NCBI GenBank assembly: GCA_017557405.1
Contig: JAFYYV010000047.1
Coordinates: forward strand, 23,378 to 87,377
Reading direction: 5' to 3'
Length of the DNA: 64,000 nucleotides
From: Prevotella sp.
Lineage (GTDB): Bacteria; Bacteroidota; Bacteroidia; Bacteroidales; Bacteroidaceae
The notes beneath the pieces are model-generated. The model searched no databases, was not told the origin of the DNA, and worked only from the letters and a program-made list of their open reading frames with translations. The translations under genes and the position numbers were made by a program. Of the stretch, positions 1 to 64,000 are shown in pieces; positions within the stretch are counted from its first letter, which is position 1; each line of letters starts with the position of its first letter.

Positions 1-110
1 GTCACCTCGTTAATCTGCTGCGTCTTAAGGGTGTCTACATCATCTTGGCTCTGTCCGAAAGAAGACAGGGCGACGCAGAGCAATGTTACGATGTAGCCAA
101 CCTTCCTCAT
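1..110 (-). CDS. N-terminus of a secreted protein, cut by window edge
   Basis: Only the first 36 codons lie in the window; the rest is beyond the left edge. The visible part starts with ATG at 108-110 and reads as a signal peptide (MRK, a hydrophobic stretch VGYIVTLLCVALSSFG, then a polar QSQDD start of the mature protein) followed by DTLKTQQINEV. A mature N-terminus with 'DTL...INEV' is common in Bacteroidales TonB-dependent receptors and related outer-membrane proteins, where it leads into a plug domain, but this is only a hint. The direction matches the esterase gene upstream of it (211-966), with about 100 bp between them. Confidence 0.6.
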   Translation of the reverse strand, partial: MRKVGYIVTLLCVALSSFGQSQDDVDTLKTQQINEV

Positions 111-210
111 TAATCAATGTTTCATGTTAAAAACATAAACAATTATATATCAAGTGCAAAGATACAATTTTTCCACTAATCGCATCACTTTTGTTGGGAA
201 TTTCACTGAT

Positions 211-966
211 TCAGATGACGTAATCGGTATCTGGCGTGAGCAGTTTTTCGATGAAATAAACGATCTGCATTCGCCACCAGGCCCAGTCGTGGGCGGAGTC
301 GAAGCCCCAGTAGTCGATCCAGGCAGGAACGTTTTTCTCCTTGAGCAGGGCATCCATCTGACGGGTGCTGTCGAGCAGTTCGTCTTCCCATGAACCCTGT
401 CCCACACACAGGATGATGCGGCGGTGGCGGTAGATGTCCCAGTAGGGATGGTCGTCGGGCATCTGACGCAGGAAATCGTAGGGCGAGTTGTCGTAGATGA
501 GAGGGTCCTGATAGTTGGGGAAGAAATAGCCCGCATAGTAGAGTCCGCTCAGTGCCAGCAGCGTGTCGAAGAGGTCGGGACGGCGGAAGAAGAAGTTGCC
601 AGCGTGGAAACCGCCCATGGAGCAGCCCGTGACAATGAAGGTCTCGTTGCTGAAGTGGCGCACTTCGGGTATCAGCTCGTCGACGATGTAGTGGTACCAG
701 CGCTCGTGCAGTTCGATGCGGCGATGGTAGTCGCCGCCCGTGTCGGACCACGTCTCGCGGTCGATGCTATCGACACAGATCAGGCGTATCTGCCCACGAT
801 CTATAAAACTGGAGAGTACGCCTACCATGTCGAAGTCCTGGTAATCGTAGAATCGTCCGTCCTGCGACGGGAAGACGAGCACGGGATGTCCCTTGTCGCC
901 GTATGTTTTGTATTCCATGTCACGTCCGAGGGCGGCAGAATATTTCTTCACGTAATTGATGTTCAT
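211..966 (-). CDS. alpha/beta-hydrolase, putative esterase family
   Basis: A 251-residue protein without signal peptide, so cytoplasmic. It fits the putative-esterase (esterase D-like) branch of alpha/beta hydrolases: nucleophile elbow GCSMGG with Ser116, an acidic candidate in GSWED (about 194-195) and a catalytic His226 in SAHDW near the C-terminus. Length is usual for the family. The natural substrate cannot be read from sequence. The start codon overlaps the stop of the upstream ATP-grasp gene by 4 bp (ATGA), so the two are translationally coupled and probably work on one small molecule or its ester. Family assignment is good; biological role is unknown. Confidence 0.8.
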   Translation of the reverse strand: MNINYVKKYSAALGRDMEYKTYGDKGHPVLVFPSQDGRFYDYQDFDMVGVLSSFIDRGQIRLICVDSIDRETWSDTGGDYHRRIELHERWYHYIVDELIPEVRHFSNETFIVTGCSMGGFHAGNFFFRRPDLFDTLLALSGLYYAGYFFPNYQDPLIYDNSPYDFLRQMPDDHPYWDIYRHRRIILCVGQGSWEDELLDSTRQMDALLKEKNVPAWIDYWGFDSAHDWAWWRMQIVYFIEKLLTPDTDYVI

Positions 967-2156
967 TTCTTCAAGTGTACAAATTCAACAAATTCATTAA
1001 CTTCCTCCATGCTTTCCAGACGAACCGTGTACATCTGCTGACCCATGGCGGCGGAGAACAGTTCCGGCATGCGTTCGCACATCACTATGCGATTGCCGTA
1101 GCGCTTCAATACTTCGTCGTGCGAATGGACGTACTGGTAGATGTCGCGACGGCTGGCAAAGGCACAGTAGTGCTGCTCGCCGATGGCGGTATGGCTCTTG
1201 CCGAAGGCCACCATGTCGGCCCATATCTTATAGACATCGGTCGAGTGGGCGTAGTTGATCATGTCGGGTGTATAGCCGCCGGCGGGACGCATATTCACTT
1301 CCAGCGCCACAAAGTCACCCTTCTTGCCAAGGCCCTCGCGGTCGCTGTCGAGCCGGAAGAACTCCAGATGCACGAAACGATTCCAAACGCCGAAGGCCTT
1401 CACCGTGCGGCGTCCCAGTTTGCGCAGTGGCTCGGGCATATCTTTGTCGACGTAATATGAAAGGTCGAGCTTCTTGTTCACGATGTCCATGATGGAAGGT
1501 GGCCAGACGGTCATCGACTCGAAGATGGGTTCGCCCTCACGACTGATGACGGCATCATAGGAGCAAATCTCGCCAGTGATGAACTCCTCCACCACATAGA
1601 GGTTGTGGTTGGTTTCAGTCTCGTAGAACTGCTTCAACTCCGCGTCGTCGTGTATCTTATACGTTCCGCTGGCTCCCACGCCAACATCGGGTTTGGCGAT
1701 GATGGGATAGCCTGTTTTCGCAGCAAACTGCCTGACGGCCTCCTCGCCCTCGGTGGCACTTATCTGTCGCGCCGTAGGCACTTGCCCCTTGGCATAATAT
1801 TTCTTCATCTCCGACTTCTCCTTGATGGCACGGATGCGGTCGGTCTGTATGCCGGTTGTCACGTTGAAGTCGGTACGTAGTCGGGCGTCCTGTGCCAGCC
1901 AGTACTCGTTGTTCGACTCAATCCAGTCGATGTGCCCATAGCGGAAAGCTAGATAAGCCACGGCGCGATACACGTCGTCGTAGTTCTCCAACGAGCCCAC
2001 GCGGTAGTACTCCGTCAGCGACTCTTTCAGTTCGTGAGGCAGGCTCTCATACGGCGCATCGGCGATGCCCAAAACAGTCACCCCGTTCTGCTTCAGCCGC
2101 TGGCAGAAGTTCCAGTAGGTATGCGGGAAATGTGGTGATATAAATACGAAATTCAT
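963..2156 (-). CDS. ATP-grasp ligase domain protein
   Basis: A 397-residue ATP-grasp protein starting MNFVFISPHFP (ATG at 2154-2156; an in-frame ATG seven codons upstream lies across the putative -7 box and is less likely). The N-terminal Rossmann-like preATP-grasp region (about 1-110) is followed by the ATP-binding half (GYPIIAKPDVGVGASGTYKI, about 147-166) and the metal-binding half (VALEVNMRPAGGY, about 277-289). This layout is that of carbamoyl-phosphate-synthase-like and carnosine-synthase-like ligases joining a carboxylate to an amine. The substrate is unknown. It is coupled to the downstream esterase by an ATGA overlap, which suggests that ligation and hydrolysis act in the same pathway. 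Confidence 0.8.
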   Translation of the reverse strand: MNFVFISPHFPHTYWNFCQRLKQNGVTVLGIADAPYESLPHELKESLTEYYRVGSLENYDDVYRAVAYLAFRYGHIDWIESNNEYWLAQDARLRTDFNVTTGIQTDRIRAIKEKSEMKKYYAKGQVPTARQISATEGEEAVRQFAAKTGYPIIAKPDVGVGASGTYKIHDDAELKQFYETETNHNLYVVEEFITGEICSYDAVISREGEPIFESMTVWPPSIMDIVNKKLDLSYYVDKDMPEPLRKLGRRTVKAFGVWNRFVHLEFFRLDSDREGLGKKGDFVALEVNMRPAGGYTPDMINYAHSTDVYKIWADMVAFGKSHTAIGEQHYCAFASRRDIYQYVHSHDEVLKRYGNRIVMCERMPELFSAAMGQQMYTVRLESMEEVNEFVEFVHLKK

Positions 2157-2164
2157 ATGGAGTG

Positions 2165-2172
2165 CAAAATTA
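2165..2172 (-). promoter_or_regulatory. putative -7 box for the ATP-grasp/esterase pair
   Basis: On the minus strand this reads TAATTTTG, a full match to the Bacteroidetes TAnnTTTG element, 8 bp upstream of the ATP-grasp start codon. No TTG is found at the usual 19-20 nt upstream, so the -33 box is poor. If used, the 5' leader would be only a few bases long. Confidence 0.4.
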
Positions 2173-2271
2173 CACAATTAATTTGAAAAAGCGACGCATC
2201 GTGCGCAGAAACTATAACCGACAAACAGTTTCAGGCAGATGCATCGCAATGAAAGAACAAGTCTTGTTTCT

Positions 2272-2670
2272 TTATAAGTGTATCTCCTTATCCACCACCT
2301 CACCGTTTAGAATCTTGAAGGAATTCAATCTCGGTTCTCCATCAAGCAGCGAGAGGATGGCGTAACGGATTGTTGGGTCGTTGGCCAGACGCAGGTCTTC
2401 TTGCGAGGGGCGCGAGGGCGAGGCTGGGTGCGAGTGCCAGTTGGCGAGTATCTTCAGCCCTTTCTCGCGCGCATAGCGCAGGGCGGCAAACTGGTCTTTC
2501 GGTGCGAAAGAGAAGTGATCGGATGAGTGGTCGATGTTCTCCATCCAATAGTTCTCGACAACCTCGTCAGCTGTCCCCAGCAGATAGCCGCACGACTCAT
2601 CAGGCGCATCCTTCCGAGCCTGGGCTATCAGTTCATCTATGATGTTCTGTGGAATTTTCATAATGCTCAT
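2272..2670 (-). CDS. JAMM/MPN+ metallopeptidase of a sulfur-carrier system
   Basis: A 132-residue Mov34/MPN/PAD-1 (JAB) protein. With the start at 2670 (ATGA overlap with the upstream E1-like gene) the complete zinc site is visible: catalytic Glu25 in PDESCGYLLG, His79 and His81 in NWHSHP, Ser89 and Asp92 in PSQED, an exact HxHPx6SxxD motif. Bacterial single-domain JAMM enzymes such as Mec+, QbsD and HcyD cut residues or amino-acid adducts from the C-terminus of ThiS/MoaD-like carriers. Here the carrier two genes upstream ends in two residues after a Gly-Gly-Gly, giving this enzyme an obvious substrate. A start further upstream (2688) would lie inside the E1 gene and is less likely. Confidence 0.85.
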   Translation of the reverse strand: MSIMKIPQNIIDELIAQARKDAPDESCGYLLGTADEVVENYWMENIDHSSDHFSFAPKDQFAALRYAREKGLKILANWHSHPASPSRPSQEDLRLANDPTIRYAILSLLDGEPRLNSFKILNGEVVDKEIHL

Positions 2671-3476
2671 TGCTGTTTGAGGTCGCACGCGGCCTGTTCA
2701 TAATCTATCAGATGGTCGATGGTGGGGTTTGAGCCGCAGATGGCGCACGAGTCACGACGCTTCACTGGCACCGTGCGGAACTGCATGGTTTTGGCATCGA
2801 ACGTCAGCAAACGGTTGGTCAACAGCTCGCCGATACCCGTAAAGTATTTCAGTGTCTCGGCTGCCTGGATGGTGCCCAACATGCCTGCGATGGCACCAAG
2901 CACGCCTGCCTGCGAACACGTTGGTACAGCGCCAACGGGTGGTGGCTCTTTAAACATACAACGGTAGCAGGCCGTACCAGGCAAGTGGGTGAACGTCTGT
3001 CCGTTGAAACGCAGGATGCCGCCATGCGAGAATGGTTTCCCTGCCATCACACACGCATCGTTGATGAGAAACTTCACGGGGAAGTTGTCGGTGCCGTCCA
3101 CCACGAAGTCGTATTCCTTGATGATATCCAGTGCGTTCGATGAGTCGAGGAATTCGTAGTAGGTGTCCACCTGCACGTCAGGGTTGATGGCCTTGATCTT
3201 CTCCTCGGCACTCTTTACTTTCGGCACGCCCACGTCTTTCGTGAAATGAATAACCTGACGCTGCAGATTACTCAGGTCTACCACATCGGCATCCACGATG
3301 CCAATGCGTCCGATGCCAGCCGCTGCCAGATAGAGGCTTACGGGAGCTCCAAGGCCGCCGGCACCCACCACGAGCACGCGTGCGTTCATTATTTTCTCTT
3401 GTCCTTCAACGCCTACATCCTGCAATAGGATATGTCGCGAGTATCGCTGTATTTGTTCTTCAGTAAAGTCAATCAT
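2667..3476 (-). CDS. E1-like adenylyltransferase (ThiF/MoeB/HesA family)
   Basis: A 269-residue single-domain E1-like enzyme expected to adenylate the C-terminal glycine of the upstream carrier and promote thiocarboxylate formation. Visible features: nucleotide-binding VVGAGGLGAP (37-45), the DADVVDLSNLQRQ segment (62-74) of this family, adenylation Asp in VDGTDNF (127-132), zinc-binding pairs C170/C173 and C244/C247, and a conserved Cys187 in PTCSQAGVLG. No rhodanese domain is present, so it is the short ThiF/MoeB type. It overlaps both neighbours by 4 bp (ATGA each side): a tightly coupled carrier-E1-JAMM unit. Whether it serves thiamine, molybdopterin, cysteine or methionine synthesis is not decided by sequence; the JAMM partner points to the HcyF/QbsC kind. 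Confidence 0.88.
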   Translation of the reverse strand: MIDFTEEQIQRYSRHILLQDVGVEGQEKIMNARVLVVGAGGLGAPVSLYLAAAGIGRIGIVDADVVDLSNLQRQVIHFTKDVGVPKVKSAEEKIKAINPDVQVDTYYEFLDSSNALDIIKEYDFVVDGTDNFPVKFLINDACVMAGKPFSHGGILRFNGQTFTHLPGTACYRCMFKEPPPVGAVPTCSQAGVLGAIAGMLGTIQAAETLKYFTGIGELLTNRLLTFDAKTMQFRTVPVKRRDSCAICGSNPTIDHLIDYEQAACDLKQQ

Positions 3477-3685
3477 CGTGCGCCTCCTCCCATGAAATAG
3501 AGGAAATCAACCTTGTCGCCCTCTTTCAGCTGGATCGTTTCCCAGTCCTCGCGCTCGGCAAACTCCTCGTTCACCTGCACGTTGACCATCTCTGGATTCT
3601 CCACCAGCAACTGTTTGATTAACTCTGTCACGTTGAGCGGCAGATTCACTTCCTGCACGTCTCCATTTACATAAATCTTTGCCAT
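3473..3685 (-). CDS. ThiS/MoaD-like sulfur carrier with C-terminal extension
   Basis: A 70-residue beta-grasp (ubiquitin-like) protein: MAKIYVNGDVQEV start, DKVDFLYFMGGG near the end. In ThiS and MoaD the protein ends at the Gly-Gly that is activated; here two residues, Ala69-Arg70, follow Gly66-Gly67-Gly68. Such masked tails are known for QbsE (removed by QbsD) and HcyS (removed by HcyD), and a JAMM peptidase lies in the same operon. The carrier is therefore expected to be made as a proprotein, trimmed, adenylated by the E1-like enzyme and loaded with sulfide. First gene of the operon; ATGA overlap with the E1 gene. Confidence 0.85.
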   Translation of the reverse strand: MAKIYVNGDVQEVNLPLNVTELIKQLLVENPEMVNVQVNEEFAEREDWETIQLKEGDKVDFLYFMGGGAR

Positions 3686-3722
3686 AATATTGTCGGTTAA
3701 AAAATGAATTCAAATCACACTG

Positions 3723-3730
3723 CAAAGTTA
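3723..3730 (-). promoter_or_regulatory. putative -7 box of the sulfur-carrier operon
   Basis: Minus strand TAACTTTG, a full match to TAnnTTTG, 37 bp upstream of the carrier start. At the -33 position there is only a T-rich TTTTC, not TTTG, so the promoter is supported mainly by its -7 box and position. Confidence 0.45.
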
Positions 3731-3963
3731 CGACAAAAAACACTGTCGGAAAATCGCACAACAGCGGTAAACTACATACCAAACGATTGGTATTTTATGT
3801 GTTTTTATCATGGATAATTATACTAAAAATACACCTAAATCATACTATGGTTTTAGTTTACTTCTTATATAATATAAGCCTATCAAAACTTAAGTCTAAC
3901 CCACTACTGTATAACCTCAGAAAGAGGGAAATAAAACAGGAAATATAATTAATACAACAAAAC

Positions 3964-3979
3964 TGTAACTCGAGTTACA
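3964..3979. promoter_or_regulatory. 16-bp perfect palindrome, possible operator
   Basis: TGTAACTCGAGTTACA is its own reverse complement. Its right half with flank, GAGTTACATTTT, recurs at 4126-4137. The site lies about 280 bp upstream of the sulfur-carrier operon and far from the next gene, so the regulated gene is unclear. A dimeric regulator site is an inference from symmetry alone. Confidence 0.35.
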
Positions 3980-4263
3980 TTTTACCGTCCAAAAGAAAAA
4001 AAGTATCTTTCCTTCTTGGATAAAGTAATCAGTTTGGTTTAGTCCGTTTTCAGATATACAATGCCTAAACTAAACATATATTCTTAATAATACAATATCA
4101 GTCTGATGAGGGTAGGAAAAAGTCTGAGTTACATTTTGTATGTTAAATGGGCCAGGGAAAGGCAAGAAATAATTGTCAATAATGCATTATCCCATGAGAA
4201 ATGATAATAAAAGCATAATATCTGCGTTAAATGATAAAAAACGAAACGGCCTAAAATTAACAA

Positions 4264-4464
4264 TTGGGGGACAAAATTTGCAGGGATTATTCTCCACTCA
4301 ATAACAGGACAATAATGGTACAACAAATGATAAAATCAGTGTTAATAAATATCAAAATGATAAGAAACGAAAAATCGTATTATCATTTGTTATCATTCTT
4401 TGTTTTTTGGGTGGCAAAAAAATGTAGTTTTTTATCATTTTTTTGTCCCTATTCCGTCCCCCAA
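4264..4464. repeat. segment bounded by 9-bp inverted repeats
   Basis: TTGGGGGAC at 4264-4272 is matched by GTCCCCCAA at 4456-4464. Both ends also carry GGGA/GGGAC and TTTGCAG-like words, and the inside is A+T-rich with no gene. The size (about 200 bp) and structure resemble a miniature inverted-repeat element, but no target-site duplication is evident and a chance pair cannot be excluded. Confidence 0.3.
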
Positions 4465-4590
4465 CTGCAAAAATGTCCCTCAAATAAGATATTCTAATTC
4501 GTTGATTATCAACTGTATACAAATTTCCCTTGTTACATTCTGCGTGGGAAAATGATTGATTATCAATAGAGTTCACAAATAATCACCAAT

Positions 4591-4625
4591 AAAAAAGCCC
4601 CTGAAAGTCAGAGGCTTTTCTTTTT
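4591..4625 (-). terminator. rho-independent terminator of the DUF4923 gene
   Basis: On the minus strand an 8-bp stem (GCCTCTGA paired with TCAGGGGC, one G-U) with a three-base loop is followed by TTTTTT. It lies about 17 bp after the stop codon of the lipoprotein gene at 4642-5259. Confidence 0.85.
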
Positions 4626-4641
4626 ATAAGATTCTGTTCTC

Positions 4642-5259
4642 TTATTTTGTAAGCTCAAAGCCTACACGAGCACCATCGGCACTCTTAGCAAGCTGGCTGA
4701 CTGCCTGAACAGCAGCGGTGTTGCTGACCTTTCCTTCTTTCTGAAGGATGTTGACCATCTGCTTTGAGTCGAACATCAGACCCATTCCTTTCTCCGTCTT
4801 TGTAACGTTGCCCTTAATGGTCTCAGTAGCTGTCTTTAGGGCGATTTCACCGTTTTGGGGGTTATAAACATAGGTTCCGTTGAATGGGATACCATTTACC
4901 TTAGCCGAGAACTTGTTACCATCAAGGAACGAGAAAGAAGTGTTGCTACGATTGATACCGATATTGCTGTAGTTACTTGCCAACGACGAAGCAATGTTGG
5001 CAACTGCAGCAGTACCTCCAGCCTTTGTCAAAGCCTGTTGAGTAGTAAAGGCAGCACTTGGAGCATTGTAGTTCCAGCTACCAAGAAGGCTCGACTGATC
5101 AAATGTCATTCCACCCAACAAAACACTACTCAACACACTGCCAAGCACGCTACCCAGCACATTACCAGTTGTATTGTTTGTAGTTCCAAGGCCCGTTGAT
5201 AAGCAGCTCGACAGCATCAGTGTCATGGCTACAAGAAGTGTCAAAAAGGATTTCTTCAT
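4642..5259 (-). CDS. DUF4923-type lipoprotein
   Basis: A 205-residue lipoprotein: signal peptide MKKSFLTLLVAMTLMLSSC with lipobox LSSC (Cys19). After it comes a Gly/Ser/Val/Leu-rich stretch (VLGSVLGSVLSSVLLGG) and a beta-rich C-terminal domain (SWNYNAPS, FNGTYVYNPQNGEIALK). This matches the DUF4923 proteins of Bacteroidales, whose function is not known; they resemble small lipocalin-like surface or periplasmic proteins. The gene stands alone, with its own promoter and terminator, and is divergent from the GH51 gene. Family call is from memory of the domain pattern. Confidence 0.75.
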   Translation of the reverse strand: MKKSFLTLLVAMTLMLSSCLSTGLGTTNNTTGNVLGSVLGSVLSSVLLGGMTFDQSSLLGSWNYNAPSAAFTTQQALTKAGGTAAVANIASSLASNYSNIGINRSNTSFSFLDGNKFSAKVNGIPFNGTYVYNPQNGEIALKTATETIKGNVTKTEKGMGLMFDSKQMVNILQKEGKVSNTAAVQAVSQLAKSADGARVGFELTK

Positions 5260-5295
5260 AAGGTTATAGATATTAAAGGTGAATAATTAACGACA

Positions 5296-5326
5296 CAAAG
5301 TAATAGAAAAAAAATGATATCTCCAA
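5296..5326 (-). promoter_or_regulatory. promoter of the DUF4923 gene
   Basis: Minus strand: TTG (5324-5326), 20 nt, then TTACTTTG (5296-5303), seven of eight positions of TAnnTTTG. Start of transcription would be near 5289, leaving a leader of about 30 nt. Confidence 0.55.
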
Positions 5327-5542
5327 GTTTTTTTCAATTTATCTTAGTTTTAACCGCTTTTTAATCTAATCCGAATCTTGTTACCCGATTATGAGAAATT
5401 CCTTCTTCTCTACTAATTAATGGCATATTATCGCCAGCAGAGTTATTTTTTCTTAAATCTTTGTATCATTATAGTTTCAAATGACGGATTTTATATATTT
5501 TTGAAATATCTATCAAATAGCACTTTCAAATACTAAATTAGA

Positions 5543-8203
5543 ATGAAAAAGATATTATTGTTGGCATTTCTGGTAATGGGAACTATTGCCAGAGCACAGA
5601 GTGAGTATGTGATCAAGGTAGAGAGCAAGAAGCCATCGGGAATCATCAACGAGATGCTCTACGGTCAGCTTTTCGAGCACATCTATTTCAGTGCCAACAA
5701 CGGTGTCTGGCAGGAACTCATCCAGGAGCGCTCGTTCGAGCCTGAGCAGTATCCTGGCATTCCTCCGCGTGACGGATATTTTGACGGGTGGTTCATGGAC
5801 GACGACAAGGTGCTGCACTCCCCTACCCGCTACGAACAGCCGCTGAAGATTGACAGCATCGCGACCTGCGACTTCGACCTGACGATGGACGTGAACTGGC
5901 GCGCATACAAACTGGCCAGGCGCAGCTGGAGCGGTGGTCTGATGGACATTCGTTTCGCCGTGCGCAACAAGAAGGACGGCTCGCCATATTTCGTACGCAT
6001 ACACGACCCGTACTATGAAAGCCGCACGTTCACACCCGCACAGACGCAGTCGCAGATTGACGCCGCCAACGAGGCCGCCGCACGTGCCGCGCTGCAGCAG
6101 CAGAACTCTACAGCCGACTTCTCCATCTGCCAGATGGAGGAACGTGTATCGCAGGGCTTTGGTGGACGTCCGGGTCGCCGCATGAACATGCTGACACCTC
6201 TTGTATCGGCTCCTGCCACGAAGGAGCAGGTGAACGAGAGCCAACAATGGCACAAGCTGCGCATAGAGAGCCGCGGCAGCAAGGTGACCGTGTATTGGGA
6301 CGGCAAGCAGGTGGTGAGCCATGACGGATTGGAAATGGCCGACCGCAACTTCGTGACGTTCTGGGTGAACTATACCGAGGCCACTTACCGCAACATCAAG
6401 TTGACGGCAACAGACGGCAAGGTGCTCTTTGAGGGTACGCCTGGCGATGTGAAGATTCCGGCAGTGGCACCGCAGTGGACGGCCTTCGGCGAGGGTGGCA
6501 AATATCGATTAGTCAAGGACGACGCCATCAACATGCGCTATTCGCAGGAGATCACGGCAGGCAAGACTATGGCCGGCATCTACCAAGGTCCGCTGGACAT
6601 TGATGGCGAGGAACTTGTGGGCTCCATCTATGCCAAAGGCGAGGGAGAGCTGATTGTGGGCCTGTGCAGTACGAAAGACAATCTGATTGCCCACCAGTCG
6701 TTCAAGGTGAGCAAGAGTTGGAAGAAATATGAATTCACGCTCCGCCCCGAGATGATCGAAGGCAGCGATGGTCATTGCAGAATCTGCGCGGAAACCGTCC
6801 CGATACCCAGTTCCCTTAAAGGGCTCGCCGATTCCCTGGGCGTAAAGAGCGAGAACGTCAAGACGCTCACCAAGTTCAGCTGCGACTGCGACTTCGTCAT
6901 CATGGCCAAGAACGGAACGATTCAGGTCGATATGGCGACCATGACTACGCAGACGGGTAAGAAGCTGGGCGGATTCCGTCCCGACATCCTGCAAGCCGTG
7001 AAGGAGCTGCATCCGACGTGTCTGCGCTGGCCGGGTGGCGGATATGTGGCACAGTACGACTGGAAGTGGGGCATCGGTCCGCAGGAGAAGCGTCAGCGCT
7101 GGGACCACTGGATGTGGATGGACTACGACCAGAACTGCTTTGGAACGGATGAGTTCATACGCTTCTGCCGCGAGGTGAACAGCGAGCCTATCATCGTGGT
7201 GAGCGTGAAGTTCGAACGTCCTGCCGAGGAGTACGACAGCATTCTGCAGGATGCGGTGAACTGGGTGCGCTACTGCAATGCCCCCGCAACCGACGAGTGG
7301 GGTGCGAAGCGTGCCGCCAACGGACATCCCGAGCCCTACAACGTGAAGTATTGGGAGATTGACAACGAGATGTGGGAGATGGGCATCGACCGCTATGAGA
7401 AATGCGTGCGCGACTTCAGCACCGCCATGCGCAAGGTGGACCCGAGCATCAAGATCATCGCCTGTGGCGGATTCCGCGAGGACGAGCAGTTCATCGAACG
7501 CAGTGGCAACTATTTCGACTACCTGAGCCTGCACCACTATGAGCAGCAGGGTGGCTACGCTACGGGTCCGGCACGGCTGGGACAGCAGTACGACCGCTAT
7601 GCGAAGATGATTGCTGAGGGGCCTAATCCGAACATCAAACTGTTCATCTCGGAGTGGAACCTGAACAGCATCGACTGGCGCACTGGTCTGTTTGCCGGCG
7701 GATTCCTCAACATGTGCGAGGCTCGCGACGTGGTGGCCATGGGTGCCGCCGCCTTGTTCCTGCGTCGTACGGACGCCCCCGACTGGAACAACGCTTTCAT
7801 CAACTTCGACTACACGGGCCTGTTCAAGGCGCCCAACTGCCAGGTGACCGAACTGTGGTACGACCATTTCTCGAAGTATCGGCTGGCCTACAGCGGCGAG
7901 ACGGGCAACCTGAGTGTGAGCACCACGATGGAGGAGAATGGCTCGGGAGTGATCGTGAAGGTGGTGAATCCCACCGAGGAGCCTGCCACGCTGCGCATAG
8001 AGGGCGACTGGACGGGCGTGAAGGAGACGGTCTTCGAGTATTACGCCCCAGGTTCGCTGACCGTTGCCAACAGCATGAAGAACAAGCACGCCGTCGCCCT
8101 GCAGAAATCGACGGCAAAGACCGATGGCAACGATGTAGTGCTCGACGTGCCTGCCCTCTCGGCAGGGGTGCTGACAATTACCAAGTTGCAGACTATTGAA
8201 TAA
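5543..8203 (+). CDS. secreted alpha-L-arabinofuranosidase, GH51
   Basis: An 886-residue enzyme releasing arabinofuranosyl residues from arabinan or arabinoxylan. Signal peptide MKKILLLAFLVMGTIARAQ, so exported to the periplasm or surface. It begins with the family hallmark of 'INEMLYGQLFEHIYFSANNGVWQELI' type (residues about 35-60), has an inserted carbohydrate-binding-like beta domain of about 250 residues, and then the catalytic barrel: acid/base Glu609 in YWEIDNEMW and nucleophile Glu704 in LFISEWNLN, both GH51 signatures. A C-terminal beta domain follows. It is longer than cytoplasmic GH51 enzymes because of the inserted domain, as in other Bacteroidetes secreted members. No SusC/D genes are next to it, so it is an isolated enzyme rather than part of a visible polysaccharide locus. 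Confidence 0.92.
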   Translation: MKKILLLAFLVMGTIARAQSEYVIKVESKKPSGIINEMLYGQLFEHIYFSANNGVWQELIQERSFEPEQYPGIPPRDGYFDGWFMDDDKVLHSPTRYEQPLKIDSIATCDFDLTMDVNWRAYKLARRSWSGGLMDIRFAVRNKKDGSPYFVRIHDPYYESRTFTPAQTQSQIDAANEAAARAALQQQNSTADFSICQMEERVSQGFGGRPGRRMNMLTPLVSAPATKEQVNESQQWHKLRIESRGSKVTVYWDGKQVVSHDGLEMADRNFVTFWVNYTEATYRNIKLTATDGKVLFEGTPGDVKIPAVAPQWTAFGEGGKYRLVKDDAINMRYSQEITAGKTMAGIYQGPLDIDGEELVGSIYAKGEGELIVGLCSTKDNLIAHQSFKVSKSWKKYEFTLRPEMIEGSDGHCRICAETVPIPSSLKGLADSLGVKSENVKTLTKFSCDCDFVIMAKNGTIQVDMATMTTQTGKKLGGFRPDILQAVKELHPTCLRWPGGGYVAQYDWKWGIGPQEKRQRWDHWMWMDYDQNCFGTDEFIRFCREVNSEPIIVVSVKFERPAEEYDSILQDAVNWVRYCNAPATDEWGAKRAANGHPEPYNVKYWEIDNEMWEMGIDRYEKCVRDFSTAMRKVDPSIKIIACGGFREDEQFIERSGNYFDYLSLHHYEQQGGYATGPARLGQQYDRYAKMIAEGPNPNIKLFISEWNLNSIDWRTGLFAGGFLNMCEARDVVAMGAAALFLRRTDAPDWNNAFINFDYTGLFKAPNCQVTELWYDHFSKYRLAYSGETGNLSVSTTMEENGSGVIVKVVNPTEEPATLRIEGDWTGVKETVFEYYAPGSLTVANSMKNKHAVALQKSTAKTDGNDVVLDVPALSAGVLTITKLQTIE

Positions 8204-8243
8204 TAGTGGTTATCCATCGTTCTCTGATGTTGTAAAAAATTCT

Positions 8244-8846
8244 TCAAGTATATTCCTTTAGCATTTTCTCTATTAAAGAAACATACCATGTGCGGACTTC
8301 ATCGGCCGTGGGGGTGTGATTGCCAGGGAAGTGGAAGCTATGTGTGTAATGCTCAAGGAAAAGGGGTTCGAAATGGGCTAACGTGTCGTGTTCTCCGAAC
8401 AAGCCCCAAATGCGGTCTTTACATTCGGGAGTGCAATGATTGAACTGAATGGCCTCCAGTTCGGCAAACTCCTCAATCAAGGCTTCATCAATAACAAAAT
8501 GTTGATGACCGTCCTTGCGAGGCGACTTGTATTGATGTTCTCCTATGCGTGGTTTCAAGAACTCCGTCATTTGGAAATGGGGATTGCCTAACAACGCCGG
8601 CACTCCCACGATGGGCGCAAGCATCTGGGCATAGAACGAACCACAACTGTTGCCCACCAGCAAATCAGGGTTCTCCTTGTCGCATATCTCCTTGATTTGC
8701 GCAATGGCCATTCGTGGATGTATCGGTAGGTCGGGTGTCAGAACTTGCGCTCTGCCTTCAAATGCCTCACGCAAGGTCAAGGCTGGTATACATTGGCCAC
8801 TGGCATAGAATCCGTGAAGGAACAATATCTTTTTGTCTTTTATCAT
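8244..8846 (-). CDS. YqiA/UPF0227-like alpha/beta-fold esterase
   Basis: A 200-residue cytoplasmic hydrolase with the pattern of YqiA/YcfP proteins: oxyanion-hole HGFYASG near the start (11-17), nucleophile Ser67 in VGNSCGSFYA, acid in GEHDT (about 152-154) and a C-terminal histidine in FPGNHT (about 176). Family members hydrolyse short acyl esters; physiological substrate is unknown. It is the last gene of a five-gene minus-strand operon and starts 13 bp after the transporter gene. Convergent with the GH51 gene, with only 40 bp between. Confidence 0.78.
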   Translation of the reverse strand: MIKDKKILFLHGFYASGQCIPALTLREAFEGRAQVLTPDLPIHPRMAIAQIKEICDKENPDLLVGNSCGSFYAQMLAPIVGVPALLGNPHFQMTEFLKPRIGEHQYKSPRKDGHQHFVIDEALIEEFAELEAIQFNHCTPECKDRIWGLFGEHDTLAHFEPLFLEHYTHSFHFPGNHTPTADEVRTWYVSLIEKMLKEYT

Positions 8847-8859
8847 ACACCAACGCTCT

Positions 8860-9816
8860 TCAATTGGTCATAGATTCTTCTTTACTGTTCCTATCAGTTA
8901 GTCGTTGATAGAATTTGGCAGCCAATGCACCACTGATGTTGTGCCACACGCTGAACACAGCTCCAGGAATTGTTGCAAGCGGATAAGCGGCAAAATGCAG
9001 CACAGCCAACGAGGAAGCAAGACCTGAGTTTTGCATACCCACCTCAATACTGACTGCCACACATTTTGGATTCGGCAATCGTATGAAGCGTCCTAACAGG
9101 AAACCGATGGCGAGTCCAAGTAGATTGTGTGCCATCACCACCAAGATGACCAACATTCCTCCCACTAACAAACGGTCGGCATTATGGGAAACAACGATGC
9201 CCACCACCATAGCTATCACTATCGATGAGAATGCTGGTAGATAAGGAACAATACTCTTTGTCAGTTTTGGAAGGAATCGTTGGCACAAAAGACCGATGAC
9301 TATTGGTGCGATGACCACATAGACAATGCTTTTCAACATGCCAATGGTGTCAACATCTACCATCGTTCCAGCCATCAGCCAAACCAATAATGGCGTCAGG
9401 ATGGGAGCCAACAATGTGGAAGTTGCGGTCATACCAACAGAGAGTGCCAAATCGCCTTTTGCCAGATAGGTGATGACATTGGAAGCCGTACCACCTGGAC
9501 AGCATCCTACGAGAATGACACCAAGTGCCAATTCTTTTGGTAATGAGAATGCATAAGTCAATCCCCATGCCAACAGAGGCATCACGGTGAACTGAGCCAG
9601 ACATCCGATGAGAATGTCTCTGGGACGACTCAACACGATCTTGAAGTCATGTGGTGAGAGAGTCAAACCCATTCCGAACATAATCAACCCCAGCATTGGG
9701 TTGATGGCCCACGTATCAATCCATAAGAACGATGATGGCCAGAACAAAGACACGACAGCCACCAACAGCACCATCAAGCCCATCCATTTGGCAATGAAAT
9801 CACATACTTTTTTCAT
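8860..9816 (-). CDS. bile acid:sodium symporter family (BASS) transporter
   Basis: A 318-residue membrane protein with nine to ten hydrophobic segments. Family landmarks are GLIMFGMGLTLSP (43-55), the CCPGGTASNVITYLA motif (about 115-129) that forms part of the sodium/substrate site, and SIEVGMQNSGLA (about 255-266). Bacterial BASS members take up organic anions, pantoate or sulfur compounds with Na+; bile salts are not necessarily the substrate. It sits between the methyltransferase and esterase genes with gaps of 24 and 13 bp, so it is co-transcribed with them. Confidence 0.85.
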   Translation of the reverse strand: MKKVCDFIAKWMGLMVLLVAVVSLFWPSSFLWIDTWAINPMLGLIMFGMGLTLSPHDFKIVLSRPRDILIGCLAQFTVMPLLAWGLTYAFSLPKELALGVILVGCCPGGTASNVITYLAKGDLALSVGMTATSTLLAPILTPLLVWLMAGTMVDVDTIGMLKSIVYVVIAPIVIGLLCQRFLPKLTKSIVPYLPAFSSIVIAMVVGIVVSHNADRLLVGGMLVILVVMAHNLLGLAIGFLLGRFIRLPNPKCVAVSIEVGMQNSGLASSLAVLHFAAYPLATIPGAVFSVWHNISGALAAKFYQRLTDRNSKEESMTN

Positions 9817-9840
9817 CTGTTCAATCAGTTGTCTCTTGTT

Positions 9841-10323
9841 TTAGAAATACCTCCCTACTCTTTTCTTATAGTCAAGATAATCTTGACCGAAATTTTTCTC
9901 CAAGCGTTTCTCCTCACTACGTACCTGCATGGTCAGCAAGATGACCTCTACAATGAATACCACCAAAGGTATTAACGACCATAGCCACATAAGAACGCCC
10001 AAATCGTAGATGTAGATACCCACAAGCATCGGATTGCGGCAAAGGCGATATGGCCCTTGCGTCATCAGATTTTGGGTGCGTGGAGCCACTTCATGGTTAT
10101 AAGCATCAAAAGGATTCCCTTTGCCAACAATCCGCATATAGACAATACTATATATGCTGAGCGCCAATCCACAGATGGCGAGCAACACCGCAATTACACA
10201 TAAGATGATGGAATCGGGAACGTATGGGAACGGTCTTCCTGACACCAACCACATCAAAGCTGGTATTCCTATGACAAAAATGAGTAATCCCAACAGATAG
10301 CCAAAAATGTGCGACTTATTCAT
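9841..10323 (-). CDS. isoprenylcysteine carboxyl methyltransferase-like membrane protein
   Basis: A 160-residue integral membrane protein of the ICMT/phospholipid-methyltransferase (NnrU-like) group: four to five hydrophobic helices and the conserved C-terminal motif GPYRLCRNPMLVG (about 105-117) followed by EEKRLEKNFGQDYLDYKKRV (about 137-156). Family members use S-adenosylmethionine to methylate lipophilic acceptors; true bacterial substrates are seldom known. The C-terminal SAM-binding features look complete. Middle of the 8244-11925 operon, 45 bp after DUF1294. Confidence 0.8.
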   Translation of the reverse strand: MNKSHIFGYLLGLLIFVIGIPALMWLVSGRPFPYVPDSIILCVIAVLLAICGLALSIYSIVYMRIVGKGNPFDAYNHEVAPRTQNLMTQGPYRLCRNPMLVGIYIYDLGVLMWLWSLIPLVVFIVEVILLTMQVRSEEKRLEKNFGQDYLDYKKRVGRYF

Positions 10324-10368
10324 TTATTCCTTTTGTTTTTGATAATTCTATTTGGTTGTAATCCTCCC

Positions 10369-10647
10369 TCATCGATTCATCAACCAATATACGAGGGCGA
10401 CTTGGGCAATAAGGATGATGGGAATGCCAAACCTGAACTTCGCATGGAGCGTCTTGTGATGCCAGAACTTCATGCCCATCCACGCCCCTATGCTTCCACC
10501 AACAACGGCAAGTCCTATCAACGTGCTCTCGGGAATGCGCCACTTGGAGCGCACGGCCTTATACTTGTCGACGCCATACACGATGAAAGTGACCACATTG
10601 ATGGCAACAAGGTAGATGAGGACGATTTGAAGAGTCAGGTCGTTCAT
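10369..10647 (-). CDS. DUF1294 membrane protein
   Basis: A 92-residue protein with three to four hydrophobic segments. The pattern YGVDKYKAVRSKWRIPES followed by GGSIGAWMGMKFWHHKT is the mark of the DUF1294 family, a small inner-membrane protein of unknown function. It starts 12 bp after the S41 peptidase gene and is in the same operon. Confidence 0.85.
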   Translation of the reverse strand: MNDLTLQIVLIYLVAINVVTFIVYGVDKYKAVRSKWRIPESTLIGLAVVGGSIGAWMGMKFWHHKTLHAKFRFGIPIILIAQVALVYWLMNR

Positions 10648-10659
10648 GCTTCTCCACTT

Positions 10660-11925
10660 TTACATTAGTTCGTGTGCCTTGGCAACCTTTATCAACCAGA
10701 GCACATACTCTATCTGGGTGTCTTTGCCATCCATGAAATCCTTGATGGTTTGATGCACGACGCGATGGGGTTGGATGGCTTTCCCTTCGGTAGGATGACC
10801 TCCTGGCGTCGTGATATGATTCATGACGGGGAGACGAAAACAAACGCCATGAGAGGTCTTATATGGAAGTATGACGCCACCCATGTCACCCGCCGAGGGT
10901 TCTCCCACCAACACAACATCACCACTTTCCTTCAACTCCACAAGGAATGTCTCGGCAGCAGAGAACGAGTTCGGTCCCATGAGCACATACACCTGTCCCT
11001 TGAAACAGTTCTTGTTCATCGTCAACTGCTCCCCCATCCAATTCTTGCAATCGTGTTTGATGAGATACTCTGCAATACGGTCGCCATTCCGACTGTTTCC
11101 ACCACCATTCTCCCTCACGTCAACAATGAGATAAGGAAGATTGCGGTACTCCTCTAAAGCCTTGGTAAAAGAGCTCACAACAGAGTCTTCATCCAACATG
11201 TTGATGGCAATGTAACCCACCTCGGGAGTGAGTTGCTTATGTGTCAGCTGATGCCATACCTTACCCGAACGTTGTTGTGAGTTAAGTAGGTTCACCGTCA
11301 ATTCCATCTCCTCCTCACCACGACGTATGCCGAAGATGCGGACGGAATCAACATGGTCGTAGGTAATCTCGAGAACCGTGTTCACAAGGCGCGACGCTTC
11401 GGTGGAAGCCGATATGTATTTCGAGTGATTCTGCAACCATTCAGCCGTAGGCACATGATTGACCGAGAGAATCTCGTCCTTGTCCATGAAACCAGCCTTC
11501 TGAGCCGCCTGACTGGGATTGCTGATGAACACTCGATTCTCGATGAGAATGGCATCGTTGCCGATATGATAGGGATGGAACGAGATGCCCGCATGTCCTG
11601 CCTTGAGACTGGCAAAGAACTCACGCAGCAGCAGCGCGTAATCCGTCTTTCGTTGGATGGTGTCCAGTCGGCTGACGAACGCGTCGTGAATGGAATCCAT
11701 GTCCAGATGCTTCGCCTCGATATAGGCAAAGCGGTTCAGAGTCTTCTGGTAGATTTCCTCGAAGTCGGCCTTGAAGTCCTGAGGTTCAACCGGCAACTCA
11801 CTCATATAGTAAGTCTGATAGTCGCTCCAATCGATGTAATCGCGATTCAAACATCCTTGCAGCAAAGCCAATGGAGCCATGCAGACAAACAAAACGATGT
11901 AAACGATGCTCTTCTTTGTTTTCAT
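10660..11925 (-). CDS. S41-family peptidase lipoprotein
   Basis: A 421-residue tail-specific-protease-like protein. The start at 11925 (MKTKKSIVYIV) was chosen because it gives a lipoprotein signal with lipobox ending in Cys25 (LLQGC); the frame is open further upstream. The N-terminal half holds a helical region and a PDZ-like part (about 125-165), and the C-terminal half the S41 core: VDVRENGGGNS (268-278), catalytic Ser322 in NSFSAAE and a likely catalytic Lys332 in VELKESG, then GEPSAGD (341-347). Probably periplasmic, cleaving unfolded or surface proteins. It leads the five-gene operon. The promoter lies so close that its mRNA is probably leaderless (see finding). Confidence 0.83.
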   Translation of the reverse strand: MKTKKSIVYIVLFVCMAPLALLQGCLNRDYIDWSDYQTYYMSELPVEPQDFKADFEEIYQKTLNRFAYIEAKHLDMDSIHDAFVSRLDTIQRKTDYALLLREFFASLKAGHAGISFHPYHIGNDAILIENRVFISNPSQAAQKAGFMDKDEILSVNHVPTAEWLQNHSKYISASTEASRLVNTVLEITYDHVDSVRIFGIRRGEEEMELTVNLLNSQQRSGKVWHQLTHKQLTPEVGYIAINMLDEDSVVSSFTKALEEYRNLPYLIVDVRENGGGNSRNGDRIAEYLIKHDCKNWMGEQLTMNKNCFKGQVYVLMGPNSFSAAETFLVELKESGDVVLVGEPSAGDMGGVILPYKTSHGVCFRLPVMNHITTPGGHPTEGKAIQPHRVVHQTIKDFMDGKDTQIEYVLWLIKVAKAHELM

Positions 11926-11929
11926 GTTG

Positions 11930-11960
11930 CAAAGATAACGCATTCCTTCGTTATCGCCAA
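11930..11960 (-). promoter_or_regulatory. promoter of the S41/BASS/YqiA operon
   Basis: Minus strand: TTTG with TTG at 11958-11960, 20 nt, TATCTTTG at 11930-11937, a perfect Bacteroidetes promoter. Only four bases (CAAC) separate the -7 box from the ATG, so transcription starts at or next to the start codon. Confidence 0.75.
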
Positions 11961-11973
11961 ATAAACGGACATG

Positions 11974-12004
11974 AAAAAGGGACCTGTTGTTAAACAAGTC
12001 CCCT
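11974..12004 (-). terminator. terminator after the BspA-like gene and small gene
   Basis: Minus strand stem GGGACTTG/CAGGTCCC with one G-U pair, loop of eight bases, then TTTTTC. It lies about 47 bp after the small gene's stop and just upstream of the S41 promoter. Confidence 0.75.
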
Positions 12005-12050
12005 TCTTCGTTGTTATTCTGTAAAAGCATGTTTCTTTTGAAAAACCGCC

Positions 12051-12236
12051 TTAATTCCAAATGTCTTTTTTGGTGGCGTACCCCCAGATGTTATCCTCTG
12101 TGTCGAAGGAATCGTTGTTGTTCTCTTTGGCACCGGCTAATGAGGGATCACCCCATCCGACGCTATCTGTTTTCAACAATCTTTCCGTTTTAGTTGCAAT
12201 AACCTCTAATGCCGGTTTCAAATATATCTTTTTCAT
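12051..12236 (-). CDS. small Bacteroidales protein of 61 residues
   Basis: A short protein starting MKKIYLKPALEVIATKTERLL, followed by an acidic, Asn/Gly-rich tail (KENNNDSFDTEDNIWGY). Bacteroidales genomes hold many proteins of 50-70 residues with the same 'MKK.Y.KP..EV' opening, usually near large surface proteins; their function is unknown. There is no signal peptide. An ATG five codons upstream (12251) is possible; the one chosen has GGGGGA eight bases upstream. The gene begins 17 bp after the BspA-like gene's stop and shares its terminator. Confidence 0.65.
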   Translation of the reverse strand: MKKIYLKPALEVIATKTERLLKTDSVGWGDPSLAGAKENNNDSFDTEDNIWGYATKKDIWN

Positions 12237-12253
12237 TTTATCGTCCCCCATGT

Positions 12254-15200
12254 TTACTTGATAATCACTTTCTTTCCATTCACAATATAGATGCCCTTGG
12301 TGGTAGGCGAATCCACTTTCACACCCTGAAGCGTGAAGATGCCCTGCTGGACACGCTCGGCATTCGAATGGCTGACAACTTCGTCAATACCATCCGTCAC
12401 ATCCTCTTTTTGTGCCAGCGGCCAGATCATGCCATACTTCTCTACGTCGTATTCAAAGAACAAAGTCGTCTTTGCATTTCCCGTATTTGAATATGGGTCT
12501 GTAGAGGTTTCATCATAAGTATTGAAAGCATCTCCTGCCTGTGTATTCCACGGGTTAGGACCTTCTATATCGCTTTCATTGTCATTGGTGAACATATCTG
12601 TCGGCAGACTTAAGAATGCCCTATTATTAGCCATCGTGCCATACTGAGTACGAACGAACTGATGTGTATCCTTACGCATGATGAAGTTGCGGTGGTCAAA
12701 ATCAGAAGTTCCTTTTAACTCAAAACTATTATTTCCACTATATGGACCTTTGCTAACTGGGCCGACTTTTACGCCACTTACAGCAGGAACTAAATAGTTC
12801 AACTTATCAGTATTAATCTCCTCATGTGGGAATGGTGTGGGTGTTCCTATAGGATCACCTAAATATATCTTTGATATTGATGTTTCATCTGTGACAACAT
12901 ACTTATTGGTTGAAATCAACAATACACCAGTTTCTGTGGGAACCTGATCAATCATTTTCAATACCAATCGTCCTTTGATTGTCTTCCCGTTTGCGCCAGT
13001 TTTAGCTTCTTTGTAATCAGTCACCCTGAATGGTATAAGGCCTTTGGGCAGACTACATGCCTTGGCAGTACTATAGGTCATATATACATAGCCCTTGAAA
13101 ACGACCTCACGAGGAGAAGCTGTCGTAGCGAACTGCTGCCAACCATTTGCAGGTGCATACTCCTTGGTATTGTCAGAAGGATGATAAAAGCCGTCGCTGT
13201 TATTGTCAATCTGAGCGTAACCGCCAGTTATATCATTCTCACTTTGAGTTGGTGCTGCTATATAATTTCCTCCTGCATTTGACACACCATCTTTAATACC
13301 ATTCAAACCGGACTGATCAAAAGCCATTCCCTTCTTCCAAGCACCAGCATAATAGTCGAAATTCTCCTCAGCAAAGTGAAGTGTGGCCATTTCGCTACCC
13401 TCTGCAGTTTGTCCTTCCATAGAATGGTAGTCGAAGGCATTATACTCACAAATCAACTTACGCTCTGCAGGATTTACGTTTAAATATATATCCTTGATAT
13501 GGTCGCTCTGCTGGAAAGCATTATTCTTGATTACTAACGGATTGGGGTTAGTATTCACGAAAGTAACAGTTTCCAAACTTTGGCATGTATGAAATGCTTC
13601 TGTCTCAATCAGCTCTACGCTTGAAGGAATCTTAAGGCTTGTAATGCCTGTTTCTCTGAAAACAGCATTAGGGAGAACAGTAATCTTGCAATCATCATCG
13701 AAATTCACCGTTTTTAATGTGCTGATGCCGTTAAACATACCAGCACTCAATGTTGTAACATCTTCATTGATATTGACCGTCTCAAGACTATTGATATGAT
13801 TACCTAACACGGTATGGCCTAAAGCAAAGTCACCAGCATTCAATGTAAGGGTTTTCAGTTTTGTACAATCTGTGCACAACTGTTCAGCCATCGGACCCGT
13901 TGCATATTTGGAAGTGATGATTTCTTCTACAGTATCTTTCCAATAATCAAACTTCATCTGGGCGTAGTTGTCAACTTCGGTATTTCCAGCGCCTTCTACC
14001 CATTGTGAACCGTCATAAGAATACTCATAAGTTGAACTTTTATCTACAACTACTGCATAAAGATCTTCTTTTGTAGGCGTAATTGCTTGGAGTTCTTCTT
14101 CTGTCCCTTCTATATACGAAATAAGTTTTTCGTCACCTTCCGAATAATCCTGAGCAATCCATCCATACGATTGTGCCAACTCTACCTTTTTGTACACATG
14201 ATCTTCAGTTGCAAACCTTATATATTCATTATTTGAATATGCATTTAGATTTTCGCTATTATTCATGTTTTCTTCCGTGAATGAAGGATCTCGTGGATTT
14301 GTCACCTCAGAAACATTTGTAATAGGAACATATCGTGGATTATTAATTTTCTTATAATAATTGAAGTTCACAGGGAATTTCACATAATGATTTCCATTAG
14401 AATAATTTGACGCATTAGCTTCTGAAACAGGAATCGAGGCCTCGGCAAAATCATTGGAAGATATTTCATCATTGTCTGTTACAAGTTGGAATTCCCATTG
14501 ATAAGTATTGGGATTTAGAACGACCTTATAATAAGCATACTCGTTTGTCTGTGCAAATCGAATAAAATCACCAACACTATGCTGTTCTTCATTCGCTGCA
14601 GTAAATTGGCCATCAATCCAACCATAATGATCCCTAAGATTATTTGGATTTATATTATTAATCTCATCCTGATTAGTTACTAACTGCCATTCAAAATTTC
14701 TCTTTTGATAATAATTATACGAGGAAAACTTAATATATTGACCAACTTGCTTATCCTGAGTATGCTCTGTGTTTAGATTCTCTTCAGTCCAAGAAGGATC
14801 GTATGACTCATATGTATCAATATTATTAATTTCATCCTGATCGGTAACACGCTGCCATTCATATGTATGAATTGCTGTGCTTTTATATAAGACACCTCCT
14901 ACAATGGCTTGGTCACCTGTATTTAATTGTCCACTGTAAATGTTCTTTTCATTTTCCGATGAAAAGAGCCTGTAAACAGAGGATGCACTCACAAACTTCG
15001 CCTTACTCATATCCACAGTTTTCTGTGTGCAACAACCTGCGTCTTTTAGAGCCTGTAGGTCTGAAGAGTTAAACTTACCATCGAATACGATGGTTTCAGC
15101 ACTACTGATGGCTAATTTATCAGCATCAGAAGCAGCTTGCAGATACGTCTGTAAATCACCTGCTTTTTCTGTTTTAATGGTTACAGTAGTACCAGACACT

Positions 15201-15289
15201 GTTACAGTGGCAGCAGCCCAAATGCTCTGCGGCATCACCAATCCCACTAAACAAATGACGATTAAGAGATAAACCTTTTTCATTTTCAT
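12254..15289 (-). CDS. BspA-like leucine-rich repeat surface protein
   Basis: A 1011-residue secreted protein. Signal peptide MKMKKVYLLIVICLVGLVMPQSIWAA. Residues about 140-385 hold four degenerate repeats of 50-60 residues, each with a 'WQLVT(D/N)xDEI' segment, a Trp/Glu/Asn-rich part and a closing '(Y/F)I(K/R)F...YYK'. Residues about 470-610 carry BspA-type (LRR_5) repeats such as SLETVNINEDVTTLSAGMF and LKIPSSVELIETEAF. The end (GIFTLQGVKV...GIYIVNGKKVIIK) is the C-terminal tail seen on many Prevotella/Bacteroides surface proteins and resembles a type IX secretion signal. Probable roles are adhesion or binding at the cell surface. Its promoter lies about 100 bp upstream. Confidence 0.85.
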   Translation of the reverse strand: MKMKKVYLLIVICLVGLVMPQSIWAAATVTVSGTTVTIKTEKAGDLQTYLQAASDADKLAISSAETIVFDGKFNSSDLQALKDAGCCTQKTVDMSKAKFVSASSVYRLFSSENEKNIYSGQLNTGDQAIVGGVLYKSTAIHTYEWQRVTDQDEINNIDTYESYDPSWTEENLNTEHTQDKQVGQYIKFSSYNYYQKRNFEWQLVTNQDEINNINPNNLRDHYGWIDGQFTAANEEQHSVGDFIRFAQTNEYAYYKVVLNPNTYQWEFQLVTDNDEISSNDFAEASIPVSEANASNYSNGNHYVKFPVNFNYYKKINNPRYVPITNVSEVTNPRDPSFTEENMNNSENLNAYSNNEYIRFATEDHVYKKVELAQSYGWIAQDYSEGDEKLISYIEGTEEELQAITPTKEDLYAVVVDKSSTYEYSYDGSQWVEGAGNTEVDNYAQMKFDYWKDTVEEIITSKYATGPMAEQLCTDCTKLKTLTLNAGDFALGHTVLGNHINSLETVNINEDVTTLSAGMFNGISTLKTVNFDDDCKITVLPNAVFRETGITSLKIPSSVELIETEAFHTCQSLETVTFVNTNPNPLVIKNNAFQQSDHIKDIYLNVNPAERKLICEYNAFDYHSMEGQTAEGSEMATLHFAEENFDYYAGAWKKGMAFDQSGLNGIKDGVSNAGGNYIAAPTQSENDITGGYAQIDNNSDGFYHPSDNTKEYAPANGWQQFATTASPREVVFKGYVYMTYSTAKACSLPKGLIPFRVTDYKEAKTGANGKTIKGRLVLKMIDQVPTETGVLLISTNKYVVTDETSISKIYLGDPIGTPTPFPHEEINTDKLNYLVPAVSGVKVGPVSKGPYSGNNSFELKGTSDFDHRNFIMRKDTHQFVRTQYGTMANNRAFLSLPTDMFTNDNESDIEGPNPWNTQAGDAFNTYDETSTDPYSNTGNAKTTLFFEYDVEKYGMIWPLAQKEDVTDGIDEVVSHSNAERVQQGIFTLQGVKVDSPTTKGIYIVNGKKVIIK

Positions 15290-15387
15290 TTATGATAATA
15301 AGTTAATAATTCCTTTAGTTAAGTCGAGAGAGCTAATCCTGACCGTTATCGCACACAAATCTTTAGGGTTTGATGCAAAAATCGGCG

Positions 15388-15417
15388 CAAAATTACAACA
15401 ATCTATTGAAACAACAA
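15388..15417 (-). promoter_or_regulatory. promoter of the BspA-like gene
   Basis: Minus strand: TTG (15415-15417), 19 nt, TAATTTTG (15388-15395). This predicts a 5' leader of about 95 nt. The rest of the 15290-15570 stretch is A+T-rich and shows no gene. Confidence 0.65.
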
Positions 15418-15573
15418 AATAAAATAAGGTAAAAACACGACAATTGAGTGTAATTATTACAAAAACTATGCTTTTTTGTTACATTTCGTAATGTTGTTTT
15501 GTGCATGGACAAAGTCAAAGAAATCAGAAAAATGGGATTGTGTCTGGTTCTATGAAAGGATGATAATAGTTTT

Positions 15574-15639
15574 GTCAAAGCTATGGAATGACACGGTCAA
15601 AGCTATGGAATGAGCGTGTCAAAGCTATGCAATGGGAAA
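15574..15639. repeat. three tandem 22-bp repeats
   Basis: Units start at 15574, 15596 and 15618 and share GTCAAAGCTATGGAATG (third copy GTCAAAGCTATGCAATG), with 4-5 variable bases after each. The period is exactly 22 bp and there are no spacers, so this is not a CRISPR. Part of the junction (TGACACGGTCAAAG) recurs near 43699. It lies just beyond the tRNA-Arg terminator. Confidence 0.85.
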
Positions 15640-15654
15640 ATTGAAAAGGGCAAA

Positions 15655-15685
15655 AGAAAAAGAGCCCCACAAGCGTGGAGCTCTC
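15655..15685 (-). terminator. terminator of tRNA-Arg
   Basis: Minus strand GAGCTCCAC, four-base loop, GTGGGGCTC (one G-U), then TTTTTCTTTT, 8 bp after the tRNA 3' end. Confidence 0.85.
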
Positions 15686-15692
15686 AAATCTG

Positions 15693-15766
15693 TGATTCCG
15701 TTGGGACTCGAACCCAAAACCTACGGCTTAGAAGGCCGTTGCTCTATCCAGTTGAGCTACGGAACC
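15693..15766 (-). tRNA. tRNA-Arg (anticodon TCT)
   Basis: Minus-strand cloverleaf of 74 nt. Acceptor stem GGTTCCG/CGGAATC, discriminator A, D-arm with AGCTCAACTGGATAGAGC, anticodon loop CTTCTAA giving anticodon TCT (reads AGA), T-arm GGGTTCGAGTCCC. CCA is not encoded. It has its own terminator downstream. Confidence 0.96.
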
Positions 15767-15810
15767 AACCGGTTTTAAGGATTTTGAAATATGACTTTCA
15801 AAACTGGATG

Positions 15811-15818
15811 CAAAATTA
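15811..15818 (-). promoter_or_regulatory. putative -7 box for tRNA-Arg
   Basis: Minus strand TAATTTTG, full match, 45 bp upstream of the tRNA. A TTTG is present 22 nt further upstream, slightly beyond the usual spacing. Confidence 0.4.
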
Positions 15819-15867
15819 ATAAAAAGAATCGAGAGGCGAACAAACGATAGTCATAGCATGCGGAATG

Positions 15868-16956
15868 TTAAGGTTTTTTAACCATGCTGACTCTGAAGTG
15901 ATACTTATCAGTATAGATGATGCGCATCAATCGGCGAGGCATTGTTTCATCTACTTCGAACGAAAGCGCCACATGTCCCATCGTACGACGAAGATTCAAT
16001 TCTACGCATGGGTGCAGAAGGAAGTGGTTGTCGCTATCGGAAACAATCATCATGTCAACACCCAACGGACCTTGATAGCGACTATGTAGTTCGCGTTGGA
16101 GGATGTTGCAGATGAGATTCCTGACATCTTCGAGCAAAGTAGAAGATACGAAACGCTCCAACAGTTCAGTCTTCGCCTGCTCGGTATCGATTATACTACC
16201 ACTATAGGCGCCGTTGATGGTTTGGAAGAGTGAGAGCCCATCATAGCTTACCGAACCATCTTTGTGAGCCGTGAACTCCATACCGAAATCCTTGACCTTA
16301 TTATAATAAGGCTCCAACATAATTCCACCTTGTCGTTCAATCACATGATGCGCCCACGTCTGGTTTCGAAGCCAATGGTCGTTGTGAGAAACATATCGAA
16401 TCCCTCTCCCACTGCTGCTCCAAGGGGCTTTCAAGACATATCGTCCACCATCGGAAACTTTCTCGGCGAGCTCTTCAAAACTCGTTATATGGTGCGACTC
16501 ACCTATCAAGCTTATGTTGGATTCAACCACTTGTGGAAGCAAATGCTCTGACGCCCACTTTCGATTGCTCAACTGACGTATCTCCTCCAATCGTTTTTCA
16601 TTGGGAATCAAGCAGGTAGGTAAGTTTGATTTAATTAAATTCTCAACCACCGCATTATCCCATCCCCAAGGCTCCACTCCATCGATTTCATCGAGATGCT
16701 CATGAAGATGATGAAGTGAAGAAGCATCGTTCAAAGACACCAAATCAACTTTGGCCACATAACGTCTCAATCGGTTCAAACGTCTTTCGGCAGCAGGAAT
16801 GTCATCAACCAGCACAACGTCTCCATCCTCCGCCCACAACGCAGGCAGGAAACCCATTTCCGACCTCAACTGACGGGCTGAATGAGGAGCCGTAAACCGA
16901 CGCACATGAGTAGCGAGGGCAATGTCGTGTTCGGGGTTGAATATATGTAATTTCAT
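15868..16956 (-). CDS. ATP-grasp domain protein of unknown substrate
   Basis: A 362-residue cytoplasmic protein starting MKLHIFNPEHDIALATH (ATG at 16954-16956, right after a strong promoter; the longer open frame upstream is promoter and repeat DNA). The second half has ATP-grasp character: YVLKAPWSSSGRGIRYV (about 177-193), an MLEPYYNKVKDFGMEFT segment, and GVDMMIV...HPCVELNLRRTMGHVA near the C-terminus, which holds the Glu/Asn metal ligands. The opening FNPEHDIALA is shared by a set of uncharacterised Bacteroidales proteins. The substrate is unknown. Divergent from the ATPase gene at 17093. Confidence 0.75.
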   Translation of the reverse strand: MKLHIFNPEHDIALATHVRRFTAPHSARQLRSEMGFLPALWAEDGDVVLVDDIPAAERRLNRLRRYVAKVDLVSLNDASSLHHLHEHLDEIDGVEPWGWDNAVVENLIKSNLPTCLIPNEKRLEEIRQLSNRKWASEHLLPQVVESNISLIGESHHITSFEELAEKVSDGGRYVLKAPWSSSGRGIRYVSHNDHWLRNQTWAHHVIERQGGIMLEPYYNKVKDFGMEFTAHKDGSVSYDGLSLFQTINGAYSGSIIDTEQAKTELLERFVSSTLLEDVRNLICNILQRELHSRYQGPLGVDMMIVSDSDNHFLLHPCVELNLRRTMGHVALSFEVDETMPRRLMRIIYTDKYHFRVSMVKKP

Positions 16957-16979
16957 CTCTTCTACTGTATTTTCGAGTG

Positions 16980-17010
16980 CAAAGATAATCAAAAACGACA
17001 AAAATGACAA
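16980..17010 (-). promoter_or_regulatory. promoter of the ATP-grasp gene
   Basis: Minus strand: TTG (17008-17010), 20 nt, TATCTTTG (16980-16987). Both boxes match the consensus. It is back to back with the promoter of the divergent ATPase gene. Confidence 0.75.
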
Positions 17011-17026
17011 GAATTTAGAAGATTTT

Positions 17027-17055
17027 GCAATCTGCACTTTGCAATTTGGGATTTT
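17027..17055. repeat. degenerate heptamer array between divergent promoters
   Basis: Reads as consecutive 7-mers GCAATCT, GCACTTT, GCAATTT, GGGATTT. It overlaps the -33 box of the plus-strand promoter. It belongs to the set of period-7 arrays described in the findings. Confidence 0.6.
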
Positions 17056-17068
17056 ATTAGTACCTTTG
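17038..17068 (+). promoter_or_regulatory. promoter of the DUF4143-type ATPase
   Basis: TTTG (17038-17041), 19 nt, TACCTTTG (17061-17068): perfect consensus and spacing. Predicted start near 17075, leader of about 18 nt. Confidence 0.75.
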
Positions 17069-17092
17069 CATTTGATATACACAAATCACAAG

Positions 17093-18280
17093 ATGGAAGC
17101 ATTCTTTCGTACTCATTCCTATTTGGTAGAGCATGTTCATGCTCCTGTGCGTCGTGGCCTCATGGATGAAATTGATTGGAACGACCGAATGATTGGCATC
17201 AAGGGAACGCGAGGTGTGGGTAAGACCACGTTCCTGCTTCAATATGCCAAGGAGAATTTTGACGTCCAAGACCGCCAATGCCTCTACGTGAATATGAACA
17301 ACTTCTATTTCCAAGGGCGCGGAATAGCCGATTTCGCGGGCGATTTTGTGAGACGTGGAGGAAGAGTGTTGTTGATTGACCAAGTGTTCAAACAACCCGA
17401 CTGGAGCAAGGAGCTCAGAAGATGTTACGATTTGTACCCTGAGTTGAAGATTGTTTTCACGGGTTCGAGTGTCATGAGGCTGAAAGAAGAAAACCCCGAG
17501 TTGAACGGTATTGTTCAGAGCTACAATCTTCGTGGATTCTCATTCCGCGAGTTCCTCAACTTGAGGGCTGGCACAAATTTCCAACCGTTTACGCTCGATG
17601 AAATTCTCTTGCATCATGAACGCATCATCAAGGACATTCTGCCCAAAGTTAGTCCGCTTCAGCATTTCCAAGACTACATCCATCATGGTTTCTATCCGTT
17701 CTTCTTGGAACAACGGAATTTCTCGGAGAACTTACTCAAGACGATGAACATGATGACCGAAGTGGACATCTTGCTTATCAAGCAGATTGAATTGAAATAC
17801 CTTACGAAAATCAAGAAGCTTTTCTATCTGTTGGCCGTTGATGGTCCTAAAGCTCCGAATATCAGCCAGTTGGCACAAGACATCGAGACGAGTCGTGCTA
17901 CGGTAATGAACTACATCAAATATCTGGCCGACGCTCGACTCATCAACATCATCTATCCCGTTGGCGAGAAATTCCCCAAGAAGCCATCGAAGGTGATGAT
18001 GCACAACTCGAACCTGATGTACGCCATCTACCCCATCAAGGCCGAGCGCCAGGATGCGATGGAGACTTTCTTTGTGAACTCGCTTTGGAAGGACCACACC
18101 GTGAACCAAGCCGGCAAAGACCTTTATTATATGGTGGACGGCACACGCAAGTTCCGCATATGCGACGCCAAGAGCGAACACAAGATGCGCATCAATCCAG
18201 ATACCATCTACGCCCGATACAACACCGAGGTGGGAAAAGACAATCTGATTCCGCTTTGGTTGTTTGGATTCTTGTACTGA
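17093..18280 (+). CDS. AAA-type ATPase with DUF4143-like C-terminus
   Basis: A 395-residue protein starting MEAFFRTHSYLVEHV. N-terminal P-loop domain: Walker A GTRGVGKTT (about 39-47), Walker B region VLLIDQVFKQPDW (about 96-108), sensor-like VFTGSSVM. The middle contains a winged-helix-like part (ISQLAQDIETSRATVMNYIKY), and the C-terminus is a degenerate nuclease-like DUF4143 region. This is the common AAA_14/DUF4143 family of unknown role, many copies of which occur in Bacteroidales. The residue after the Walker B aspartate is Gln rather than the usual Glu (DQ), so ATP hydrolysis may be impaired. Start chosen from the promoter position and family length. Confidence 0.82.
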   Translation: MEAFFRTHSYLVEHVHAPVRRGLMDEIDWNDRMIGIKGTRGVGKTTFLLQYAKENFDVQDRQCLYVNMNNFYFQGRGIADFAGDFVRRGGRVLLIDQVFKQPDWSKELRRCYDLYPELKIVFTGSSVMRLKEENPELNGIVQSYNLRGFSFREFLNLRAGTNFQPFTLDEILLHHERIIKDILPKVSPLQHFQDYIHHGFYPFFLEQRNFSENLLKTMNMMTEVDILLIKQIELKYLTKIKKLFYLLAVDGPKAPNISQLAQDIETSRATVMNYIKYLADARLINIIYPVGEKFPKKPSKVMMHNSNLMYAIYPIKAERQDAMETFFVNSLWKDHTVNQAGKDLYYMVDGTRKFRICDAKSEHKMRINPDTIYARYNTEVGKDNLIPLWLFGFLY

Positions 18281-18318
18281 CAAGACTACAACAAAACCAC
18301 GCAAAACCGAAAGAAACA

Positions 18319-18350
18319 TTTGGTGGTTTCGTTGAAAAGCAGTAATTTTG
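18319..18350 (+). promoter_or_regulatory. promoter of nifJ
   Basis: TTTG (18319-18322), 20 nt, TAATTTTG (18343-18350), a perfect match. Transcription would start near 18357, giving a leader of about 65 nt. Confidence 0.75.
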
Positions 18351-18422
18351 CGGTTCAATAAGAGAGATACATTGTGAATTGAAGAAAATCATATTATAAC
18401 ACAAGCATTAATTTAAAACAAA

Positions 18423-21400
18423 ATGGCTAAAGAAAAAAAGTTTATCACTTGTGATGGTAACGAGGCCGCCGCTCACGTGAGCTATATGTTCTCGGAAGTC
18501 GCCGCCATCTACCCCATCACTCCGTCTTCGCCTATGGCGGAGCACGTTGACGAATGGGCCGCCCGTGGTCGTAAAAACCTTTGGGGCCAGACCGTAAGTG
18601 TGCAGGAAATGCAATCTGAAGGTGGTGCCGCTGGTGCATTGCACGGTTCGTTGCAAGCTGGTGCCTTGACCACCACGTTCACCGCTTCTCAAGGCTTGCT
18701 GCTCATGATCCCCAACATGTACAAGATTGCTGGTGAGATGCTGCCTTGTGTGTTCGATGTTTCCGCTCGTACACTTGCTTCCCACTCGCTCTGTATCTTT
18801 GGTGACCATCAGGACGTGATGGCTTGCCGTCAGACAGGCTTCGCCATGTTCTGTTCGGGTTCGGTGCAGGAAGTCATGGATTTGACCGCTGTTCCCCACC
18901 TCGCCACGTTGAAGACGGAGATTCCATTTGTGAACTTCTTCGATGGATTCCGCACTTCTCATGAGTATCACAAGATTGAGGTCATGGATCAAGAGGAAAT
19001 CGCCAAGCTCGTCGATTCTGCTGATGTTGAGCGTTTCCGCAACCGCGCCCTTTCTCCTGAGCGTCCAATGACTCGTGGTACCGCTGAGAACCCCGAGACA
19101 TTCTTCACTCATCGTGAAGCTTGCAATGCCGCTTACGACAAAGTGCCCGAGGTGGTAGAGGCTTACATGAAGAAGATCAGCGAAATTACTGGTCGTGAGT
19201 ACCACCTCTTCGACTACTACGGAGCCAAAGATGCCGATCGCGTTATTATTCTTATGGGTTCTGCCACAGAGGCTGCTCGCGAAGCCATTGACTACCTGAC
19301 CGCTCAGGGTGAGAAGGTTGGTATGGTTGCCGTTCACCTCTATCGTCCGTTCTCAGTGAAGCACCTGCTTGCTGCTGTTCCTAAGACAGCCAAGCGCATC
19401 GCTGTGCTCGACCGCACCAAGGAGCCCGGAGCAGAGGGTGAGCCTTTGTATCTTGATGTGAAGAGCGCCTTCTACGATGTAGAGGACAAGCCGCTGATTG
19501 TTGGTGGTCGCTATGGTCTCGGTTCTTCCGATACCACTCCTGCCAAGATCATCGCTGTGTTCAAGAACCTTGCTCTCAACGAGCCGAAGAATCACTTCAC
19601 CGTTGGTATCGTTGATGATGTAACCTTCACTTCTCTCCCAGAAGAAGAGGAAATCGCAATGGGTGGTGCTGGCATGTTCCAAGCCAAGTTCTATGGTTTG
19701 GGTGCTGATGGTACCGTTGGTGCTAACAAGAACTCTGTGAAGATCATTGGTGACTCTACCGACAAGTATTGCCAGGCTTACTTCTCTTACGACTCCAAGA
19801 AGTCGGGTGGTTTCACCTGTTCTCACCTCCGTTTCGGTGACACCCCGATTCGTTCGACCTATCTGGTGACCACACCTAACTTCGTGGCTTGCCACGTTCA
19901 GGCTTACCTTCACATGTACGATGTGACTCGTGGTTTGCAGAAGAATGGAACGTTCCTGTTGAACACCATCTTCGAAGGCGATGAGTTGGCTAACTTCATG
20001 CCTAATAAGGTGAAGCGCTATTTCGCTCAGAACAACATCACGGTTTACACCATCAACGCAACCAAGATTGCTCAGGAGATTGGTCTCGGCAACCGCACGA
20101 ACACTATCCTCCAATCGGCATTCTTCCGTATCACGGGCGTGATTCCTGTGGAGTTGGCCGTTGAGCAGATGAAGAAGTTCATCGTGAAGTCTTACGGTAA
20201 GAAGGGTGAAGACGTTGTGAACATGAACTATGCAGCCGTTGATCGTGGTGATGAATACAAGCAGTTCCCCGTTGATCCCGCATGGGCAAATCTTGCTGAT
20301 GATGCCGAGAAGGCCGATGATGCTCCCGCATTCGTGAAAGAGCTTGTTCGTCCTATCAACGCTCAAGCAGGTGACCTGTTGAAGGTTAGCGACTTCGTGA
20401 AGTTCGACACCGTTGATGGTTCATGGGCAAATGGCACTGCTGCATATGAGAAGCGTGGTGTGGAAGCCTTCGTTCCCGTTTGGAATTCTGAGAATTGTAT
20501 CCAGTGTAACAAGTGTGCATTTGTTTGTCCTCACGCTGCCATTCGTCCGTTCGTTTTGACTGACGAGGAGTTGGCTGGTTTCAACAACTTCGACACCATC
20601 GAAATGAAGGCTCCTGCAGCCATGAAGGGTATGCACTTCCGCATTGAGACCTCTGTACTCGACTGTCTGGGATGTGGCAACTGTGCTGACGTCTGCCCGG
20701 GTAATCCTAAGTTGGGCAAAGCCCTCAAGATGGTTCCGTTCAATCCCGATGCAGAGGATATGAAGCAGGAAGCCAAGAATTGGGACAAGCTCGTGAAGGA
20801 TGTTACCTCCAAGCAAGACCTCGTCGACATCAAGGGCAACGTGAAGAACTCACAGTTCGCACAGCCGCTCTTCGAGTTCTCGGGCGCATGCTCTGGTTGC
20901 GGTGAGACTCCTTATGTGAAGCTCATCTCCCAGCTCTTCGGTGACCGCCAGATGATTGCCAACGCTACAGGTTGCTCGTCCATCTATTCTGCTTCCATCC
21001 CCTCTTCACCCTACACTAAGAATGCAAAGGGACAAGGTCCTGCCTTCGACAACTCGTTGTTCGAGGACTTCTGCGAGTTCGGTATGGGTATGGTGCTCGG
21101 AAACAAGAAGATGAAGGAGCGTGTGGTGATGCTGCTCAAGCAGATGATTGAAAGCGACAAGACCAGCGATGAATACAAGGCTCTTGCACAAGAGTGGATT
21201 GACAACAAGGATGATGCCGACAAGACCAAGGAGATAGCTCCGAAGCTTCGTGCTTGCATCGCTGAGAGTGCTGCCAAGGGCTGTCCTGTATGCAAGGAAT
21301 TGCAGACCCTCGACCACTATCTTGTGAAGCGTAGCCAGTGGATCATCGGTGGTGACGGTGCTTCTTACGACATCGGTTACGGTGGTCTCGACCATGTGAT

Positions 21401-22004
21401 TGCTTCTGGCGAGGATGTGAACCTGCTCGTGCTCGATACTGAGGTTTACTCCAACACGGGTGGTCAGTCTTCGAAGGCTACTCCGCTTGGTGCCATCGCT
21501 CAGTTTGCCGCACAAGGTAAGCGCATCCGCAAGAAGGACCTCGGTATGATTGCCACTTCTTATGGTTATGTATACGTCGCTCAGGTTGCTATGGGTGCCG
21601 ACAATGCCCAGTGCTTGAAGGCTATCCGTGAGGCAGAGGCATATCCTGGACCATCACTCGTCATCGCATACGCTCCCTGTATCAACCACGGTTTGAAGAT
21701 CAAGGGTGGCATGGGACGTTCGCAGGCTGAGGAAGGTCGTGCCGTTGAGTGTGGCTACTGGCACTTGTGGCGTTACAACCCCGCTCTTGCTGACGAAGGT
21801 AAGAATCCGTTCAGCCTTGACTCCAAGGAGCCGCAATGGGAGAAGTTCCGCGACTTCCTGCTCGGTGAGGTTCGCTATCTGTCAGTTCAGAAGGCTTATC
21901 CCAACGAGGCCGACGAGCTCTTCGCAGAGGCAGAGCGTATGGCTAAGCTTCGTTACCAGAGCTATGTGCGCAAGTCGAAAGAGGACTGGAGCGAGATTAT
22001 CTAA
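18423..22004 (+). CDS. nifJ: pyruvate:ferredoxin (flavodoxin) oxidoreductase
   Basis: A 1193-residue one-chain PFOR that oxidises pyruvate with CoA to acetyl-CoA and CO2, reducing ferredoxin. All domains are present in order: pyrimidine-binding domain with the substrate loop YPITPSSPMAEH (about 31-42), CoA-binding/transketolase-C part, the 2[4Fe-4S] ferredoxin domain (C692/C695/C698/C702 and C748/C751/C754/C758), the third cluster starting CSGCGE (about 823), and the thiamine diphosphate domain with GGDGASYDIGYGG and LDTEVYSNTGGQSSK (about 973-1017). Length is standard. Cytoplasmic. Its codon use is strongly biased, as in highly expressed genes. Own promoter and terminator, so monocistronic. 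The reduced ferredoxin is a plausible electron donor for the Rnf complex at 44567-49723. Confidence 0.97.
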   Translation: MAKEKKFITCDGNEAAAHVSYMFSEVAAIYPITPSSPMAEHVDEWAARGRKNLWGQTVSVQEMQSEGGAAGALHGSLQAGALTTTFTASQGLLLMIPNMYKIAGEMLPCVFDVSARTLASHSLCIFGDHQDVMACRQTGFAMFCSGSVQEVMDLTAVPHLATLKTEIPFVNFFDGFRTSHEYHKIEVMDQEEIAKLVDSADVERFRNRALSPERPMTRGTAENPETFFTHREACNAAYDKVPEVVEAYMKKISEITGREYHLFDYYGAKDADRVIILMGSATEAAREAIDYLTAQGEKVGMVAVHLYRPFSVKHLLAAVPKTAKRIAVLDRTKEPGAEGEPLYLDVKSAFYDVEDKPLIVGGRYGLGSSDTTPAKIIAVFKNLALNEPKNHFTVGIVDDVTFTSLPEEEEIAMGGAGMFQAKFYGLGADGTVGANKNSVKIIGDSTDKYCQAYFSYDSKKSGGFTCSHLRFGDTPIRSTYLVTTPNFVACHVQAYLHMYDVTRGLQKNGTFLLNTIFEGDELANFMPNKVKRYFAQNNITVYTINATKIAQEIGLGNRTNTILQSAFFRITGVIPVELAVEQMKKFIVKSYGKKGEDVVNMNYAAVDRGDEYKQFPVDPAWANLADDAEKADDAPAFVKELVRPINAQAGDLLKVSDFVKFDTVDGSWANGTAAYEKRGVEAFVPVWNSENCIQCNKCAFVCPHAAIRPFVLTDEELAGFNNFDTIEMKAPAAMKGMHFRIETSVLDCLGCGNCADVCPGNPKLGKALKMVPFNPDAEDMKQEAKNWDKLVKDVTSKQDLVDIKGNVKNSQFAQPLFEFSGACSGCGETPYVKLISQLFGDRQMIANATGCSSIYSASIPSSPYTKNAKGQGPAFDNSLFEDFCEFGMGMVLGNKKMKERVVMLLKQMIESDKTSDEYKALAQEWIDNKDDADKTKEIAPKLRACIAESAAKGCPVCKELQTLDHYLVKRSQWIIGGDGASYDIGYGGLDHVIASGEDVNLLVLDTEVYSNTGGQSSKATPLGAIAQFAAQGKRIRKKDLGMIATSYGYVYVAQVAMGADNAQCLKAIREAEAYPGPSLVIAYAPCINHGLKIKGGMGRSQAEEGRAVECGYWHLWRYNPALADEGKNPFSLDSKEPQWEKFRDFLLGEVRYLSVQKAYPNEADELFAEAERMAKLRYQSYVRKSKEDWSEII

Positions 22005-22032
22005 GCCTCTCGAAGCTTATCCACCAACAAAT

Positions 22033-22067
22033 AAGAGCATCCGAATCAGTTCGGGTGCTCTTTGTTT
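22033..22067 (+). terminator. terminator of nifJ
   Basis: AGAGCATCCGAA, four-base loop, TTCGGGTGCTCT (one G-U), then TTTGTTTTTG, about 30 bp after the stop. Confidence 0.88.
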
Positions 22068-22124
22068 TTGGAGTGAATAGAACATTCGACGCAAACTATA
22101 ATTCTGAGCATTACGGACAAATAA

Positions 22125-22210
22125 TTCATTTACACGTTTGCCCATTCGTTTAAGTAGGCAGCTCACCATACCACTACCGCCAAATGCATCAAGTACAGAA
22201 TGAAACTCGT
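22125..22210 (-). pseudogene. fragment of a D12-type DNA adenine methyltransferase
   Basis: On the minus strand the frame reads EFHSVLDAFGGSGMVSCLL then KRMGKRVNE. 'VLDAFGGSGMVS' is the SAM-binding motif I of class D12 N6-adenine methyltransferases in Bacteroidetes and their phages. There is a stop codon just upstream in frame and no recognisable DPPY motif downstream, so only about 28 codons of the gene survive. It lies in the 355-bp gap between the nifJ terminator and the next gene, which otherwise shows only the promoter at its right end. Confidence 0.45.
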
Positions 22211-22385
22211 AACCTCCCTAACAATTATACAACCTAGGAAGAAATGACTATTCATATTACTTCTTCATACTCTGCTCATTCATAAATCTTATATCGGAGG
22301 CGGGATAAATGTTGAATTGCGAACGTTTTGTAAAGTACTGCTAATGAGCATATTACAAATTGCACAATTTTTGCGCAATAAAAAA

Positions 22386-22417
22386 TTTGGAGGAAATGAT
22401 AGTTTTCCTTATCTTTG
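22386..22417 (+). promoter_or_regulatory. promoter of the TPR regulator gene
   Basis: TTTG (22386-22389), 20 nt, TATCTTTG (22410-22417), perfect. The ATG begins five bases later, so the transcript is probably leaderless. Confidence 0.72.
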
Positions 22418-22422
22418 CAAAC

Positions 22423-24075
22423 ATGAAACTAAAGTGGATTCTGCTAACACTCGTCCTCTTCGTCCTGACGGCCTGCACAGCCGACCATGAGGCAATGCGA
22501 CAGCGGCTGAAGTACCTCAGCGACTGCAACCGTGCCGACACCGTGTTCACAGGCCGGTGGCTCCCCACCGTTGATTCCCTTGTGGTTTACTTCGACCGTC
22601 ACGGCTCGGCAAACGACCGCATGATGGCCCACTATGTGCAGGGGCGCGTCTACCACGATATGGGCGAAGCCCCTCAGGCACTGGAGTGTTACCAGAGAGC
22701 CGCCGAGCAAGCAGACACCACTCGCTCGGACTGCGATCTCTACACGCTTTATGCTATATATGGTCAGATGTCTGTACTCTTCCATTCGCAGTTCCTTCCC
22801 GATGATGAAATGCAGGCATTACAAATGTCAGAGTGGATAGCACGCAAAAATAGCGATACTATTGCAGCTATTAAAGCATACGAATTAAGAATCAGACCTT
22901 ATTCTTTGAAAGGCGAAAAGGACAGTATGATCTTCATCATGAAGAATGCCAGAAAGCAGTATTTATTAGCAAAGGATACTGCACATGCTGCCACGGCAAT
23001 CTATGCTGCAATAAGTATTTATCTTGATTGCCATAATTATTCTGAGGCAAAACAGTTGTTGGATATCTATGAAAAAGAATCAAGTAATTTTGATGAAGAT
23101 GGCAAACTAATAAAAGGCGAATTGTATTATTATGACAAGGGCCGTTATTTGTTAGAAATAGGCAAGACTGCAGAAGCAAAACAATACTTTGAAAAGATAT
23201 CTGATAGAGGGTTGTATGAAGCAAAGTTTCGTGGACTACTCTCAGTCTACGAGAAGCAGGGCACCCCAGACTCTATTTCTAAATTTGCCAAACTTTTTGC
23301 TGCTGCCAACGACTCCAGTTTTTTATATGTCAACCAACAACAGGTGGAACAGGTTCGAGCAAACTATAATTATCATCACCAGCAGCAGATGGCAGAGAAA
23401 AGGAAGCAAGAAGCGAGGAATTGGATGATAGGAGTCATTGGAACTGTCATGACCGCGTTGCTGTTGATTGCTATCCTTATATTATTGTTTTATCGTTTTA
23501 AGGTAAGGCAGCTTGAGGAAATAAGCGACTTGAGGGAAACTAAGGAGAATCTGGAACAGTTGTTGGCAGAAAAGGAAGTGACCTCTGAAGAAATAAGAAA
23601 GGAAATCGTCCGGTTGAACAATAAGAACTCCAGCAATTCAAAGAGACACAAGGAAAACGTCAGCAGATTGCAAGTACAGATAGAAACCCTGCAGAAGAAG
23701 CTACTGGATAGCATACAGACAGCAGAGACTGATCCTAGTTTTGAACACTTGATAGTCGATTTCAAGAACAGGTTGCTGGAATATCATAAAGGCGATAAAC
23801 CACCGACTGAATCAGAATGGGCGCAGCTGAAAAAAGCTTTTTCTTACAACCATCGTAGCGGTTACCTGCTGGTTACGTCACCACGTAACATGACGGAAGA
23901 GCAAATCCGCGTATGCCTGATGACGATGTTGAGGATCAGTGAGAGCATGATGGCCTTTGCCCTTGATACTGACGGTAGACGCGTTGACAGAGTTAAGCGT
24001 CAGGCAAACAAGAAACTCTTCGGTGAAGACAATGCAAGGACGTTGAAGAGCAACCTTCAGCCATATTACCCATAG
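22423..24075 (+). CDS. membrane-anchored TPR/coiled-coil protein, likely regulator
   Basis: A 550-residue protein. It starts with a lipoprotein-like signal (MKLKWILLTLVLFVLTAC), followed by about 310 residues of helical tetratricopeptide-type repeats (MAHYVQGRVYHDMGEAPQAL is typical), one transmembrane helix at about 334-356 (WMIGVIGTVMTALLLIAILI), a coiled coil of about 80 residues, and a C-terminal helical domain ending VDRVKRQANKKLFGEDNARTL. The last part resembles the degenerate HTH at the end of many Bacteroidales TPR regulators. It would sense something outside the cytoplasm and act inside. It precedes the peptide cluster in the same direction but has its own promoter, so it may control the cluster; this is inference from position. 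Confidence 0.65.
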   Translation: MKLKWILLTLVLFVLTACTADHEAMRQRLKYLSDCNRADTVFTGRWLPTVDSLVVYFDRHGSANDRMMAHYVQGRVYHDMGEAPQALECYQRAAEQADTTRSDCDLYTLYAIYGQMSVLFHSQFLPDDEMQALQMSEWIARKNSDTIAAIKAYELRIRPYSLKGEKDSMIFIMKNARKQYLLAKDTAHAATAIYAAISIYLDCHNYSEAKQLLDIYEKESSNFDEDGKLIKGELYYYDKGRYLLEIGKTAEAKQYFEKISDRGLYEAKFRGLLSVYEKQGTPDSISKFAKLFAAANDSSFLYVNQQQVEQVRANYNYHHQQQMAEKRKQEARNWMIGVIGTVMTALLLIAILILLFYRFKVRQLEEISDLRETKENLEQLLAEKEVTSEEIRKEIVRLNNKNSSNSKRHKENVSRLQVQIETLQKKLLDSIQTAETDPSFEHLIVDFKNRLLEYHKGDKPPTESEWAQLKKAFSYNHRSGYLLVTSPRNMTEEQIRVCLMTMLRISESMMAFALDTDGRRVDRVKRQANKKLFGEDNARTLKSNLQPYYP

Positions 24076-24182
24076 GCGGATCCGAAGGGTGTAGAAATGT
24101 GTAGATATTTTGTTCAAGTTGATAATCAATGAGTTAGGGCGGAGGGTGTAGATAAGTGTAGATTTTTTCTGATATTTTTTTG

Positions 24183-24213
24183 TTTGAGCATTTTTCTTTT
24201 TACAATATCTTTA
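24183..24213 (+). promoter_or_regulatory. promoter of the peptide cluster
   Basis: TTTG (24183-24186), 19 nt, TATCTTTA (24206-24213): seven of eight -7 positions. Start near 24220, leader about 25 nt before the DUF3244 gene. Confidence 0.55.
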
Positions 24214-24244
24214 CAACCAGTAAAACCAATTATTGCAAAGAATT

Positions 24245-24613
24245 ATGAAGAGAAAAATTTTGTTACTCATTGCCATTGTAAGTATGACATTCACATCATT
24301 CTGTTATGCAAGTGAGGCTGGAGAACCTATATCCTTAGAAGGAGGGTATATAGATCCGACATCTCCACATGATGATCCCCACAAAGGCCCCGTTCTGGTT
24401 CCTGAGGTCTCTCTTGATGACCACACGCTGTACTTCTTCACTCCGTGTGACGGCTACACGCTGAACCTCGTGGACGAGAATGATGTAGTGGTCTACACCA
24501 TCGTGATTCCCACAGGTACTACCTCATGGGTACTTCCTGCAACCCTCTCTGGCGAGTATGAACTCCAGCTTATCAATGGCAACTACTGCTTCTGGGGGAT
24601 GATTACTTTATAA
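24245..24613 (+). CDS. DUF3244-like secreted protein
   Basis: A 122-residue exported protein: signal peptide MKRKILLLIAIVSMTFTSFCYA, a short Pro/Asp/His-rich linker, then a compact Ig-like beta domain (LVPEVSLDDHTLYFFTPCDGYTLNLVDEN... ending GEYELQLINGNYCFWGMITL). This is the DUF3244 pattern of Bacteroidales. Two cysteines in the mature part may form a disulfide. Function unknown; it is the first gene of the apparent peptide-cluster transcript, 62 bp ahead of the VKOR gene, and might be an immunity or accessory factor. A start four codons upstream (24233) is possible. Confidence 0.65.
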   Translation: MKRKILLLIAIVSMTFTSFCYASEAGEPISLEGGYIDPTSPHDDPHKGPVLVPEVSLDDHTLYFFTPCDGYTLNLVDENDVVVYTIVIPTGTTSWVLPATLSGEYELQLINGNYCFWGMITL

Positions 24614-24675
24614 ATTAATGTAGCAAGCCATAAGTGCAAGTAATTCTTTTCAAGCATATTCTGTTTTTATCCACG

Positions 24676-26292
24676 ATGAATTTCATCAGAAATCTGCTAT
24701 ACCCCATGTCAAATGTAGAAGAGATTGCATTTCTCATCTGCGAAGATCTTGGTGTCAAGGTGTCTCTCAATAGCTTGTCTAAACATTTGCGAGAACATCC
24801 TTATTTCCCAAGTTTATTGGCCGTACATGATGAGCTCAAGACTATTGGAATAGACACTTTGACACTGAAAACCAATGACATACAACAAGTTAAGCAGCAT
24901 ACAGCGTTGGTTCAAATAAAAGCAGAAGATGGCGGACACCTGTTTGCCTATACTTATGCCCAAACAGACGAATGCCTTGACTGGTTCAATCCCATAAAGC
25001 ACAAGCGAGAAATCATAAAGCACGAGGATTTTTCGGGAATTTTTACGAGTTATGTGATGCTGTTTGAAGCATCCAGCAGTGCTGGTGAAAAAGACTATCC
25101 GTCATCGCACCGTTCTGAAACCAGACAAAGCATCATAGAATTCGCTCTGATACTTTTCGTTCCCGTCTTTTTTGCCTTGACGACAACTATTCATATTTCG
25201 CAGACTGGATTTGAATTTTGGCAGCGATATCTCTATGTCTTGTTTCTTTTGGTAGGATACGCTATCTGCGGCCTGTTGCTGCTTCACGATTACAACGAAG
25301 AAAGCTCCATTTTGTCAAACTTTTGCGGACGAAACGAGAAAACCAATTGCGCTGCCGTTTTGCATTCAAAAGGCTCTCAATTTTGGGGAATCTCGTGGAG
25401 CGTCATCGGAGGCGCGTATTTTCTGGGGATGCTTCTTACTCTACTCATCTCTTTCTATGACAGCAGAATATTCCATACCATTGCCGTCTTACACGGGTTT
25501 ACCCTGCCTTATGTCATCTATTCCCTTTATTACCAGAGATTTAAGATAAAACAATGGTGTACGCTGTGCTTGTCCGTACAGGCAGTACTTGTAATCCTAT
25601 TTTTCCTATCTGTGATTTTCGGGGCATATCACCATATCAAAGAGATTACTGTATCCTCAATAATTTTTGTTTTGGGCATATCGTTTTTGGCTTTTACTTC
25701 TTTATTCTTTTTGTGGCACCTCGCAAAACAAGTGAAAGAAAATCGCTATGGAAAAAGAATGCTGAACAGATTCAAGTACGACAAAGATGTTTTCAATGCG
25801 TTATTGCAAAAGCAGAAGAAAATCACCATCCCGACGGAGGACTATGGCATCATTTTAGGCAATCCGAATGGAAACATTCATATCGTAGAAGTCTATAATC
25901 CGTATTGTGGTCATTGTGCCAATGCACAGGCGGAATTACGGAAATTATTGGAAACGAATGATGAAATAAAAGTGCATATCATTTTTGCCGCCGACCCAGA
26001 TTCTGAATACTATGACCAAATGCCCATTGACATGTTTTTGAGTCTTTACGAGGAGAAAGCCGATGTAGCATCTGCCCTCTCGGATTGGTTCGACGGGAAA
26101 GTTAAAACCACTGAAGAGTTAAAACAGAAATATCCCGTTACCCACGTAAACACTCCCAAAAACAGGGAAAATGCAAAGGCAATGGATCGATTCTGCAAAG
26201 AAACGGAGATTACGGGGACACCCACTATATTTATCAACGGAAATCGGTTGCCAGACATTTATCGTACTGGTGATTTGATGTTTTTTTATTAA
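24676..26292 (+). CDS. VKOR-thioredoxin disulfide-forming membrane protein
   Basis: A 538-residue fusion. Residues 1-130 look like a C39-peptidase fold without its catalytic cysteine (LREHPYFPSLLAVHDEL, LVQIKAEDGGHLFAY). Residues about 155-350 are a vitamin K epoxide reductase-type membrane domain with loop cysteines C217 and C225 and the redox pair C295-x-x-C298 (QWCTLC). Residues about 385-538 are a thioredoxin/DsbA-like domain with C411-G-H-C414 and a GTPTIFING cis-proline loop. VKOR-thioredoxin fusions oxidise thiols and pass electrons to quinone. The next gene encodes a six-cysteine peptide, so this enzyme is the likely disulfide former for it. The degenerate C39 domain may recognise the double-glycine leader. 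Confidence 0.87.
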   Translation: MNFIRNLLYPMSNVEEIAFLICEDLGVKVSLNSLSKHLREHPYFPSLLAVHDELKTIGIDTLTLKTNDIQQVKQHTALVQIKAEDGGHLFAYTYAQTDECLDWFNPIKHKREIIKHEDFSGIFTSYVMLFEASSSAGEKDYPSSHRSETRQSIIEFALILFVPVFFALTTTIHISQTGFEFWQRYLYVLFLLVGYAICGLLLLHDYNEESSILSNFCGRNEKTNCAAVLHSKGSQFWGISWSVIGGAYFLGMLLTLLISFYDSRIFHTIAVLHGFTLPYVIYSLYYQRFKIKQWCTLCLSVQAVLVILFFLSVIFGAYHHIKEITVSSIIFVLGISFLAFTSLFFLWHLAKQVKENRYGKRMLNRFKYDKDVFNALLQKQKKITIPTEDYGIILGNPNGNIHIVEVYNPYCGHCANAQAELRKLLETNDEIKVHIIFAADPDSEYYDQMPIDMFLSLYEEKADVASALSDWFDGKVKTTEELKQKYPVTHVNTPKNRENAKAMDRFCKETEITGTPTIFINGNRLPDIYRTGDLMFFY

Positions 26293-26324
26293 TCTTATTT
26301 ATTCATTTAAAACGTTTAAAACGT

Positions 26325-26570
26325 ATGAAAAAGTTAAAATTGAATTTGTCACCGAATCTCGGTGAGGTGTTAACGAAAGACGAACTCAAACATGTGTTCG
26401 GAGGTAGTGGGGTTGGAAGCGGATCAGGATCAAGTTCTGGTACTTTAGAAAATTGTGGTTGCAGCGGCAAAAAAGAAAATGACTCATGCTGTTATTACAA
26501 AGACGGTACTAAGTACGATGGACATTGTAAGTATCTGCCATTCTCAGGACTTCAGTGCTGGGGTGGTTAA
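26325..26570 (+). CDS. double-glycine-leader, six-cysteine peptide precursor
   Basis: An 81-residue precursor. Residues 1-27 form a leader of the GG-Bacteroidales type (LGEVLTKDELKHVFGG), ending Gly26-Gly27, where the C39 peptidase of the exporter should cut. The 54-residue core starts with a Ser/Gly-rich stretch (SGVGSGSGSSSGT, seven Ser/Thr) and continues with six cysteines: C44, C46, C55, C56, C68, C78. The even number, the adjacent pair in the middle and a VKOR-thioredoxin neighbour suggest three disulfides. The core ends QCWGG. Likely a secreted bacteriocin-like or signalling peptide; the activity is not known. The gene lies 32 bp after the VKOR gene and is followed by a strong hairpin. 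Confidence 0.85.
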   Translation: MKKLKLNLSPNLGEVLTKDELKHVFGGSGVGSGSGSSSGTLENCGCSGKKENDSCCYYKDGTKYDGHCKYLPFSGLQCWGG

Positions 26571-26623
26571 ATGGCATGTTTTTAATCTTTTTGTGTAATA
26601 AACAAATTGAATCTCTCGTTATT

Positions 26624-26663
26624 TACAGTGAGGAGGGTTTTGTAATAATACCCCCTCGCTGTA
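26624..26663 (+). terminator. hairpin after the precursor gene, likely partial terminator
   Basis: TACAGTGAGGAGGG pairs with CCCCCTCGCTGTA (one G-U, one bulge) around a loop of about 13 bases. Only GATTTT follows, so read-through is expected. Such an element would give many copies of precursor message and fewer of the downstream export genes. Confidence 0.6.
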
Positions 26664-26705
26664 GATTTTAAATGCCATGATGCGATCCTTAAATAAAATA
26701 AAGAT

Positions 26706-29531
26706 ATGCAACCTTCAAAAAGCATCATTGTAGCCATTTTGCTCACGCTGTTGAGCTTCGTGCAAGCCTCCGCCAAGGAGCACGACCACCAAGTTCAAGG
26801 AGTCGTTTTCGACAGTTTTTCCGAAGACGGACTGCCAGCCCTCATCACGCTGATGACCGCCGACAGCGTCGTTATCGACACCGTCAGGGCTGTTCCCAGC
26901 AACTACCCTTTCCGCACCTATCCCCGTGCCGCCGACTATCGGTTCACGATTCAGAAAGTGGGCCACTACATCGTGAAGGCGGAAATGGAGGGCTACATCG
27001 ACGCCTACGTGAACTTTGAGTTGCGCAGTCAGCGAGAGCAGACCGTCAGCGTAAAGCCGCTTCGGATGATGAAGGCGTTTCACGACCTGCCCGAAGTGAC
27101 CGTGAAGGCAACGAAAATCAAAATGGTGATGCGGGGCGACACGATTGTCTATAACGCCGATGCCTTCAACTTGGCCGAGGGTTCGATGCTCGACGCACTG
27201 GTGAGCCGGTTGCCAGGCGTGAGGCTGACAAGGGAGGGCGAGATTTTCGTGAACGACAAGAAGATTGAGAGCCTGCTCGTGAACGGGCGCGACTTCTTCA
27301 GCGGCAGTCCGCAGGTGGCACTGCAAAACCTGCCTGCCTACACGGTGAGCAAAATCAAGGTCTATGATGAGGCCGGTGCCGCCTCGCGCATCATGCAGCG
27401 CGACATGAGCGACAAGCGGTATGTGATGGACGTGAATTTGAAAAAGGAGTATTCCAAGACTTATATCGGCAATGCCGAGGTCGGCTATGGCACAGAAAAT
27501 CGCTATTTAGTGAAGATTTTCGGGATGAAAATGTCGGATCTGGAGTGGATAGTTGGTTCTGTCAATGTCAATAACCTGAGCGACAACCAGAAAATCGGAT
27601 TTGATTATGGAAGCAACGGGTTCGACTGGACTCCGCAGGATGCGGTCGATGGGCGGATGACCAACCGCGAGGCGGTTTTCGGCTACACACGATTTCTTCG
27701 TGATAGTCGTAACTGGTTTAGCTGCGAAATCACGCTGAACCATAGCAACTACGACAACGAATCGCGCACGACCACGCAGACCTATCTGCCCGAAGGCGAT
27801 TCCTTCCAGAAAAATCAGAGTCTTTCCGATTCAAAAACGACATGGTATGAAGGCAGCCTCAATCATCACCTCGAAAAAAATGGCATTTTCAATATGGCGA
27901 ACTTCAACTTGCACTACAACAGCCGTGACGGCCTCAGCCACACGATCCAGACCACCAGCGACTCGGTCTCGGTGCTCAACGAAATGCTGTCGCGCGGTTC
28001 TTACAAAAATCAGATTATTCACCCCAGTTTTACTTTGGATGGCGGCGCGAAAATCATCGCCGATATGCTTCGGTGGAATTTCAACGCCGACTACGACCGA
28101 TACTCCGCCGACCGTTTCTCGCTCAACGATGTTCAATATATGAACGGCCAGACGCCGCGTGACTTCCGCAACACCTACGGCGACAACGGACATCAGCAGT
28201 GGAACATCAAGGCGAACTCCTTGTACGAAATCTGCTGGCCCGACAAGAAAATCGCGCCCGAATACGAATACAATTACCGTTACAACAAAACCTCGAATAT
28301 GCTCTATCGCTTGGACAGGCACATCGATAGGGATTCCGCGATTTGGGATATGCTGCCGTCGGCCCGCGAAGCTTTGATCGACGTGCTCGACAAGCCCAAC
28401 AGCTACGATTTCCACGAATATCAGAACCATCATCGCTTCAAACTTCAAGTGGTATCTGGGGAGGAATACTCCGATGAAAAAGGCATCGTGAATTATTGGC
28501 GATTGCAACTTCCCCTGCGCATCGAGCACAACAACCTTTACTACAACCGCCTCGGACGGCACGACGTCAGGCGACACGCCGTGTTTTTCGAACCGGATTT
28601 CAATGTCAAAGGAAAGATTTGGGACATCAAATGGAGTTTTTCGGCCAATATGTGGTCGGAAATTCCCGATATGACTATGCTCGTGAACTATCGCGACGAC
28701 ACCAATCCGCTCAACATCCGCCTCGGCAACCCCGACCTGCGCAATCAGCACTACTACAGTGCATCACTCAACCTTCGGCATTGGATAGACAAACATCAGC
28801 AGTCATATTGGCTGACCATCGGCTACAACCAACAGGACAACGCCGTCGCCTATGCCACCGAGTTCGACAAAAAGACTGGCATCTCCACCGTGCGACCCGT
28901 CAGCGTGAACGGCAACTGGAACACGAGCGCGAATTTCGGCTTCTCGCGTGCGCTCGGAGAGTCCGAGAAGTTCACCATCAACAACCAACTGGGCTACAAC
29001 TACCACCACAGCGTCGATATGGCGACCGTTTCTGGCTTCGCCTCGACCGTGCGCAGCATCGTCAACAACCACCAGTTCAGCGACAACCTCCAACTGACCT
29101 TCCGACCCAACGACAACTACGAGTTCACGCTGCACGGTGGCGGCACCTACTACCTCGTCGGTAGCCGTCGTGAGGGCTTCGAAAACATCAACGCCAGCGA
29201 CTATCAAGTCGGCTTCAACTCGACACTGAACCTGCCTGCGAAGTTCCAGTTCGCCACCGACCTGACAATGTACGCCCGTCGCGGCTATCAGCAGCGCGAG
29301 ATGAACGCCACCGACTGGGTCTGGAATGCCCAACTCACGCGCAGTTTCCTCAAAGGAAAACTCCTCGCCAAACTCAAGGGCTTCGACATCCTGCAACAAC
29401 TCTCCAACACGCGCTACGTGATGAATGAACAAGGCCGCACCGAGTCGTGGCACAATAGTATTCCGCGCTACGTGATGTTCTCGCTTTCGTGGCGGTTCAA
29501 TATTACACCACAAAAGAAAAATGAACTATGA
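26706..29531 (+). CDS. outer-membrane beta-barrel protein, TonB-receptor-like
   Basis: A 941-residue outer-membrane protein. Signal peptide (MQPSKSIIVAILLTLLSFVQASA), a carboxypeptidase-regulatory-like domain (VQGVVFDSFSEDGLPALITL, about 30-120), a plug-like domain (GDTIVYNADAFNLAEGSMLDALVSRLPGV, about 152-180, then LLVNGRDFFSG), and a long barrel rich in alternating aromatic strands, ending FSLSWRFNITPQ. It fits the OMP_b-brl_3/TonB-dependent-receptor-like family. In this position it could let the peptide cross the outer membrane or act as a receptor for it. It is G+C-richer than the genes after it. The stop overlaps the next start (ATGA). Confidence 0.8.
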   Translation: MQPSKSIIVAILLTLLSFVQASAKEHDHQVQGVVFDSFSEDGLPALITLMTADSVVIDTVRAVPSNYPFRTYPRAADYRFTIQKVGHYIVKAEMEGYIDAYVNFELRSQREQTVSVKPLRMMKAFHDLPEVTVKATKIKMVMRGDTIVYNADAFNLAEGSMLDALVSRLPGVRLTREGEIFVNDKKIESLLVNGRDFFSGSPQVALQNLPAYTVSKIKVYDEAGAASRIMQRDMSDKRYVMDVNLKKEYSKTYIGNAEVGYGTENRYLVKIFGMKMSDLEWIVGSVNVNNLSDNQKIGFDYGSNGFDWTPQDAVDGRMTNREAVFGYTRFLRDSRNWFSCEITLNHSNYDNESRTTTQTYLPEGDSFQKNQSLSDSKTTWYEGSLNHHLEKNGIFNMANFNLHYNSRDGLSHTIQTTSDSVSVLNEMLSRGSYKNQIIHPSFTLDGGAKIIADMLRWNFNADYDRYSADRFSLNDVQYMNGQTPRDFRNTYGDNGHQQWNIKANSLYEICWPDKKIAPEYEYNYRYNKTSNMLYRLDRHIDRDSAIWDMLPSAREALIDVLDKPNSYDFHEYQNHHRFKLQVVSGEEYSDEKGIVNYWRLQLPLRIEHNNLYYNRLGRHDVRRHAVFFEPDFNVKGKIWDIKWSFSANMWSEIPDMTMLVNYRDDTNPLNIRLGNPDLRNQHYYSASLNLRHWIDKHQQSYWLTIGYNQQDNAVAYATEFDKKTGISTVRPVSVNGNWNTSANFGFSRALGESEKFTINNQLGYNYHHSVDMATVSGFASTVRSIVNNHQFSDNLQLTFRPNDNYEFTLHGGGTYYLVGSRREGFENINASDYQVGFNSTLNLPAKFQFATDLTMYARRGYQQREMNATDWVWNAQLTRSFLKGKLLAKLKGFDILQQLSNTRYVMNEQGRTESWHNSIPRYVMFSLSWRFNITPQKKNEL

Positions 29532-30190
29532 ATACGAAACAAATATCTGTCTATGCACCAAATCTGTCGGAGCGAAAAGATAGGCTAAAATCCATCCAAA
29601 GGCAATTTTCCGGAAAACCCGAATTTGACTTCGCCGTAGTTCCTGCTATAAGACATGAAACGGGAGCTTTTGGCCAATGGCAAACATTTGTAAAATTAGT
29701 CAAGCAGGAACTGAAAAAAAACAGCGAGTACTTTATTTTCTGTGAAGATGACCATGTGTTTACAAAAGACTATCGTTTTGAATATCTGTTAGAATGCATT
29801 CAGCAAGCAGACCGTTTCGGAGCGGACATTTTGTGTGGCGGCATCGCTTATGTCATAGATGCCATTCGGTGTACAGACCATTTGTTCTGGATGAAAACAT
29901 TCAATGGTATGCAGTTCACTGTTATTTTCAATCGTTTCTACGAAAAAATCATCCAGTCTGATACAGAAGAGGGCTTTGTTTCGGATTATTATCTTTCAGA
30001 AATTAGCGATCATAAATTTGTGATGCATCCTTTTATTTCCATTCAAAAGGAATTCGGATATTCTGACATTACGGCGCAGAACAATCAAAAAGGATATGTG
30101 AGAAGGTGTTTTAAAACGATCGATGAAAAATTACACCTATTAAAGAAAGTAGAACAATTTTACAAAAAAGCAACATATGAAATACGATGA
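29528..30190 (+). CDS. GT25-like glycosyltransferase, first copy
   Basis: A 220-residue protein of the glycosyltransferase family 25 (LPS beta-galactosyltransferase-like) type. Landmarks: an N-terminal strand and helix with NLSERKDRLKSIQRQF (12-27), a metal-binding acidic motif FCEDDHVF (about 74-81) and KEFGYSDIT (about 178-186). No signal peptide: cytoplasmic. In the peptide cluster and coupled to the barrel gene by an ATGA overlap, it may modify the precursor core rather than lipopolysaccharide. It shares perhaps a third of its residues with the next gene, so the two are paralogues. The family link is by motif only. Confidence 0.7.
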   Translation: MNTKQISVYAPNLSERKDRLKSIQRQFSGKPEFDFAVVPAIRHETGAFGQWQTFVKLVKQELKKNSEYFIFCEDDHVFTKDYRFEYLLECIQQADRFGADILCGGIAYVIDAIRCTDHLFWMKTFNGMQFTVIFNRFYEKIIQSDTEEGFVSDYYLSEISDHKFVMHPFISIQKEFGYSDITAQNNQKGYVRRCFKTIDEKLHLLKKVEQFYKKATYEIR

Positions 30191-30839
30191 AATATCAATA
30201 CCGACCTATGTCATCAACCTGCCTGAGCGTGTGGAACGCAGGGATAACATCATGAGCGAATTTAAAGACAGAAAAGAATTTGAATTACATATCGTAGAAG
30301 CCACAAGGCACGAAATAGGAGCCGTTGGACTTTGGAAAAGCATTAAAGACATCATTCAAGAGGTCGTTTCTAAAAACGAAGACGATGTTATTATTATATG
30401 TGAAGACGATCATATTTTTACGAAATTCTATCAAAGGGATTTGTTTATATCCCAAGTCTGTCGTGCAGCGCAACTTAACACACAGATATTATTTGGTGGC
30501 ATCGGAGGATATGAAAATGCCGTGAAAATTTCGGATGATATGTTTTGGATAGATTGGAATTGGTGTACGCAGTTTATGGTTGTATATAAACCAGCCTTTG
30601 AAAAAATTCTAAAAGCAAGATTTACGAAACGTGATGTTGCTGATGAGTTTCTAAGCAAGATTATTTCCAATAAAATGGTGCTTTATCCTTTTATCTCCCG
30701 TCAAAAAGATTTTGGTTATTCTGATGTGACAGCATCCAATAACAACAATAAAGGACTGATAGAGAATCTATTCGACAAGACAGAAGCTCGTTTAAATAAA
30801 ATGATGGATGTTTATCAGAATTTTTGTGGCTTTCAATGA
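30177..30839 (+). CDS. GT25-like glycosyltransferase, second copy
   Basis: A 220-residue paralogue of the preceding gene, which it overlaps by 14 bp. It is closer to the family standard: YVINLPERVERRDNIMSEF (about 11-29), acidic motif ICEDDHIF (about 75-82), and KDFGYSDVTASNNN near the C-terminus. Both copies keep the same core motifs, so both are likely active; they might add two different sugars or act as a heterodimer. Cytoplasmic. The C-terminus overlaps the exporter start by an ATGA, so all these genes are translated as a coupled unit. Confidence 0.72.
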   Translation: MKYDEISIPTYVINLPERVERRDNIMSEFKDRKEFELHIVEATRHEIGAVGLWKSIKDIIQEVVSKNEDDVIIICEDDHIFTKFYQRDLFISQVCRAAQLNTQILFGGIGGYENAVKISDDMFWIDWNWCTQFMVVYKPAFEKILKARFTKRDVADEFLSKIISNKMVLYPFISRQKDFGYSDVTASNNNNKGLIENLFDKTEARLNKMMDVYQNFCGFQ

Positions 30840-33049
30840 AAACACAACGCTTTCCCCATTTGCTTCAATACGATGCCGCCGACTGCGGCCCAGCCTGCCT
30901 GCGCATGGTGTCGAAGCATTACGGCAAGGAATACTCAGCGGAAATGCTACGCCAGCATTGTTTTATTTCTCGCAACGGAGTGTCGATGTTGGGTATCAGT
31001 GATGCCGCGGAAAATTTGGGATTCCACACGATGGGTGTGAAAATTTCGTTTGAGCAGTTGACGGAAGAGGCTGTTTTACCTTGTATTCTGCACTGGAATC
31101 AGAATCATTTTGTGGTGTGCTACAAAATCGAGAAAAAACGCAAGGGGAATTACAATATCTATATTTCCGACCCTGCTTCAAAGAAACTTTGCTATACGAA
31201 AGAGGAGTTCTTGAAATGTTGGTTGAGCACGAAGTCGGGCGATGTAGAGAAAGGTGTGGCCTTGCTGTTGGAACCCGGCGTGAATTTCGGAGAATGTGAT
31301 GAAGAAGTCATCACACAGAAGCGCAGCCTTAGTCATTTTTTGAAATACCTACTTCCCTATAAAAGCCAGTTCTTCCAATTGATATTGGGAATGGTGGTGG
31401 GCTGTATGCTCCAACTGCTTTTTCCGTTTCTGACACAGGCGATGGTGGATCTCGGCATCGAAGGCCGGAATATGAACATCATCACCTTGATTCTCATTGC
31501 ACAACTAATGCTTTTCTTGGCACAACTCAGCGTAGGATATATCCGCAGTTGGATTCTGCTACACGTAAACTCGCGCATAGATATTTCACTGATTTCCGAT
31601 TTTCTGATCAAATTGATGAATATGCCCCTACATTTTTTCGACACCAAGAAAATCGGCGACATCTTGCAGCGTATAGGCGACCACGGGCGCATCAAGAGCT
31701 TTCTGATGGGTAATTCCATCAACATCGTCTTCTCTTTGGCGAACTTTTTCATCTTTGCAGCGGTTTTGGCCTACTACCATTACAAAATTCTGGTCATTTT
31801 CCTTATCGGAAACTTTTTCTATGTCTTGTGGATTCTGTTTTTCATGAAGTATCGCCGGGAACTTGACATCAAGCGTTTCAACCAGTCGGCAATGGAGCAG
31901 AACAAAGTGATACAGATTATTCAAGGAATGCAGGAAATCAAGTTGAACAACTGCGAACGGCAAAGACGCTGGGAATGGGAGCGCATACAAGTGAAACTCT
32001 TTAAAATCAGCCTGCGCGGATTGACCATCGGCCAAATTCAACAAGCAGGCTCTATATTTTTTACGCAGACCACGCACTTCATCATCACATTCATTGCCGC
32101 CCGTGCCGTTGTCAACGGCGAGATGACGCTCGGTATGATGATGTCGATGACCTATATCATTGGCCAGATTTCGGCTCCGATAGGAGAGTTTATCGGATTT
32201 GCTCAGGCTTTGCAGGATGCCAAGATCAGTTTGGAGCGATTGAACGAAATCCACGCACAGGACGACGAGGAGAAAGACATCGCCCGGAAACTGACCATTT
32301 TGCCGGAAAACAAATCCATCAAGATAGAGCATTTGAAGTTCAGTTACGACGGCTCAGACAGGCAACACGCCCTTGACGACATCTCACTTGTGATTCCCGA
32401 ACACAAAGTGACAGCCATCGTTGGAGAGAGTGGCAGTGGAAAATCGACGCTCGTTAAACTGATACAGGGTTTCTATACGCCCAACAGCGGAAGCATCAAA
32501 ATTGGTACGGCCAACCTGAACACCATCAATCCGCATCTGTGGCGCAGCAAAACAGGAAGTGTGATGCAGGAGAGTTTTATCTTTTCCGACACCATTGCCA
32601 ACAATATCGCTTTGGGCACGGACAAGGTGGACGCGGAACGCCTATATCATGCCTCTGTTATGGCCAATGCCGATGAATTCATTTCCGAATTGCCATTGGG
32701 ATATAACACGCGCATCGGACAGGAAGGAATCGGTGTCAGCCAAGGGCAACGACAACGGCTTTTGATTGCGAGGGCCATCTATAAAAATCCCGAATTCATC
32801 TTTTTCGACGAGGCGACCAACGCACTCGACACGTCCAACGAACGGCTGATTATGGGGAACTTGCAGGAATTTTACATGGGAAAGACCGTCGTAATCGTCG
32901 CCCACAGATTGAGCACGGTCGTCAAAGCCGACCAAATTGTGGTGCTTAAACAGGGAAAGATTATTGAGCAGGGAACGCACAAGGAACTTATTCAATTGGG
33001 TGGGGAGTATTATACTTTGGTTAAGAATCAACTGGAATTAGGAACGTAA
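30836..33049 (+). CDS. C39-peptidase ABC exporter of double-glycine peptides
   Basis: A 737-residue PCAT-type transporter. N-terminal C39 peptidase with Gln11, Cys17 (DAADCGPACL), His91 and Asp112: the full active site that cuts after Gly-Gly leaders. Membrane domain of about six helices (about 170-450). Nucleotide-binding domain with Walker A GESGSGKST, signature GVSQGQRQR (a form of LSGGQ), Walker B FIFFDEATNALD and switch His in VAHRLST. Start at 30836 uses the ATGA overlap with the glycosyltransferase; a start four codons upstream is also open. It should cleave and export the 26325-26570 precursor. Confidence 0.94.
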   Translation: MKTQRFPHLLQYDAADCGPACLRMVSKHYGKEYSAEMLRQHCFISRNGVSMLGISDAAENLGFHTMGVKISFEQLTEEAVLPCILHWNQNHFVVCYKIEKKRKGNYNIYISDPASKKLCYTKEEFLKCWLSTKSGDVEKGVALLLEPGVNFGECDEEVITQKRSLSHFLKYLLPYKSQFFQLILGMVVGCMLQLLFPFLTQAMVDLGIEGRNMNIITLILIAQLMLFLAQLSVGYIRSWILLHVNSRIDISLISDFLIKLMNMPLHFFDTKKIGDILQRIGDHGRIKSFLMGNSINIVFSLANFFIFAAVLAYYHYKILVIFLIGNFFYVLWILFFMKYRRELDIKRFNQSAMEQNKVIQIIQGMQEIKLNNCERQRRWEWERIQVKLFKISLRGLTIGQIQQAGSIFFTQTTHFIITFIAARAVVNGEMTLGMMMSMTYIIGQISAPIGEFIGFAQALQDAKISLERLNEIHAQDDEEKDIARKLTILPENKSIKIEHLKFSYDGSDRQHALDDISLVIPEHKVTAIVGESGSGKSTLVKLIQGFYTPNSGSIKIGTANLNTINPHLWRSKTGSVMQESFIFSDTIANNIALGTDKVDAERLYHASVMANADEFISELPLGYNTRIGQEGIGVSQGQRQRLLIARAIYKNPEFIFFDEATNALDTSNERLIMGNLQEFYMGKTVVIVAHRLSTVVKADQIVVLKQGKIIEQGTHKELIQLGGEYYTLVKNQLELGT

Positions 33050-33061
33050 CAGACTGGAAAA

Positions 33062-33787
33062 ATGGAAAACAAAAGTAAAAACATAAACATCGAATTGAGA
33101 AGCGAGGAGGTGCAGGAACTGATGGGGAGAATACCGCCAGTTATTCTGCGTGTCGGAATCGGAAGTATTCTCTTGATTCTGTTGTTGTTTTTCGTCGCAA
33201 GTTTCCACATCAAATATCCGACCTATGAAACGGTTCCAGTGAAACTAAATATAGGTGAGAATACATGTGATGTTGTTATGCCTTTTGACGGAATTATTGT
33301 CAATTTAAATGTCGATGACGGGGAAAGCATAAAAATGCACGACACGTTGATGCAAGTTGTCAATCCGATACCGTCAGGCAACGACATAACCGTCTTGCGC
33401 TCTCCTTCAGATGGAATCGTATATGCTTGTGATTTCTTGGAAAAAGGGATGTCTTTCAAGCAGGGAACGCCTCTGTTTGTTATTCGTCAGGGTTGCAACG
33501 AAAAAATGACGGGAAAATGCTATATCGGCCAACAAATCAAACAGAAAATGGAGATAGGCACAGAGATAGAATGCGTTGGCCAAGGAGTTGTGTTAAATGG
33601 AAGAATCGGAAAGGTGGCGAAGGTGATGAATCCCCAACAAAAAGGGTATGCTGTAGAAATTGTTTTTGATGAAAATGCATTGCCAGAGGACATTCAGGCA
33701 ACGAGTGATCTTTTCGCCAAGTTTCAGATATCGGAAAGCACTATTTTCGAGCTGTTTTTCTTGAAATCGATGCTTCCGAAGATATAA
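33062..33787 (+). CDS. HlyD-like membrane fusion protein
   Basis: A 241-residue inner-membrane anchored adaptor: short cytoplasmic tail, one transmembrane helix (about 34-52), then a biotinyl-lipoyl-like domain (VVMPFDGIIVNLNVDDGESI, about 70-90; VLRSPSDGIVYACDFLEKG) and a beta-barrel part. It is short for the family and lacks the long coiled-coil hairpin, as is usual for adaptors paired with C39 exporters in Bacteroidetes. It starts 12 bp after the exporter gene and closes the peptide cluster. No TolC gene is nearby. Confidence 0.82.
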   Translation: MENKSKNINIELRSEEVQELMGRIPPVILRVGIGSILLILLLFFVASFHIKYPTYETVPVKLNIGENTCDVVMPFDGIIVNLNVDDGESIKMHDTLMQVVNPIPSGNDITVLRSPSDGIVYACDFLEKGMSFKQGTPLFVIRQGCNEKMTGKCYIGQQIKQKMEIGTEIECVGQGVVLNGRIGKVAKVMNPQQKGYAVEIVFDENALPEDIQATSDLFAKFQISESTIFELFFLKSMLPKI

Positions 33788-33813
33788 TAACCAAATGAAT
33801 TATCGTTTATAAT

Positions 33814-34022
33814 ATGAAACTGAAGCAGTACCCCTCGCAGTTGAACCTGCGGCGCGTGATGATGAAAAAAATGTAAGCGATGCGGAGTTGGGCCGTCGTA
33901 TTGATGTGACTCGACAGACAGTAAATAATTGGGTAAACGGACGGCGAGACATCACCGTCGGACGGTTGCATGAGGTTGCGGATGCACTTGGAGTGCGCGT
34001 CCGCGATCTCTTTGATGAATAG
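33814..34022 (+). pseudogene. XRE-type HTH regulator broken by a 1-nt frameshift
   Basis: Translation from ATG 33814 gives MKLKQYPSQLNLRRVMMKKM and then a stop. In the frame one base over, without any start codon, follows VSDAELGRRIDVTRQTVNNW then VNGRRDITVGRLHEVADALG and a proper end LFDE at 34022. Adding one A to the run of seven at 33865-33871 would join the parts into a 69-residue protein with a complete helix-turn-helix. Either a true loss of function, a sequencing error in a homopolymer, or slippage-controlled expression. Confidence 0.8.
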
Positions 34023-34079
34023 GGTGTAAACACTTAGGCTGTCATTTCGTGCTGAAGAGAAAATTTGTAACGCGAAAAC

Positions 34080-34110
34080 TTGCATGCACCTGCCGATTGT
34101 CTTAATTTTG
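34080..34110 (+). promoter_or_regulatory. promoter of the VirE-like gene
   Basis: CTTG with TTG at 34080-34082, 20 nt, TAATTTTG (34103-34110). Perfect -7 box. Start near 34117, leader about 15 nt. Confidence 0.68.
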
Positions 34111-34131
34111 CAGAAGTCAATCCAAAAAGCT

Positions 34132-36249
34132 ATGGAACTATCAGTATTTCGTAATTTCTGGGACAAGGTGCCGGTCAGCAGTACGCTGGAAGCGATGGTG
34201 GAGGCTATCCGCTCTGACCAGCGGACAAGGGAACTGACGGAGGGGTATCGGCTGCACCAGTTGGACTCGCTGAAGAACGAGAGTATGCTGTTTGCCGTGC
34301 CGTGTGTGTTCGAGGGCGGCAAAGCACAGAAGCATGTGGTGAGGTTGACGGGAATGGCGATGGTGGACTTTGACCACGCCGACCAATTGATAATTGAAAA
34401 TGGAAAATTGAAAATTCAGACCGACCCGCACACACTGCTGTGCTATACGACGATCAGCGGCGAGGGGCTGCGGGTGCTGTACCGCTACGAACTGGACGAG
34501 GCGTTTCCGCTGAAGCAGCAGATACAGTACTACCGCAAGGCGTTTGCAACGGGCAATGCGTACTACGGGCAGTTGATTGGCGCGGAGACGGACGTGAAGT
34601 GCAAGAACGTGACGAGGCTGACGGTAGTGGCGCATGACGAGGCAGTGTACTTTAACCCCAAGGCAGAGGCGTTCTCGGCAGCGTGGATAGAGGTCGAATG
34701 GGAACGGCTGCAGGGGCCGCAGAAGGCACAGCGCAAACAACAGCGCGAACTAGCTCGCATCCGCAGGGTGTACGAAAAGACCATCCGGCCGGAAGTGGAA
34801 GCCGAAGGGGCGGTGTACACCGACGGTTCGCACAACGACTACGTGATGCGCGTGGGCTACCGGCTAAACCAGTTCGGTTTCTCGTTGGAGGCCGCTAAGG
34901 AGTGGGCCATCAGCGAGTTCGCGGATTATGAGCGCACGGCAGACATCATCACGTATTGCTATGAGAAGGAGGAAGAGCACGGCAGCCGTGGCGGACAAAA
35001 GCACTACTATGCAGCGGCGGGTGGCAGCGGGTTTGCGTCGGTGGAGGAGATTAGGACATACCTCGGTGAGCATATCCAGCTGAGGCATAATGTGATAACG
35101 ATGCGAGTGGAAAGCCGTGTCCCCTCCCAACTTCCTCTGTATAAGGGAGGAGAATGGTTACCTATCACTGACCGCATAGTAAACTCGCTATGGTCAGAGA
35201 TGTCGAATAAGAGACGGGTGAACGCACAGGACATCTACCGAGTGATAGAGTCGGATTTCGTCAAGGATTTTCATCCGTTCAAGGAGTATCTGGAATCGCT
35301 TTCCACACACACCGACCAGACTGACTACATCCGCGAACTGGCCGCGACAGTCAGGGTAAAGGGTGGGCCAGCAGAACAGGAACTCTTTTACCTGTATCTG
35401 AGGAAATGGCTCGTGGCAATGGTCGCTGGATGGGTGGACGATGCCGTCGTGAACAATGTCATCCTGGTGCTGATAGGCGAACAAGGCTCGTACAAGACGA
35501 CGTGGTTCAATTTTCTCCTTCCGCCAGAATTGTCGAAATATTTCTATACAAAGACCAATGCCAACCGGATGGGGCGCGACGACCTGTTGACGTTGGCGCA
35601 GTACGGGCTGGTGTGCTGTGAGGAACTGGACACCATGCGCCCCTCAGAACTGAACCAGTTGAAGGCTGCGGTCACCATGCAGAGCATCGACGAGCGGGCG
35701 GCATATGCCCACTTTCATGAGCACAGGATGCACATCGCATCGTTCTGCGGCACGGGCAACAACGTGCAGTTCCTCTCCGACCCCACGGGCAACCGCCGCT
35801 GGCTGCCTTTTGAAATCGTGGACATACGGTCGCCCCGTGAACAGCCGTTCAACTACGAGGGTATCTATAGCCAGGCATACCAACTCTATCGCTCGGGGTT
35901 CCAGTACTGGTTTTCGAGGGATGAGATCGTGCGGCTGTCGGAACATAACCGCCAATATGAGACACCTCGGTTGGAGCATGAACTGGTGCAGTTGTACTTC
36001 CGACAGCCCAGAGAGTTGGAGAGCGGCGTGTTCATGAGCGTGGGCCGCGCCCTGCAGATTGTCAGCAGCAACATCTCGCAGAAACTGTCGGTGGTCTATA
36101 TGGGCCGTGCCTTTGCCGAACTGGGTTTCCGTCGTGTGAAATGGGGCGGCCAGCGTGGGTATATTGTCTTGCAGCGTACCGCTGAGGAGATTCAGATGGT
36201 GCAGCGCTCGATGGCTGCACAGGCCGTGACGGAGGAAACGGGGCGGTAG
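34132..36249 (+). CDS. BT4734-like/VirE-type P-loop protein
   Basis: A 705-residue protein. The N-terminal part (about 1-200) is of the BT4734/BF3469 type, related to primases (LTGMAMVDFDH, TLLCYTTISGEGLRVLYRY). The C-terminal half is a virulence-associated-E ATPase: Walker A GEQGSYKTT (about 447-455), VCCEELDTM as Walker B, and TGNRRWLPFEIV (about 545-556), as in phage and plasmid primase-helicases. With the next four genes it forms a set found again and again in Bacteroidales genomes. A 35-bp heptamer array lies inside the gene (residues about 85-96, LIIENGKLKIQ). Role unknown; probably replication of a mobile element or its remnant. Confidence 0.82.
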   Translation: MELSVFRNFWDKVPVSSTLEAMVEAIRSDQRTRELTEGYRLHQLDSLKNESMLFAVPCVFEGGKAQKHVVRLTGMAMVDFDHADQLIIENGKLKIQTDPHTLLCYTTISGEGLRVLYRYELDEAFPLKQQIQYYRKAFATGNAYYGQLIGAETDVKCKNVTRLTVVAHDEAVYFNPKAEAFSAAWIEVEWERLQGPQKAQRKQQRELARIRRVYEKTIRPEVEAEGAVYTDGSHNDYVMRVGYRLNQFGFSLEAAKEWAISEFADYERTADIITYCYEKEEEHGSRGGQKHYYAAAGGSGFASVEEIRTYLGEHIQLRHNVITMRVESRVPSQLPLYKGGEWLPITDRIVNSLWSEMSNKRRVNAQDIYRVIESDFVKDFHPFKEYLESLSTHTDQTDYIRELAATVRVKGGPAEQELFYLYLRKWLVAMVAGWVDDAVVNNVILVLIGEQGSYKTTWFNFLLPPELSKYFYTKTNANRMGRDDLLTLAQYGLVCCEELDTMRPSELNQLKAAVTMQSIDERAAYAHFHEHRMHIASFCGTGNNVQFLSDPTGNRRWLPFEIVDIRSPREQPFNYEGIYSQAYQLYRSGFQYWFSRDEIVRLSEHNRQYETPRLEHELVQLYFRQPRELESGVFMSVGRALQIVSSNISQKLSVVYMGRAFAELGFRRVKWGGQRGYIVLQRTAEEIQMVQRSMAAQAVTEETGR
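34385..34419. repeat. 35-bp heptamer array inside the VirE-like gene
   Basis: Five consecutive 7-mers: AATTGAT, AATTGAA, AATGGAA, AATTGAA, AATTCAG. It is A+T-rich in a G+C-rich gene and encodes LIIENGKLKIQ without breaking the frame. Confidence 0.8.
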
Positions 36250-36285
36250 GACACTATAGGACTGCAGTTTCTGGAAACACCTTGC

Positions 36286-36330
36286 GCGTACGCAGGAACT
36301 CCCAAAAGCCTTGATACTTCCTGCGTACGC
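36286..36330. repeat. 13-bp perfect inverted repeat
   Basis: GCGTACGCAGGAA (36286-36298) and TTCCTGCGTACGC (36318-36330) with a 19-bp spacer; each arm contains the palindrome GCGTACGC. It lies in the 236-bp gap between the VirE-like and DUF4248 genes. It lacks a T-run, so it is more likely a protein or replication site than a terminator. Confidence 0.7.
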
Positions 36331-36485
36331 ATGAAAGGAAACGGGAAAACGCTAATGGGTACTGCCCTACTGTCCTCATGGCATTTAATGCAAGTATGGT
36401 AGTTACTGACGGTAAACAACATACTTAGCACTCGCAAACACCATCCTTTTGAACCGAAAAACATATCGTAATAAAACTGAGAAAC

Positions 36486-36704
36486 ATGAAGAGAAAAAGC
36501 TATGCAAAATCAGAGCTCGCCATGCTCTACTTCCCCGATAGTGACCCGCACGTGGCAACCGTCCGCCTGATGGGATGGATACGCCGCTGCCACGAGTTGC
36601 ACGACCGCCTGACCGCCTGCCACAGCAGTAAGTTCGCCAAGTTCTTCACAGCCAAAGAGGTGAGCCTGATTGAGGAATATCTGGGAAGTCCCGATGGACA
36701 ATGA
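36486..36704 (+). CDS. DUF4248 small protein
   Basis: A 72-residue protein with the DUF4248 pattern: MKRKSYAKSELAMLYFPD, then MGWIRRCHELHDRL and FTAKEVSLIEEYLG. It looks like a small DNA-binding, MerR/HTH-type fold. In Bacteroidales it regularly accompanies VirE-like, HU-like and amidase genes, as here. Function unknown. Confidence 0.78.
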   Translation: MKRKSYAKSELAMLYFPDSDPHVATVRLMGWIRRCHELHDRLTACHSSKFAKFFTAKEVSLIEEYLGSPDGQ

Positions 36705-36775
36705 TATTTATCGAATGAATAGAACGTAAGGAAAGGGAACGAAGGAAACGTCAGAATGGGATGCCTCTGATGTTG

Positions 36776-36783
36776 TAACTTTG
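36776..36783 (+). promoter_or_regulatory. putative -7 box of the HU-like gene
   Basis: TAACTTTG, a full match to TAnnTTTG, 51 bp upstream of the HU-like start. The -33 position has no TTG. Confidence 0.42.
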
Positions 36784-36803
36784 CTGATACATCAGAGATG
36801 CAC

Positions 36804-36831
36804 TTTTCATTATTCACTAATCACTTATCAA
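36804..36831. repeat. heptamer array in the HU-like gene leader
   Basis: Four 7-mers TTTTCAT, TATTCAC, TAATCAC, TTATCAA, ending three bases before the start codon. Confidence 0.6.
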
Positions 36832-36834
36832 ACT

Positions 36835-37278
36835 ATGATTTTGTACATTTTACGTCAGAACAAGAACCAAACTTCTCTTGCCTACGGCAAGTTCTTCGCC
36901 TACCCTGTCATCGAGGAGACTATCAACCTGGATGCACTGGCTGAACACATGGCAAACCACAACACACCGTTCTCGAAGGGAGCCATCAAAGGGATGCTCA
37001 CCGACATGGTGAACTGCATCAAGGAGCTACTTCTGGAAGGTAAGAACGTGAAGATTGATGACCTTGCCATTTTCTCGCTGGGTATCAGAAACGCTGGTGG
37101 TGCCTTAAAAGCTGAGGACTTCACCGTGTCGAAGAACATCAAAGGTGTGAAACTCCGTGCCCGTGCCACTGGCGAACTGATTGCCAAGAACCTGAATCTG
37201 GAGGCTACGCTAAAGAAGGCTACGGCCACAACGAAGGTCTCGAGCAACAACGATGACCTTCCCGTCGTGAATCCTTGA
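36835..37278 (+). CDS. HU-like DNA-binding protein
   Basis: A 147-residue protein of the Bacteroidales HU/IHF-like group that is longer than classical HU (about 90). It starts MILYILRQNKNQTSLAYGKF; the helical dimerisation part includes SKGAIKGMLTDMVNCIKELL (about 45-64), then GKNVKIDDLAIFSLGI and the arm region ending FTVSKNIKGVKLRARATGEL. The C-terminal tail is Thr/Ser/Asn-rich and disordered. It is third in the VirE/DUF4248/HU/smalltalk/amidase cassette. It should bind DNA without strict sequence preference. Confidence 0.82.
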   Translation: MILYILRQNKNQTSLAYGKFFAYPVIEETINLDALAEHMANHNTPFSKGAIKGMLTDMVNCIKELLLEGKNVKIDDLAIFSLGIRNAGGALKAEDFTVSKNIKGVKLRARATGELIAKNLNLEATLKKATATTKVSSNNDDLPVVNP

Positions 37279-37483
37279 CCTACTGAGAGGGTGCGAGGTG
37301 CAGTCTGGGGCAAAGCGATAGCGGCCGACGGCTTAAATGAGAAATGAATATAACTCAGCGGCCACCAACATCCAATACATAGCTATGAACGCAGCCTGCT
37401 CACCTCACTCCCTCTCTTCTCTCTACGATACGAATGACCAGATATTATCCAATGAAACCAACACAAACACTAAATTTGATTTT

Positions 37484-37594
37484 ATGAAATTCCTGAAAGA
37501 CCTGAAGACTTGGAAAACCATCATCCAGTTCATCATCACCGTGCTCACCGCCATCATCAGCTCATTTTTCGTGCAGTCGTGCGTGGTGGGGTAA
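37484..37594 (+). CDS. smalltalk micro-protein
   Basis: A 36-residue protein MKFLKDLKTWKTIIQFIITV then LTAIISSFFVQSCVVG: a short amphipathic start and one hydrophobic helix with a cysteine near the end. It matches the 'smalltalk' family (about 30-36 residues) that stands between HU-like and amidase genes in Bacteroidales. It is the usual partner at this position, which supports that it is real despite its size. Role unknown. Confidence 0.75.
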   Translation: MKFLKDLKTWKTIIQFIITVLTAIISSFFVQSCVVG

Positions 37595-37738
37595 GAAGCT
37601 AAGACTCTCATTCGAAAACGAATTTGCATAATTATCATAATTAAGTCCACGATTTTTTATAATGATTATGGGCAATTACGGTCAATTATGGCAATTCGTT
37701 TCCTTCCAATATTCTTAATTTTTCTTGTTCAATTCCCT

Positions 37739-38155
37739 ATGAGACGAATAGATTTGATTGTCGTTCATTGTTCGGCGACACGCTGCAACCGCTCGTTCCC
37801 CTTCGAGGCGCTGGATGCCTGTCACAAAGCTAAAGGCTGGAAGTGCTGCGGCTACCACTACTACATCACCCGCGACGGCCAGATGCATCAGGGACGACCC
37901 AAGGAGATGGTGGGTGCCCACGTAGGCCCCAAGTACAACCCTCACAGCATCGGTGTCTGCTACGAGGGCGGCTACGACGAGAACGGCCATGTCGCCGACT
38001 CCCGCACTCCCGCCCAAAAGCACGCTCTCGTCGCCCTTCTCCGCTCGCTGAAGGCCGACTATCCCGACGCCCAGATCCTCGGCCACCGCGACCTGCCCTG
38101 GGTGAAAAAGGCCTGCCCCTGCTTAGATGCTCGCAAGGAGTATTCGAGCCTGTAA
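37739..38155 (+). CDS. N-acetylmuramoyl-L-alanine amidase
   Basis: A 138-residue amidase_2/PGRP-type zinc hydrolase, which cuts the bond between muramic acid and the stem peptide. It starts MRRIDLIVVHCSATR (His10 a zinc ligand), keeps YHYYITRDGQMHQGRP, GAHVGPKYNPHSIGVCYEGG and the C-terminal GHRDLPWVKKACPCLD with the second His and Cys ligand. No signal peptide in this frame; the longer frame upstream has a hydrophobic segment but crosses A+T-rich spacer. In phage-like settings it is an endolysin; here it closes the conserved cassette and is followed by a strong terminator. Confidence 0.9.
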   Translation: MRRIDLIVVHCSATRCNRSFPFEALDACHKAKGWKCCGYHYYITRDGQMHQGRPKEMVGAHVGPKYNPHSIGVCYEGGYDENGHVADSRTPAQKHALVALLRSLKADYPDAQILGHRDLPWVKKACPCLDARKEYSSL

Positions 38156-38165
38156 CTTCTCAGAA

Positions 38166-38201
38166 AAAGGGATGTGCATTTCAAATTGCACATCCCTTTA
38201 T
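38166..38201 (+). terminator. terminator after the amidase gene
   Basis: AAGGGATGTGCA, loop TTTCAAAT, TGCACATCCCTT, then TATATTATT: a 12-bp perfect stem 11 bp after the stop. It lies between converging genes and can serve both. Confidence 0.85.
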
Positions 38202-38259
38202 ATTATTCTGGTTTCAGAAGATTTCATGATGCAATGGCAATGACTTGTTTTACAGCTTT

Positions 38260-38589
38260 CTAGTATTCTCTCATGAATTCTCGCATCAGTCCCTTTTGAA
38301 CAGTTTTATATTGTTGTGTCCATTCTGAGTTCCCTTCAATATTGTCCTCGTAAAAATGAGTGATGCAGTCAATTGCCTTATCAATAGTACTTGCTGCAAT
38401 AGGAGTCTGAAATCCCATTGCATTCATTAGGCCGAAACTTAGAAATTCTGCGCACTCAGGTACATTCATCAGCGTTTTCACTTTCCGTACATACGCCTTA
38501 AACTCCTCATCTTTCGCCTTCTGCTCCAATACCTCCAGGAAGATGTCGGCAAGAGTAAGCGGACGTGTATCAGAATTATCACTCTCCAT
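38260..38589 (-). CDS. hypothetical protein, end of the RloB operon
   Basis: A 109-residue acidic, helical protein (MESDNSDTRPLTLADIFLEV..., ending GLMREFMREY). I do not recognise a domain. No signal peptide or membrane segment. It starts 8 bp after the HEPN-like gene, so it belongs to the same A+T-rich operon, though its own composition is closer to the backbone. Could be an accessory gene or an older neighbour. Confidence 0.6.
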   Translation of the reverse strand: MESDNSDTRPLTLADIFLEVLEQKAKDEEFKAYVRKVKTLMNVPECAEFLSFGLMNAMGFQTPIAASTIDKAIDCITHFYEDNIEGNSEWTQQYKTVQKGLMREFMREY

Positions 38590-38597
38590 GTCGCAAT

Positions 38598-39326
38598 TTA
38601 CTTTTTAATATTTGAACGAAACAATAATTCTTCTATTATAACCCTATATTCTGTTATAACCTCATCAATATATTGCTTTTTGGTCGTATATTGAATTTTA
38701 TGAGCGGACAAGTTTCCTAACTCTCGGATTTTGTTCAAAGAATCCTTTGTCTGCTTTTGTAGATTAAACCTCTTTTTATCTATAATATCCTTGATTATTA
38801 CATTCAAATTCTTGTACCCCTTTTCTTCTACAATTTCATCAGACAATCCGTTTGCCTCATAAGTATGTATTAAAAGAATTTCCATGAGCCTTCGCATCAA
38901 TACTGCACACCCATCAAAAATATTATTTTCGTATGAGGCATTAACCTGTTTCGCCAATGATTCTATATAGCCTCTCGTATTAGAATATAGCGATAGAGGA
39001 AGAATCATTTCGTTACATACTATTTCTTCTGACGGCTGTAACAAATAACTAAACTCTTGATCTAAAGTCTCAATAAGTTTTCTGGAAGGACGATAACCTG
39101 TACGCTCCGTTAAGATATCTTTACTTTTTCTCAAAGCATCTTTCAAACGGGTAGAATTATACTTAGACAAGTGTGCATCTACAAAATACTGATTTATATG
39201 CTCTATAGTACACGACTCAGTTTCGTGCAACTTATAATGTAGCCACACGAAACTAATTGCTTGCTCTGATTTCAATTTGAATTTATCGCAGATCGCTGAA
39301 AGAAGAGAATCCTTATTATTACTCAT
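38598..39326 (-). CDS. DUF4145/HEPN-like protein in a defence operon
   Basis: A 242-residue protein. The C-terminal half (about 125-242) looks like a DUF4145/HEPN helical domain: NIFDGCAVLMRRLMEILLIH (135-154) and IRELGNLSAHKI (200-211), with Arg201 and His209 in the position of the HEPN R...H pair (seven residues apart, slightly wider than the RNase standard). The N-terminal half is helical and without a known domain. HEPN proteins in such operons are often RNases or AMPylation targets in phage defence. Overlaps the upstream gene by an ATGA. Confidence 0.62.
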   Translation of the reverse strand: MSNNKDSLLSAICDKFKLKSEQAISFVWLHYKLHETESCTIEHINQYFVDAHLSKYNSTRLKDALRKSKDILTERTGYRPSRKLIETLDQEFSYLLQPSEEIVCNEMILPLSLYSNTRGYIESLAKQVNASYENNIFDGCAVLMRRLMEILLIHTYEANGLSDEIVEEKGYKNLNVIIKDIIDKKRFNLQKQTKDSLNKIRELGNLSAHKIQYTTKKQYIDEVITEYRVIIEELLFRSNIKK

Positions 39327-39907
39327 TTCTTAGTTTTATTCTTTTGTTTCTTTTTCGAAACACTTGTTGAACGTCCTTCTGCAATTGCTTTCACTTGTTC
39401 AACACCAGCAGGAGTAAGGGCATAAGAAGAACTATTGGGGGCTGTTATATAGGATCTTTTAATAAGGGCATTAATATTGGATGTAACATTCTTCCGTCTA
39501 GAATCAGAATACACCTTATTATTTCTATACGCCTCAACCACTTCCGAACGATTTATCGGATTCTGGTTACCATTGGACATTTTATAAAGTATCAATAATA
39601 GAATATCAGTTTCTGACTTAGTATATTGTTTCGTCACTAACTCGTATACTGACGGTATCGTATCTATGACCTCACATTCATCTGAAGACTGTTCCAGGAA
39701 ATCCGTCTTACAAGTCAATTGATTAGATTGACTTACAGGAACTGAGGATGGATTAGTAACAAAAGTATCTCCAATATTAATTAGATTGTACTTTATCAAC
39801 AAATAGTGAATAACCCTCTTCTTGGTCTCATCATCTAATTTTGAAAGAGCTTTCGAACATTTAGCCAATGCCTCGAACTCCAATTCGTCATTATCAATTT
39901 CTGCCAT
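39323..39907 (-). CDS. winged-helix-like accessory protein
   Basis: A 194-residue protein. The region about 95-175 (TKSETDILLLILYKMSNGNQ, NVTSNINALIKRSYI, SSYALTPAGVEQVKAIAEG) has the shape of a winged helix; the C-terminus is a Lys-rich tail (KKKQKNKTKK) typical for nucleic-acid binding. The N-terminal 90 residues are unrecognised. It lies 42 bp after the RloB-like gene and overlaps the HEPN-like gene. It may regulate the operon or be part of the effector complex. Confidence 0.6.
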   Translation of the reverse strand: MAEIDNDELEFEALAKCSKALSKLDDETKKRVIHYLLIKYNLINIGDTFVTNPSSVPVSQSNQLTCKTDFLEQSSDECEVIDTIPSVYELVTKQYTKSETDILLLILYKMSNGNQNPINRSEVVEAYRNNKVYSDSRRKNVTSNINALIKRSYITAPNSSSYALTPAGVEQVKAIAEGRSTSVSKKKQKNKTKK

Positions 39908-39949
39908 AGATCTTAATGTTTAATGAAAATTCTACTTAATTATAGATAA

Positions 39950-40561
39950 CTATATCTTCTTCTTTTTTAATAGCTCTATCATATTTCCTAGCTGAGAATA
40001 TGTACATTCTCTTTCTGTCGTTTCAATGGACTTGCAAGATCGTTCCGAATTTGCAATGGCATTATCCAATGATCCGCCTTTCTTTATAAAATATTGATGC
40101 AATGGATGACGTGCAAAAAACTTTTGCTCTTTTATGTAACCACATTCTTTATTCAAATCTTTCACTACATCATCCGAGCATATGTATTCTTTTGTGGTAT
40201 ATTTGAAATAATACAAGAAAAACAATTCTGTACATCTTTCTGTCTCAAAGAACTTAACTTCACAGTTAATTCCCTTTTTTACTTTTACAACAGGTTTGCG
40301 ATATTTCCTTTTTAAATTCTCATAATCGGTTTTTTCCTTACCTTCTTTTTTGTTATCCATATCTATAACACAAAACACCTTCGAATAACCTTCAGAAACA
40401 GCCAATTCTATGCGTTTTTGCAATTCCTTAATACTTGAATGTTTCGGCATTTTTGGCTCAATGTTTTGCAAAGAAAGATATTCGTCTTTTAGAGAGTTCA
40501 AATAAAAACACTCTGTTGGCCCTTCGCCTAAGATAATAATAGCATCCTTTAACTTTCCCAT
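39950..40561 (-). CDS. RloB-like TOPRIM protein
   Basis: A 203-residue protein with the RloB/AbiLii pattern. TOPRIM-type acidic sites are visible: Glu13 and Glu17 in ILGEGPTECFYL, and Asp67/Asp69 in CVIDMDNK; basic and aromatic residues follow (EVKFFETERCTELFFLYYF). In AbiL-type and related abortive-infection systems a TOPRIM nuclease-like protein is paired with an AAA ATPase, as here: the ATPase gene ends 9 bp upstream. Strongly A+T-rich, unlike the flanking backbone, which suggests acquisition by transfer. Confidence 0.78.
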   Translation of the reverse strand: MGKLKDAIIILGEGPTECFYLNSLKDEYLSLQNIEPKMPKHSSIKELQKRIELAVSEGYSKVFCVIDMDNKKEGKEKTDYENLKRKYRKPVVKVKKGINCEVKFFETERCTELFFLYYFKYTTKEYICSDDVVKDLNKECGYIKEQKFFARHPLHQYFIKKGGSLDNAIANSERSCKSIETTERECTYSQLGNMIELLKKKKI

Positions 40562-40570
40562 AGTCGAACA

Positions 40571-41851
40571 TCAATCTAAGTCAATAAAGGGAGAACCTAA
40601 TTCTGGTTTTGCACCTAATCTTCCTATCCTATATGAATTGTATAAAGACAGGTTTTTGTGTAATCCATATGAATCTGCTCGTGAGTATACTGAAGAAGCA
40701 GTATCATAATCTTTCTCTACAAACCATACTAAGTCACGATGTTCGTTCAACAAATCTTCAGCAAGTAAAGCTGTTTCTTGGCTTGTGAATACCAATTGTG
40801 ATTTATCTGAATTGTACAAGAAAACATTCAAGAAGTATAACACCAAATCGTAATGCATATCTTCATCTAATTCATCTAACAAGTATATATGATTGCCTGT
40901 TATCAAATCATATAAAAAATGCAACGATTTAATGTATTGTATTGTACCCATAGACTGAAGTCGTCTTGGTATTTCGAAATTACCATTTTTAGATTTATTA
41001 GTAAAGACAATATCTTCTTCCGCTTCTTCCATTAGTTTCTTTTTCAATGCCTCGGGTATAGTTGCATCTTCAAGAATTATTTTTTTCATCTTTGGAGGAA
41101 TATTCCTTTGGGATATAACTGGTCGAAAGTCAGATATATTCAAGTCAGCTTTCTTAAGCATTATTTGATAAAACTTCTTTCGTTTTTCATCATTAAACAC
41201 ATCTTTCAATTCCTCAACCATATTATTTTTGTTGTCACCACCAATATCATGGACATGATCTTCAATCCATTTAAAAAAGTCTGCTATAGGCTGAATATCC
41301 TCTTTAAAAGACACCTTTCTATATGTAGATAGAACTGAATGATTATTTAGGGTGTTTTCTTTCAGAGTCTTTTGAGTTTCCGCTTTGATTTTCAAACTAT
41401 CACCAAATTTAATATTGGCTTGAATTCCCTCTCCTTTAAAATACCTCTCATAAAATAAAGCCTTTGAACCATTAGGATAATAATATAGAGCCTCCTTTAT
41501 TATATATTCTGCAACATACTCCACATCGTAATCATAACGGACTGAGTTTGCATATAAAGTTATATGCATTTTCGTCGACTTTTCTTTTGTCAATTCAAAA
41601 GGAGGTAAAGATGACACCTTATCTCCTATATCTGTATGTGAGGTAAAAAGAATATCAAATATATTCTGAATTGCCAAAAGCATATTAGATTTTCCAGATG
41701 CATTTGCTCCATATAAAATCCCAAACTTATTAAGAAATATTCCTGGGGATATTTCAACATTTATAAAATCATCAGCAACTTTTGAGACAAAACTCACACT
41801 TTGCCTATTACAAATTGAGAGATAATTCTCCACCCAAAAATCCCTTATCAT
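40571..41851 (-). CDS. AAA ATPase of an AbiL/RloA-like system
   Basis: A 426-residue SMC/OLD-like ATPase. Walker A GANASGKSN (48-56) follows the N-terminal strand FGILY; the middle is a coiled, charged region; the C-terminal lobe has SMGTIQYIKSLHFLYDL (signature-like) and Walker B HIYLLDELDEDMH with the catalytic Glu/Asp, then LVFTSQETALL as the D/H-loop region. This is the architecture of AbiLi, AriA and similar defence ATPases (AAA_15/21). First gene of the minus-strand operon with a strong promoter. Together with RloB it should sense infection and activate the toxic partner; this is by analogy. Confidence 0.8.
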   Translation of the reverse strand: MIRDFWVENYLSICNRQSVSFVSKVADDFINVEISPGIFLNKFGILYGANASGKSNMLLAIQNIFDILFTSHTDIGDKVSSLPPFELTKEKSTKMHITLYANSVRYDYDVEYVAEYIIKEALYYYPNGSKALFYERYFKGEGIQANIKFGDSLKIKAETQKTLKENTLNNHSVLSTYRKVSFKEDIQPIADFFKWIEDHVHDIGGDNKNNMVEELKDVFNDEKRKKFYQIMLKKADLNISDFRPVISQRNIPPKMKKIILEDATIPEALKKKLMEEAEEDIVFTNKSKNGNFEIPRRLQSMGTIQYIKSLHFLYDLITGNHIYLLDELDEDMHYDLVLYFLNVFLYNSDKSQLVFTSQETALLAEDLLNEHRDLVWFVEKDYDTASSVYSRADSYGLHKNLSLYNSYRIGRLGAKPELGSPFIDLD

Positions 41852-41895
41852 ACACCAATTTATTAGAAATTTATCGATAATTCGTATAAACGCTA

Positions 41896-41926
41896 CAAAA
41901 TTAGAACAAATTTTCCTCTTTTACAA
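41896..41926 (-). promoter_or_regulatory. promoter of the ATPase/RloB operon
   Basis: Minus strand: CTTG with TTG at 41924-41926, 20 nt, TAATTTTG (41896-41903): perfect consensus. The leader is about 40 nt. Confidence 0.7.
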
Positions 41927-41994
41927 GAATTGTGGTATATTATTATACATTATTAATATTTTGGCTCTATTTGTGATGATAGCGGACTTCTTTC

Positions 41995-42099
41995 CTCCTG
42001 TCAATCTTCTTTCACATCACCGAGGTCAACCCCGTTGAACTGGCTGTATAGAAAAAGGTGAACAACGCTCCTGCATTCGTCAAATATATGTACACCCAA
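41995..42099 (+). pseudogene. remnant of a nifJ-like gene
   Basis: In one plus-strand frame: LLSIFFHITEVNPVELAV, stop, KKVNNAPAFVKYMYTQ. Intact nifJ in this window has QSAFFRITGVIPVELAVEQ and, about 60 residues later, DDAPAFVKELV. So two separated pieces of a PFOR-like gene are joined by a deletion and interrupted by a stop. It lies in the 265-bp gap between the ATPase promoter and the nuclease gene, the likely edge of an insertion. Confidence 0.6.
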
Positions 42100-42116
42100 A
42101 CTTTTTCTATTAGCAT

Positions 42117-43421
42117 CTATTTCTGAATCTTTCTCAACCTTGAAGATATTGCCCCTTGATTCCGTCCAAATATCTCGCAAAGTTCGGTAATGCTTTTGCC
42201 TGAGACAGACAATTGAAGAAGTCTGTCGTCATCCTCTTTCGTCCATGGTCGGTAAGCATTCGGATATTGTGCACGCTTCTCTTCTATGGTGTATGCCTTC
42301 TGTTGCTTAGAGTCGTCTATAGAAATGAAGTCTGTGATACAAAATGGAGTCTCTGTTGATGGCCTGAGGAATTCTACAATAGACTTTGCATGAGACAGAA
42401 CTGAGGGTATTTCGGACAGAGGAATGTTGTACAGTAATTCTGGATTAGAGGGTTCGCCCCCTACTCCCAAAATAATAAAGACTGGGATGTTTCTATCTGT
42501 TGAGAACTGCCGATAAATAACTATTTTGTCATTAGAGAATAAGTCTTTCTCTATATCAGGTAGTAGTTTCTCTCGCCACTTGCATTCGACAGCAAATCCT
42601 TTTCCTTGATAGTCGAAAACAAAATCTGGATGACGATTGCTTTCGGGACAGATGATGCCAAGCGGACGACTGGTGCTCACCGTCGTCTTATCCCCCTGCC
42701 ACTCTTTCAAGATGAAGCCGTCTTTCTCGTGGAGACTGAACAACTCCAACACATAGTCCTCGAACTCGCGACCTTTCAAGACATCTTCTGGAAGTGTGAT
42801 GGAACGGATGCGTGCATAGATAGCCGAATAGGAGCGATGCAACTGTTTATGAATGGCATGGATGCCCATATCTGCATAATACATTCGCAGAAGCACCTTG
42901 TCCTGCGCCACCGTCCAACGTTCACGCTTGGTCTCTGGCTCTGCAGCCAACAAAACTGCTTTGTCATTTATAAGATTTCTGACATCAGTTCTTCCTGCTA
43001 ATATAGAAAACACGCTACCGTTCTTGTTGACATAGCCACAGACAACATACTGGCAGAGCGAAAGGACATATTCGTTCCTCAGCCTTGGCGTCTGTCCCTT
43101 GCCTCGTGACTCATTGCGTTTTAGCACAACAATAAGCATTCGGTTTTCTTTCAAAGCCTGTTCAACTTGAATGTTATTCACATCTGTGAAACGGTTCATT
43201 ACAAACAAGATGGTCGGAATCCTGGCAACCAGCAAAGCTTTTAAAACTTCCTCCTCCATCTCAGTAGAATTGAAACAGACAACACAATCATGTTCCGACA
43301 GGCTGTCCGTCCATTGGAACACTTGCCCGTACATTTCAATTGGTGTCCGCCTAGAGCATAGAAATAGCGTTTTCGTCCTTTTCAGTAGTTCTGCATTGCC
43401 TATTTGTTCTACCGTTCGCAT
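42117..43421 (-). CDS. DprA-like / PD-(D/E)XK nuclease fusion with two SANT-like domains
   Basis: A 434-residue protein of unusual build. Residues about 10-140 resemble the Rossmann fold of DprA/SMF (LFLCSRRTPIEMYGQ, then ARIPTILFVMNRF and MLIVVLKRNESRG). Residues about 165-208 form a Myb/SANT-like three-helix unit (RERWTVAQDKVLLRMYYADM). Residues about 215-320 are a PD-(D/E)XK nuclease: Glu in GREFEDYVLEL, Asp266 in HPDFVFD and E279-C-K281. Residues about 390-434 are a second SANT-like unit (YRPWTKEDDDRLLQLS). It should bind and cut DNA. It stands alone behind its own promoter. Likely a restriction or defence nuclease, but the substrate is not known. Confidence 0.75.
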   Translation of the reverse strand: MRTVEQIGNAELLKRTKTLFLCSRRTPIEMYGQVFQWTDSLSEHDCVVCFNSTEMEEEVLKALLVARIPTILFVMNRFTDVNNIQVEQALKENRMLIVVLKRNESRGKGQTPRLRNEYVLSLCQYVVCGYVNKNGSVFSILAGRTDVRNLINDKAVLLAAEPETKRERWTVAQDKVLLRMYYADMGIHAIHKQLHRSYSAIYARIRSITLPEDVLKGREFEDYVLELFSLHEKDGFILKEWQGDKTTVSTSRPLGIICPESNRHPDFVFDYQGKGFAVECKWREKLLPDIEKDLFSNDKIVIYRQFSTDRNIPVFIILGVGGEPSNPELLYNIPLSEIPSVLSHAKSIVEFLRPSTETPFCITDFISIDDSKQQKAYTIEEKRAQYPNAYRPWTKEDDDRLLQLSVSGKSITELCEIFGRNQGAISSRLRKIQK

Positions 43422-43445
43422 TTTGATAAATATGTTTTATGTACG

Positions 43446-43453
43446 CAAAATTA
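43446..43453 (-). promoter_or_regulatory. putative -7 box of the nuclease gene
   Basis: Minus strand TAATTTTG, full match, 24 bp upstream of the start. At -33 there is TTCG rather than TTTG. Confidence 0.45.
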
Positions 43454-43555
43454 GTAATTCTTTTGCATATTGACGAATAATCGAAGGATAATTCGTATCT
43501 TTACGAGATAAATCTCGCGAAAATACTTCCGCTCGGCAAAAAAAGAATAAATTCT

Positions 43556-43586
43556 TTTGTTTTGCACTCGCTTAATCGTACCTTTG
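43556..43586 (+). promoter_or_regulatory. plus-strand promoter of a very short transcript
   Basis: TTTG (TTG at 43557-43559), 19 nt, TACCTTTG (43579-43586): perfect boxes and spacing, pointing away from the nuclease gene and towards a terminator only 20 bp downstream. Confidence 0.65.
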
Positions 43587-43592
43587 CACACA

Positions 43593-43642
43593 CAAATTCA
43601 ATAAGAACGCCTGATAAATGAAAGTCTGTCGGGCGTTTTTTT
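43593..43642 (+). ncRNA. candidate ~50-nt small RNA ending in a terminator
   Basis: The predicted start (about 43593) and the end of the T-run (43642) delimit a 50-nt transcript that contains little besides a terminator hairpin: AACGCCTGA (43606-43614) pairs with TCGGGCGTT (43629-43637), one G-U, followed by seven T. No start codon with an open frame of any length fits inside. Downstream on this strand lies only the antisense of the methyltransferase gene. It could be a small RNA, or the remains of a promoter and attenuator whose gene was lost. Confidence 0.45.
43606..43642 (+). terminator. strong terminator in the 43.6-kb gap
   Basis: 9-bp stem with one G-U pair, 14-base loop and TTTTTTT. 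The T-run is on the plus strand, so it does not serve the minus-strand methyltransferase gene. Confidence 0.75.
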
Positions 43643-43730
43643 GTTGTCATTTCCAAGTCGTGGGACAATTGTCCTACGCGTTTGTTAGATGCCACATGTG
43701 ACACGGTCAAAGGATAACTATGACGAAGAA

Positions 43731-44534
43731 CTATTGTTGTCTTTGTCTGACGGCTTCGAAAAGAAGGATGGCTGCTGAAACCGAGACGTTGAGCGAATCG
43801 AGTCGACCAAGCATGGGGATGCGAATGTGCGCGGTTGCAGCCTCGCGCCATTGCTGAGTCAACCCTGTTGATTCCGTTCCCATCACAATGGCTGTGGGGC
43901 CTGTCATGGGCGTATTATAATATAAGTTGGAATCTTGCAACTGAGCAGTCAGGATGCTGATGCCTTGACGTTGGAGAAAAGCGATGCACTCTTCTGATGT
44001 GCAAGACACAGTAGGCACTGTGAAGATAGCACCAATAGACGAGCGGATAAGGTTGGGGTTGAAAAGGTCGGTCAATGGGTCGCAAACGATGACAGCATCT
44101 GCCTTCGCTGCATCAGCTGAGCGGAGGACAGCCCCCAAGTTGCCAGGCTTCTCAACACTCTCAAGCACCACCAACAAAGGATTCTCTGGCAAATGTAAAT
44201 CTTCCAATGCCAGTTTCCTACTCTTCACCGTAGCCACAATGCCTTCTGTTGTACCACGATAGGCAATTCGCTCGTAAAGTGTAGGAGAGACTTGGAAAAC
44301 ATGGCTCTCCCCCACTATTTCCGACATCTCTGCAAGCACCTTCTCTCCAGCATCCATCAATTCAGGGCATATATACACCTCGTTCAATTGGAAGCCGGCC
44401 TCCAAGCAATGCTCCAATTCACGACGTCCCTCCACCACGAAGAGACCTTCGCTTTTGCGCAAGGCTGATTTCTGTTGCAAAGCCGTCAGATGCTTGATGT
44501 GCGCGTTTTGTGTGCTTGTTATCAATAGAGCCAT
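43731..44534 (-). CDS. TrmH/SpoU-family RNA 2'-O-methyltransferase
   Basis: A 267-residue RNA ribose methyltransferase with the SPOUT knot. N-terminal substrate-binding domain (SALRKSEGLFVVEGRRELEH, about 21-40), then motif 1 LESVEKPGNLGAVLRSADAA (about 125-144), motif 2 IVMGTESTGL (about 216-225) and motif 3 IPMLGRLDSLNVSVSAAILL (about 239-258). The target (23S rRNA or tRNA) is not decided. Start at 44534 has GGA just upstream; a TTG start at 44570 would overlap rnfA. Last gene of the Rnf operon, 32 bp after rnfA. Confidence 0.9.
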   Translation of the reverse strand: MALLITSTQNAHIKHLTALQQKSALRKSEGLFVVEGRRELEHCLEAGFQLNEVYICPELMDAGEKVLAEMSEIVGESHVFQVSPTLYERIAYRGTTEGIVATVKSRKLALEDLHLPENPLLVVLESVEKPGNLGAVLRSADAAKADAVIVCDPLTDLFNPNLIRSSIGAIFTVPTVSCTSEECIAFLQRQGISILTAQLQDSNLYYNTPMTGPTAIVMGTESTGLTQQWREAATAHIRIPMLGRLDSLNVSVSAAILLFEAVRQRQQ

Positions 44535-44566
44535 TCCTATCAATTTGTTATTTGAAATAATTGAAC

Positions 44567-45169
44567 TCAATCAAGGCCAAAGAGGGTTCGAAGTCCGCCA
44601 TCTACACCGCTGAAGCCCATGAACGCCAACGAAAGAAGACCAGCCGTGACCAACACGATGGCCACTCCGCGCATACCTTTGGGAATGTCGGCTAGTTCCA
44701 TCTGCTCACGCAATCCAGCGAAGACCACAAGTGCGAGTGCAAAACCGATGGCGGTTGAGAGCGCATATACAACACTCTGAAGAAGGTTGAAGTCTTTTTG
44801 AATGACCAAGATGGCCACACCGAGCACGGCGCAATTGGTGGTGATCAATGGGAGGAAGATTCCCAATGCCTGATAGAGGGCCGGCGAGACTTTCTTCAAG
44901 ATGATTTCAACCATCTGCACCAACGATGCAATGACGAGAATGAAGGCCAATGTCTGCAAGTATTGCAACCCCAGCGGATTGAGCACATACATCTGGATGA
45001 GCCATGTAACGATGGTGGCCAATGTCATCACGAACGCCACAGCAGCACCCATACCCAGCGAGGTGTCCACTTTCTTGGAAACGCCAAGGAACGGGCAGAT
45101 TCCCAGGAATTGTGACAGAATGATATTGTTGACAAATATCGCTGAAATGAAAATCAGTATGTATTCCAT
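44567..45169 (-). CDS. rnfA: Rnf complex subunit RnfA
   Basis: A 200-residue inner-membrane protein with six helices. The N-terminus [20 protein letters not shown] is the RnfA/NqrE signature, including the conserved cysteine, and [16 protein letters not shown] carries the second; these cysteines bind an iron-sulfur centre inside the membrane in the related NQR. The complex moves electrons from ferredoxin to NAD+ and pumps Na+ or H+. 36 bp downstream of rnfE. Confidence 0.95.
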
Positions 45170-45205
45170 ATCAATAATTCTTTATGATTGATGCTAATGA
45201 CTTTT

Positions 45206-45796
45206 TCAATTTTTGGAATTGCGAAGATTACCAATGAGAGCTGTCAGAAAACCCAACGAGATGAATGCTCCTGGAGGCAATACGAAGAGCAGGATGTTGG
45301 TGGTTTCAGGAAGCAAAGTCTCACCGAAAAGCGAACCAGCTCCCAACAACTCGCGAACCATACCCAAGAGTGTGAGCGCCATCGTGAAACCAAGTCCGAT
45401 TCCGATGCCATCGAAAACACTGGCCATTGGCGTGTTCTTGCAAGCATAGGCTTCGGCACGTCCGAGGATGATACAGTTCACCACAATAAGCGGGATGAAG
45501 ATTCCCAGGCTCTTGTCCACATTCGGCAGATAGGCTTTGATAACCATCTGCAGCACCGTTACAAATGCCGCAATGACCACCACGAAGACAGGAATGCGAA
45601 CCTTGTCGGGCGTAATGTTCTTGATGCATGAGATGACCAGGTTGGTGCAAATGAGCACGGCCATTGTAGCAAGCCCCATTGAAAGGCCGTTGTTGGCACT
45701 TGTGGTGGTGGCCAATGTGGGACACATACCGAGGAGCAACACAAATGTTGGGTTCTCCTTGATGATTCCGTTACTTAATACTTTGATGTAGTTCAT
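45206..45796 (-). CDS. rnfE: Rnf complex subunit RnfE
   Basis: A 196-residue integral membrane protein homologous to RnfA (NqrD type). Signature segments are PTFVLLLGMCPTLATTTSA (about 16-34) and IPLIVVNCIILGRAEAYA (about 96-113), each with the conserved cysteine. Six predicted helices. Pairs with RnfA to form the membrane iron-sulfur site. It starts 4 bp after rnfG. Confidence 0.95.
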   Translation of the reverse strand: MNYIKVLSNGIIKENPTFVLLLGMCPTLATTTSANNGLSMGLATMAVLICTNLVISCIKNITPDKVRIPVFVVVIAAFVTVLQMVIKAYLPNVDKSLGIFIPLIVVNCIILGRAEAYACKNTPMASVFDGIGIGLGFTMALTLLGMVRELLGAGSLFGETLLPETTNILLFVLPPGAFISLGFLTALIGNLRNSKN

Positions 45797-45800
45797 ATGT

Positions 45801-46430
45801 TTATCCCTCCTTCTTCACTTGTTGGGATGCACCTGTCTGGGCATCGGTTTCTTTCTGGGTGTATGCGTCATAAGCCTGATTGACAGCCTTGAGGAACGCA
45901 CGAGTAGTAATGGTGGAAGCAGTGATGGCATCAACGTCTCCCCCATCCTTCTTGACCACGAGAGGTTTCTGTGATGGGCTCTTTCCGATGATATCGCCCT
46001 TCTCTCCTTCCTGGAACCACTTGTCAGCTTTGGCGCCAAGTCCTGGAGTCTCAGCATGTTGGAGGATGGTATAACCTGTGATGTTTCCATCGGTATCGAA
46101 TCCAACGAGCACTTTGAGTTCGCCACCAAATCCCATCGTAGTGGATTCAATCGCCACTCCTAGGTCTTGCTTACGACTGTTTTGAGTCTTATGAACGATG
46201 AACGTGGCTTCCTTTCCATCAACCGTTTTATGAATAGTATCGTTGGCGACAACAGTGAGTTTTTCGCCTCCCATAACGGTTTTGATGCCTTCAGCCAAAG
46301 CTTTGTCAGCTTGCGCCTTGATAGGACCTTCTGTCACATGGTTCACCCACGCCAGCACACCACCCATAATGAGCGCCACCGCCACAAGCACCATGACCAT
46401 ATTCAAAAGAGATGATTCTATTTTCTTCAT
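45801..46430 (-). CDS. rnfG: Rnf complex subunit RnfG (covalent flavin)
   Basis: A 209-residue protein with one N-terminal transmembrane helix and an extracytoplasmic FMN-binding domain. The flavinylation motif is seen as DAITASTITTRAF (about 165-177), with FMN expected on the last Thr of STITT. It links RnfB/RnfD electron flow across the membrane face. The C-terminal tail is charged and Gln-rich (QKETDAQTGASQQVKKEG). 17 bp after rnfD. Confidence 0.93.
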   Translation of the reverse strand: MKKIESSLLNMVMVLVAVALIMGGVLAWVNHVTEGPIKAQADKALAEGIKTVMGGEKLTVVANDTIHKTVDGKEATFIVHKTQNSRKQDLGVAIESTTMGFGGELKVLVGFDTDGNITGYTILQHAETPGLGAKADKWFQEGEKGDIIGKSPSQKPLVVKKDGGDVDAITASTITTRAFLKAVNQAYDAYTQKETDAQTGASQQVKKEG

Positions 46431-46447
46431 GTCTTTTCCTCCTTTTC

Positions 46448-47449
46448 TTATTTTTCGGTTGGCACTTCACCAAATCGCTTGGGTTTGACATACGTGTTGA
46501 TGAGTGGTGTGAACGCATTCATGATGAGAATGGCGAACGACATACCTTCAGGATAACTACCCCAATTACGAATAACAACGGTTAGGAAACCGATGGCAAC
46601 ACCATAGATGAGTTGCCCTTGATGGGTCATCGGAGATGTTACATAATCGGTGGCCATGAAAATGGCGCCCAGCATCAATCCTCCGCTCAATATCACTTGG
46701 ATGGGGTTGGCATATACAGGACTTGTCAGATGCAACAATCCGCTAAACACGAACACGGTAGCGATGATGCTGACAGGAATGTGCCACGTGATGATCTTTT
46801 TCCAAAGCATGTAGCACAAGCCAATGATGAGTGCCAATGCACATACCTCACCAATGGTTCCTGCACCAAATCCATTGCTGACATTACCTAACAGCATCTC
46901 TAATGAACCTGGAAGTTCATCGAGCACCGAAGCATCTCCATTCTTGATGGCAGTTTTCATCAAGCTCAAAGGAGTTGCACCCGTTGTAGCATCGGTGTAT
47001 GCTCCCAATTGTCCTGTAACTGGCCACGAGGTCATTGCGGCAGGAAAACTGACCAGCAAGAAACAACGTCCCACCAAAGCGGGGTTGAATGGATTCTGTC
47101 CAAGTCCTCCGAATGTCATCTTTCCTACACCAATAGCGAAAAGCGCACCCAAGATAATCATCCAAATCGGGAAATTGCTTGGCAGGTTCATACCTAGCAG
47201 CAAACCCGTAAGGATGGCAGAACCATCGGTGAGCGAAGTGGCTTTCTTCAACATGTATTTTGTGATGGCCCACTCGAAGAACATGCAAGCGGCGACACTA
47301 CTTAAACAAACCACAACGGAACCTAATCCGAAATAAACGAACGACACGAGAAGCGCAGGTATAAGGGCGATAATCACGCCATACATGTTCTTCTCAACGC
47401 TATCGGTTCCGTGTGCGTGTGGTGATAGAGAAACGATTAACTTTCCCAT
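46448..47449 (-). CDS. rnfD: Rnf complex subunit RnfD
   Basis: A 333-residue membrane protein of the NqrB/RnfD family with eight to ten helices. The covalent-FMN motif is in TDATTGATPLSLMK (about 153-166), Thr of TGAT being the usual attachment residue. FGGLGQNPFNPALVGR (about 113-128) and ATDYVTSPMTHQG (about 283-295) are conserved family segments. 37 bp after rnfC. Confidence 0.95.
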   Translation of the reverse strand: MGKLIVSLSPHAHGTDSVEKNMYGVIIALIPALLVSFVYFGLGSVVVCLSSVAACMFFEWAITKYMLKKATSLTDGSAILTGLLLGMNLPSNFPIWMIILGALFAIGVGKMTFGGLGQNPFNPALVGRCFLLVSFPAAMTSWPVTGQLGAYTDATTGATPLSLMKTAIKNGDASVLDELPGSLEMLLGNVSNGFGAGTIGEVCALALIIGLCYMLWKKIITWHIPVSIIATVFVFSGLLHLTSPVYANPIQVILSGGLMLGAIFMATDYVTSPMTHQGQLIYGVAIGFLTVVIRNWGSYPEGMSFAILIMNAFTPLINTYVKPKRFGEVPTEK

Positions 47450-47486
47450 TTTTATCTATTTTATTTCTTTATTCGATTGATTACTC

Positions 47487-48839
47487 TCATTTCTTGGCAT
47501 TCCTTGCACGGATGATGTCCATCACAGCAGCCTTACCTTGAACGATATGGTCGAGTATGGGGCGATGAGACGGGCATGTGAACTGACACGAACCACATGC
47601 GATACACGATACTATCTCCTCCTGCTCGGCACGTTCGTACATCTGTTTTTCCGAAAGACTTGCCAGCAAATAAGGTTCAAGTCCCATCGGACATGCACTC
47701 ACACATTTGGCGCAACGAATGCAGGGATGAACTGGTTTGCGGTGAGCATCTTCATCTGAAAGAATAGTGACCGAATTGGTACCCTTGCAGATGGGTACAT
47801 CGGCCGACATCAATGCCTTTCCCATCATAGGACCACCAGCCAACAACTTGTTATCGCCCTCGGGAATTCCACCACACGCATCAATGAGATTGATCATCGG
47901 CGTACCCATGCGAACAAGGAAGTTTCCTGGATTAGCCAACCGCTTACCCGTTACAGTAGTATAGCGTTCGAAGAGAGGTTTGTTCTTCATAACTGCCTGA
48001 TATACAGCGAAAGCAGTACCAACGTTTTGAACAATCGCTCCAACGTTCACGGGAATGGCTGGCGGTGCAGGTACCTGACGTTGGATGACTGCATCCACCA
48101 ATTGTTTTTCACCACCTTGAGGATACTTCGTTTTCAAAGGAACGATTTCAATACGTGGGTCGTTGGCGGTCTTTTCTTCCAATAATCGAATGGCTTCTGG
48201 TTTGTTCTCCTCAATGCCAATATATCCTTTTTCCACCTTGGCAGCTTTCATCAACAGTTCCAATCCCACCAAAATCTCATCGGCATGTTCCATCATCAAA
48301 CGGTAGTCGGCCGTGATATAAGGTTCACACTCCACTCCATTGATGATGATGCACTCGGCTTTGGCTGTCGGTGGAGGGCAAAGTTTCACAAATGTAGGGA
48401 ATCCAGCACCACCCATACCGGTCACACCAGCGCGTTTCGCACGTTCTACAATCTCTTCGGGAGTGAGTTCTGGGTGAGCGGTAAGTGTCTCCAGTTTATC
48501 CGAACGATCGATACTCTCCTCCCACTCGTCTCCTTCCACATTGATGATGATGGCGGGGGTGCGATAACCAGTTGCATCGATGGCATTGTCTATCTTCAGT
48601 ACTGTTCCCGAAACAGATGAATAAATGGGTGCGGATACATAACCACCAGCTTCGGCAATCAATGTACCCACCTTCACCTTGTCGCCTTTCTCCACAACAG
48701 GTTTGGCAGGAGCACCAATGTGCTGTGATAATGGGAAAATGGCTTGTTGTGGCAATGGTGCCACTTTTGTGATCACATCCGAGGTCAATTTGTTCTCCTC
48801 GGGATGAACACCACCTATTTTAAACGTATGTAGTTTCAT
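47487..48839 (-). CDS. rnfC: Rnf complex subunit RnfC
   Basis: A 450-residue peripheral subunit starting MKLHTFKIGGVHPEENK. It has an N-terminal barrel-sandwich part, an NADH/FMN-binding Rossmann region (GMGGAGFPTFVKL, about 141-153; INGVECEPYITADYRLM) similar to NuoF, and two ferredoxin-type clusters near the C-terminus (CIRCAKCVSACP and CIACGSCQFTCP). It is the site of NAD+ reduction. The start is fixed by the ATGA overlap with rnfB; the open frame further upstream is rnfB antisense-like extension. Confidence 0.95.
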   Translation of the reverse strand: MKLHTFKIGGVHPEENKLTSDVITKVAPLPQQAIFPLSQHIGAPAKPVVEKGDKVKVGTLIAEAGGYVSAPIYSSVSGTVLKIDNAIDATGYRTPAIIINVEGDEWEESIDRSDKLETLTAHPELTPEEIVERAKRAGVTGMGGAGFPTFVKLCPPPTAKAECIIINGVECEPYITADYRLMMEHADEILVGLELLMKAAKVEKGYIGIEENKPEAIRLLEEKTANDPRIEIVPLKTKYPQGGEKQLVDAVIQRQVPAPPAIPVNVGAIVQNVGTAFAVYQAVMKNKPLFERYTTVTGKRLANPGNFLVRMGTPMINLIDACGGIPEGDNKLLAGGPMMGKALMSADVPICKGTNSVTILSDEDAHRKPVHPCIRCAKCVSACPMGLEPYLLASLSEKQMYERAEQEEIVSCIACGSCQFTCPSHRPILDHIVQGKAAVMDIIRARNAKK

Positions 48840-49723
48840 GCCTGTTCCTCCTTTGCTTGTTCTTGTTTCACAATCGTCTCTTCGGTCTTTGTCTTCGAAA
48901 CGGGGAAATTCACTGCGGTAATGGCACCTGTGGGACACACGGCTACGCACTTCTTGCACATCTTGCATTTGCGCCAATCGATATACGAAAGATTGTTCTC
49001 GATGGTGATGGCTTCGAACTTACATTCCTTTTCACATTTTCCACAACCTATACAAGCAGCGGCACATGCCTTCTTGGCTATGGCACCCTTATCCTTGTTC
49101 ACACAACTGACATATACCCTGCGACCCTTAGGACCTTTCTTGCGGAGTTCAATGATGTGACGTGGACATGCTTTCACACATGCACCACATGAAGTACACT
49201 TGTCTTCATCAACTTCAGGCAAACCTGTTTCAGGGTTCAAACTGATAGCATTGAACTGACAGGCAGCCACACAATCTCCACAACCGAGACAGCCAAAACC
49301 ACATGCTGTTTCACCCATGCTACATGAGTTCATGGCCGCACAAGTTTGCAAACCATCATACACAACCGTATGAGGGCGATGCTCACATGTTCCGTTACAT
49401 CGAACGACAGCCACCATCGGTTCTGCGTTCGCAATGGCCATTCCTAACAAATCGGCCACTTGTCCCATAACCTTTTGTCCACCTACAGGACAGTTCAAGC
49501 CCTCCAATGAGCCGGCATCGGCTGCCTTCACCAATGCATCAGCCATTCCCGAACAACCAGGAAAACCACAACCTCCGCAATTGGCACCAGGCAAGACCTC
49601 GGACACCAAACCTAGTCGAGGGTCTTCCTCTACGGCAAATTTCTTGGATACGACGAACAAGATGACCGAAGCAATCAATGCAATCGTTCCAAGTACCAAT
49701 ACCGCAATTAACATGAAATTCAT
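48836..49723 (-). CDS. rnfB: Rnf complex subunit RnfB
   Basis: A 295-residue protein, the likely entry point for electrons from ferredoxin. One N-terminal membrane helix (MNFMLIAVLVLGTIALIASV), the RnfB cluster motif ANCGGCGFPGCSGMA (about 46-60) and then many ferredoxin-type cysteines: CGFGCLGCGDCVAAC, CTSCGACVKACP, CIGCGKCEKEC, CKMCKKCVAVCP, enough for about five more [4Fe-4S] clusters. The tail is Lys/Glu/Gln-rich. Start chosen at MNFML because it opens the helix. 26 bp after rseC. Confidence 0.95.
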   Translation of the reverse strand: MNFMLIAVLVLGTIALIASVILFVVSKKFAVEEDPRLGLVSEVLPGANCGGCGFPGCSGMADALVKAADAGSLEGLNCPVGGQKVMGQVADLLGMAIANAEPMVAVVRCNGTCEHRPHTVVYDGLQTCAAMNSCSMGETACGFGCLGCGDCVAACQFNAISLNPETGLPEVDEDKCTSCGACVKACPRHIIELRKKGPKGRRVYVSCVNKDKGAIAKKACAAACIGCGKCEKECKFEAITIENNLSYIDWRKCKMCKKCVAVCPTGAITAVNFPVSKTKTEETIVKQEQAKEEQA

Positions 49724-49749
49724 ACTATTTATATAAACAAATTTAATAA

Positions 49750-50166
49750 TCACTCCCGCTCAATGCTGAACGAAAGACGTTCACGAATCTTATCGCGTAA
49801 TACATACAAAACCAGATAATATGGTATCAACGCGCCCAAACTTGTCAGAGCCGCCAAACCTTCATTGCCGGTCAACTTCACCATTAGGAAAACAGTAGCC
49901 ACAAGTAGAATGAAAGGAATACCGAATCCCCATGCTATAGCTCGCATACCCACTTCTGGAGAAGCCACAACAGTCACATGCTCACCCACATGAAAGTCAG
50001 AGCTTGTCTGATGATAGACATCTATCAGTTTCTCTTTGCTTTGCGAAGCATTACAATGACCAGCAACCTTACATGCACCACATGCAGAAGTCTGTAGGAT
50101 TCTGACTTTTATGCAATCGTCTCCCACAGATTCTATCACTCCAGCATGTCTTATCTTGTTGCTCAT
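49750..50166 (-). CDS. RseC/MucC-family protein heading the Rnf operon
   Basis: A 138-residue membrane protein with the RseC build: N-terminal cysteine-rich part (QTSACGACKVAGHCNAS, about 26-42) and two transmembrane helices (about 75-95 and 103-122). In other bacteria RseC works with the Rsx/Rnf complex in reducing SoxR or assembling the complex; gene order rseC-rnfBCDGEA is the standard one in Bacteroidetes. The cysteines may ligate an iron-sulfur cluster. No clear TAnnTTTG box is visible in the 80 bp upstream. Confidence 0.88.
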   Translation of the reverse strand: MSNKIRHAGVIESVGDDCIKVRILQTSACGACKVAGHCNASQSKEKLIDVYHQTSSDFHVGEHVTVVASPEVGMRAIAWGFGIPFILLVATVFLMVKLTGNEGLAALTSLGALIPYYLVLYVLRDKIRERLSFSIERE

Positions 50167-50183
50167 GTATTTTATTATTCAGT

Positions 50184-50225
50184 AAAAAGTGGAATTCACC
50201 TGAAATGGGAACTCCACCTTTTTCT
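50184..50225 (-). terminator. terminator between the TonB receptor and Rnf operon
   Basis: AAAAAGTGGAATTC... pairs with ...GGAACTCCACCTTTTT, a stem of about nine pairs with T-runs on both sides, so it can work in either direction. On the minus strand it follows the receptor's stop by about 23 bp. Confidence 0.8.
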
Positions 50226-50247
50226 ATTCAATCCTTGAAATATCGAT

Positions 50248-53200
50248 TTAGAACGTGTACTTCACTCCCACTTGACCACGCCAACGGCTATAGTAAGAAT
50301 CGGGATAGAACATCACGTAATCGGCATCGTGGAGGAACTGGTAGTTTCCATTACCCGTATATCCGATAGGCGACTTATATTGCGTATCGTAGGTACTTCC
50401 ATAAGTGCGTCCCCAATCCTTGTTCAGAAGGTTGGCCACATTCATGATGTCGGCTGTGAATTCGAGTGAATGCACATACTTGCCTGTACGAATGTTGATC
50501 TTCTCGGCAAAATGGAAATCGAAATGGTTCTCGAACGGCAGGTTGTCTGCATAACGGCTATAATACTCGCCACGATGATCCTTCAGGTAGCGCTGGCTTC
50601 CGAGCCATTGCTTCAGGTTTTCACGCTGCTGCTCAACGGTATAACCAGAACCTGCAGCGAACTTCATCACGTCGACTTGCTCATCGGTAGGAATGTAAAT
50701 CAGGTCGTTCACAGCATAGGTATCTCCATTCACATCACCTGCATAATAGAGCGAGTAAGCCTGTCCGTTGCGTCCCTCATAGATGATACCAACGGTAGTG
50801 GTGAACATCTTCTTGGGGCCGTAGTCGAAATGATAGAAGGCAGAAGCCTTGATGCTATGAGGCAGGTTGAAGGCTGCGTTCGACAGTTCTGGTTTGTTCG
50901 GATTACGATAGGTGTGGTTGTTCTTCCAGTTACCAGCGGCAGTAGAAGCGGTCACGGTGCTGACAGCCTTTGCTCTTGTGTGAGTGTAACTTGCCATCAG
51001 GTCAAGACCAAATGGGAAGTGCTTCTCGGCTTTGAGAGAGAGGCTATAGCTGTAACCCTGAGAGGTGTTGTTCAACGCGATAACATCGGTATAGGGAGTT
51101 CCTGTTGTAACACGTTGCATCATGGGGCGATTGTCCCAAGTATAGCCATAAACCTGACTGAAGGTCTTTCCTGTCTCTTCGTATGAGAGGTTCTGGTAGT
51201 AGACATCATTGAGAGTCTTCGAGAAGATTCCCTCAGCCGTCCAATCGATTCCGAGGAGTTTGAAATCGAATCCCAAGTTGGCACGGAAGTTCTGAGCGAA
51301 CTTGAAGTTCTTGCCAAACACGTCAACCTCCTGGCTTCCATTAGTGGCTTGCAGTTTCTGGGCGTTGATGTATTGTTTGTCGGGATCAAGAATGAGTTGC
51401 AAACCGTCGGCTCCACTACTTCTATACTTCGAAATCTGCACACCCGTGTTGGAGAAGCTATTGCTTAACCAAACAAAAGGAACACGACCTGTGAAGATAC
51501 CCAATCCACCACGCAGGATATAATTACGCTTGCCGTCAATATCCCAACGGAATCCCAAACGAGGGCTTGCCATGATGGAGGTACGGATGTTGCGATTGGT
51601 TTGATAGTTCCAACCTTTCTCCTCAGCATAAGCGTTGAAAGGAGCATTCTCGGCGGGTTTGTCAAAGAAGATGGGAACATCGAAACGCAAACCGTAGGTA
51701 AGTTGGAACTTGTCAGACATATCCCACTTGTCTTGTGCATAGAAACCTAACTGTCCTGCTCCGAACTCAGCTGCCCATCGAGGATCACCTGTAATCTCCA
51801 CGTTGGCCTGATTGTAATAATAATCACGGAAGAGCGTTCCATCGGGCCTACCAGCTTTGGCACTCTGGTAATAATTCAGGAAGTTCTCGTAGGTTTGGAA
51901 ATAGTAGCAACCATAGAGATTCTGAATGAAAAGGTTGCGGAAATGATAGAACTCGTTGTGAGTTCCGAATGTGAAGGTGTGGTTGCCACGAAGCAAAGTG
52001 AGGTTGTCCTCAATCGTATAGATATCCTGATCGAGAGCATTGGCCATCGATGAATATTCATTACCGATATTCACCGCACCACCATTACTACCTACTCCAT
52101 ATACGGTCACGCCTGGGAAAGGAGTGCCTGATGTACGCTGGTCGCGAACACGAACATAAGACGCACGAGCCTCGTTGCTGACAGTCGGAGAAAGACGGCT
52201 CTGCAGCTCAGCGATGAACGAATGGGTCTTCGACTCGAAATCGTAGAGGTGGTCGAGTGTATTGACGGTAGCAATGTTACCTTGTCCAAGACTCTTCTTG
52301 GCACCCACAAAGCTCCAACGAACAGTGAACTTGTTGAAGTCGTTCAGGTTCCAGTCGAGTTTCAATCCAGCCTTGTCGCTCTTGATATATCGACCAGCAT
52401 CGGTATATTCACCATTATAGGTCACACCTTGATCAGCAGCCAACTCCTTGACTTTCGAAAGAATGTCGTTTGCCAAATCCGTCGGTACCTTCGAACCCTC
52501 GGAACCTAATGCGTATTGGTTGGGATATTCCTTGTTGGCACGCTCGTAGTTGGCAAAGAAGAACAACTTGTCTTTCACGATAGGACCTCCGAGGGTGAAA
52601 CCATAGAGATATTCCTTCTCGTCCTCGTAGGGGTCGGAATAAGTTCCATCGGGGTTCTTATAGTGCTTGCCCACGAGTTTCTCGTTGTTGCCAAAACCGT
52701 ATGCGCTACCATGAAAATCGTTGGTTCCGCTCTTCGTGATGGCATTGATGGCACCACCTGTGAAACCACCTTGACGAACGTCGTAGGGAGCGACATTGAT
52801 TTGAATCTGTTCGATGGTTTCCATACTGACAGGTTGTGTTCCAGCTTGTCCACCATTACTACCATTCGAGGTAAGACCAAAGACGTCGTTGTTCATCGCA
52901 CCATCAATCTGGAACGAGTTGTAGCGGTTGTTGGTTCCAGCAAACGACATCGAACCCGTCATTCCGTTGGTGGAAATCTGAGGATTCAAACGCGAGATGT
53001 CGGCAATGCTATGACTGACTGTCGGCATATCGTTGATCATCTGTGCGTTGATGCTCTGAGCCGCACCCGTCTTCGACGCATTCAATCCACTACGTCCTGT
53101 AATGACCACCTGATCGAGCACGTGTGCGTCCTCCTGAAGTGAACACGAAAGATTCTGCGACTCACCAAGAAGAAGGTTCACATCGTTGAACGTCTTGGTT

Positions 53201-53457
53201 TGATGTCCCACATACGTGACATCCACTTGATAAGGACCACCGACACGCATACCCTGAATGGTGAATCGACCTTCTGAATTGGTGACTGCACGATAAACCG
53301 TTCCCGAGGGCTTGTGGGTGGCTGTGATGGTTGCACCAATCACCTCCTCACCATCAGACACAATCTTACCATAGATACCCGAAGTGGTAATCTGTGCCGA
53401 TACCTGAAGGACAAACGCCAGCATCAGGGAAACTAAGAAAAGAATTCTCTTTTTCAT
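50248..53457 (-). CDS. Oar-like TonB-dependent receptor
   Basis: A 1069-residue outer-membrane protein. Signal peptide MKKRILFLVSLMLAFVLQVSA; a carboxypeptidase-regulatory-like domain (GIYGKIVSDGEEVIGATITA, about 28-47, through LLGESQNLSCSL); then a plug domain (LDQVVITGRSGLNASKTGAA, about 114-133, with DISRLNPQISTNG and NSFQIDGAMNNDVFGL); then a large barrel ending in VGVKYTF. This is the Oar/OmpA-related TBDR type, some of which are linked to secretion or proteolysed substrates rather than glycans. No SusD partner is present, so the ligand is unknown. It is monocistronic, with its own promoter and terminator. Confidence 0.88.
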   Translation of the reverse strand: MKKRILFLVSLMLAFVLQVSAQITTSGIYGKIVSDGEEVIGATITATHKPSGTVYRAVTNSEGRFTIQGMRVGGPYQVDVTYVGHQTKTFNDVNLLLGESQNLSCSLQEDAHVLDQVVITGRSGLNASKTGAAQSINAQMINDMPTVSHSIADISRLNPQISTNGMTGSMSFAGTNNRYNSFQIDGAMNNDVFGLTSNGSNGGQAGTQPVSMETIEQIQINVAPYDVRQGGFTGGAINAITKSGTNDFHGSAYGFGNNEKLVGKHYKNPDGTYSDPYEDEKEYLYGFTLGGPIVKDKLFFFANYERANKEYPNQYALGSEGSKVPTDLANDILSKVKELAADQGVTYNGEYTDAGRYIKSDKAGLKLDWNLNDFNKFTVRWSFVGAKKSLGQGNIATVNTLDHLYDFESKTHSFIAELQSRLSPTVSNEARASYVRVRDQRTSGTPFPGVTVYGVGSNGGAVNIGNEYSSMANALDQDIYTIEDNLTLLRGNHTFTFGTHNEFYHFRNLFIQNLYGCYYFQTYENFLNYYQSAKAGRPDGTLFRDYYYNQANVEITGDPRWAAEFGAGQLGFYAQDKWDMSDKFQLTYGLRFDVPIFFDKPAENAPFNAYAEEKGWNYQTNRNIRTSIMASPRLGFRWDIDGKRNYILRGGLGIFTGRVPFVWLSNSFSNTGVQISKYRSSGADGLQLILDPDKQYINAQKLQATNGSQEVDVFGKNFKFAQNFRANLGFDFKLLGIDWTAEGIFSKTLNDVYYQNLSYEETGKTFSQVYGYTWDNRPMMQRVTTGTPYTDVIALNNTSQGYSYSLSLKAEKHFPFGLDLMASYTHTRAKAVSTVTASTAAGNWKNNHTYRNPNKPELSNAAFNLPHSIKASAFYHFDYGPKKMFTTTVGIIYEGRNGQAYSLYYAGDVNGDTYAVNDLIYIPTDEQVDVMKFAAGSGYTVEQQRENLKQWLGSQRYLKDHRGEYYSRYADNLPFENHFDFHFAEKINIRTGKYVHSLEFTADIMNVANLLNKDWGRTYGSTYDTQYKSPIGYTGNGNYQFLHDADYVMFYPDSYYSRWRGQVGVKYTF

Positions 53458-53498
53458 GGACTTGGTTTTATTAATTGTTATTATTGTTATTTCCGTTG

Positions 53499-53506
53499 CA
53501 AATATA
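53499..53506 (-). promoter_or_regulatory. putative -7 box of the Oar-like receptor
   Basis: Minus strand TATATTTG, full match to TAnnTTTG, 41 bp before the start codon. The -33 region lacks a clean TTG. Confidence 0.5.
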
Positions 53507-53539
53507 ACTAAAATATTTCAGAAACCATTTAGTTCGATG

Positions 53540-54745
53540 CTAAAAGTTTCCTTCATGTCTCCATATTTTTGATATTTTCCGTCGAATGGCCAGTTGGTTG
53601 AACACCGTAACGATGATCAACAACACGATGCCAAGAACAACAGTCGGCATGAACGACCCAATTTCATATTCGGGGAACATCGTTGTCAGAACACCTAGAT
53701 AGTAGCGTCTCACAATCCACACCAAGATCAACGCAATGATGAGCACCAACAGGTTCAAGGCCAGCGTAAGCCATTGGTAGGGACGAGCCACCTGACCAGG
53801 ACTGTAGCCGATGAGCAACAGGTTTTCCAACTTGCTGGCATTCTTCTGGACAAGCAGATAAATGCTGAGCATGAGGATATAGAAACTGAGCAACGAGATG
53901 ACCAAACCAACAGTCATCACCATCAAGACCAGCAGTTTCAAGAAATAGATGGTCTTCTCGGCATTCAGATTGTCTTTGTCGATGTCATATCCATTGGTTT
54001 CAATGTATTTGCTCAGGTTCTCATTCGTCGGGTCGTTGATTTTCACTATCAGACGTGAAGGAGAACACTGCTCGTTAGGAGCATAGAACGCATTGCTCCA
54101 ATCCATGAACGATTGGGGAACAAGAATGGTGTTCAACCGATTGGAGAAACCGATGATCTTCCCATGAAAATTGTCCTCATGACCGTTTCCATGAATGAAA
54201 AGATTGAAATCAATCATCCCGACAAGTCCTTCGCTGATTTTCGGCAACGAACGACTTTGTGCGAAACCAAGATTATACATCATGATATACGAGCGCGGCA
54301 AGATGATGGGTATATCGTGATCACCTTCCTTCCACTGCCAATCCGACAACGACACATCTACAAATCCATCGGGAACGCTCTCGAAAAACAACTCAGAGTT
54401 GAAGACCTTTGTTCCGCTGACCGACATCACAGCATCAACCTTGTACTCGGAAGAGGTGAAATTCCCCACCTCGTCAACAAATGTCTGGGATTTCACATCA
54501 TCCACCTCTGCGGCGGAAAACGTGTTCGAACGACCGCTGATAGTGTTGCCGGCTCCAATCTTCTTCTCCAAGATGATGAAATCTGACTTCATGAACGAGT
54601 CTTCGGATGTGAAGATGGGAACAATGTCTCGATAGAACTGGAAGCCCAGCAAGACAATCGACATACCGAAGAGATTGGCAAAAAAGAAACCAAGAAACTG
54701 AGGGATGCTAATATGCTGACGAAGTAGTTTCCAAACTAAACTCAT
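53540..54745 (-). CDS. FtsX/MacB-type ABC transporter permease
   Basis: A 401-residue permease with the FtsX layout: one N-terminal helix (about 17-37), a large periplasmic domain (about 40-260) and three C-terminal helices (about 265-390) ending in a basic tail (RRKISKIWRHEGNF). The segment KLENLLLIGYSPGQVARPYQ (about 310-329) is the cytoplasmic coupling region. It pairs with the ATPase gene 11 bp upstream. Such pairs usually move lipoproteins or signal mechanically; the substrate is not known. Last gene of the 53540-59387 operon. Confidence 0.83.
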   Translation of the reverse strand: MSLVWKLLRQHISIPQFLGFFFANLFGMSIVLLGFQFYRDIVPIFTSEDSFMKSDFIILEKKIGAGNTISGRSNTFSAAEVDDVKSQTFVDEVGNFTSSEYKVDAVMSVSGTKVFNSELFFESVPDGFVDVSLSDWQWKEGDHDIPIILPRSYIMMYNLGFAQSRSLPKISEGLVGMIDFNLFIHGNGHEDNFHGKIIGFSNRLNTILVPQSFMDWSNAFYAPNEQCSPSRLIVKINDPTNENLSKYIETNGYDIDKDNLNAEKTIYFLKLLVLMVMTVGLVISLLSFYILMLSIYLLVQKNASKLENLLLIGYSPGQVARPYQWLTLALNLLVLIIALILVWIVRRYYLGVLTTMFPEYEIGSFMPTVVLGIVLLIIVTVFNQLAIRRKISKIWRHEGNF

Positions 54746-54756
54746 AAGTTCATCAA

Positions 54757-55401
54757 TTACAATTTCAAAATATGATCATAATTCAAATCCATGTGTTTTC
54801 CTATGCTCGTCACAATGACACCCGCACCCTGACGTTGAGCCTCTTGCATCATGATATCGGCCATCATAGCCGAGTTGGTGTCATCGAGGTGGCTGATAGG
54901 CTCGTCGACAAGGATGAAATCGAACGGTTGCACCAAAGCACGAATCATCGCCACACGTTGTTGCTGACCAAAAGACATAAGACCTACTTTGGAATCCATC
55001 TTGTCGGAGATGCCCACACGTTCGAACATATCCATAATCTCCTGATGCGATTTGAAACCAGTGAGATTGTTCTTGATATCCACATTCTCCAATGCTGTCA
55101 GCTCGGGAAACAAACGGAGTTCCTGGAACAAATGGCTGATATGATGTAATCGCAAATCGACCCAATCAGATTTTGACAAAGAAGCAACGTTCCTCTCATC
55201 GAACAACACGCTTCCCCTGAAATCATGACGAAAACCGACAACATAACTGCAAAACGTGCTCTTGCCCTTGCCACTATCGGCTTCGACAAGATACAACTTG
55301 CCTTTCTCAAAGGTCACATCTTTATTCCAAACATCTGATTCCATACCCGTTTGATGCTCGAACACCAAAGGAAGAACCGAACGAAAATGAATTGCCTCCA
55401 T
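54757..55401 (-). CDS. ABC transporter ATP-binding protein
   Basis: A 214-residue ATPase for the adjacent permease. Walker A EADSGKGKST (about 40-49; the usual first Gly is Ala), Q-loop in HLFQELRLFPEL, signature MSFGQQQRVAMIRAL (about 142-156; SFGQQ in place of SGGQQ), Walker B FILVDEPISHLDD (about 161-173). The final switch region TSIGKHMD is unusual but holds a His. All key residues for ATP use seem present in variant form. 12 bp after the DUF4836 gene. Confidence 0.85.
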   Translation of the reverse strand: MEAIHFRSVLPLVFEHQTGMESDVWNKDVTFEKGKLYLVEADSGKGKSTFCSYVVGFRHDFRGSVLFDERNVASLSKSDWVDLRLHHISHLFQELRLFPELTALENVDIKNNLTGFKSHQEIMDMFERVGISDKMDSKVGLMSFGQQQRVAMIRALVQPFDFILVDEPISHLDDTNSAMMADIMMQEAQRQGAGVIVTSIGKHMDLNYDHILKL

Positions 55402-55413
55402 CTTTATATTGCT

Positions 55414-56763
55414 CTATTTCATACTATACACGATGGTATTCACATCACCGAACATCGGTCGCAACAAACCTTGCAATGTGGGTAATATACCATCTTCACC
55501 AGAAAAAGCCTTCATGTTCACCACCATCACCAACTTGCCGTTCTTGATTTTCGACTGCAGTTTTTCTGGGATGGTGTTCGCTGAAGCTACTATTGAATTC
55601 TTTGCTTCCTCCGCATTGCTGCCGCTATAGAATTGTCCGTCGGGCGTTACTCCAAAATAGAAGGAAGTCGTACCATTGACATAAGAATACGCGTTTGTAC
55701 CCCAATCGGTAATTCTTCCACCTTCCGGACACGACTTCTTCCAATAATCCACGTCTGCCAACCATTTGCTATGAGCGAGCTCTGCAGCCATCGACAAACG
55801 AAGATAATCATCCGACATCACAGGAATCGTGATAGCCAAGTCTCCATCTACGCTCTTGATGATATTGTCCATATCGATAGCCGTATTCACACCAGCCAGC
55901 AACGCCTGGAAACCATTGTTGCGACGAAGCAGTTCGATATACCGGTTTCCGTCCACATTCATGAACATCGCCATCATAGCATCTGCCGACATACAATTGG
56001 CATAACGGCCTTTGATGGGACGAAAAACCTCTGAGGATTGTTGCAACGATTCGTTGACTCGACGATTGAAGGAGAACGTGCTACCGAGAATATCCAGACA
56101 ACCATCTTTGACCGTCATCTCGGCTGCTATCAGCACTTGCGAGGGATCGGCATCTTTGGGAGCACCCAATGTGAAAGGAGCAATGAACTTCTCGGGCAAA
56201 GCTTGTGCCTGAGCAACCATTGCCGTAGGAGCAGAGATGGAATCCAGCTTGTCAAACATCGGCGAGCTCTTGATTCCGTGTTCTTCGTCTTGCGACAAGA
56301 ACGTAGTGAGTTTGCCCTCCATTTCGGTTCGGGCAGCCACCGTTACAGGTCCTACCACCAACAGCGCATCATCGCTGAATCCCACTACCCACGAATTGTT
56401 CATCATCGTGAAGTGGAAGCCGCGACGTTCCTTCACCTCTGTGCAAGTACCTTTCTTCACCAAATCGTTGAAAGTCTTCTCCAAGTCACCTGCATCAGAA
56501 ACCCTTGCACACAATCCCAGATTGCCATCAACGGTCTCAAAAAGATATACATTGCTACTCAGGTCGATGCCGCTTTTCGACAAGTTGGACACCTTCAACA
56601 AAGCCTGCAGGACAGCCTTGTTCTTCACACCGCTGACCTCACCCATATCGATTTTCACGATGGCTGTGGAGTTTCTCGGAATGGAGTTCAGATAATCAGA
56701 ATTGGAACACGATGACAACACGATTGCCAACGTTAATATCAATAATCCTGTGAATCTTTTCAT
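55414..56763 (-). CDS. DUF4836 lipoprotein
   Basis: A 449-residue lipoprotein: signal MKRFTGLLILTLAIVLSSC with lipobox LSSC (Cys19). The mature part starts SNSDYLNSIPRNSTAIVKID, the entry to the DUF4836 domain found in Bacteroidales, and has repeated alpha/beta units up to VNMKAFSGEDGILPTLQGLL near the end. Function unknown; periplasmic or surface. It is encoded just before an ABC ATPase/permease pair, which could act on it or its ligand. Confidence 0.8.
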   Translation of the reverse strand: MKRFTGLLILTLAIVLSSCSNSDYLNSIPRNSTAIVKIDMGEVSGVKNKAVLQALLKVSNLSKSGIDLSSNVYLFETVDGNLGLCARVSDAGDLEKTFNDLVKKGTCTEVKERRGFHFTMMNNSWVVGFSDDALLVVGPVTVAARTEMEGKLTTFLSQDEEHGIKSSPMFDKLDSISAPTAMVAQAQALPEKFIAPFTLGAPKDADPSQVLIAAEMTVKDGCLDILGSTFSFNRRVNESLQQSSEVFRPIKGRYANCMSADAMMAMFMNVDGNRYIELLRRNNGFQALLAGVNTAIDMDNIIKSVDGDLAITIPVMSDDYLRLSMAAELAHSKWLADVDYWKKSCPEGGRITDWGTNAYSYVNGTTSFYFGVTPDGQFYSGSNAEEAKNSIVASANTIPEKLQSKIKNGKLVMVVNMKAFSGEDGILPTLQGLLRPMFGDVNTIVYSMK

Positions 56764-56790
56764 CTTTCAATTTCAGTTATATGAGAACTA

Positions 56791-57516
56791 TTACTCGTTG
56801 CGAACCACCAAATTCGCCATCATGACTCCATACAAAGCAGCCGTTTCCGTACGCAGCCGACTGGCACCCAGCGAAACCGATACAAAGCCAGCATCCAACG
56901 CTTGTTGGACTTCATCGATGGAAAAGTCGCCCTCAGGTCCTATCATGACTGTAATATCCTCTTTATCATTAATCTGCTGTAATTCCTTAAACAAATCCTT
57001 TTTCTCTATTTCTTCATAACAATGGGCAATATACCGATGCCCGACACTTGTCTTCTTGATGAAATCATCAAACGAACAAATGGCATTCACAACAGGCTTC
57101 CAAGGTTTCCGACTTTGTTTCATCGCCGACACGACTATCTTGTCTATCCTGTCCTCGCGAATCACGCGACGCTCAGAGAATCGGCAATCCAGAAACGACA
57201 GTTCGTCGAATCCCACCTCGGTGGCTTTCTCCGCCAACCATTCCATTCGCTCAATCATCTTCGTGGGAGCCACCGCCAGGTGAATCTTGTTCTTCCACGT
57301 ACGCGATGGATGCAATTCTTCTTTGATGTGATAGAGGCAATGCTTGTTGTTGGCCATCGTCACCTCCGAATGATAAAAGGCCCCCACTCCATCCATGAGG
57401 ACCATTTCATCACCACTCTTCAAACGCAGCACGCGCAAAGCATGAGTGGCTTCTTCAGAGGGAAGCTCGTTCACCTCGCTGGCGTTGGGGACATAGAAAT
57501 ACCTTACCTCTTTCAT
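56791..57516 (-). CDS. rsmE: 16S rRNA m3U1498 methyltransferase RsmE
   Basis: A 241-residue SPOUT methyltransferase that modifies U1498 of 16S rRNA. PUA-like N-terminus (MKEVRYFYVPNASEVNELPSEE region, HALRVLRLKSGDEMVLMDGVG), then the knot: KMIERMEWLAEKATEVGFDE (about 84-103), CRFSERRV, MKQSRKPWKP (about 132-141), and MIGPEGDFSIDEV (about 191-203) with SLGASRLRTETAAL (about 215-228). Complete and of standard length. It starts immediately after the DUF151 stop codon. Confidence 0.95.
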   Translation of the reverse strand: MKEVRYFYVPNASEVNELPSEEATHALRVLRLKSGDEMVLMDGVGAFYHSEVTMANNKHCLYHIKEELHPSRTWKNKIHLAVAPTKMIERMEWLAEKATEVGFDELSFLDCRFSERRVIREDRIDKIVVSAMKQSRKPWKPVVNAICSFDDFIKKTSVGHRYIAHCYEEIEKKDLFKELQQINDKEDITVMIGPEGDFSIDEVQQALDAGFVSVSLGASRLRTETAALYGVMMANLVVRNE

Positions 57517-58065
57517 CTATTCTTTATGTTTTCGACGGTTGAGCTCATCCCTCAGATGAGACGCCATTTCATAGTTCTCCTCCTTGATGGCCTTGTCCAA
57601 CGCACTTTGCAACATCTCGTCGCTGACGGTGTTGACAGGGATGGAGAGCCCTTTTGCCTTCTCGTAGTAGTCAACGCTCTGCTTCTGCATCAATCCCCAT
57701 TCCACATACAAGGGAATATTGCTGATATACGACAGAAGCGCAGCATCGCTGGCACGCATGGAAATCGGTTCGAGGGTCTCGGTGTTATAGAGCAACGCCC
57801 GATACTGACCATCAATCAAATCGTTGATGATGATTTCAAAATGCAAATCAGTTTGCATACTGATTACATGCCACAACACCTCAGGTAGCATCCGCCCCAC
57901 AACGGGAGCCTTCCCTATGCGCAAACGGAATTGTGACAACATCTGCTTGTCGCATGGAATAGTAAGTTGTCGAGACAGAGACTCATCGACCAACATAATA
58001 AGACCGATCTCCTCTGTCCCGACAATTTCTGATACACCTTTGATGGTCAGTCGGACTTTATTCAT
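57517..58065 (-). CDS. DUF151 bifunctional nuclease-type protein with UVR motif
   Basis: A 182-residue protein. Residues about 1-130 are a bifunctional nuclease (DUF151) domain: DLHFEIIINDLIDGQYRALL and SMRASDAALLSYISNIPLYV (SDA.AL is the family's conserved patch). The C-terminus (ALDKAIKEENYEMASHLRDE, about 157-176) is a UvrB/UvrC-type motif. This pairing is usual in Bacteroidetes. It overlaps the permease gene upstream by an ATGA and abuts rsmE. Confidence 0.88.
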   Translation of the reverse strand: MNKVRLTIKGVSEIVGTEEIGLIMLVDESLSRQLTIPCDKQMLSQFRLRIGKAPVVGRMLPEVLWHVISMQTDLHFEIIINDLIDGQYRALLYNTETLEPISMRASDAALLSYISNIPLYVEWGLMQKQSVDYYEKAKGLSIPVNTVSDEMLQSALDKAIKEENYEMASHLRDELNRRKHKE

Positions 58066-59387
58066 GCACTTGTTTTCTGACTTTCAGGATGGAACACCAA
58101 TGCGAAGAGGACTCCCACCACGAGGGCGAATCCTGCGAAGATGAACCAACATGTCTGCCAATCGCCCAGCAGGTAGTCGCCTTGCCAAGAGCAATAGTGG
58201 TTGACAATCTCACCAGCAGCGAGCGTACCAACCGTAGCGCCGACACCATTGGTCATCATCATGAACAAACCCTGTGCCGAAGCCTTGATGCTCGGTTCGC
58301 ACTCCTGATCCACGAAGATACCTCCCGATACGTTGAAGAAGTCGAATGCCACACCATAGACGATGCACGACAAGATGAACAGCAGCACACCTGGCATTGC
58401 AGGATTTCCGATGCCAAAGAAGCCGAAACGGAACACCCACGCAAACATCGACATGAGCATCACCACCTTGATGCCGTAACGTTTCAGGAAGAACGGAATC
58501 ATCAAGATGCAGAGTGCCTCACTAATCTGCGAGATAGAGGTCAGCAACGTTGCATTGTTGGCGGCGAACGACGAGGCGATGGCTGCATCGGCACTACCCT
58601 TGAAGCTGGTGATGAAAGGTCCTGCATAGCCATTGGTCACCTGCAGACACATACCCAGCAGCGCCGAGAAGATGAAGAACAAGGCCATCTTCTTCGTCTT
58701 GAACAACTTGAAGGCGTTCAAGCCGAGAGCCTCCACCAGAGAGGTCTTCCCCTTCTTCTCTCCCACCTTGCATTCGGGCAGAGTGAAGCAGTAGGCAAAG
58801 AGCACAAGACTCAGAAGACCCGATACGAAGAACTGCATGTAGGTGTACTGGAACTTGTGAGAGTTCTCAGCCAGCGTGAACGAGAAAGCTCCATCTTCCC
58901 ATACGGCACAGTTGACAAACCACATGGTGGCGATGAAACCGACGGTACCCAACACACGGATGGGTGGGAAATCCTTCACGGTGTCCATTCCGTTGTTCTT
59001 CAGAATGGTGAATGCCGTTGTGTTCGCCAAAGCGATGGTAGGCATGAAGAAAGCCACGCTGAGCGTGTACAACGCGATGAACAACGACTTGTTCGGCAAC
59101 TCGTTGCCAAAGCCTGCCTGCACACCCATCCACCAGCAACCCAGCATGAAGCCGCCAGCCACCAGATGGCAAAGACCCAGCAGACGTTGTGGCTGAATGT
59201 ACTTGTCGGCCACAATACCCATCAGCGTGGGCATGAAAATCGATACAATACCTTGAATAGCATAGAACCATGCAATCTGCTCACCCAGTCCTGCCTTTCC
59301 AAGGTAATTACCCATACATGTCAAATAAGCTCCCCAGACAGCAAACTCCAGGAAGTTCATCACTGCTAAACGTACTTTTAGATTCAT
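58062..59387 (-). CDS. nucleoside permease, NupG-like MFS transporter
   Basis: A 441-residue inner-membrane protein with twelve helices of the nucleoside:H+ symporter (NupG/XapB) group. Start MNLKVRLAVMNFLEFAVWGA and the loop IPIRVLGTVGF-like stretch (KDFPPIRVLGTVGFIATMW, about 138-156) match the family, as does FNVSGGIFVDQECEPSIKAS (about 353-372). Probably imports nucleosides. First gene of a six-gene operon reaching to 53540. Upstream is the heptamer array rather than a clear promoter. Confidence 0.88.
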   Translation of the reverse strand: MNLKVRLAVMNFLEFAVWGAYLTCMGNYLGKAGLGEQIAWFYAIQGIVSIFMPTLMGIVADKYIQPQRLLGLCHLVAGGFMLGCWWMGVQAGFGNELPNKSLFIALYTLSVAFFMPTIALANTTAFTILKNNGMDTVKDFPPIRVLGTVGFIATMWFVNCAVWEDGAFSFTLAENSHKFQYTYMQFFVSGLLSLVLFAYCFTLPECKVGEKKGKTSLVEALGLNAFKLFKTKKMALFFIFSALLGMCLQVTNGYAGPFITSFKGSADAAIASSFAANNATLLTSISQISEALCILMIPFFLKRYGIKVVMLMSMFAWVFRFGFFGIGNPAMPGVLLFILSCIVYGVAFDFFNVSGGIFVDQECEPSIKASAQGLFMMMTNGVGATVGTLAAGEIVNHYCSWQGDYLLGDWQTCWFIFAGFALVVGVLFALVFHPESQKTSA

Positions 59388-59411
59388 ATCAATAGATTTT
59401 TAGTGTTTCAC

Positions 59412-59528
59412 AATTCTTTAATCCTTCATCCTTCATCCCTATTCCTTCATCCCTATTCCCTATTACTTTTCCCTTCGGCCAGTGACCGTTGGTTCCTTCA
59501 TCCTTCATCCTTCATCCTTCATCCAATT
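59412..59528. repeat. CCTTCAT-type heptamer arrays
   Basis: Two runs of 7-bp units. 59412-59474 reads in steps of seven (AATTCTT, TAATCCT, TCATCCT, TCATCCC, TATTCCT, TCATCCC, TATTCCC, TATTACT, TTTCCCT); 59494-59524 has about four perfect CCTTCAT units. Between them is a non-repeat of about 20 bp. It fills the space between the YkvA stop and the permease start. Confidence 0.85.
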
Positions 59529-59961
59529 ACACCGGATGCACGTCAGGGTCGTTATCGTTGTCTTTGTTGTTGTCGAAGATGTTGTCGGCGAGTTCAATCT
59601 CATCGATGTCGAACCATGTGGCCAACTTCGCCTTCGCCTTTGCTTTCACCTCGTCGGAGACATCACCCCACACCTTGTGCAGCACATAGACAAGGACCGC
59701 CAAGTCGTCGCTCAAACCAGCGATGGGAATGGCATCGGGAATCACGTCGAGAGGACTGATCAGATAGCCCAATGCGCCAATGATGACAGCCTTGTCCTTC
59801 ATCGACACCTTGTCACTATCGAGGGTGTAATAAAGAATCAAAGCGGCATAGACGAGCTTCACGCCTGCACGTTTGGCAATACGCGAAATCTTCTCAACAA
59901 ACTTCCGTTTGGTGTATTTGTCTTTGTAAGACATGAAATCTGGCAAATTCGGCTTTTCCAT
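59527..59961 (-). CDS. YkvA family (DUF1232) protein
   Basis: A 144-residue protein with the DUF1232 core KDKAVIIGALGYLISPLDVI then PDAIPIAGLSDDLAVLVYVL (about 55-95): two hydrophobic helices around the conserved SPLDxIPDxIP turn. The C-terminus is acidic (DNNKDNDNDPDV). Small membrane-associated protein of unknown function. 74 bp after the YihY-type gene and probably co-transcribed with it. Confidence 0.88.
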   Translation of the reverse strand: MEKPNLPDFMSYKDKYTKRKFVEKISRIAKRAGVKLVYAALILYYTLDSDKVSMKDKAVIIGALGYLISPLDVIPDAIPIAGLSDDLAVLVYVLHKVWGDVSDEVKAKAKAKLATWFDIDEIELADNIFDNNKDNDNDPDVHPV

Positions 59962-60035
59962 CTTTTCTATGTTTATATAATACTTTTACAACGCGAAAAC
60001 GGCTGATTTATTGTGCTGAAGACCTCCAAAGTCCA

Positions 60036-61358
60036 TCACACGCTCAAATCCGTAATCCGCATGTTGCGCAACTGCTGAAGATAATCTTTGCGAAGCATCA
60101 ATGCCTTCTTCCAATTCTCTCCTTGCATATTGTCGTGCAAATCCAATTCCAACCTCCATTGTCCGTTTGCTTCCAATCGGTCGACCATTGTTCCCAACGT
60201 CAACTGGTCGGCTGCCAAAGCGGGGTAATAAACGGGGTCTTTGTCTTTGTCGTTGGCACCCGAACGCATCAGCAACTTCACGTCCACCAAGTCGTTGAGC
60301 AGGTCGTTGGTGATACGAATGGGAATACCCGTATCCATCTTCAACTTGAACGCCGTGTAGGGTTTCAGGTCTTGCTCCTGTCGTTGGCAAATCCTGTTCA
60401 TCAACATCGCACTCAGCAACAAGCGGTAACGATGGCTGATGTCGTCGGTCTTCGCCAAGAAAGCAAACTCCTCGAGGTTCTGGTTCGTGTAGCACAGCTG
60501 AGCACCAAACAAGCAGATGGTCCACGAGAACTGCACCCAAAGCATGAACAACGGGAGTGCCGCGAACGACCCATAGATGGCGTTATAGCTCGACAACAGT
60601 ATCTGTCCCTTGATGTAGAACAGTTGCAACATCTGCATCGCCACACCTGCCAAGATACCTGGCACGATGGCATATTTCACGCGCACCCTCGTGTTGGGCA
60701 TCAGCACGTAAAGACCGATGAACACGCACGACATGATGACGTAGGGCATTAACCCTATCAGGAATCTCACAACAGGTCCCAACAGCATATATTGCTCCGT
60801 CTGCTTGGCCATCGTGGTGATGAAAATCGAGATACCCGACGTCAAAACGATGATGATGGGCGCCAAGAAGAAGAACGAGATGTAGTCGGTGATGGTACGG
60901 ATGAGCGAGCGTTGCTGTTGCACCTGCCAGATGCGGTTGAACGCCAGTTCGATGTTGTGAATCAACATCAACACCGTCCACAGCATGAACACCATACCGA
61001 TACCCAGAATCACCCCACTACGGGCGTGCACCAGGTAGGAGTTCACGAAGCCCACGATGATCTCAGCTGCTTGTGGTTGGCTCGACAATGTGTCCATGAA
61101 CCACTGCTCGATGTATTTGTTGAATCCGAATCCGCGAGCGATGGCAAACACGACAGCCACGATGGGGACAATGGCCAGCAGCGTAGAATAAGTCAACGCC
61201 GAAGCGGTGTCCATCACACCCTTGTTCACGAAGAAGCGAACGGCCAATATCAACTTCTTCACCACATCGATGGCGAAGAAAGCCAATGGCGACACATCCT
61301 CTTGCTTCACATGCCAGATGTCCACCTTCAAAAACCGTATCAGCTTATCTAAATTCAT
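60036..61358 (-). CDS. YihY/BrkB-family membrane protein
   Basis: A 440-residue protein. Residues about 30-300 hold six helices with the family motifs DTASALTYSTLLAIVPIVAV (about 50-69), the WTVLMLIHNIELAFNRIWQV segment (about 126-145) and SFAALPLFMLWVQFSWTICL (about 268-287). The C-terminal 130 residues form a cytoplasmic winged-helix-like extension common in Bacteroidetes members. Family once called RNase BN, wrongly; real function, perhaps lipid or virulence-factor transport, is unknown. Confidence 0.9.
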   Translation of the reverse strand: MNLDKLIRFLKVDIWHVKQEDVSPLAFFAIDVVKKLILAVRFFVNKGVMDTASALTYSTLLAIVPIVAVVFAIARGFGFNKYIEQWFMDTLSSQPQAAEIIVGFVNSYLVHARSGVILGIGMVFMLWTVLMLIHNIELAFNRIWQVQQQRSLIRTITDYISFFFLAPIIIVLTSGISIFITTMAKQTEQYMLLGPVVRFLIGLMPYVIMSCVFIGLYVLMPNTRVRVKYAIVPGILAGVAMQMLQLFYIKGQILLSSYNAIYGSFAALPLFMLWVQFSWTICLFGAQLCYTNQNLEEFAFLAKTDDISHRYRLLLSAMLMNRICQRQEQDLKPYTAFKLKMDTGIPIRITNDLLNDLVDVKLLMRSGANDKDKDPVYYPALAADQLTLGTMVDRLEANGQWRLELDLHDNMQGENWKKALMLRKDYLQQLRNMRITDLSV

Positions 61359-61449
61359 TCTTTCAGAAGTAGTTAATGGGAGTTAAGAGAAGTTATCGCG
61401 GCCTTCGTCCGCTCGGAAGTTAACGGACATTACTCCTCCACTCCATTAC

Positions 61450-61473
61450 TAATTTTTCATTTTTAATTTTTCC
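61450..61473. repeat. heptamer array beside the RNase P RNA gene
   Basis: TAATTTT, TCATTTT, TAATTTT and TCCC: three and a half 7-bp units, 11 bp past the 3' end of rnpB. Confidence 0.6.
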
Positions 61474-61484
61474 CAAGGAAAAAA

Positions 61485-61889
61485 GATAGCAGTGCCCCTA
61501 TAAGCCGGGTTCTGTACTTCGTAAAGTGCCTGTCATTTATCTAGTCCCAGGGTCACCCCTGGGCTCAAGCGTTCCACCCTCCATCGCGTCCTCCCGAGAG
61601 AGGACCTTGGGCGGGCAACCCTCAGTCGATGGTTTACACGAACTTGCAGCCTCCAGATGGCACAGCCCGCCGATCACCCGACGGCTGGTGGTCTCTTACA
61701 CCACCTTCTCACCCTTACCCCTTTAAGAGGGGCGGTTATTTTCTTCTGCCGACACCAACTGTCACCAATTGCTTCCATTTTCAGAAGTGGAGCACCCTGT
61801 GCTGCCCGGACTTTCCTCTTTCAACACCCTCTCACCCTCCGAAGAGAGCAGGGGCTCAGTTGCCAGCGACAAGCCAAGACACTGCTATC
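61485..61889 (-). ncRNA. rnpB: RNase P RNA (type A)
   Basis: About 405 nt on the minus strand. The ends pair (GATAGCAGTG... with ...CACTGCTATC, helix P1). Universal segments are present: GAGGAAAGTCCGGGC near the 5' side (CR I) and ACAGAACCCGGCTTA near the 3' end (CR V), with the GGTGGAACGC and GGGTTGCCCGCCC parts between. A T-run follows the 3' end. Its promoter is at 61896-61926. The RNA is the catalytic part of RNase P, which matures tRNA 5' ends. Confidence 0.96.
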
Positions 61890-61895
61890 AATTTG

Positions 61896-61926
61896 CAAAA
61901 ATAGTGAAAACCGCGCACAATGCAAA
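61896..61926 (-). promoter_or_regulatory. promoter of rnpB
   Basis: Minus strand: TTTG (TTG at 61923-61925), 19 nt, TATTTTTG (61896-61903). The first base of RNase P RNA lies seven bases after the box, a useful internal calibration for other promoters here. Confidence 0.75.
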
Positions 61927-62061
61927 ATAAATTTATTTATTTTTCACTTTTACTCCCACCTTAAACTCGTTTAAAGGGCTGGGAGTGAAAGGGAAAAGAG
62001 GAAAAAATGTTCCCGCATTGTCGCGGTGCATCCTACTTTCGGCGAAGCCAAAGTTACGCAT

Positions 62062-62188
62062 ATCTTCGACCGAAGGTCAAAGGTAGTGATTAAGTGAGCG
62101 AAATGCAAATTTATTTGCAATTTTCCGAACGTGAGAAGTTTCCTTGAGCAAATAGCGAAAATCTTCGACCGAAGGTCAAAAGTAGTGA
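62062..62188. repeat. pair of 28-bp direct repeats
   Basis: ATCTTCGACCGAAGGTCAAA + R + GTAGTGA occurs at 62062-62089 and 62161-62188 with one mismatch. Each contains the hairpin-like CTTCGACCGAAG. The stretch 61927-62204 has no gene; AGTGAAAACCGC is also found near 61903 and 62185. Confidence 0.8.
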
Positions 62189-62204
62189 AAACCGCCCCCC
62201 AACA

Positions 62205-63830
62205 CTATTCGTATTCGTAGAGTTGGATGTGCAGAATCTTCCATTCCCCTACGCTGATACGGGCATGACGACCTTGATGGCTTTGATCGCCATTGTGACG
62301 GCGAAGGTATTGCATTCGACCTCGATTGTCGATGGCGACTTCATCAACGGAAAGAAGTCCTAGGCGTTTCCCATTGAACGTTGAACGTTGAACATTGAAC
62401 GTTGAATTACCTGCTTCCGCAAAGCCGTCTTCACCCAACTTCTTCTGCTCACTCTGCTGTTTCTCCGTACGTGTCTTGAAGTCAATCACAACGCCACTGC
62501 CTGCCAACAGATAGTCATATTTCCCCAAGCGGACAAGCATTGCCCCACCCTCTGGCCACACGGAGCCATCAGTGGCACGAGCATCCCAAGGCAACGTGAA
62601 ATAGTGCCGACAGGTCATTACAACGCCCTCATCATCGATGATCCGCTCTTGGTCTTCCTGGTCGAAAAGAAATCCCCAAGACGATTTTCCATTTAACAAA
62701 TCACCCTTTTCCATTTGTTTCAGCAATGCATACGCCTGTGTTACTGATTCTGTCTCTTTGGGCGAAGCTTGGTCAATGGCAAATGGCGAGAATCCGAGTG
62801 CTTGATGCTCACCGAAGACATAGAGGGCACGCACTCCGCTATTCTCACAGCAGCGGCTTTCGGGGATGAAGAGACGATTCTCTATCTTAACGCCATTTTG
62901 TGGCCTAAGCGGCATAGCGTATTGTGAGGCCCACGACTTAAAGCCGGTGTCATAGATGTCTGGAGCAAGGATGTCGATGGTGGGAGCACCAGCCTTCCAG
63001 ATGTCTGCGAGATGAGCCAGAGGTCCAGCCGACGGATATTCACCAGGCTTGCGGCCACGACTGTTCATTGCAGCATTCACATAAAGGGGCATGTCGTGAA
63101 TCTGACGGGCGGCCTTTGCCAGATGTTCCACATAACAGGCATAGTGCCACGCCATGAACTTCTCGTCGGCATAGTCGTCGGAGCCAAACACCTCACTCCA
63201 TGTGCCTTGCTTTTTGATGCCAAGCGCCTTGAGCAGAGCTTGCGGAACGGGTTGCCTGTATGCTTTTTCAGCCAAAGGAGAATGGTCGCGTGCCGACTCT
63301 AACATTCCAATCTCGTTCTCTATCTGCAACATGATGGCCACCTCGCGCTGTGGGTCTTTTTCTGCAATATGTCGCATCAATGCCGAGAAAGCCTTCAGGT
63401 CGGCTTGCAACACGTTGTCGCTGAAGCATGACGCTATCTCCAACGGCTTTCTTTCTGCCGTCACAGCTCGTGGGAATCGCTTCACATCGCGTTTGAACCA
63501 TGCGGGCGCATAGCATGACATCGAGTTCTTCCAGGCACCAAACCAGAGCGGCACAATCTTCAATTCTTGCTCACGTGCCACGTCAATGGTACGATCAACA
63601 AGAGTAAAGTCCATCTGTCCCTCCACAGGTTCCATTAGTTCCCAATAGACAGGTACCAACACCGTGTTCAGCCCCAACGCCTTCATTCTTGGCAACACCT
63701 CATCAATGTCATCCACCGACGTTGCAGCCGAGTTGCTCAACTCGCCGCCAAGTATATGGAGCCCCTGCAACTGAGCATTGACACATATTGCCAGAATCAG
63801 GCTTATCGCTATGGTGATTAATCTTTTCAT
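62205..63830 (-). CDS. secreted GH35-type beta-galactosidase-like protein
   Basis: A 541-residue glycosidase-like protein. Signal peptide MKRLITIAISLILAICVNAQ (start at 63830, the long open frame upstream crosses the promoter). The barrel shows the GH35/GH42 clan pattern: VPVYWELMEPVEGQMDFTLV (about 59-78), acid/base Glu173 in LQIENEIG and nucleophile Glu324 in LFIPES. The C-terminal part is of the DUF5597 type. Probably removes terminal galactose or a related sugar from glycans at the cell surface. A 35-bp heptamer array inside encodes NSTFNVQRSTFNG (about residues 475-487), out of character with the rest. Confidence 0.82.
   Translation of the reverse strand: MKRLITIAISLILAICVNAQLQGLHILGGELSNSAATSVDDIDEVLPRMKALGLNTVLVPVYWELMEPVEGQMDFTLVDRTIDVAREQELKIVPLWFGAWKNSMSCYAPAWFKRDVKRFPRAVTAERKPLEIASCFSDNVLQADLKAFSALMRHIAEKDPQREVAIMLQIENEIGMLESARDHSPLAEKAYRQPVPQALLKALGIKKQGTWSEVFGSDDYADEKFMAWHYACYVEHLAKAARQIHDMPLYVNAAMNSRGRKPGEYPSAGPLAHLADIWKAGAPTIDILAPDIYDTGFKSWASQYAMPLRPQNGVKIENRLFIPESRCCENSGVRALYVFGEHQALGFSPFAIDQASPKETESVTQAYALLKQMEKGDLLNGKSSWGFLFDQEDQERIIDDEGVVMTCRHYFTLPWDARATDGSVWPEGGAMLVRLGKYDYLLAGSGVVIDFKTRTEKQQSEQKKLGEDGFAEAGNSTFNVQRSTFNGKRLGLLSVDEVAIDNRGRMQYLRRHNGDQSHQGRHARISVGEWKILHIQLYEYE
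62373..62407. repeat. 35-bp heptamer array inside the GH35 gene
   Basis: Five 7-mers: ATTGAAC, GTTGAAC, GTTGAAC, ATTGAAC, GTTGAAT. The encoded protein stretch is low in complexity and sits in the C-terminal domain; the frame remains open on both sides. Confidence 0.9.
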
Positions 63831-63892
63831 CTCTTTATATGTATTGAATGATCTTAGATTATTATATATTTGATTTTCTATACAAAGATACA

Positions 63893-63924
63893 AAAAAATT
63901 TTGAAACCTCCAAATTTTGAGGCC
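63893..63924 (-). promoter_or_regulatory. promoter of the GH35-type gene
   Basis: Minus strand: TTTG (63921-63924), 20 nt, TATCTTTG (63893-63900). Perfect match; leader of about 55 nt. The last 76 bp of the window show nothing further. Confidence 0.75.
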
Positions 63925-64000
63925 TCTAGCTTGTGAAAATTTGTTACAAAATCGATTATATGAGGGCAAACTTTCGACAATAAACGTGCACACCATTCTC

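Follow-up and report, generated by a model that had tools for sequence, protein, structure and literature searches.

A candidate cluster for a glycosylated, disulfide-bonded peptide with a GT25-like glycosyltransferase pair in Prevotella sp.

What might be made by a Prevotella locus that combines a small cysteine-rich peptide with a thiol oxidase, two glycosyltransferases and a peptide exporter? The locus lies in the window, by which we mean the whole 64,000-nucleotide stretch of contig JAFYYV010000047.1 that was analysed. We consider it likely that the product is a glycosylated peptide carrying three disulfides, modified by a GT25 pair, sent out by a C39 exporter and oxidised by a VKOR protein, and that this peptide is an antibacterial of the bacteroidetocin kind. 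All parts of the tightly packed cluster named in the first-pass annotation were found at their stated positions, and they are co-linear on the + strand between 24245 and 33787, in the following gene order (sub-features are given with their genes).

ORF 24233-24613, likely ATG 24245, +, secreted ORF of 126 aa (122 aa from the ATG), N-terminus like a signal peptide, remotely similar to DUF3244
ORF 24634-26292, likely ATG 24676, +, VKOR-thioredoxin oxidase (VKOR E=1.8e-17, Thioredoxin_4 E=1.7e-9)
24712..25170, +, predicted C39-like inactive domain of the oxidase (hhalign, model, Foldseek)
26325-26570, +, precursor, 81 aa (ORF; leader profile match)
26325..26405, +, precursor leader, 27 aa, GG end (leader profile match)
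26406..26567, +, core peptide of 54 aa with six Cys (ORF)
26406..26444, +, Gly/Ser tract that opens the core, candidate site of glycosylation (sequence; Ser-Gly association with GT25)
26621..26666, +, RNA hairpin between the precursor and outer-membrane barrel genes (MFE -25.2 kcal/mol, z -4.39)
26706..29531, +, OMP_b-brl_3 outer-membrane barrel, OMP (Pfam E=9.2e-20)
29528..30190, +, GT1, GT25-like glycosyltransferase (homology to GT2, alignment, CEDDH)
30177..30839, +, GT2, GT25-like glycosyltransferase (alignment, model, Foldseek, CEDDH)
ORF 30824-33049, likely ATG 30836, +, C39 peptidase-ABC exporter, PCAT (Peptidase_C39 3.5e-32, ABC_tran 1.2e-29)
33062..33787, +, membrane-fusion (HlyD-type) protein (HlyD_3 E=2e-5)

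The genes from OMP to exporter overlap or are closely spaced. GT1 and GT2 share 14 nt, and the ATGA overlaps noted at first pass were found as 4 nt at OMP/GT1 and, provided that the exporter starts at ATG 30836, 4 nt at GT2/exporter. The similarity of the 126-aa ORF to DUF3244 (E=0.071) is below the cut-off; a relative of this ORF adjoins the VKOR gene in another stretch, L127 (E=4.4e-17). No immunity gene was identified for the cluster, and the ORF list, judged without a topology program, held no further gene of the five-TM kind between 24245 and 33787.

The precursor is, as first annotated, a double-glycine peptide with six cysteines, all in the 54-aa core after the GG site. Their frame, read from the sequence, is C-x-C-x8-CC-x11-C-x9-C, and the last five fall in the frame common to five precursors of Chitinophaga dinghuensis (L027), which stand beside fused and single GT25 genes, an oxidase and an exporter. 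Against TIGR04149 (GG_sam_targ_CFB), which has a cut-off of 25 bits, the precursor reached only 15.4 bits, and 13.1 when the genome was searched. Cysteine numbers were even in 48/48 GT25-linked cores and 36/38 GT25-free controls, fitting disulfides in both groups. The claim of an exported, disulfide-bonded peptide is well supported. A lanthipeptide reading was rejected, with no LanC-like or LanM match among the cluster proteins. A knottin fold was considered for the core and is not claimed here.

GT1 and GT2 are homologous to each other (E=2.9e-43), and their description as GT25-like holds better for their relatives than for the window proteins alone: GT2 scored 15.1 bits against PF01755, below the Pfam gathering cut-off of 24, and GT1 had no PF01755 match in Pfam. 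Among seven relatives scanned, three exceeded that cut-off (L025, 43.1; L035, 52.1; L027, 26.1 bits), L037 equalled it and three fell below. We assign the pair as GT25-like because relatives exceed the cut-off and because the predicted fold of GT2 (pLDDT 91.5) matches the family. The fold comparison was needed since a search of solved-structure sequences with the GT profile returned only Mimivirus R655 (E=0.97). The top Foldseek match of the GT2 model was 9u7i, a 'glycosyltransferase' dimer, and the best named match was the human collagen galactosyltransferase COLGALT1 (9evk; E=7.5e-9, TM 0.61 when normalised by query length, about 17% identity within the aligned region), followed by Mimivirus R655 and then by bacterial beta-1,4-galactosyltransferases and GT-A enzymes of other families. 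A SunS-family (TIGR04195) transferase is a defining feature of glycocins, and neither GT1 nor GT2 matched that model at E<=0.1. The CEDDHxF and QKxFGYSDVT blocks are near-invariant in a 20-sequence alignment, and CEDDH occurs in both window copies; by a simple regular expression, EDD is missing from 7/43 first copies and 15/43 second copies. An EDD motif has been reported for COLGALT1 (PMC3244457). Neither GT1 nor GT2 has an obvious signal peptide by eye, so cytosolic action is assumed.

The glycosyltransferase family is sparse in Bacteroidota: it was found in 12/301 genomes of the window's family, 3/395 over the phylum, 7/244 in the family of a Chitinophaga genome and 31/251 in the family of a Pedobacter genome. 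Its 15 loci in named genomes include Tannerella, Paludibacter, Chitinophaga, Pedobacter, Mucilaginibacter and Chryseobacterium. With GT-bearing defined as E<1e-15, 60 of the 122 stretches examined qualified; weak or partial matches were left out (7/31 Pedobacter-family genomes, 1/7 Chitinophaga-family, 1/3 phylum-wide), as were L046, L047 and L112, and the counts, taken without kinship correction, include two overlapping stretches (L051 and L055). GT25 was tandem or fused in 49/60, comprising 33 with two profile stretches in one ORF (our lenient definition of fused) and 16 ORF pairs, and single in 11. An exporter occurred in 44 of the 60, an oxidase in 31, a GG-leader ORF in 34, and an exporter or oxidase in 51. 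The oxidase accompanied 15/16 pairs, 16/33 fusions and 0/11 singles. Since 61 exporter matches in ~115 Mb (21 GT-bearing genomes) put the background at about 1% per 20 kb, the 51/60 indicates co-occurrence beyond chance, the two counts coming from different programs and cut-offs. GT25 conservation with the precursor in other genomes, on which the first-pass annotation had staked its proposal, is therefore upheld.

The precursors themselves appear to differ with the presence of GT25. We scored 'GS' within the first 8 core residues, with the GG site placed by leader profile and with exact duplicates and one 3-residue core (L074) dropped. The motif was present in 31/39 GT25+VKOR precursors versus 3/38 GT25-free VKOR controls (p=8.0e-11, kinship not modelled), or by locus in 22/28 versus 3/22 (p=9.5e-6). 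The controls were 45 GT25-free or nearly GT25-free VKOR stretches of the Pedobacter-family sample, and all 38 control precursors come from that family because the Bacteroidaceae control stretches (L123-L137) yielded no precursor by leader profile; L112 was counted as GT25-bearing owing to a weak fragment. The difference persisted within one family alone (23/25 versus 3/38), against controls without GT4, GT2 or LanC-like hits (31/39 versus 3/35), and over all GT25 stretches with or without VKOR (33/48 versus 3/38). The idea came from the window, L023, L025, L028 and L038; L049-L082 were fetched later, and stretches fetched after it arose gave 19/23 versus 3/38. Long Gly/Ser proteins with leader-like starts and no clear GG were also seen in L069 (a 58-residue run, 12313-12732) and L073, and are not relied on here.

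Ser-Gly just after the GG site may thus be the acceptor, a candidate drawn from sequence comparison. Alternatively, the tract could be a plain spacer in a peptide that is exported, oxidised and glycosylated, with the GT25 pair modifying the Cys-rich part. This would be in keeping with known glycocins, whose disulfide-bonded cores are described as bearing sugars at Ser and Cys (PMC12457901), and with the 11 precursor-bearing GT25 stretches that had no GS in the first 8 residues (L023, L035, L036, L052, L062, L068, L069, L074, L075, L079 and L112). Among these, L036 is from the window's family and has a GT25 pair, oxidase, exporter and OMP. We nonetheless judge the spacer reading unlikely, in that the Ser-Gly excess tracks GT25 within VKOR clusters and lies mostly ahead of the first Cys (112/348 dipeptides versus 11/259 in controls; 128/1972 versus 47/1620 after it). 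In nine VKOR-free GT25 precursors, Ser-Gly was scarce (5/53 dipeptides before the first Cys).

It is less likely still that the peptide is secreted and disulfide-bonded with no sugar, the GT25 pair having some other target such as the barrel, a glycan or a self-protection receptor. Bacterial GT25 enzymes are indeed described mainly from lipopolysaccharide synthesis (PMC3244457), but the genes recur beside exporter or oxidase genes, OMP relatives are absent from most of the Pedobacter-family stretches listed, and precursor sequences differ by GT25 presence. An ordinary bacteroidetocin-type cluster into which unrelated glycosyltransferase genes, such as those for capsule, were inserted by chance would explain the match of the peptide/oxidase/exporter set to bacteroidetocins, but is so improbable, given the overlapping window genes and the recurrence of the set across several families, that we reject it. 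Association and predicted fold together support the proposed glycosylation of the peptide by the GT25 pair.

The oxidase has a feature absent from the first-pass annotation, which likewise mentions neither the link of Ser-Gly with GT25 nor the second type of glycosyltransferase module described below. Its VKOR and thioredoxin cysteines (C231, C239, C309, C312, C425 and C428) are invariant in 7/7 oxidases, and it is the sole match at E<=1e-20 in the 3.56-Mb genome. Its N-terminal 150 residues align with the C39 domains of the exporters (hhalign probability 96.5); Pfam reports C39 at this position in 6/7 relatives (best 3.3e-11), with the window protein below the cut-off (0.0018). The model of the domain (pLDDT 87.5) matched PCAT1 (E=3.9e-7), the leader-bound protease 6mpz and the C39-like domain of HlyB (3zua, E=3.6e-5) in Foldseek. 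None of the seven oxidases has a Cys at the position of the catalytic Cys, which precedes the aligned part of the profile alignment. The C39-like domain of HlyB is non-catalytic and substrate-binding, and this resemblance suggests that the oxidase domain is perhaps a docking domain.

In the exporter, by comparison, the C39 domain fused to the ABC exporter keeps its catalytic residues: the DCGP-C, H and D positions, which we take to be the catalytic Cys, His and Asp, are invariant in 7/7 sequences. The exporter is the sole match at E<=1e-80 in the genome. The OMP gene lies directly 3' of the precursor gene, and OMP genes also occur after or near the precursor gene in L036, L127, L131, L132 and others; the barrel may act as the cognate channel through which the peptide leaves, or else in self-protection. 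None of 200 shuffles was as stable as the hairpin between the two genes, a possible partial terminator or processing site that could keep the precursor transcript in excess.

Similar scaffolds may be kept as the glycosylation module changes. Across 18 VKOR stretches of the window's family (the window, L036, L038 and 15 others fetched), GT25 was found in 3, a TIGR04157-like GT4 in 10 (all among the 15 others) and a LanC-like gene in 9; GT25 and GT4 never occurred together, and 5 stretches had neither. TIGR04157 was the best NCBIfam match for three of the GT4 proteins, one above the cut-off of 400 (413.6) and two below (299.5 and 292.5). The exclusion is limited to VKOR clusters because 8 GT25 stretches without VKOR also hold GT4. 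A profile of window-type cores found a held-out peptide in a GT4 cluster (L125, E=8.9e-4) and a marginal match in L124 (E=0.017), where no glycosyltransferase was found. These patterns lead to a broader and more tentative reading, possible but short of probable in our view: a proteoglycan-like pathway in which tandem GT25 enzymes with a fold of the collagen-galactosyltransferase type would build sugars on Ser-Gly repeats of double-glycine peptides in the cytosol ahead of C39 export, an oxidase guided by its inactive C39 domain would then knot the peptide, and the GT25 pair and the TIGR04157 GT4 plus LanC-like modules would be swapped between otherwise similar clusters.

For the likely reading of a glycosylated, three-disulfide peptide, the order of steps and the topology that we infer are as follows. 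GT1 and GT2 would glycosylate the precursor as a pair in the cytosol, one perhaps starting the glycan and the other extending it; the sugar would most likely sit on serines in the Ser-Gly stretch that separates the GG site from the Cys-rich scaffold. The C39 exporter would then cleave after GG and export the peptide together with the membrane-fusion protein, the outer-membrane barrel probably also taking part, and the VKOR-thioredoxin oxidase would close the disulfides on the periplasmic side. Through its inactive C39-like domain, the oxidase probably attaches to the leader or exporter substrate, which would couple oxidation to export. By analogy, the most likely product is a bacteroidetocin-like antibacterial peptide. 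If this is true, the disulfide-rich peptides of Bacteroidota from gut and soil gain a glycosylated branch, and a GT25 branch gains a peptide-modifying job, with Ser-Gly behind the GG site as its simple acceptor motif; the module might also be put to use for glycosylating disulfide-rich peptides. The C39-like domain further suggests a route to selective oxidation of one exported peptide, relevant because Bacteroides are reported to be without general disulfide machinery (PMC6671954).

Among known systems, glycocins (sublancin, glycocin F and thermoglycocin) share the logic of precursor, peptide glycosyltransferase, thiol-disulfide proteins and C39 exporter, and thermoglycocin has three disulfides, as proposed for the window peptide (PMC12457901). 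The label 'glycocin-like' therefore stands for the logic but not for the family: glycocin transferases are of the SunS/ThgS type as described (PMC12457901), whereas here there is a GT25-like pair, a VKOR-thioredoxin oxidase with a C39-like domain and Gram-negative export parts. The view that the families differ for every job fails for the exporter, which is of the same C39-ABC kind. COLGALT1, which GT2 resembles in predicted fold, likewise acts on a polypeptide, at hydroxylysine.

The statement that no such system had been described proves too strong, since a bacteroidetocin-type peptide/oxidase/exporter set is published (PMC6671954) and the TIGR04157 glyco_rSAM_CFB glycosyltransferase family is in NCBIfam. 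Bacteroidetocins (class IIf) are described as a four-gene region of peptide, five-TM protein, thiol oxidoreductase and exporter, in which the dedicated thiol oxidoreductase is required for full activity (PMC6671954, PMC8546649). The window shares with them a GG-leader Cys-rich peptide, a thiol oxidoreductase, a double-glycine-peptidase (C39-ABC) exporter, a host in Bacteroidota and the lack of an obvious immunity gene. By published description, bacteroidetocins A and B have leaders of 15-16 aa and four Cys (PMC6671954), versus 27 aa and six Cys here, and 'glycosyl' is absent from the main text of the 2019 (PMC6671954) and 2021 (PMC8546649) papers. GG-Bacteroidales-type clusters share GG peptides, C39 exporters, an origin in Bacteroidales and, in some, glycosyltransferases (PMC10352776), and VKOR versions exist in the window's family; they carry a TIGR04157 GT4-type enzyme and a LanC-like protein, whereas the window has the GT25 pair and neither of those. 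The available text of that survey places glycosyltransferases in 2/9 selected Bacteroidales RiPP clusters and does not name GT25 or VKOR (PMC10352776), and by term search the available text of PMC13289728 mentions neither bacteroidetocin, glycocin nor VKOR. Among the literature matches listed, a partial coverage that takes in few subscription papers, no description was seen of a GT25 pair beside a C39 exporter or in a VKOR peptide cluster. The closest kin of the cluster are the bacteroidetocin and GG-Bacteroidales systems, to which it would add a candidate Ser-Gly acceptor and a predicted C39-guided oxidase.

These genes flank the window's peptide cluster:

Window 22360-24075, (+): TPR-type protein of 571 aa, just 5' of the cluster
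Window 34084-36249, (+): VapE-like protein with a BT4734-like N-terminus, 3' of the cluster

Relatives of the TPR-type protein were found near VKOR-thioredoxin oxidase (VKOR) genes in stretches from other Bacteroidota (L123, L127, L131, and L132), and it may therefore regulate VKOR-type peptide clusters. On the downstream side, the VapE-like gene is followed near 36.8-38.2 kb by an HU-like and an amidase-like ORF (identified by eye), and the region containing these three appears to be a mobile or satellite element. GC content drops at 38000-40000, to 0.40 and 0.335, versus about 0.5 in the preceding kilobases.

Among the comparison stretches, GT25 domains are also fused to other domains:

L036:8676-10664, (-): single fusion of two GT25 domains and a methyltransferase-like domain (Methyltransf_11, E=6.6e-6)
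L037:8369-10129, (+): fusion of a GT25 domain and a GT4-type transferase

The former, in a close relative of the window cluster, neighbors VKOR, precursor, and outer-membrane protein genes. Elsewhere, a fused GT25 pair and a VKOR gene adjoin leader-like small proteins with very long Gly-Ser runs, in which no clear double-glycine (GG) site was found:

L069:12313-12732, (-): Gly-Ser run of 58 residues
L069:11496-12167, (-)
L073:11296-11883, (-)

VKOR clusters L123, L125, L127-L133, and L135 carry a TIGR04157-like glycosyltransferase (GT4), and most contain LanC-like genes; Ser-Gly, the candidate glycosylation site of GT25-linked precursors, also directly follows GG in some of their precursors (L127, L131). 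GT4 or LanC-like genes are likewise present in VKOR-free GT25 stretches (L022, L024, L041, L043, L044, L045, and L081), which, together with the L037 fusion, seemingly represent a second branch among the exporter clusters associated with GT25.
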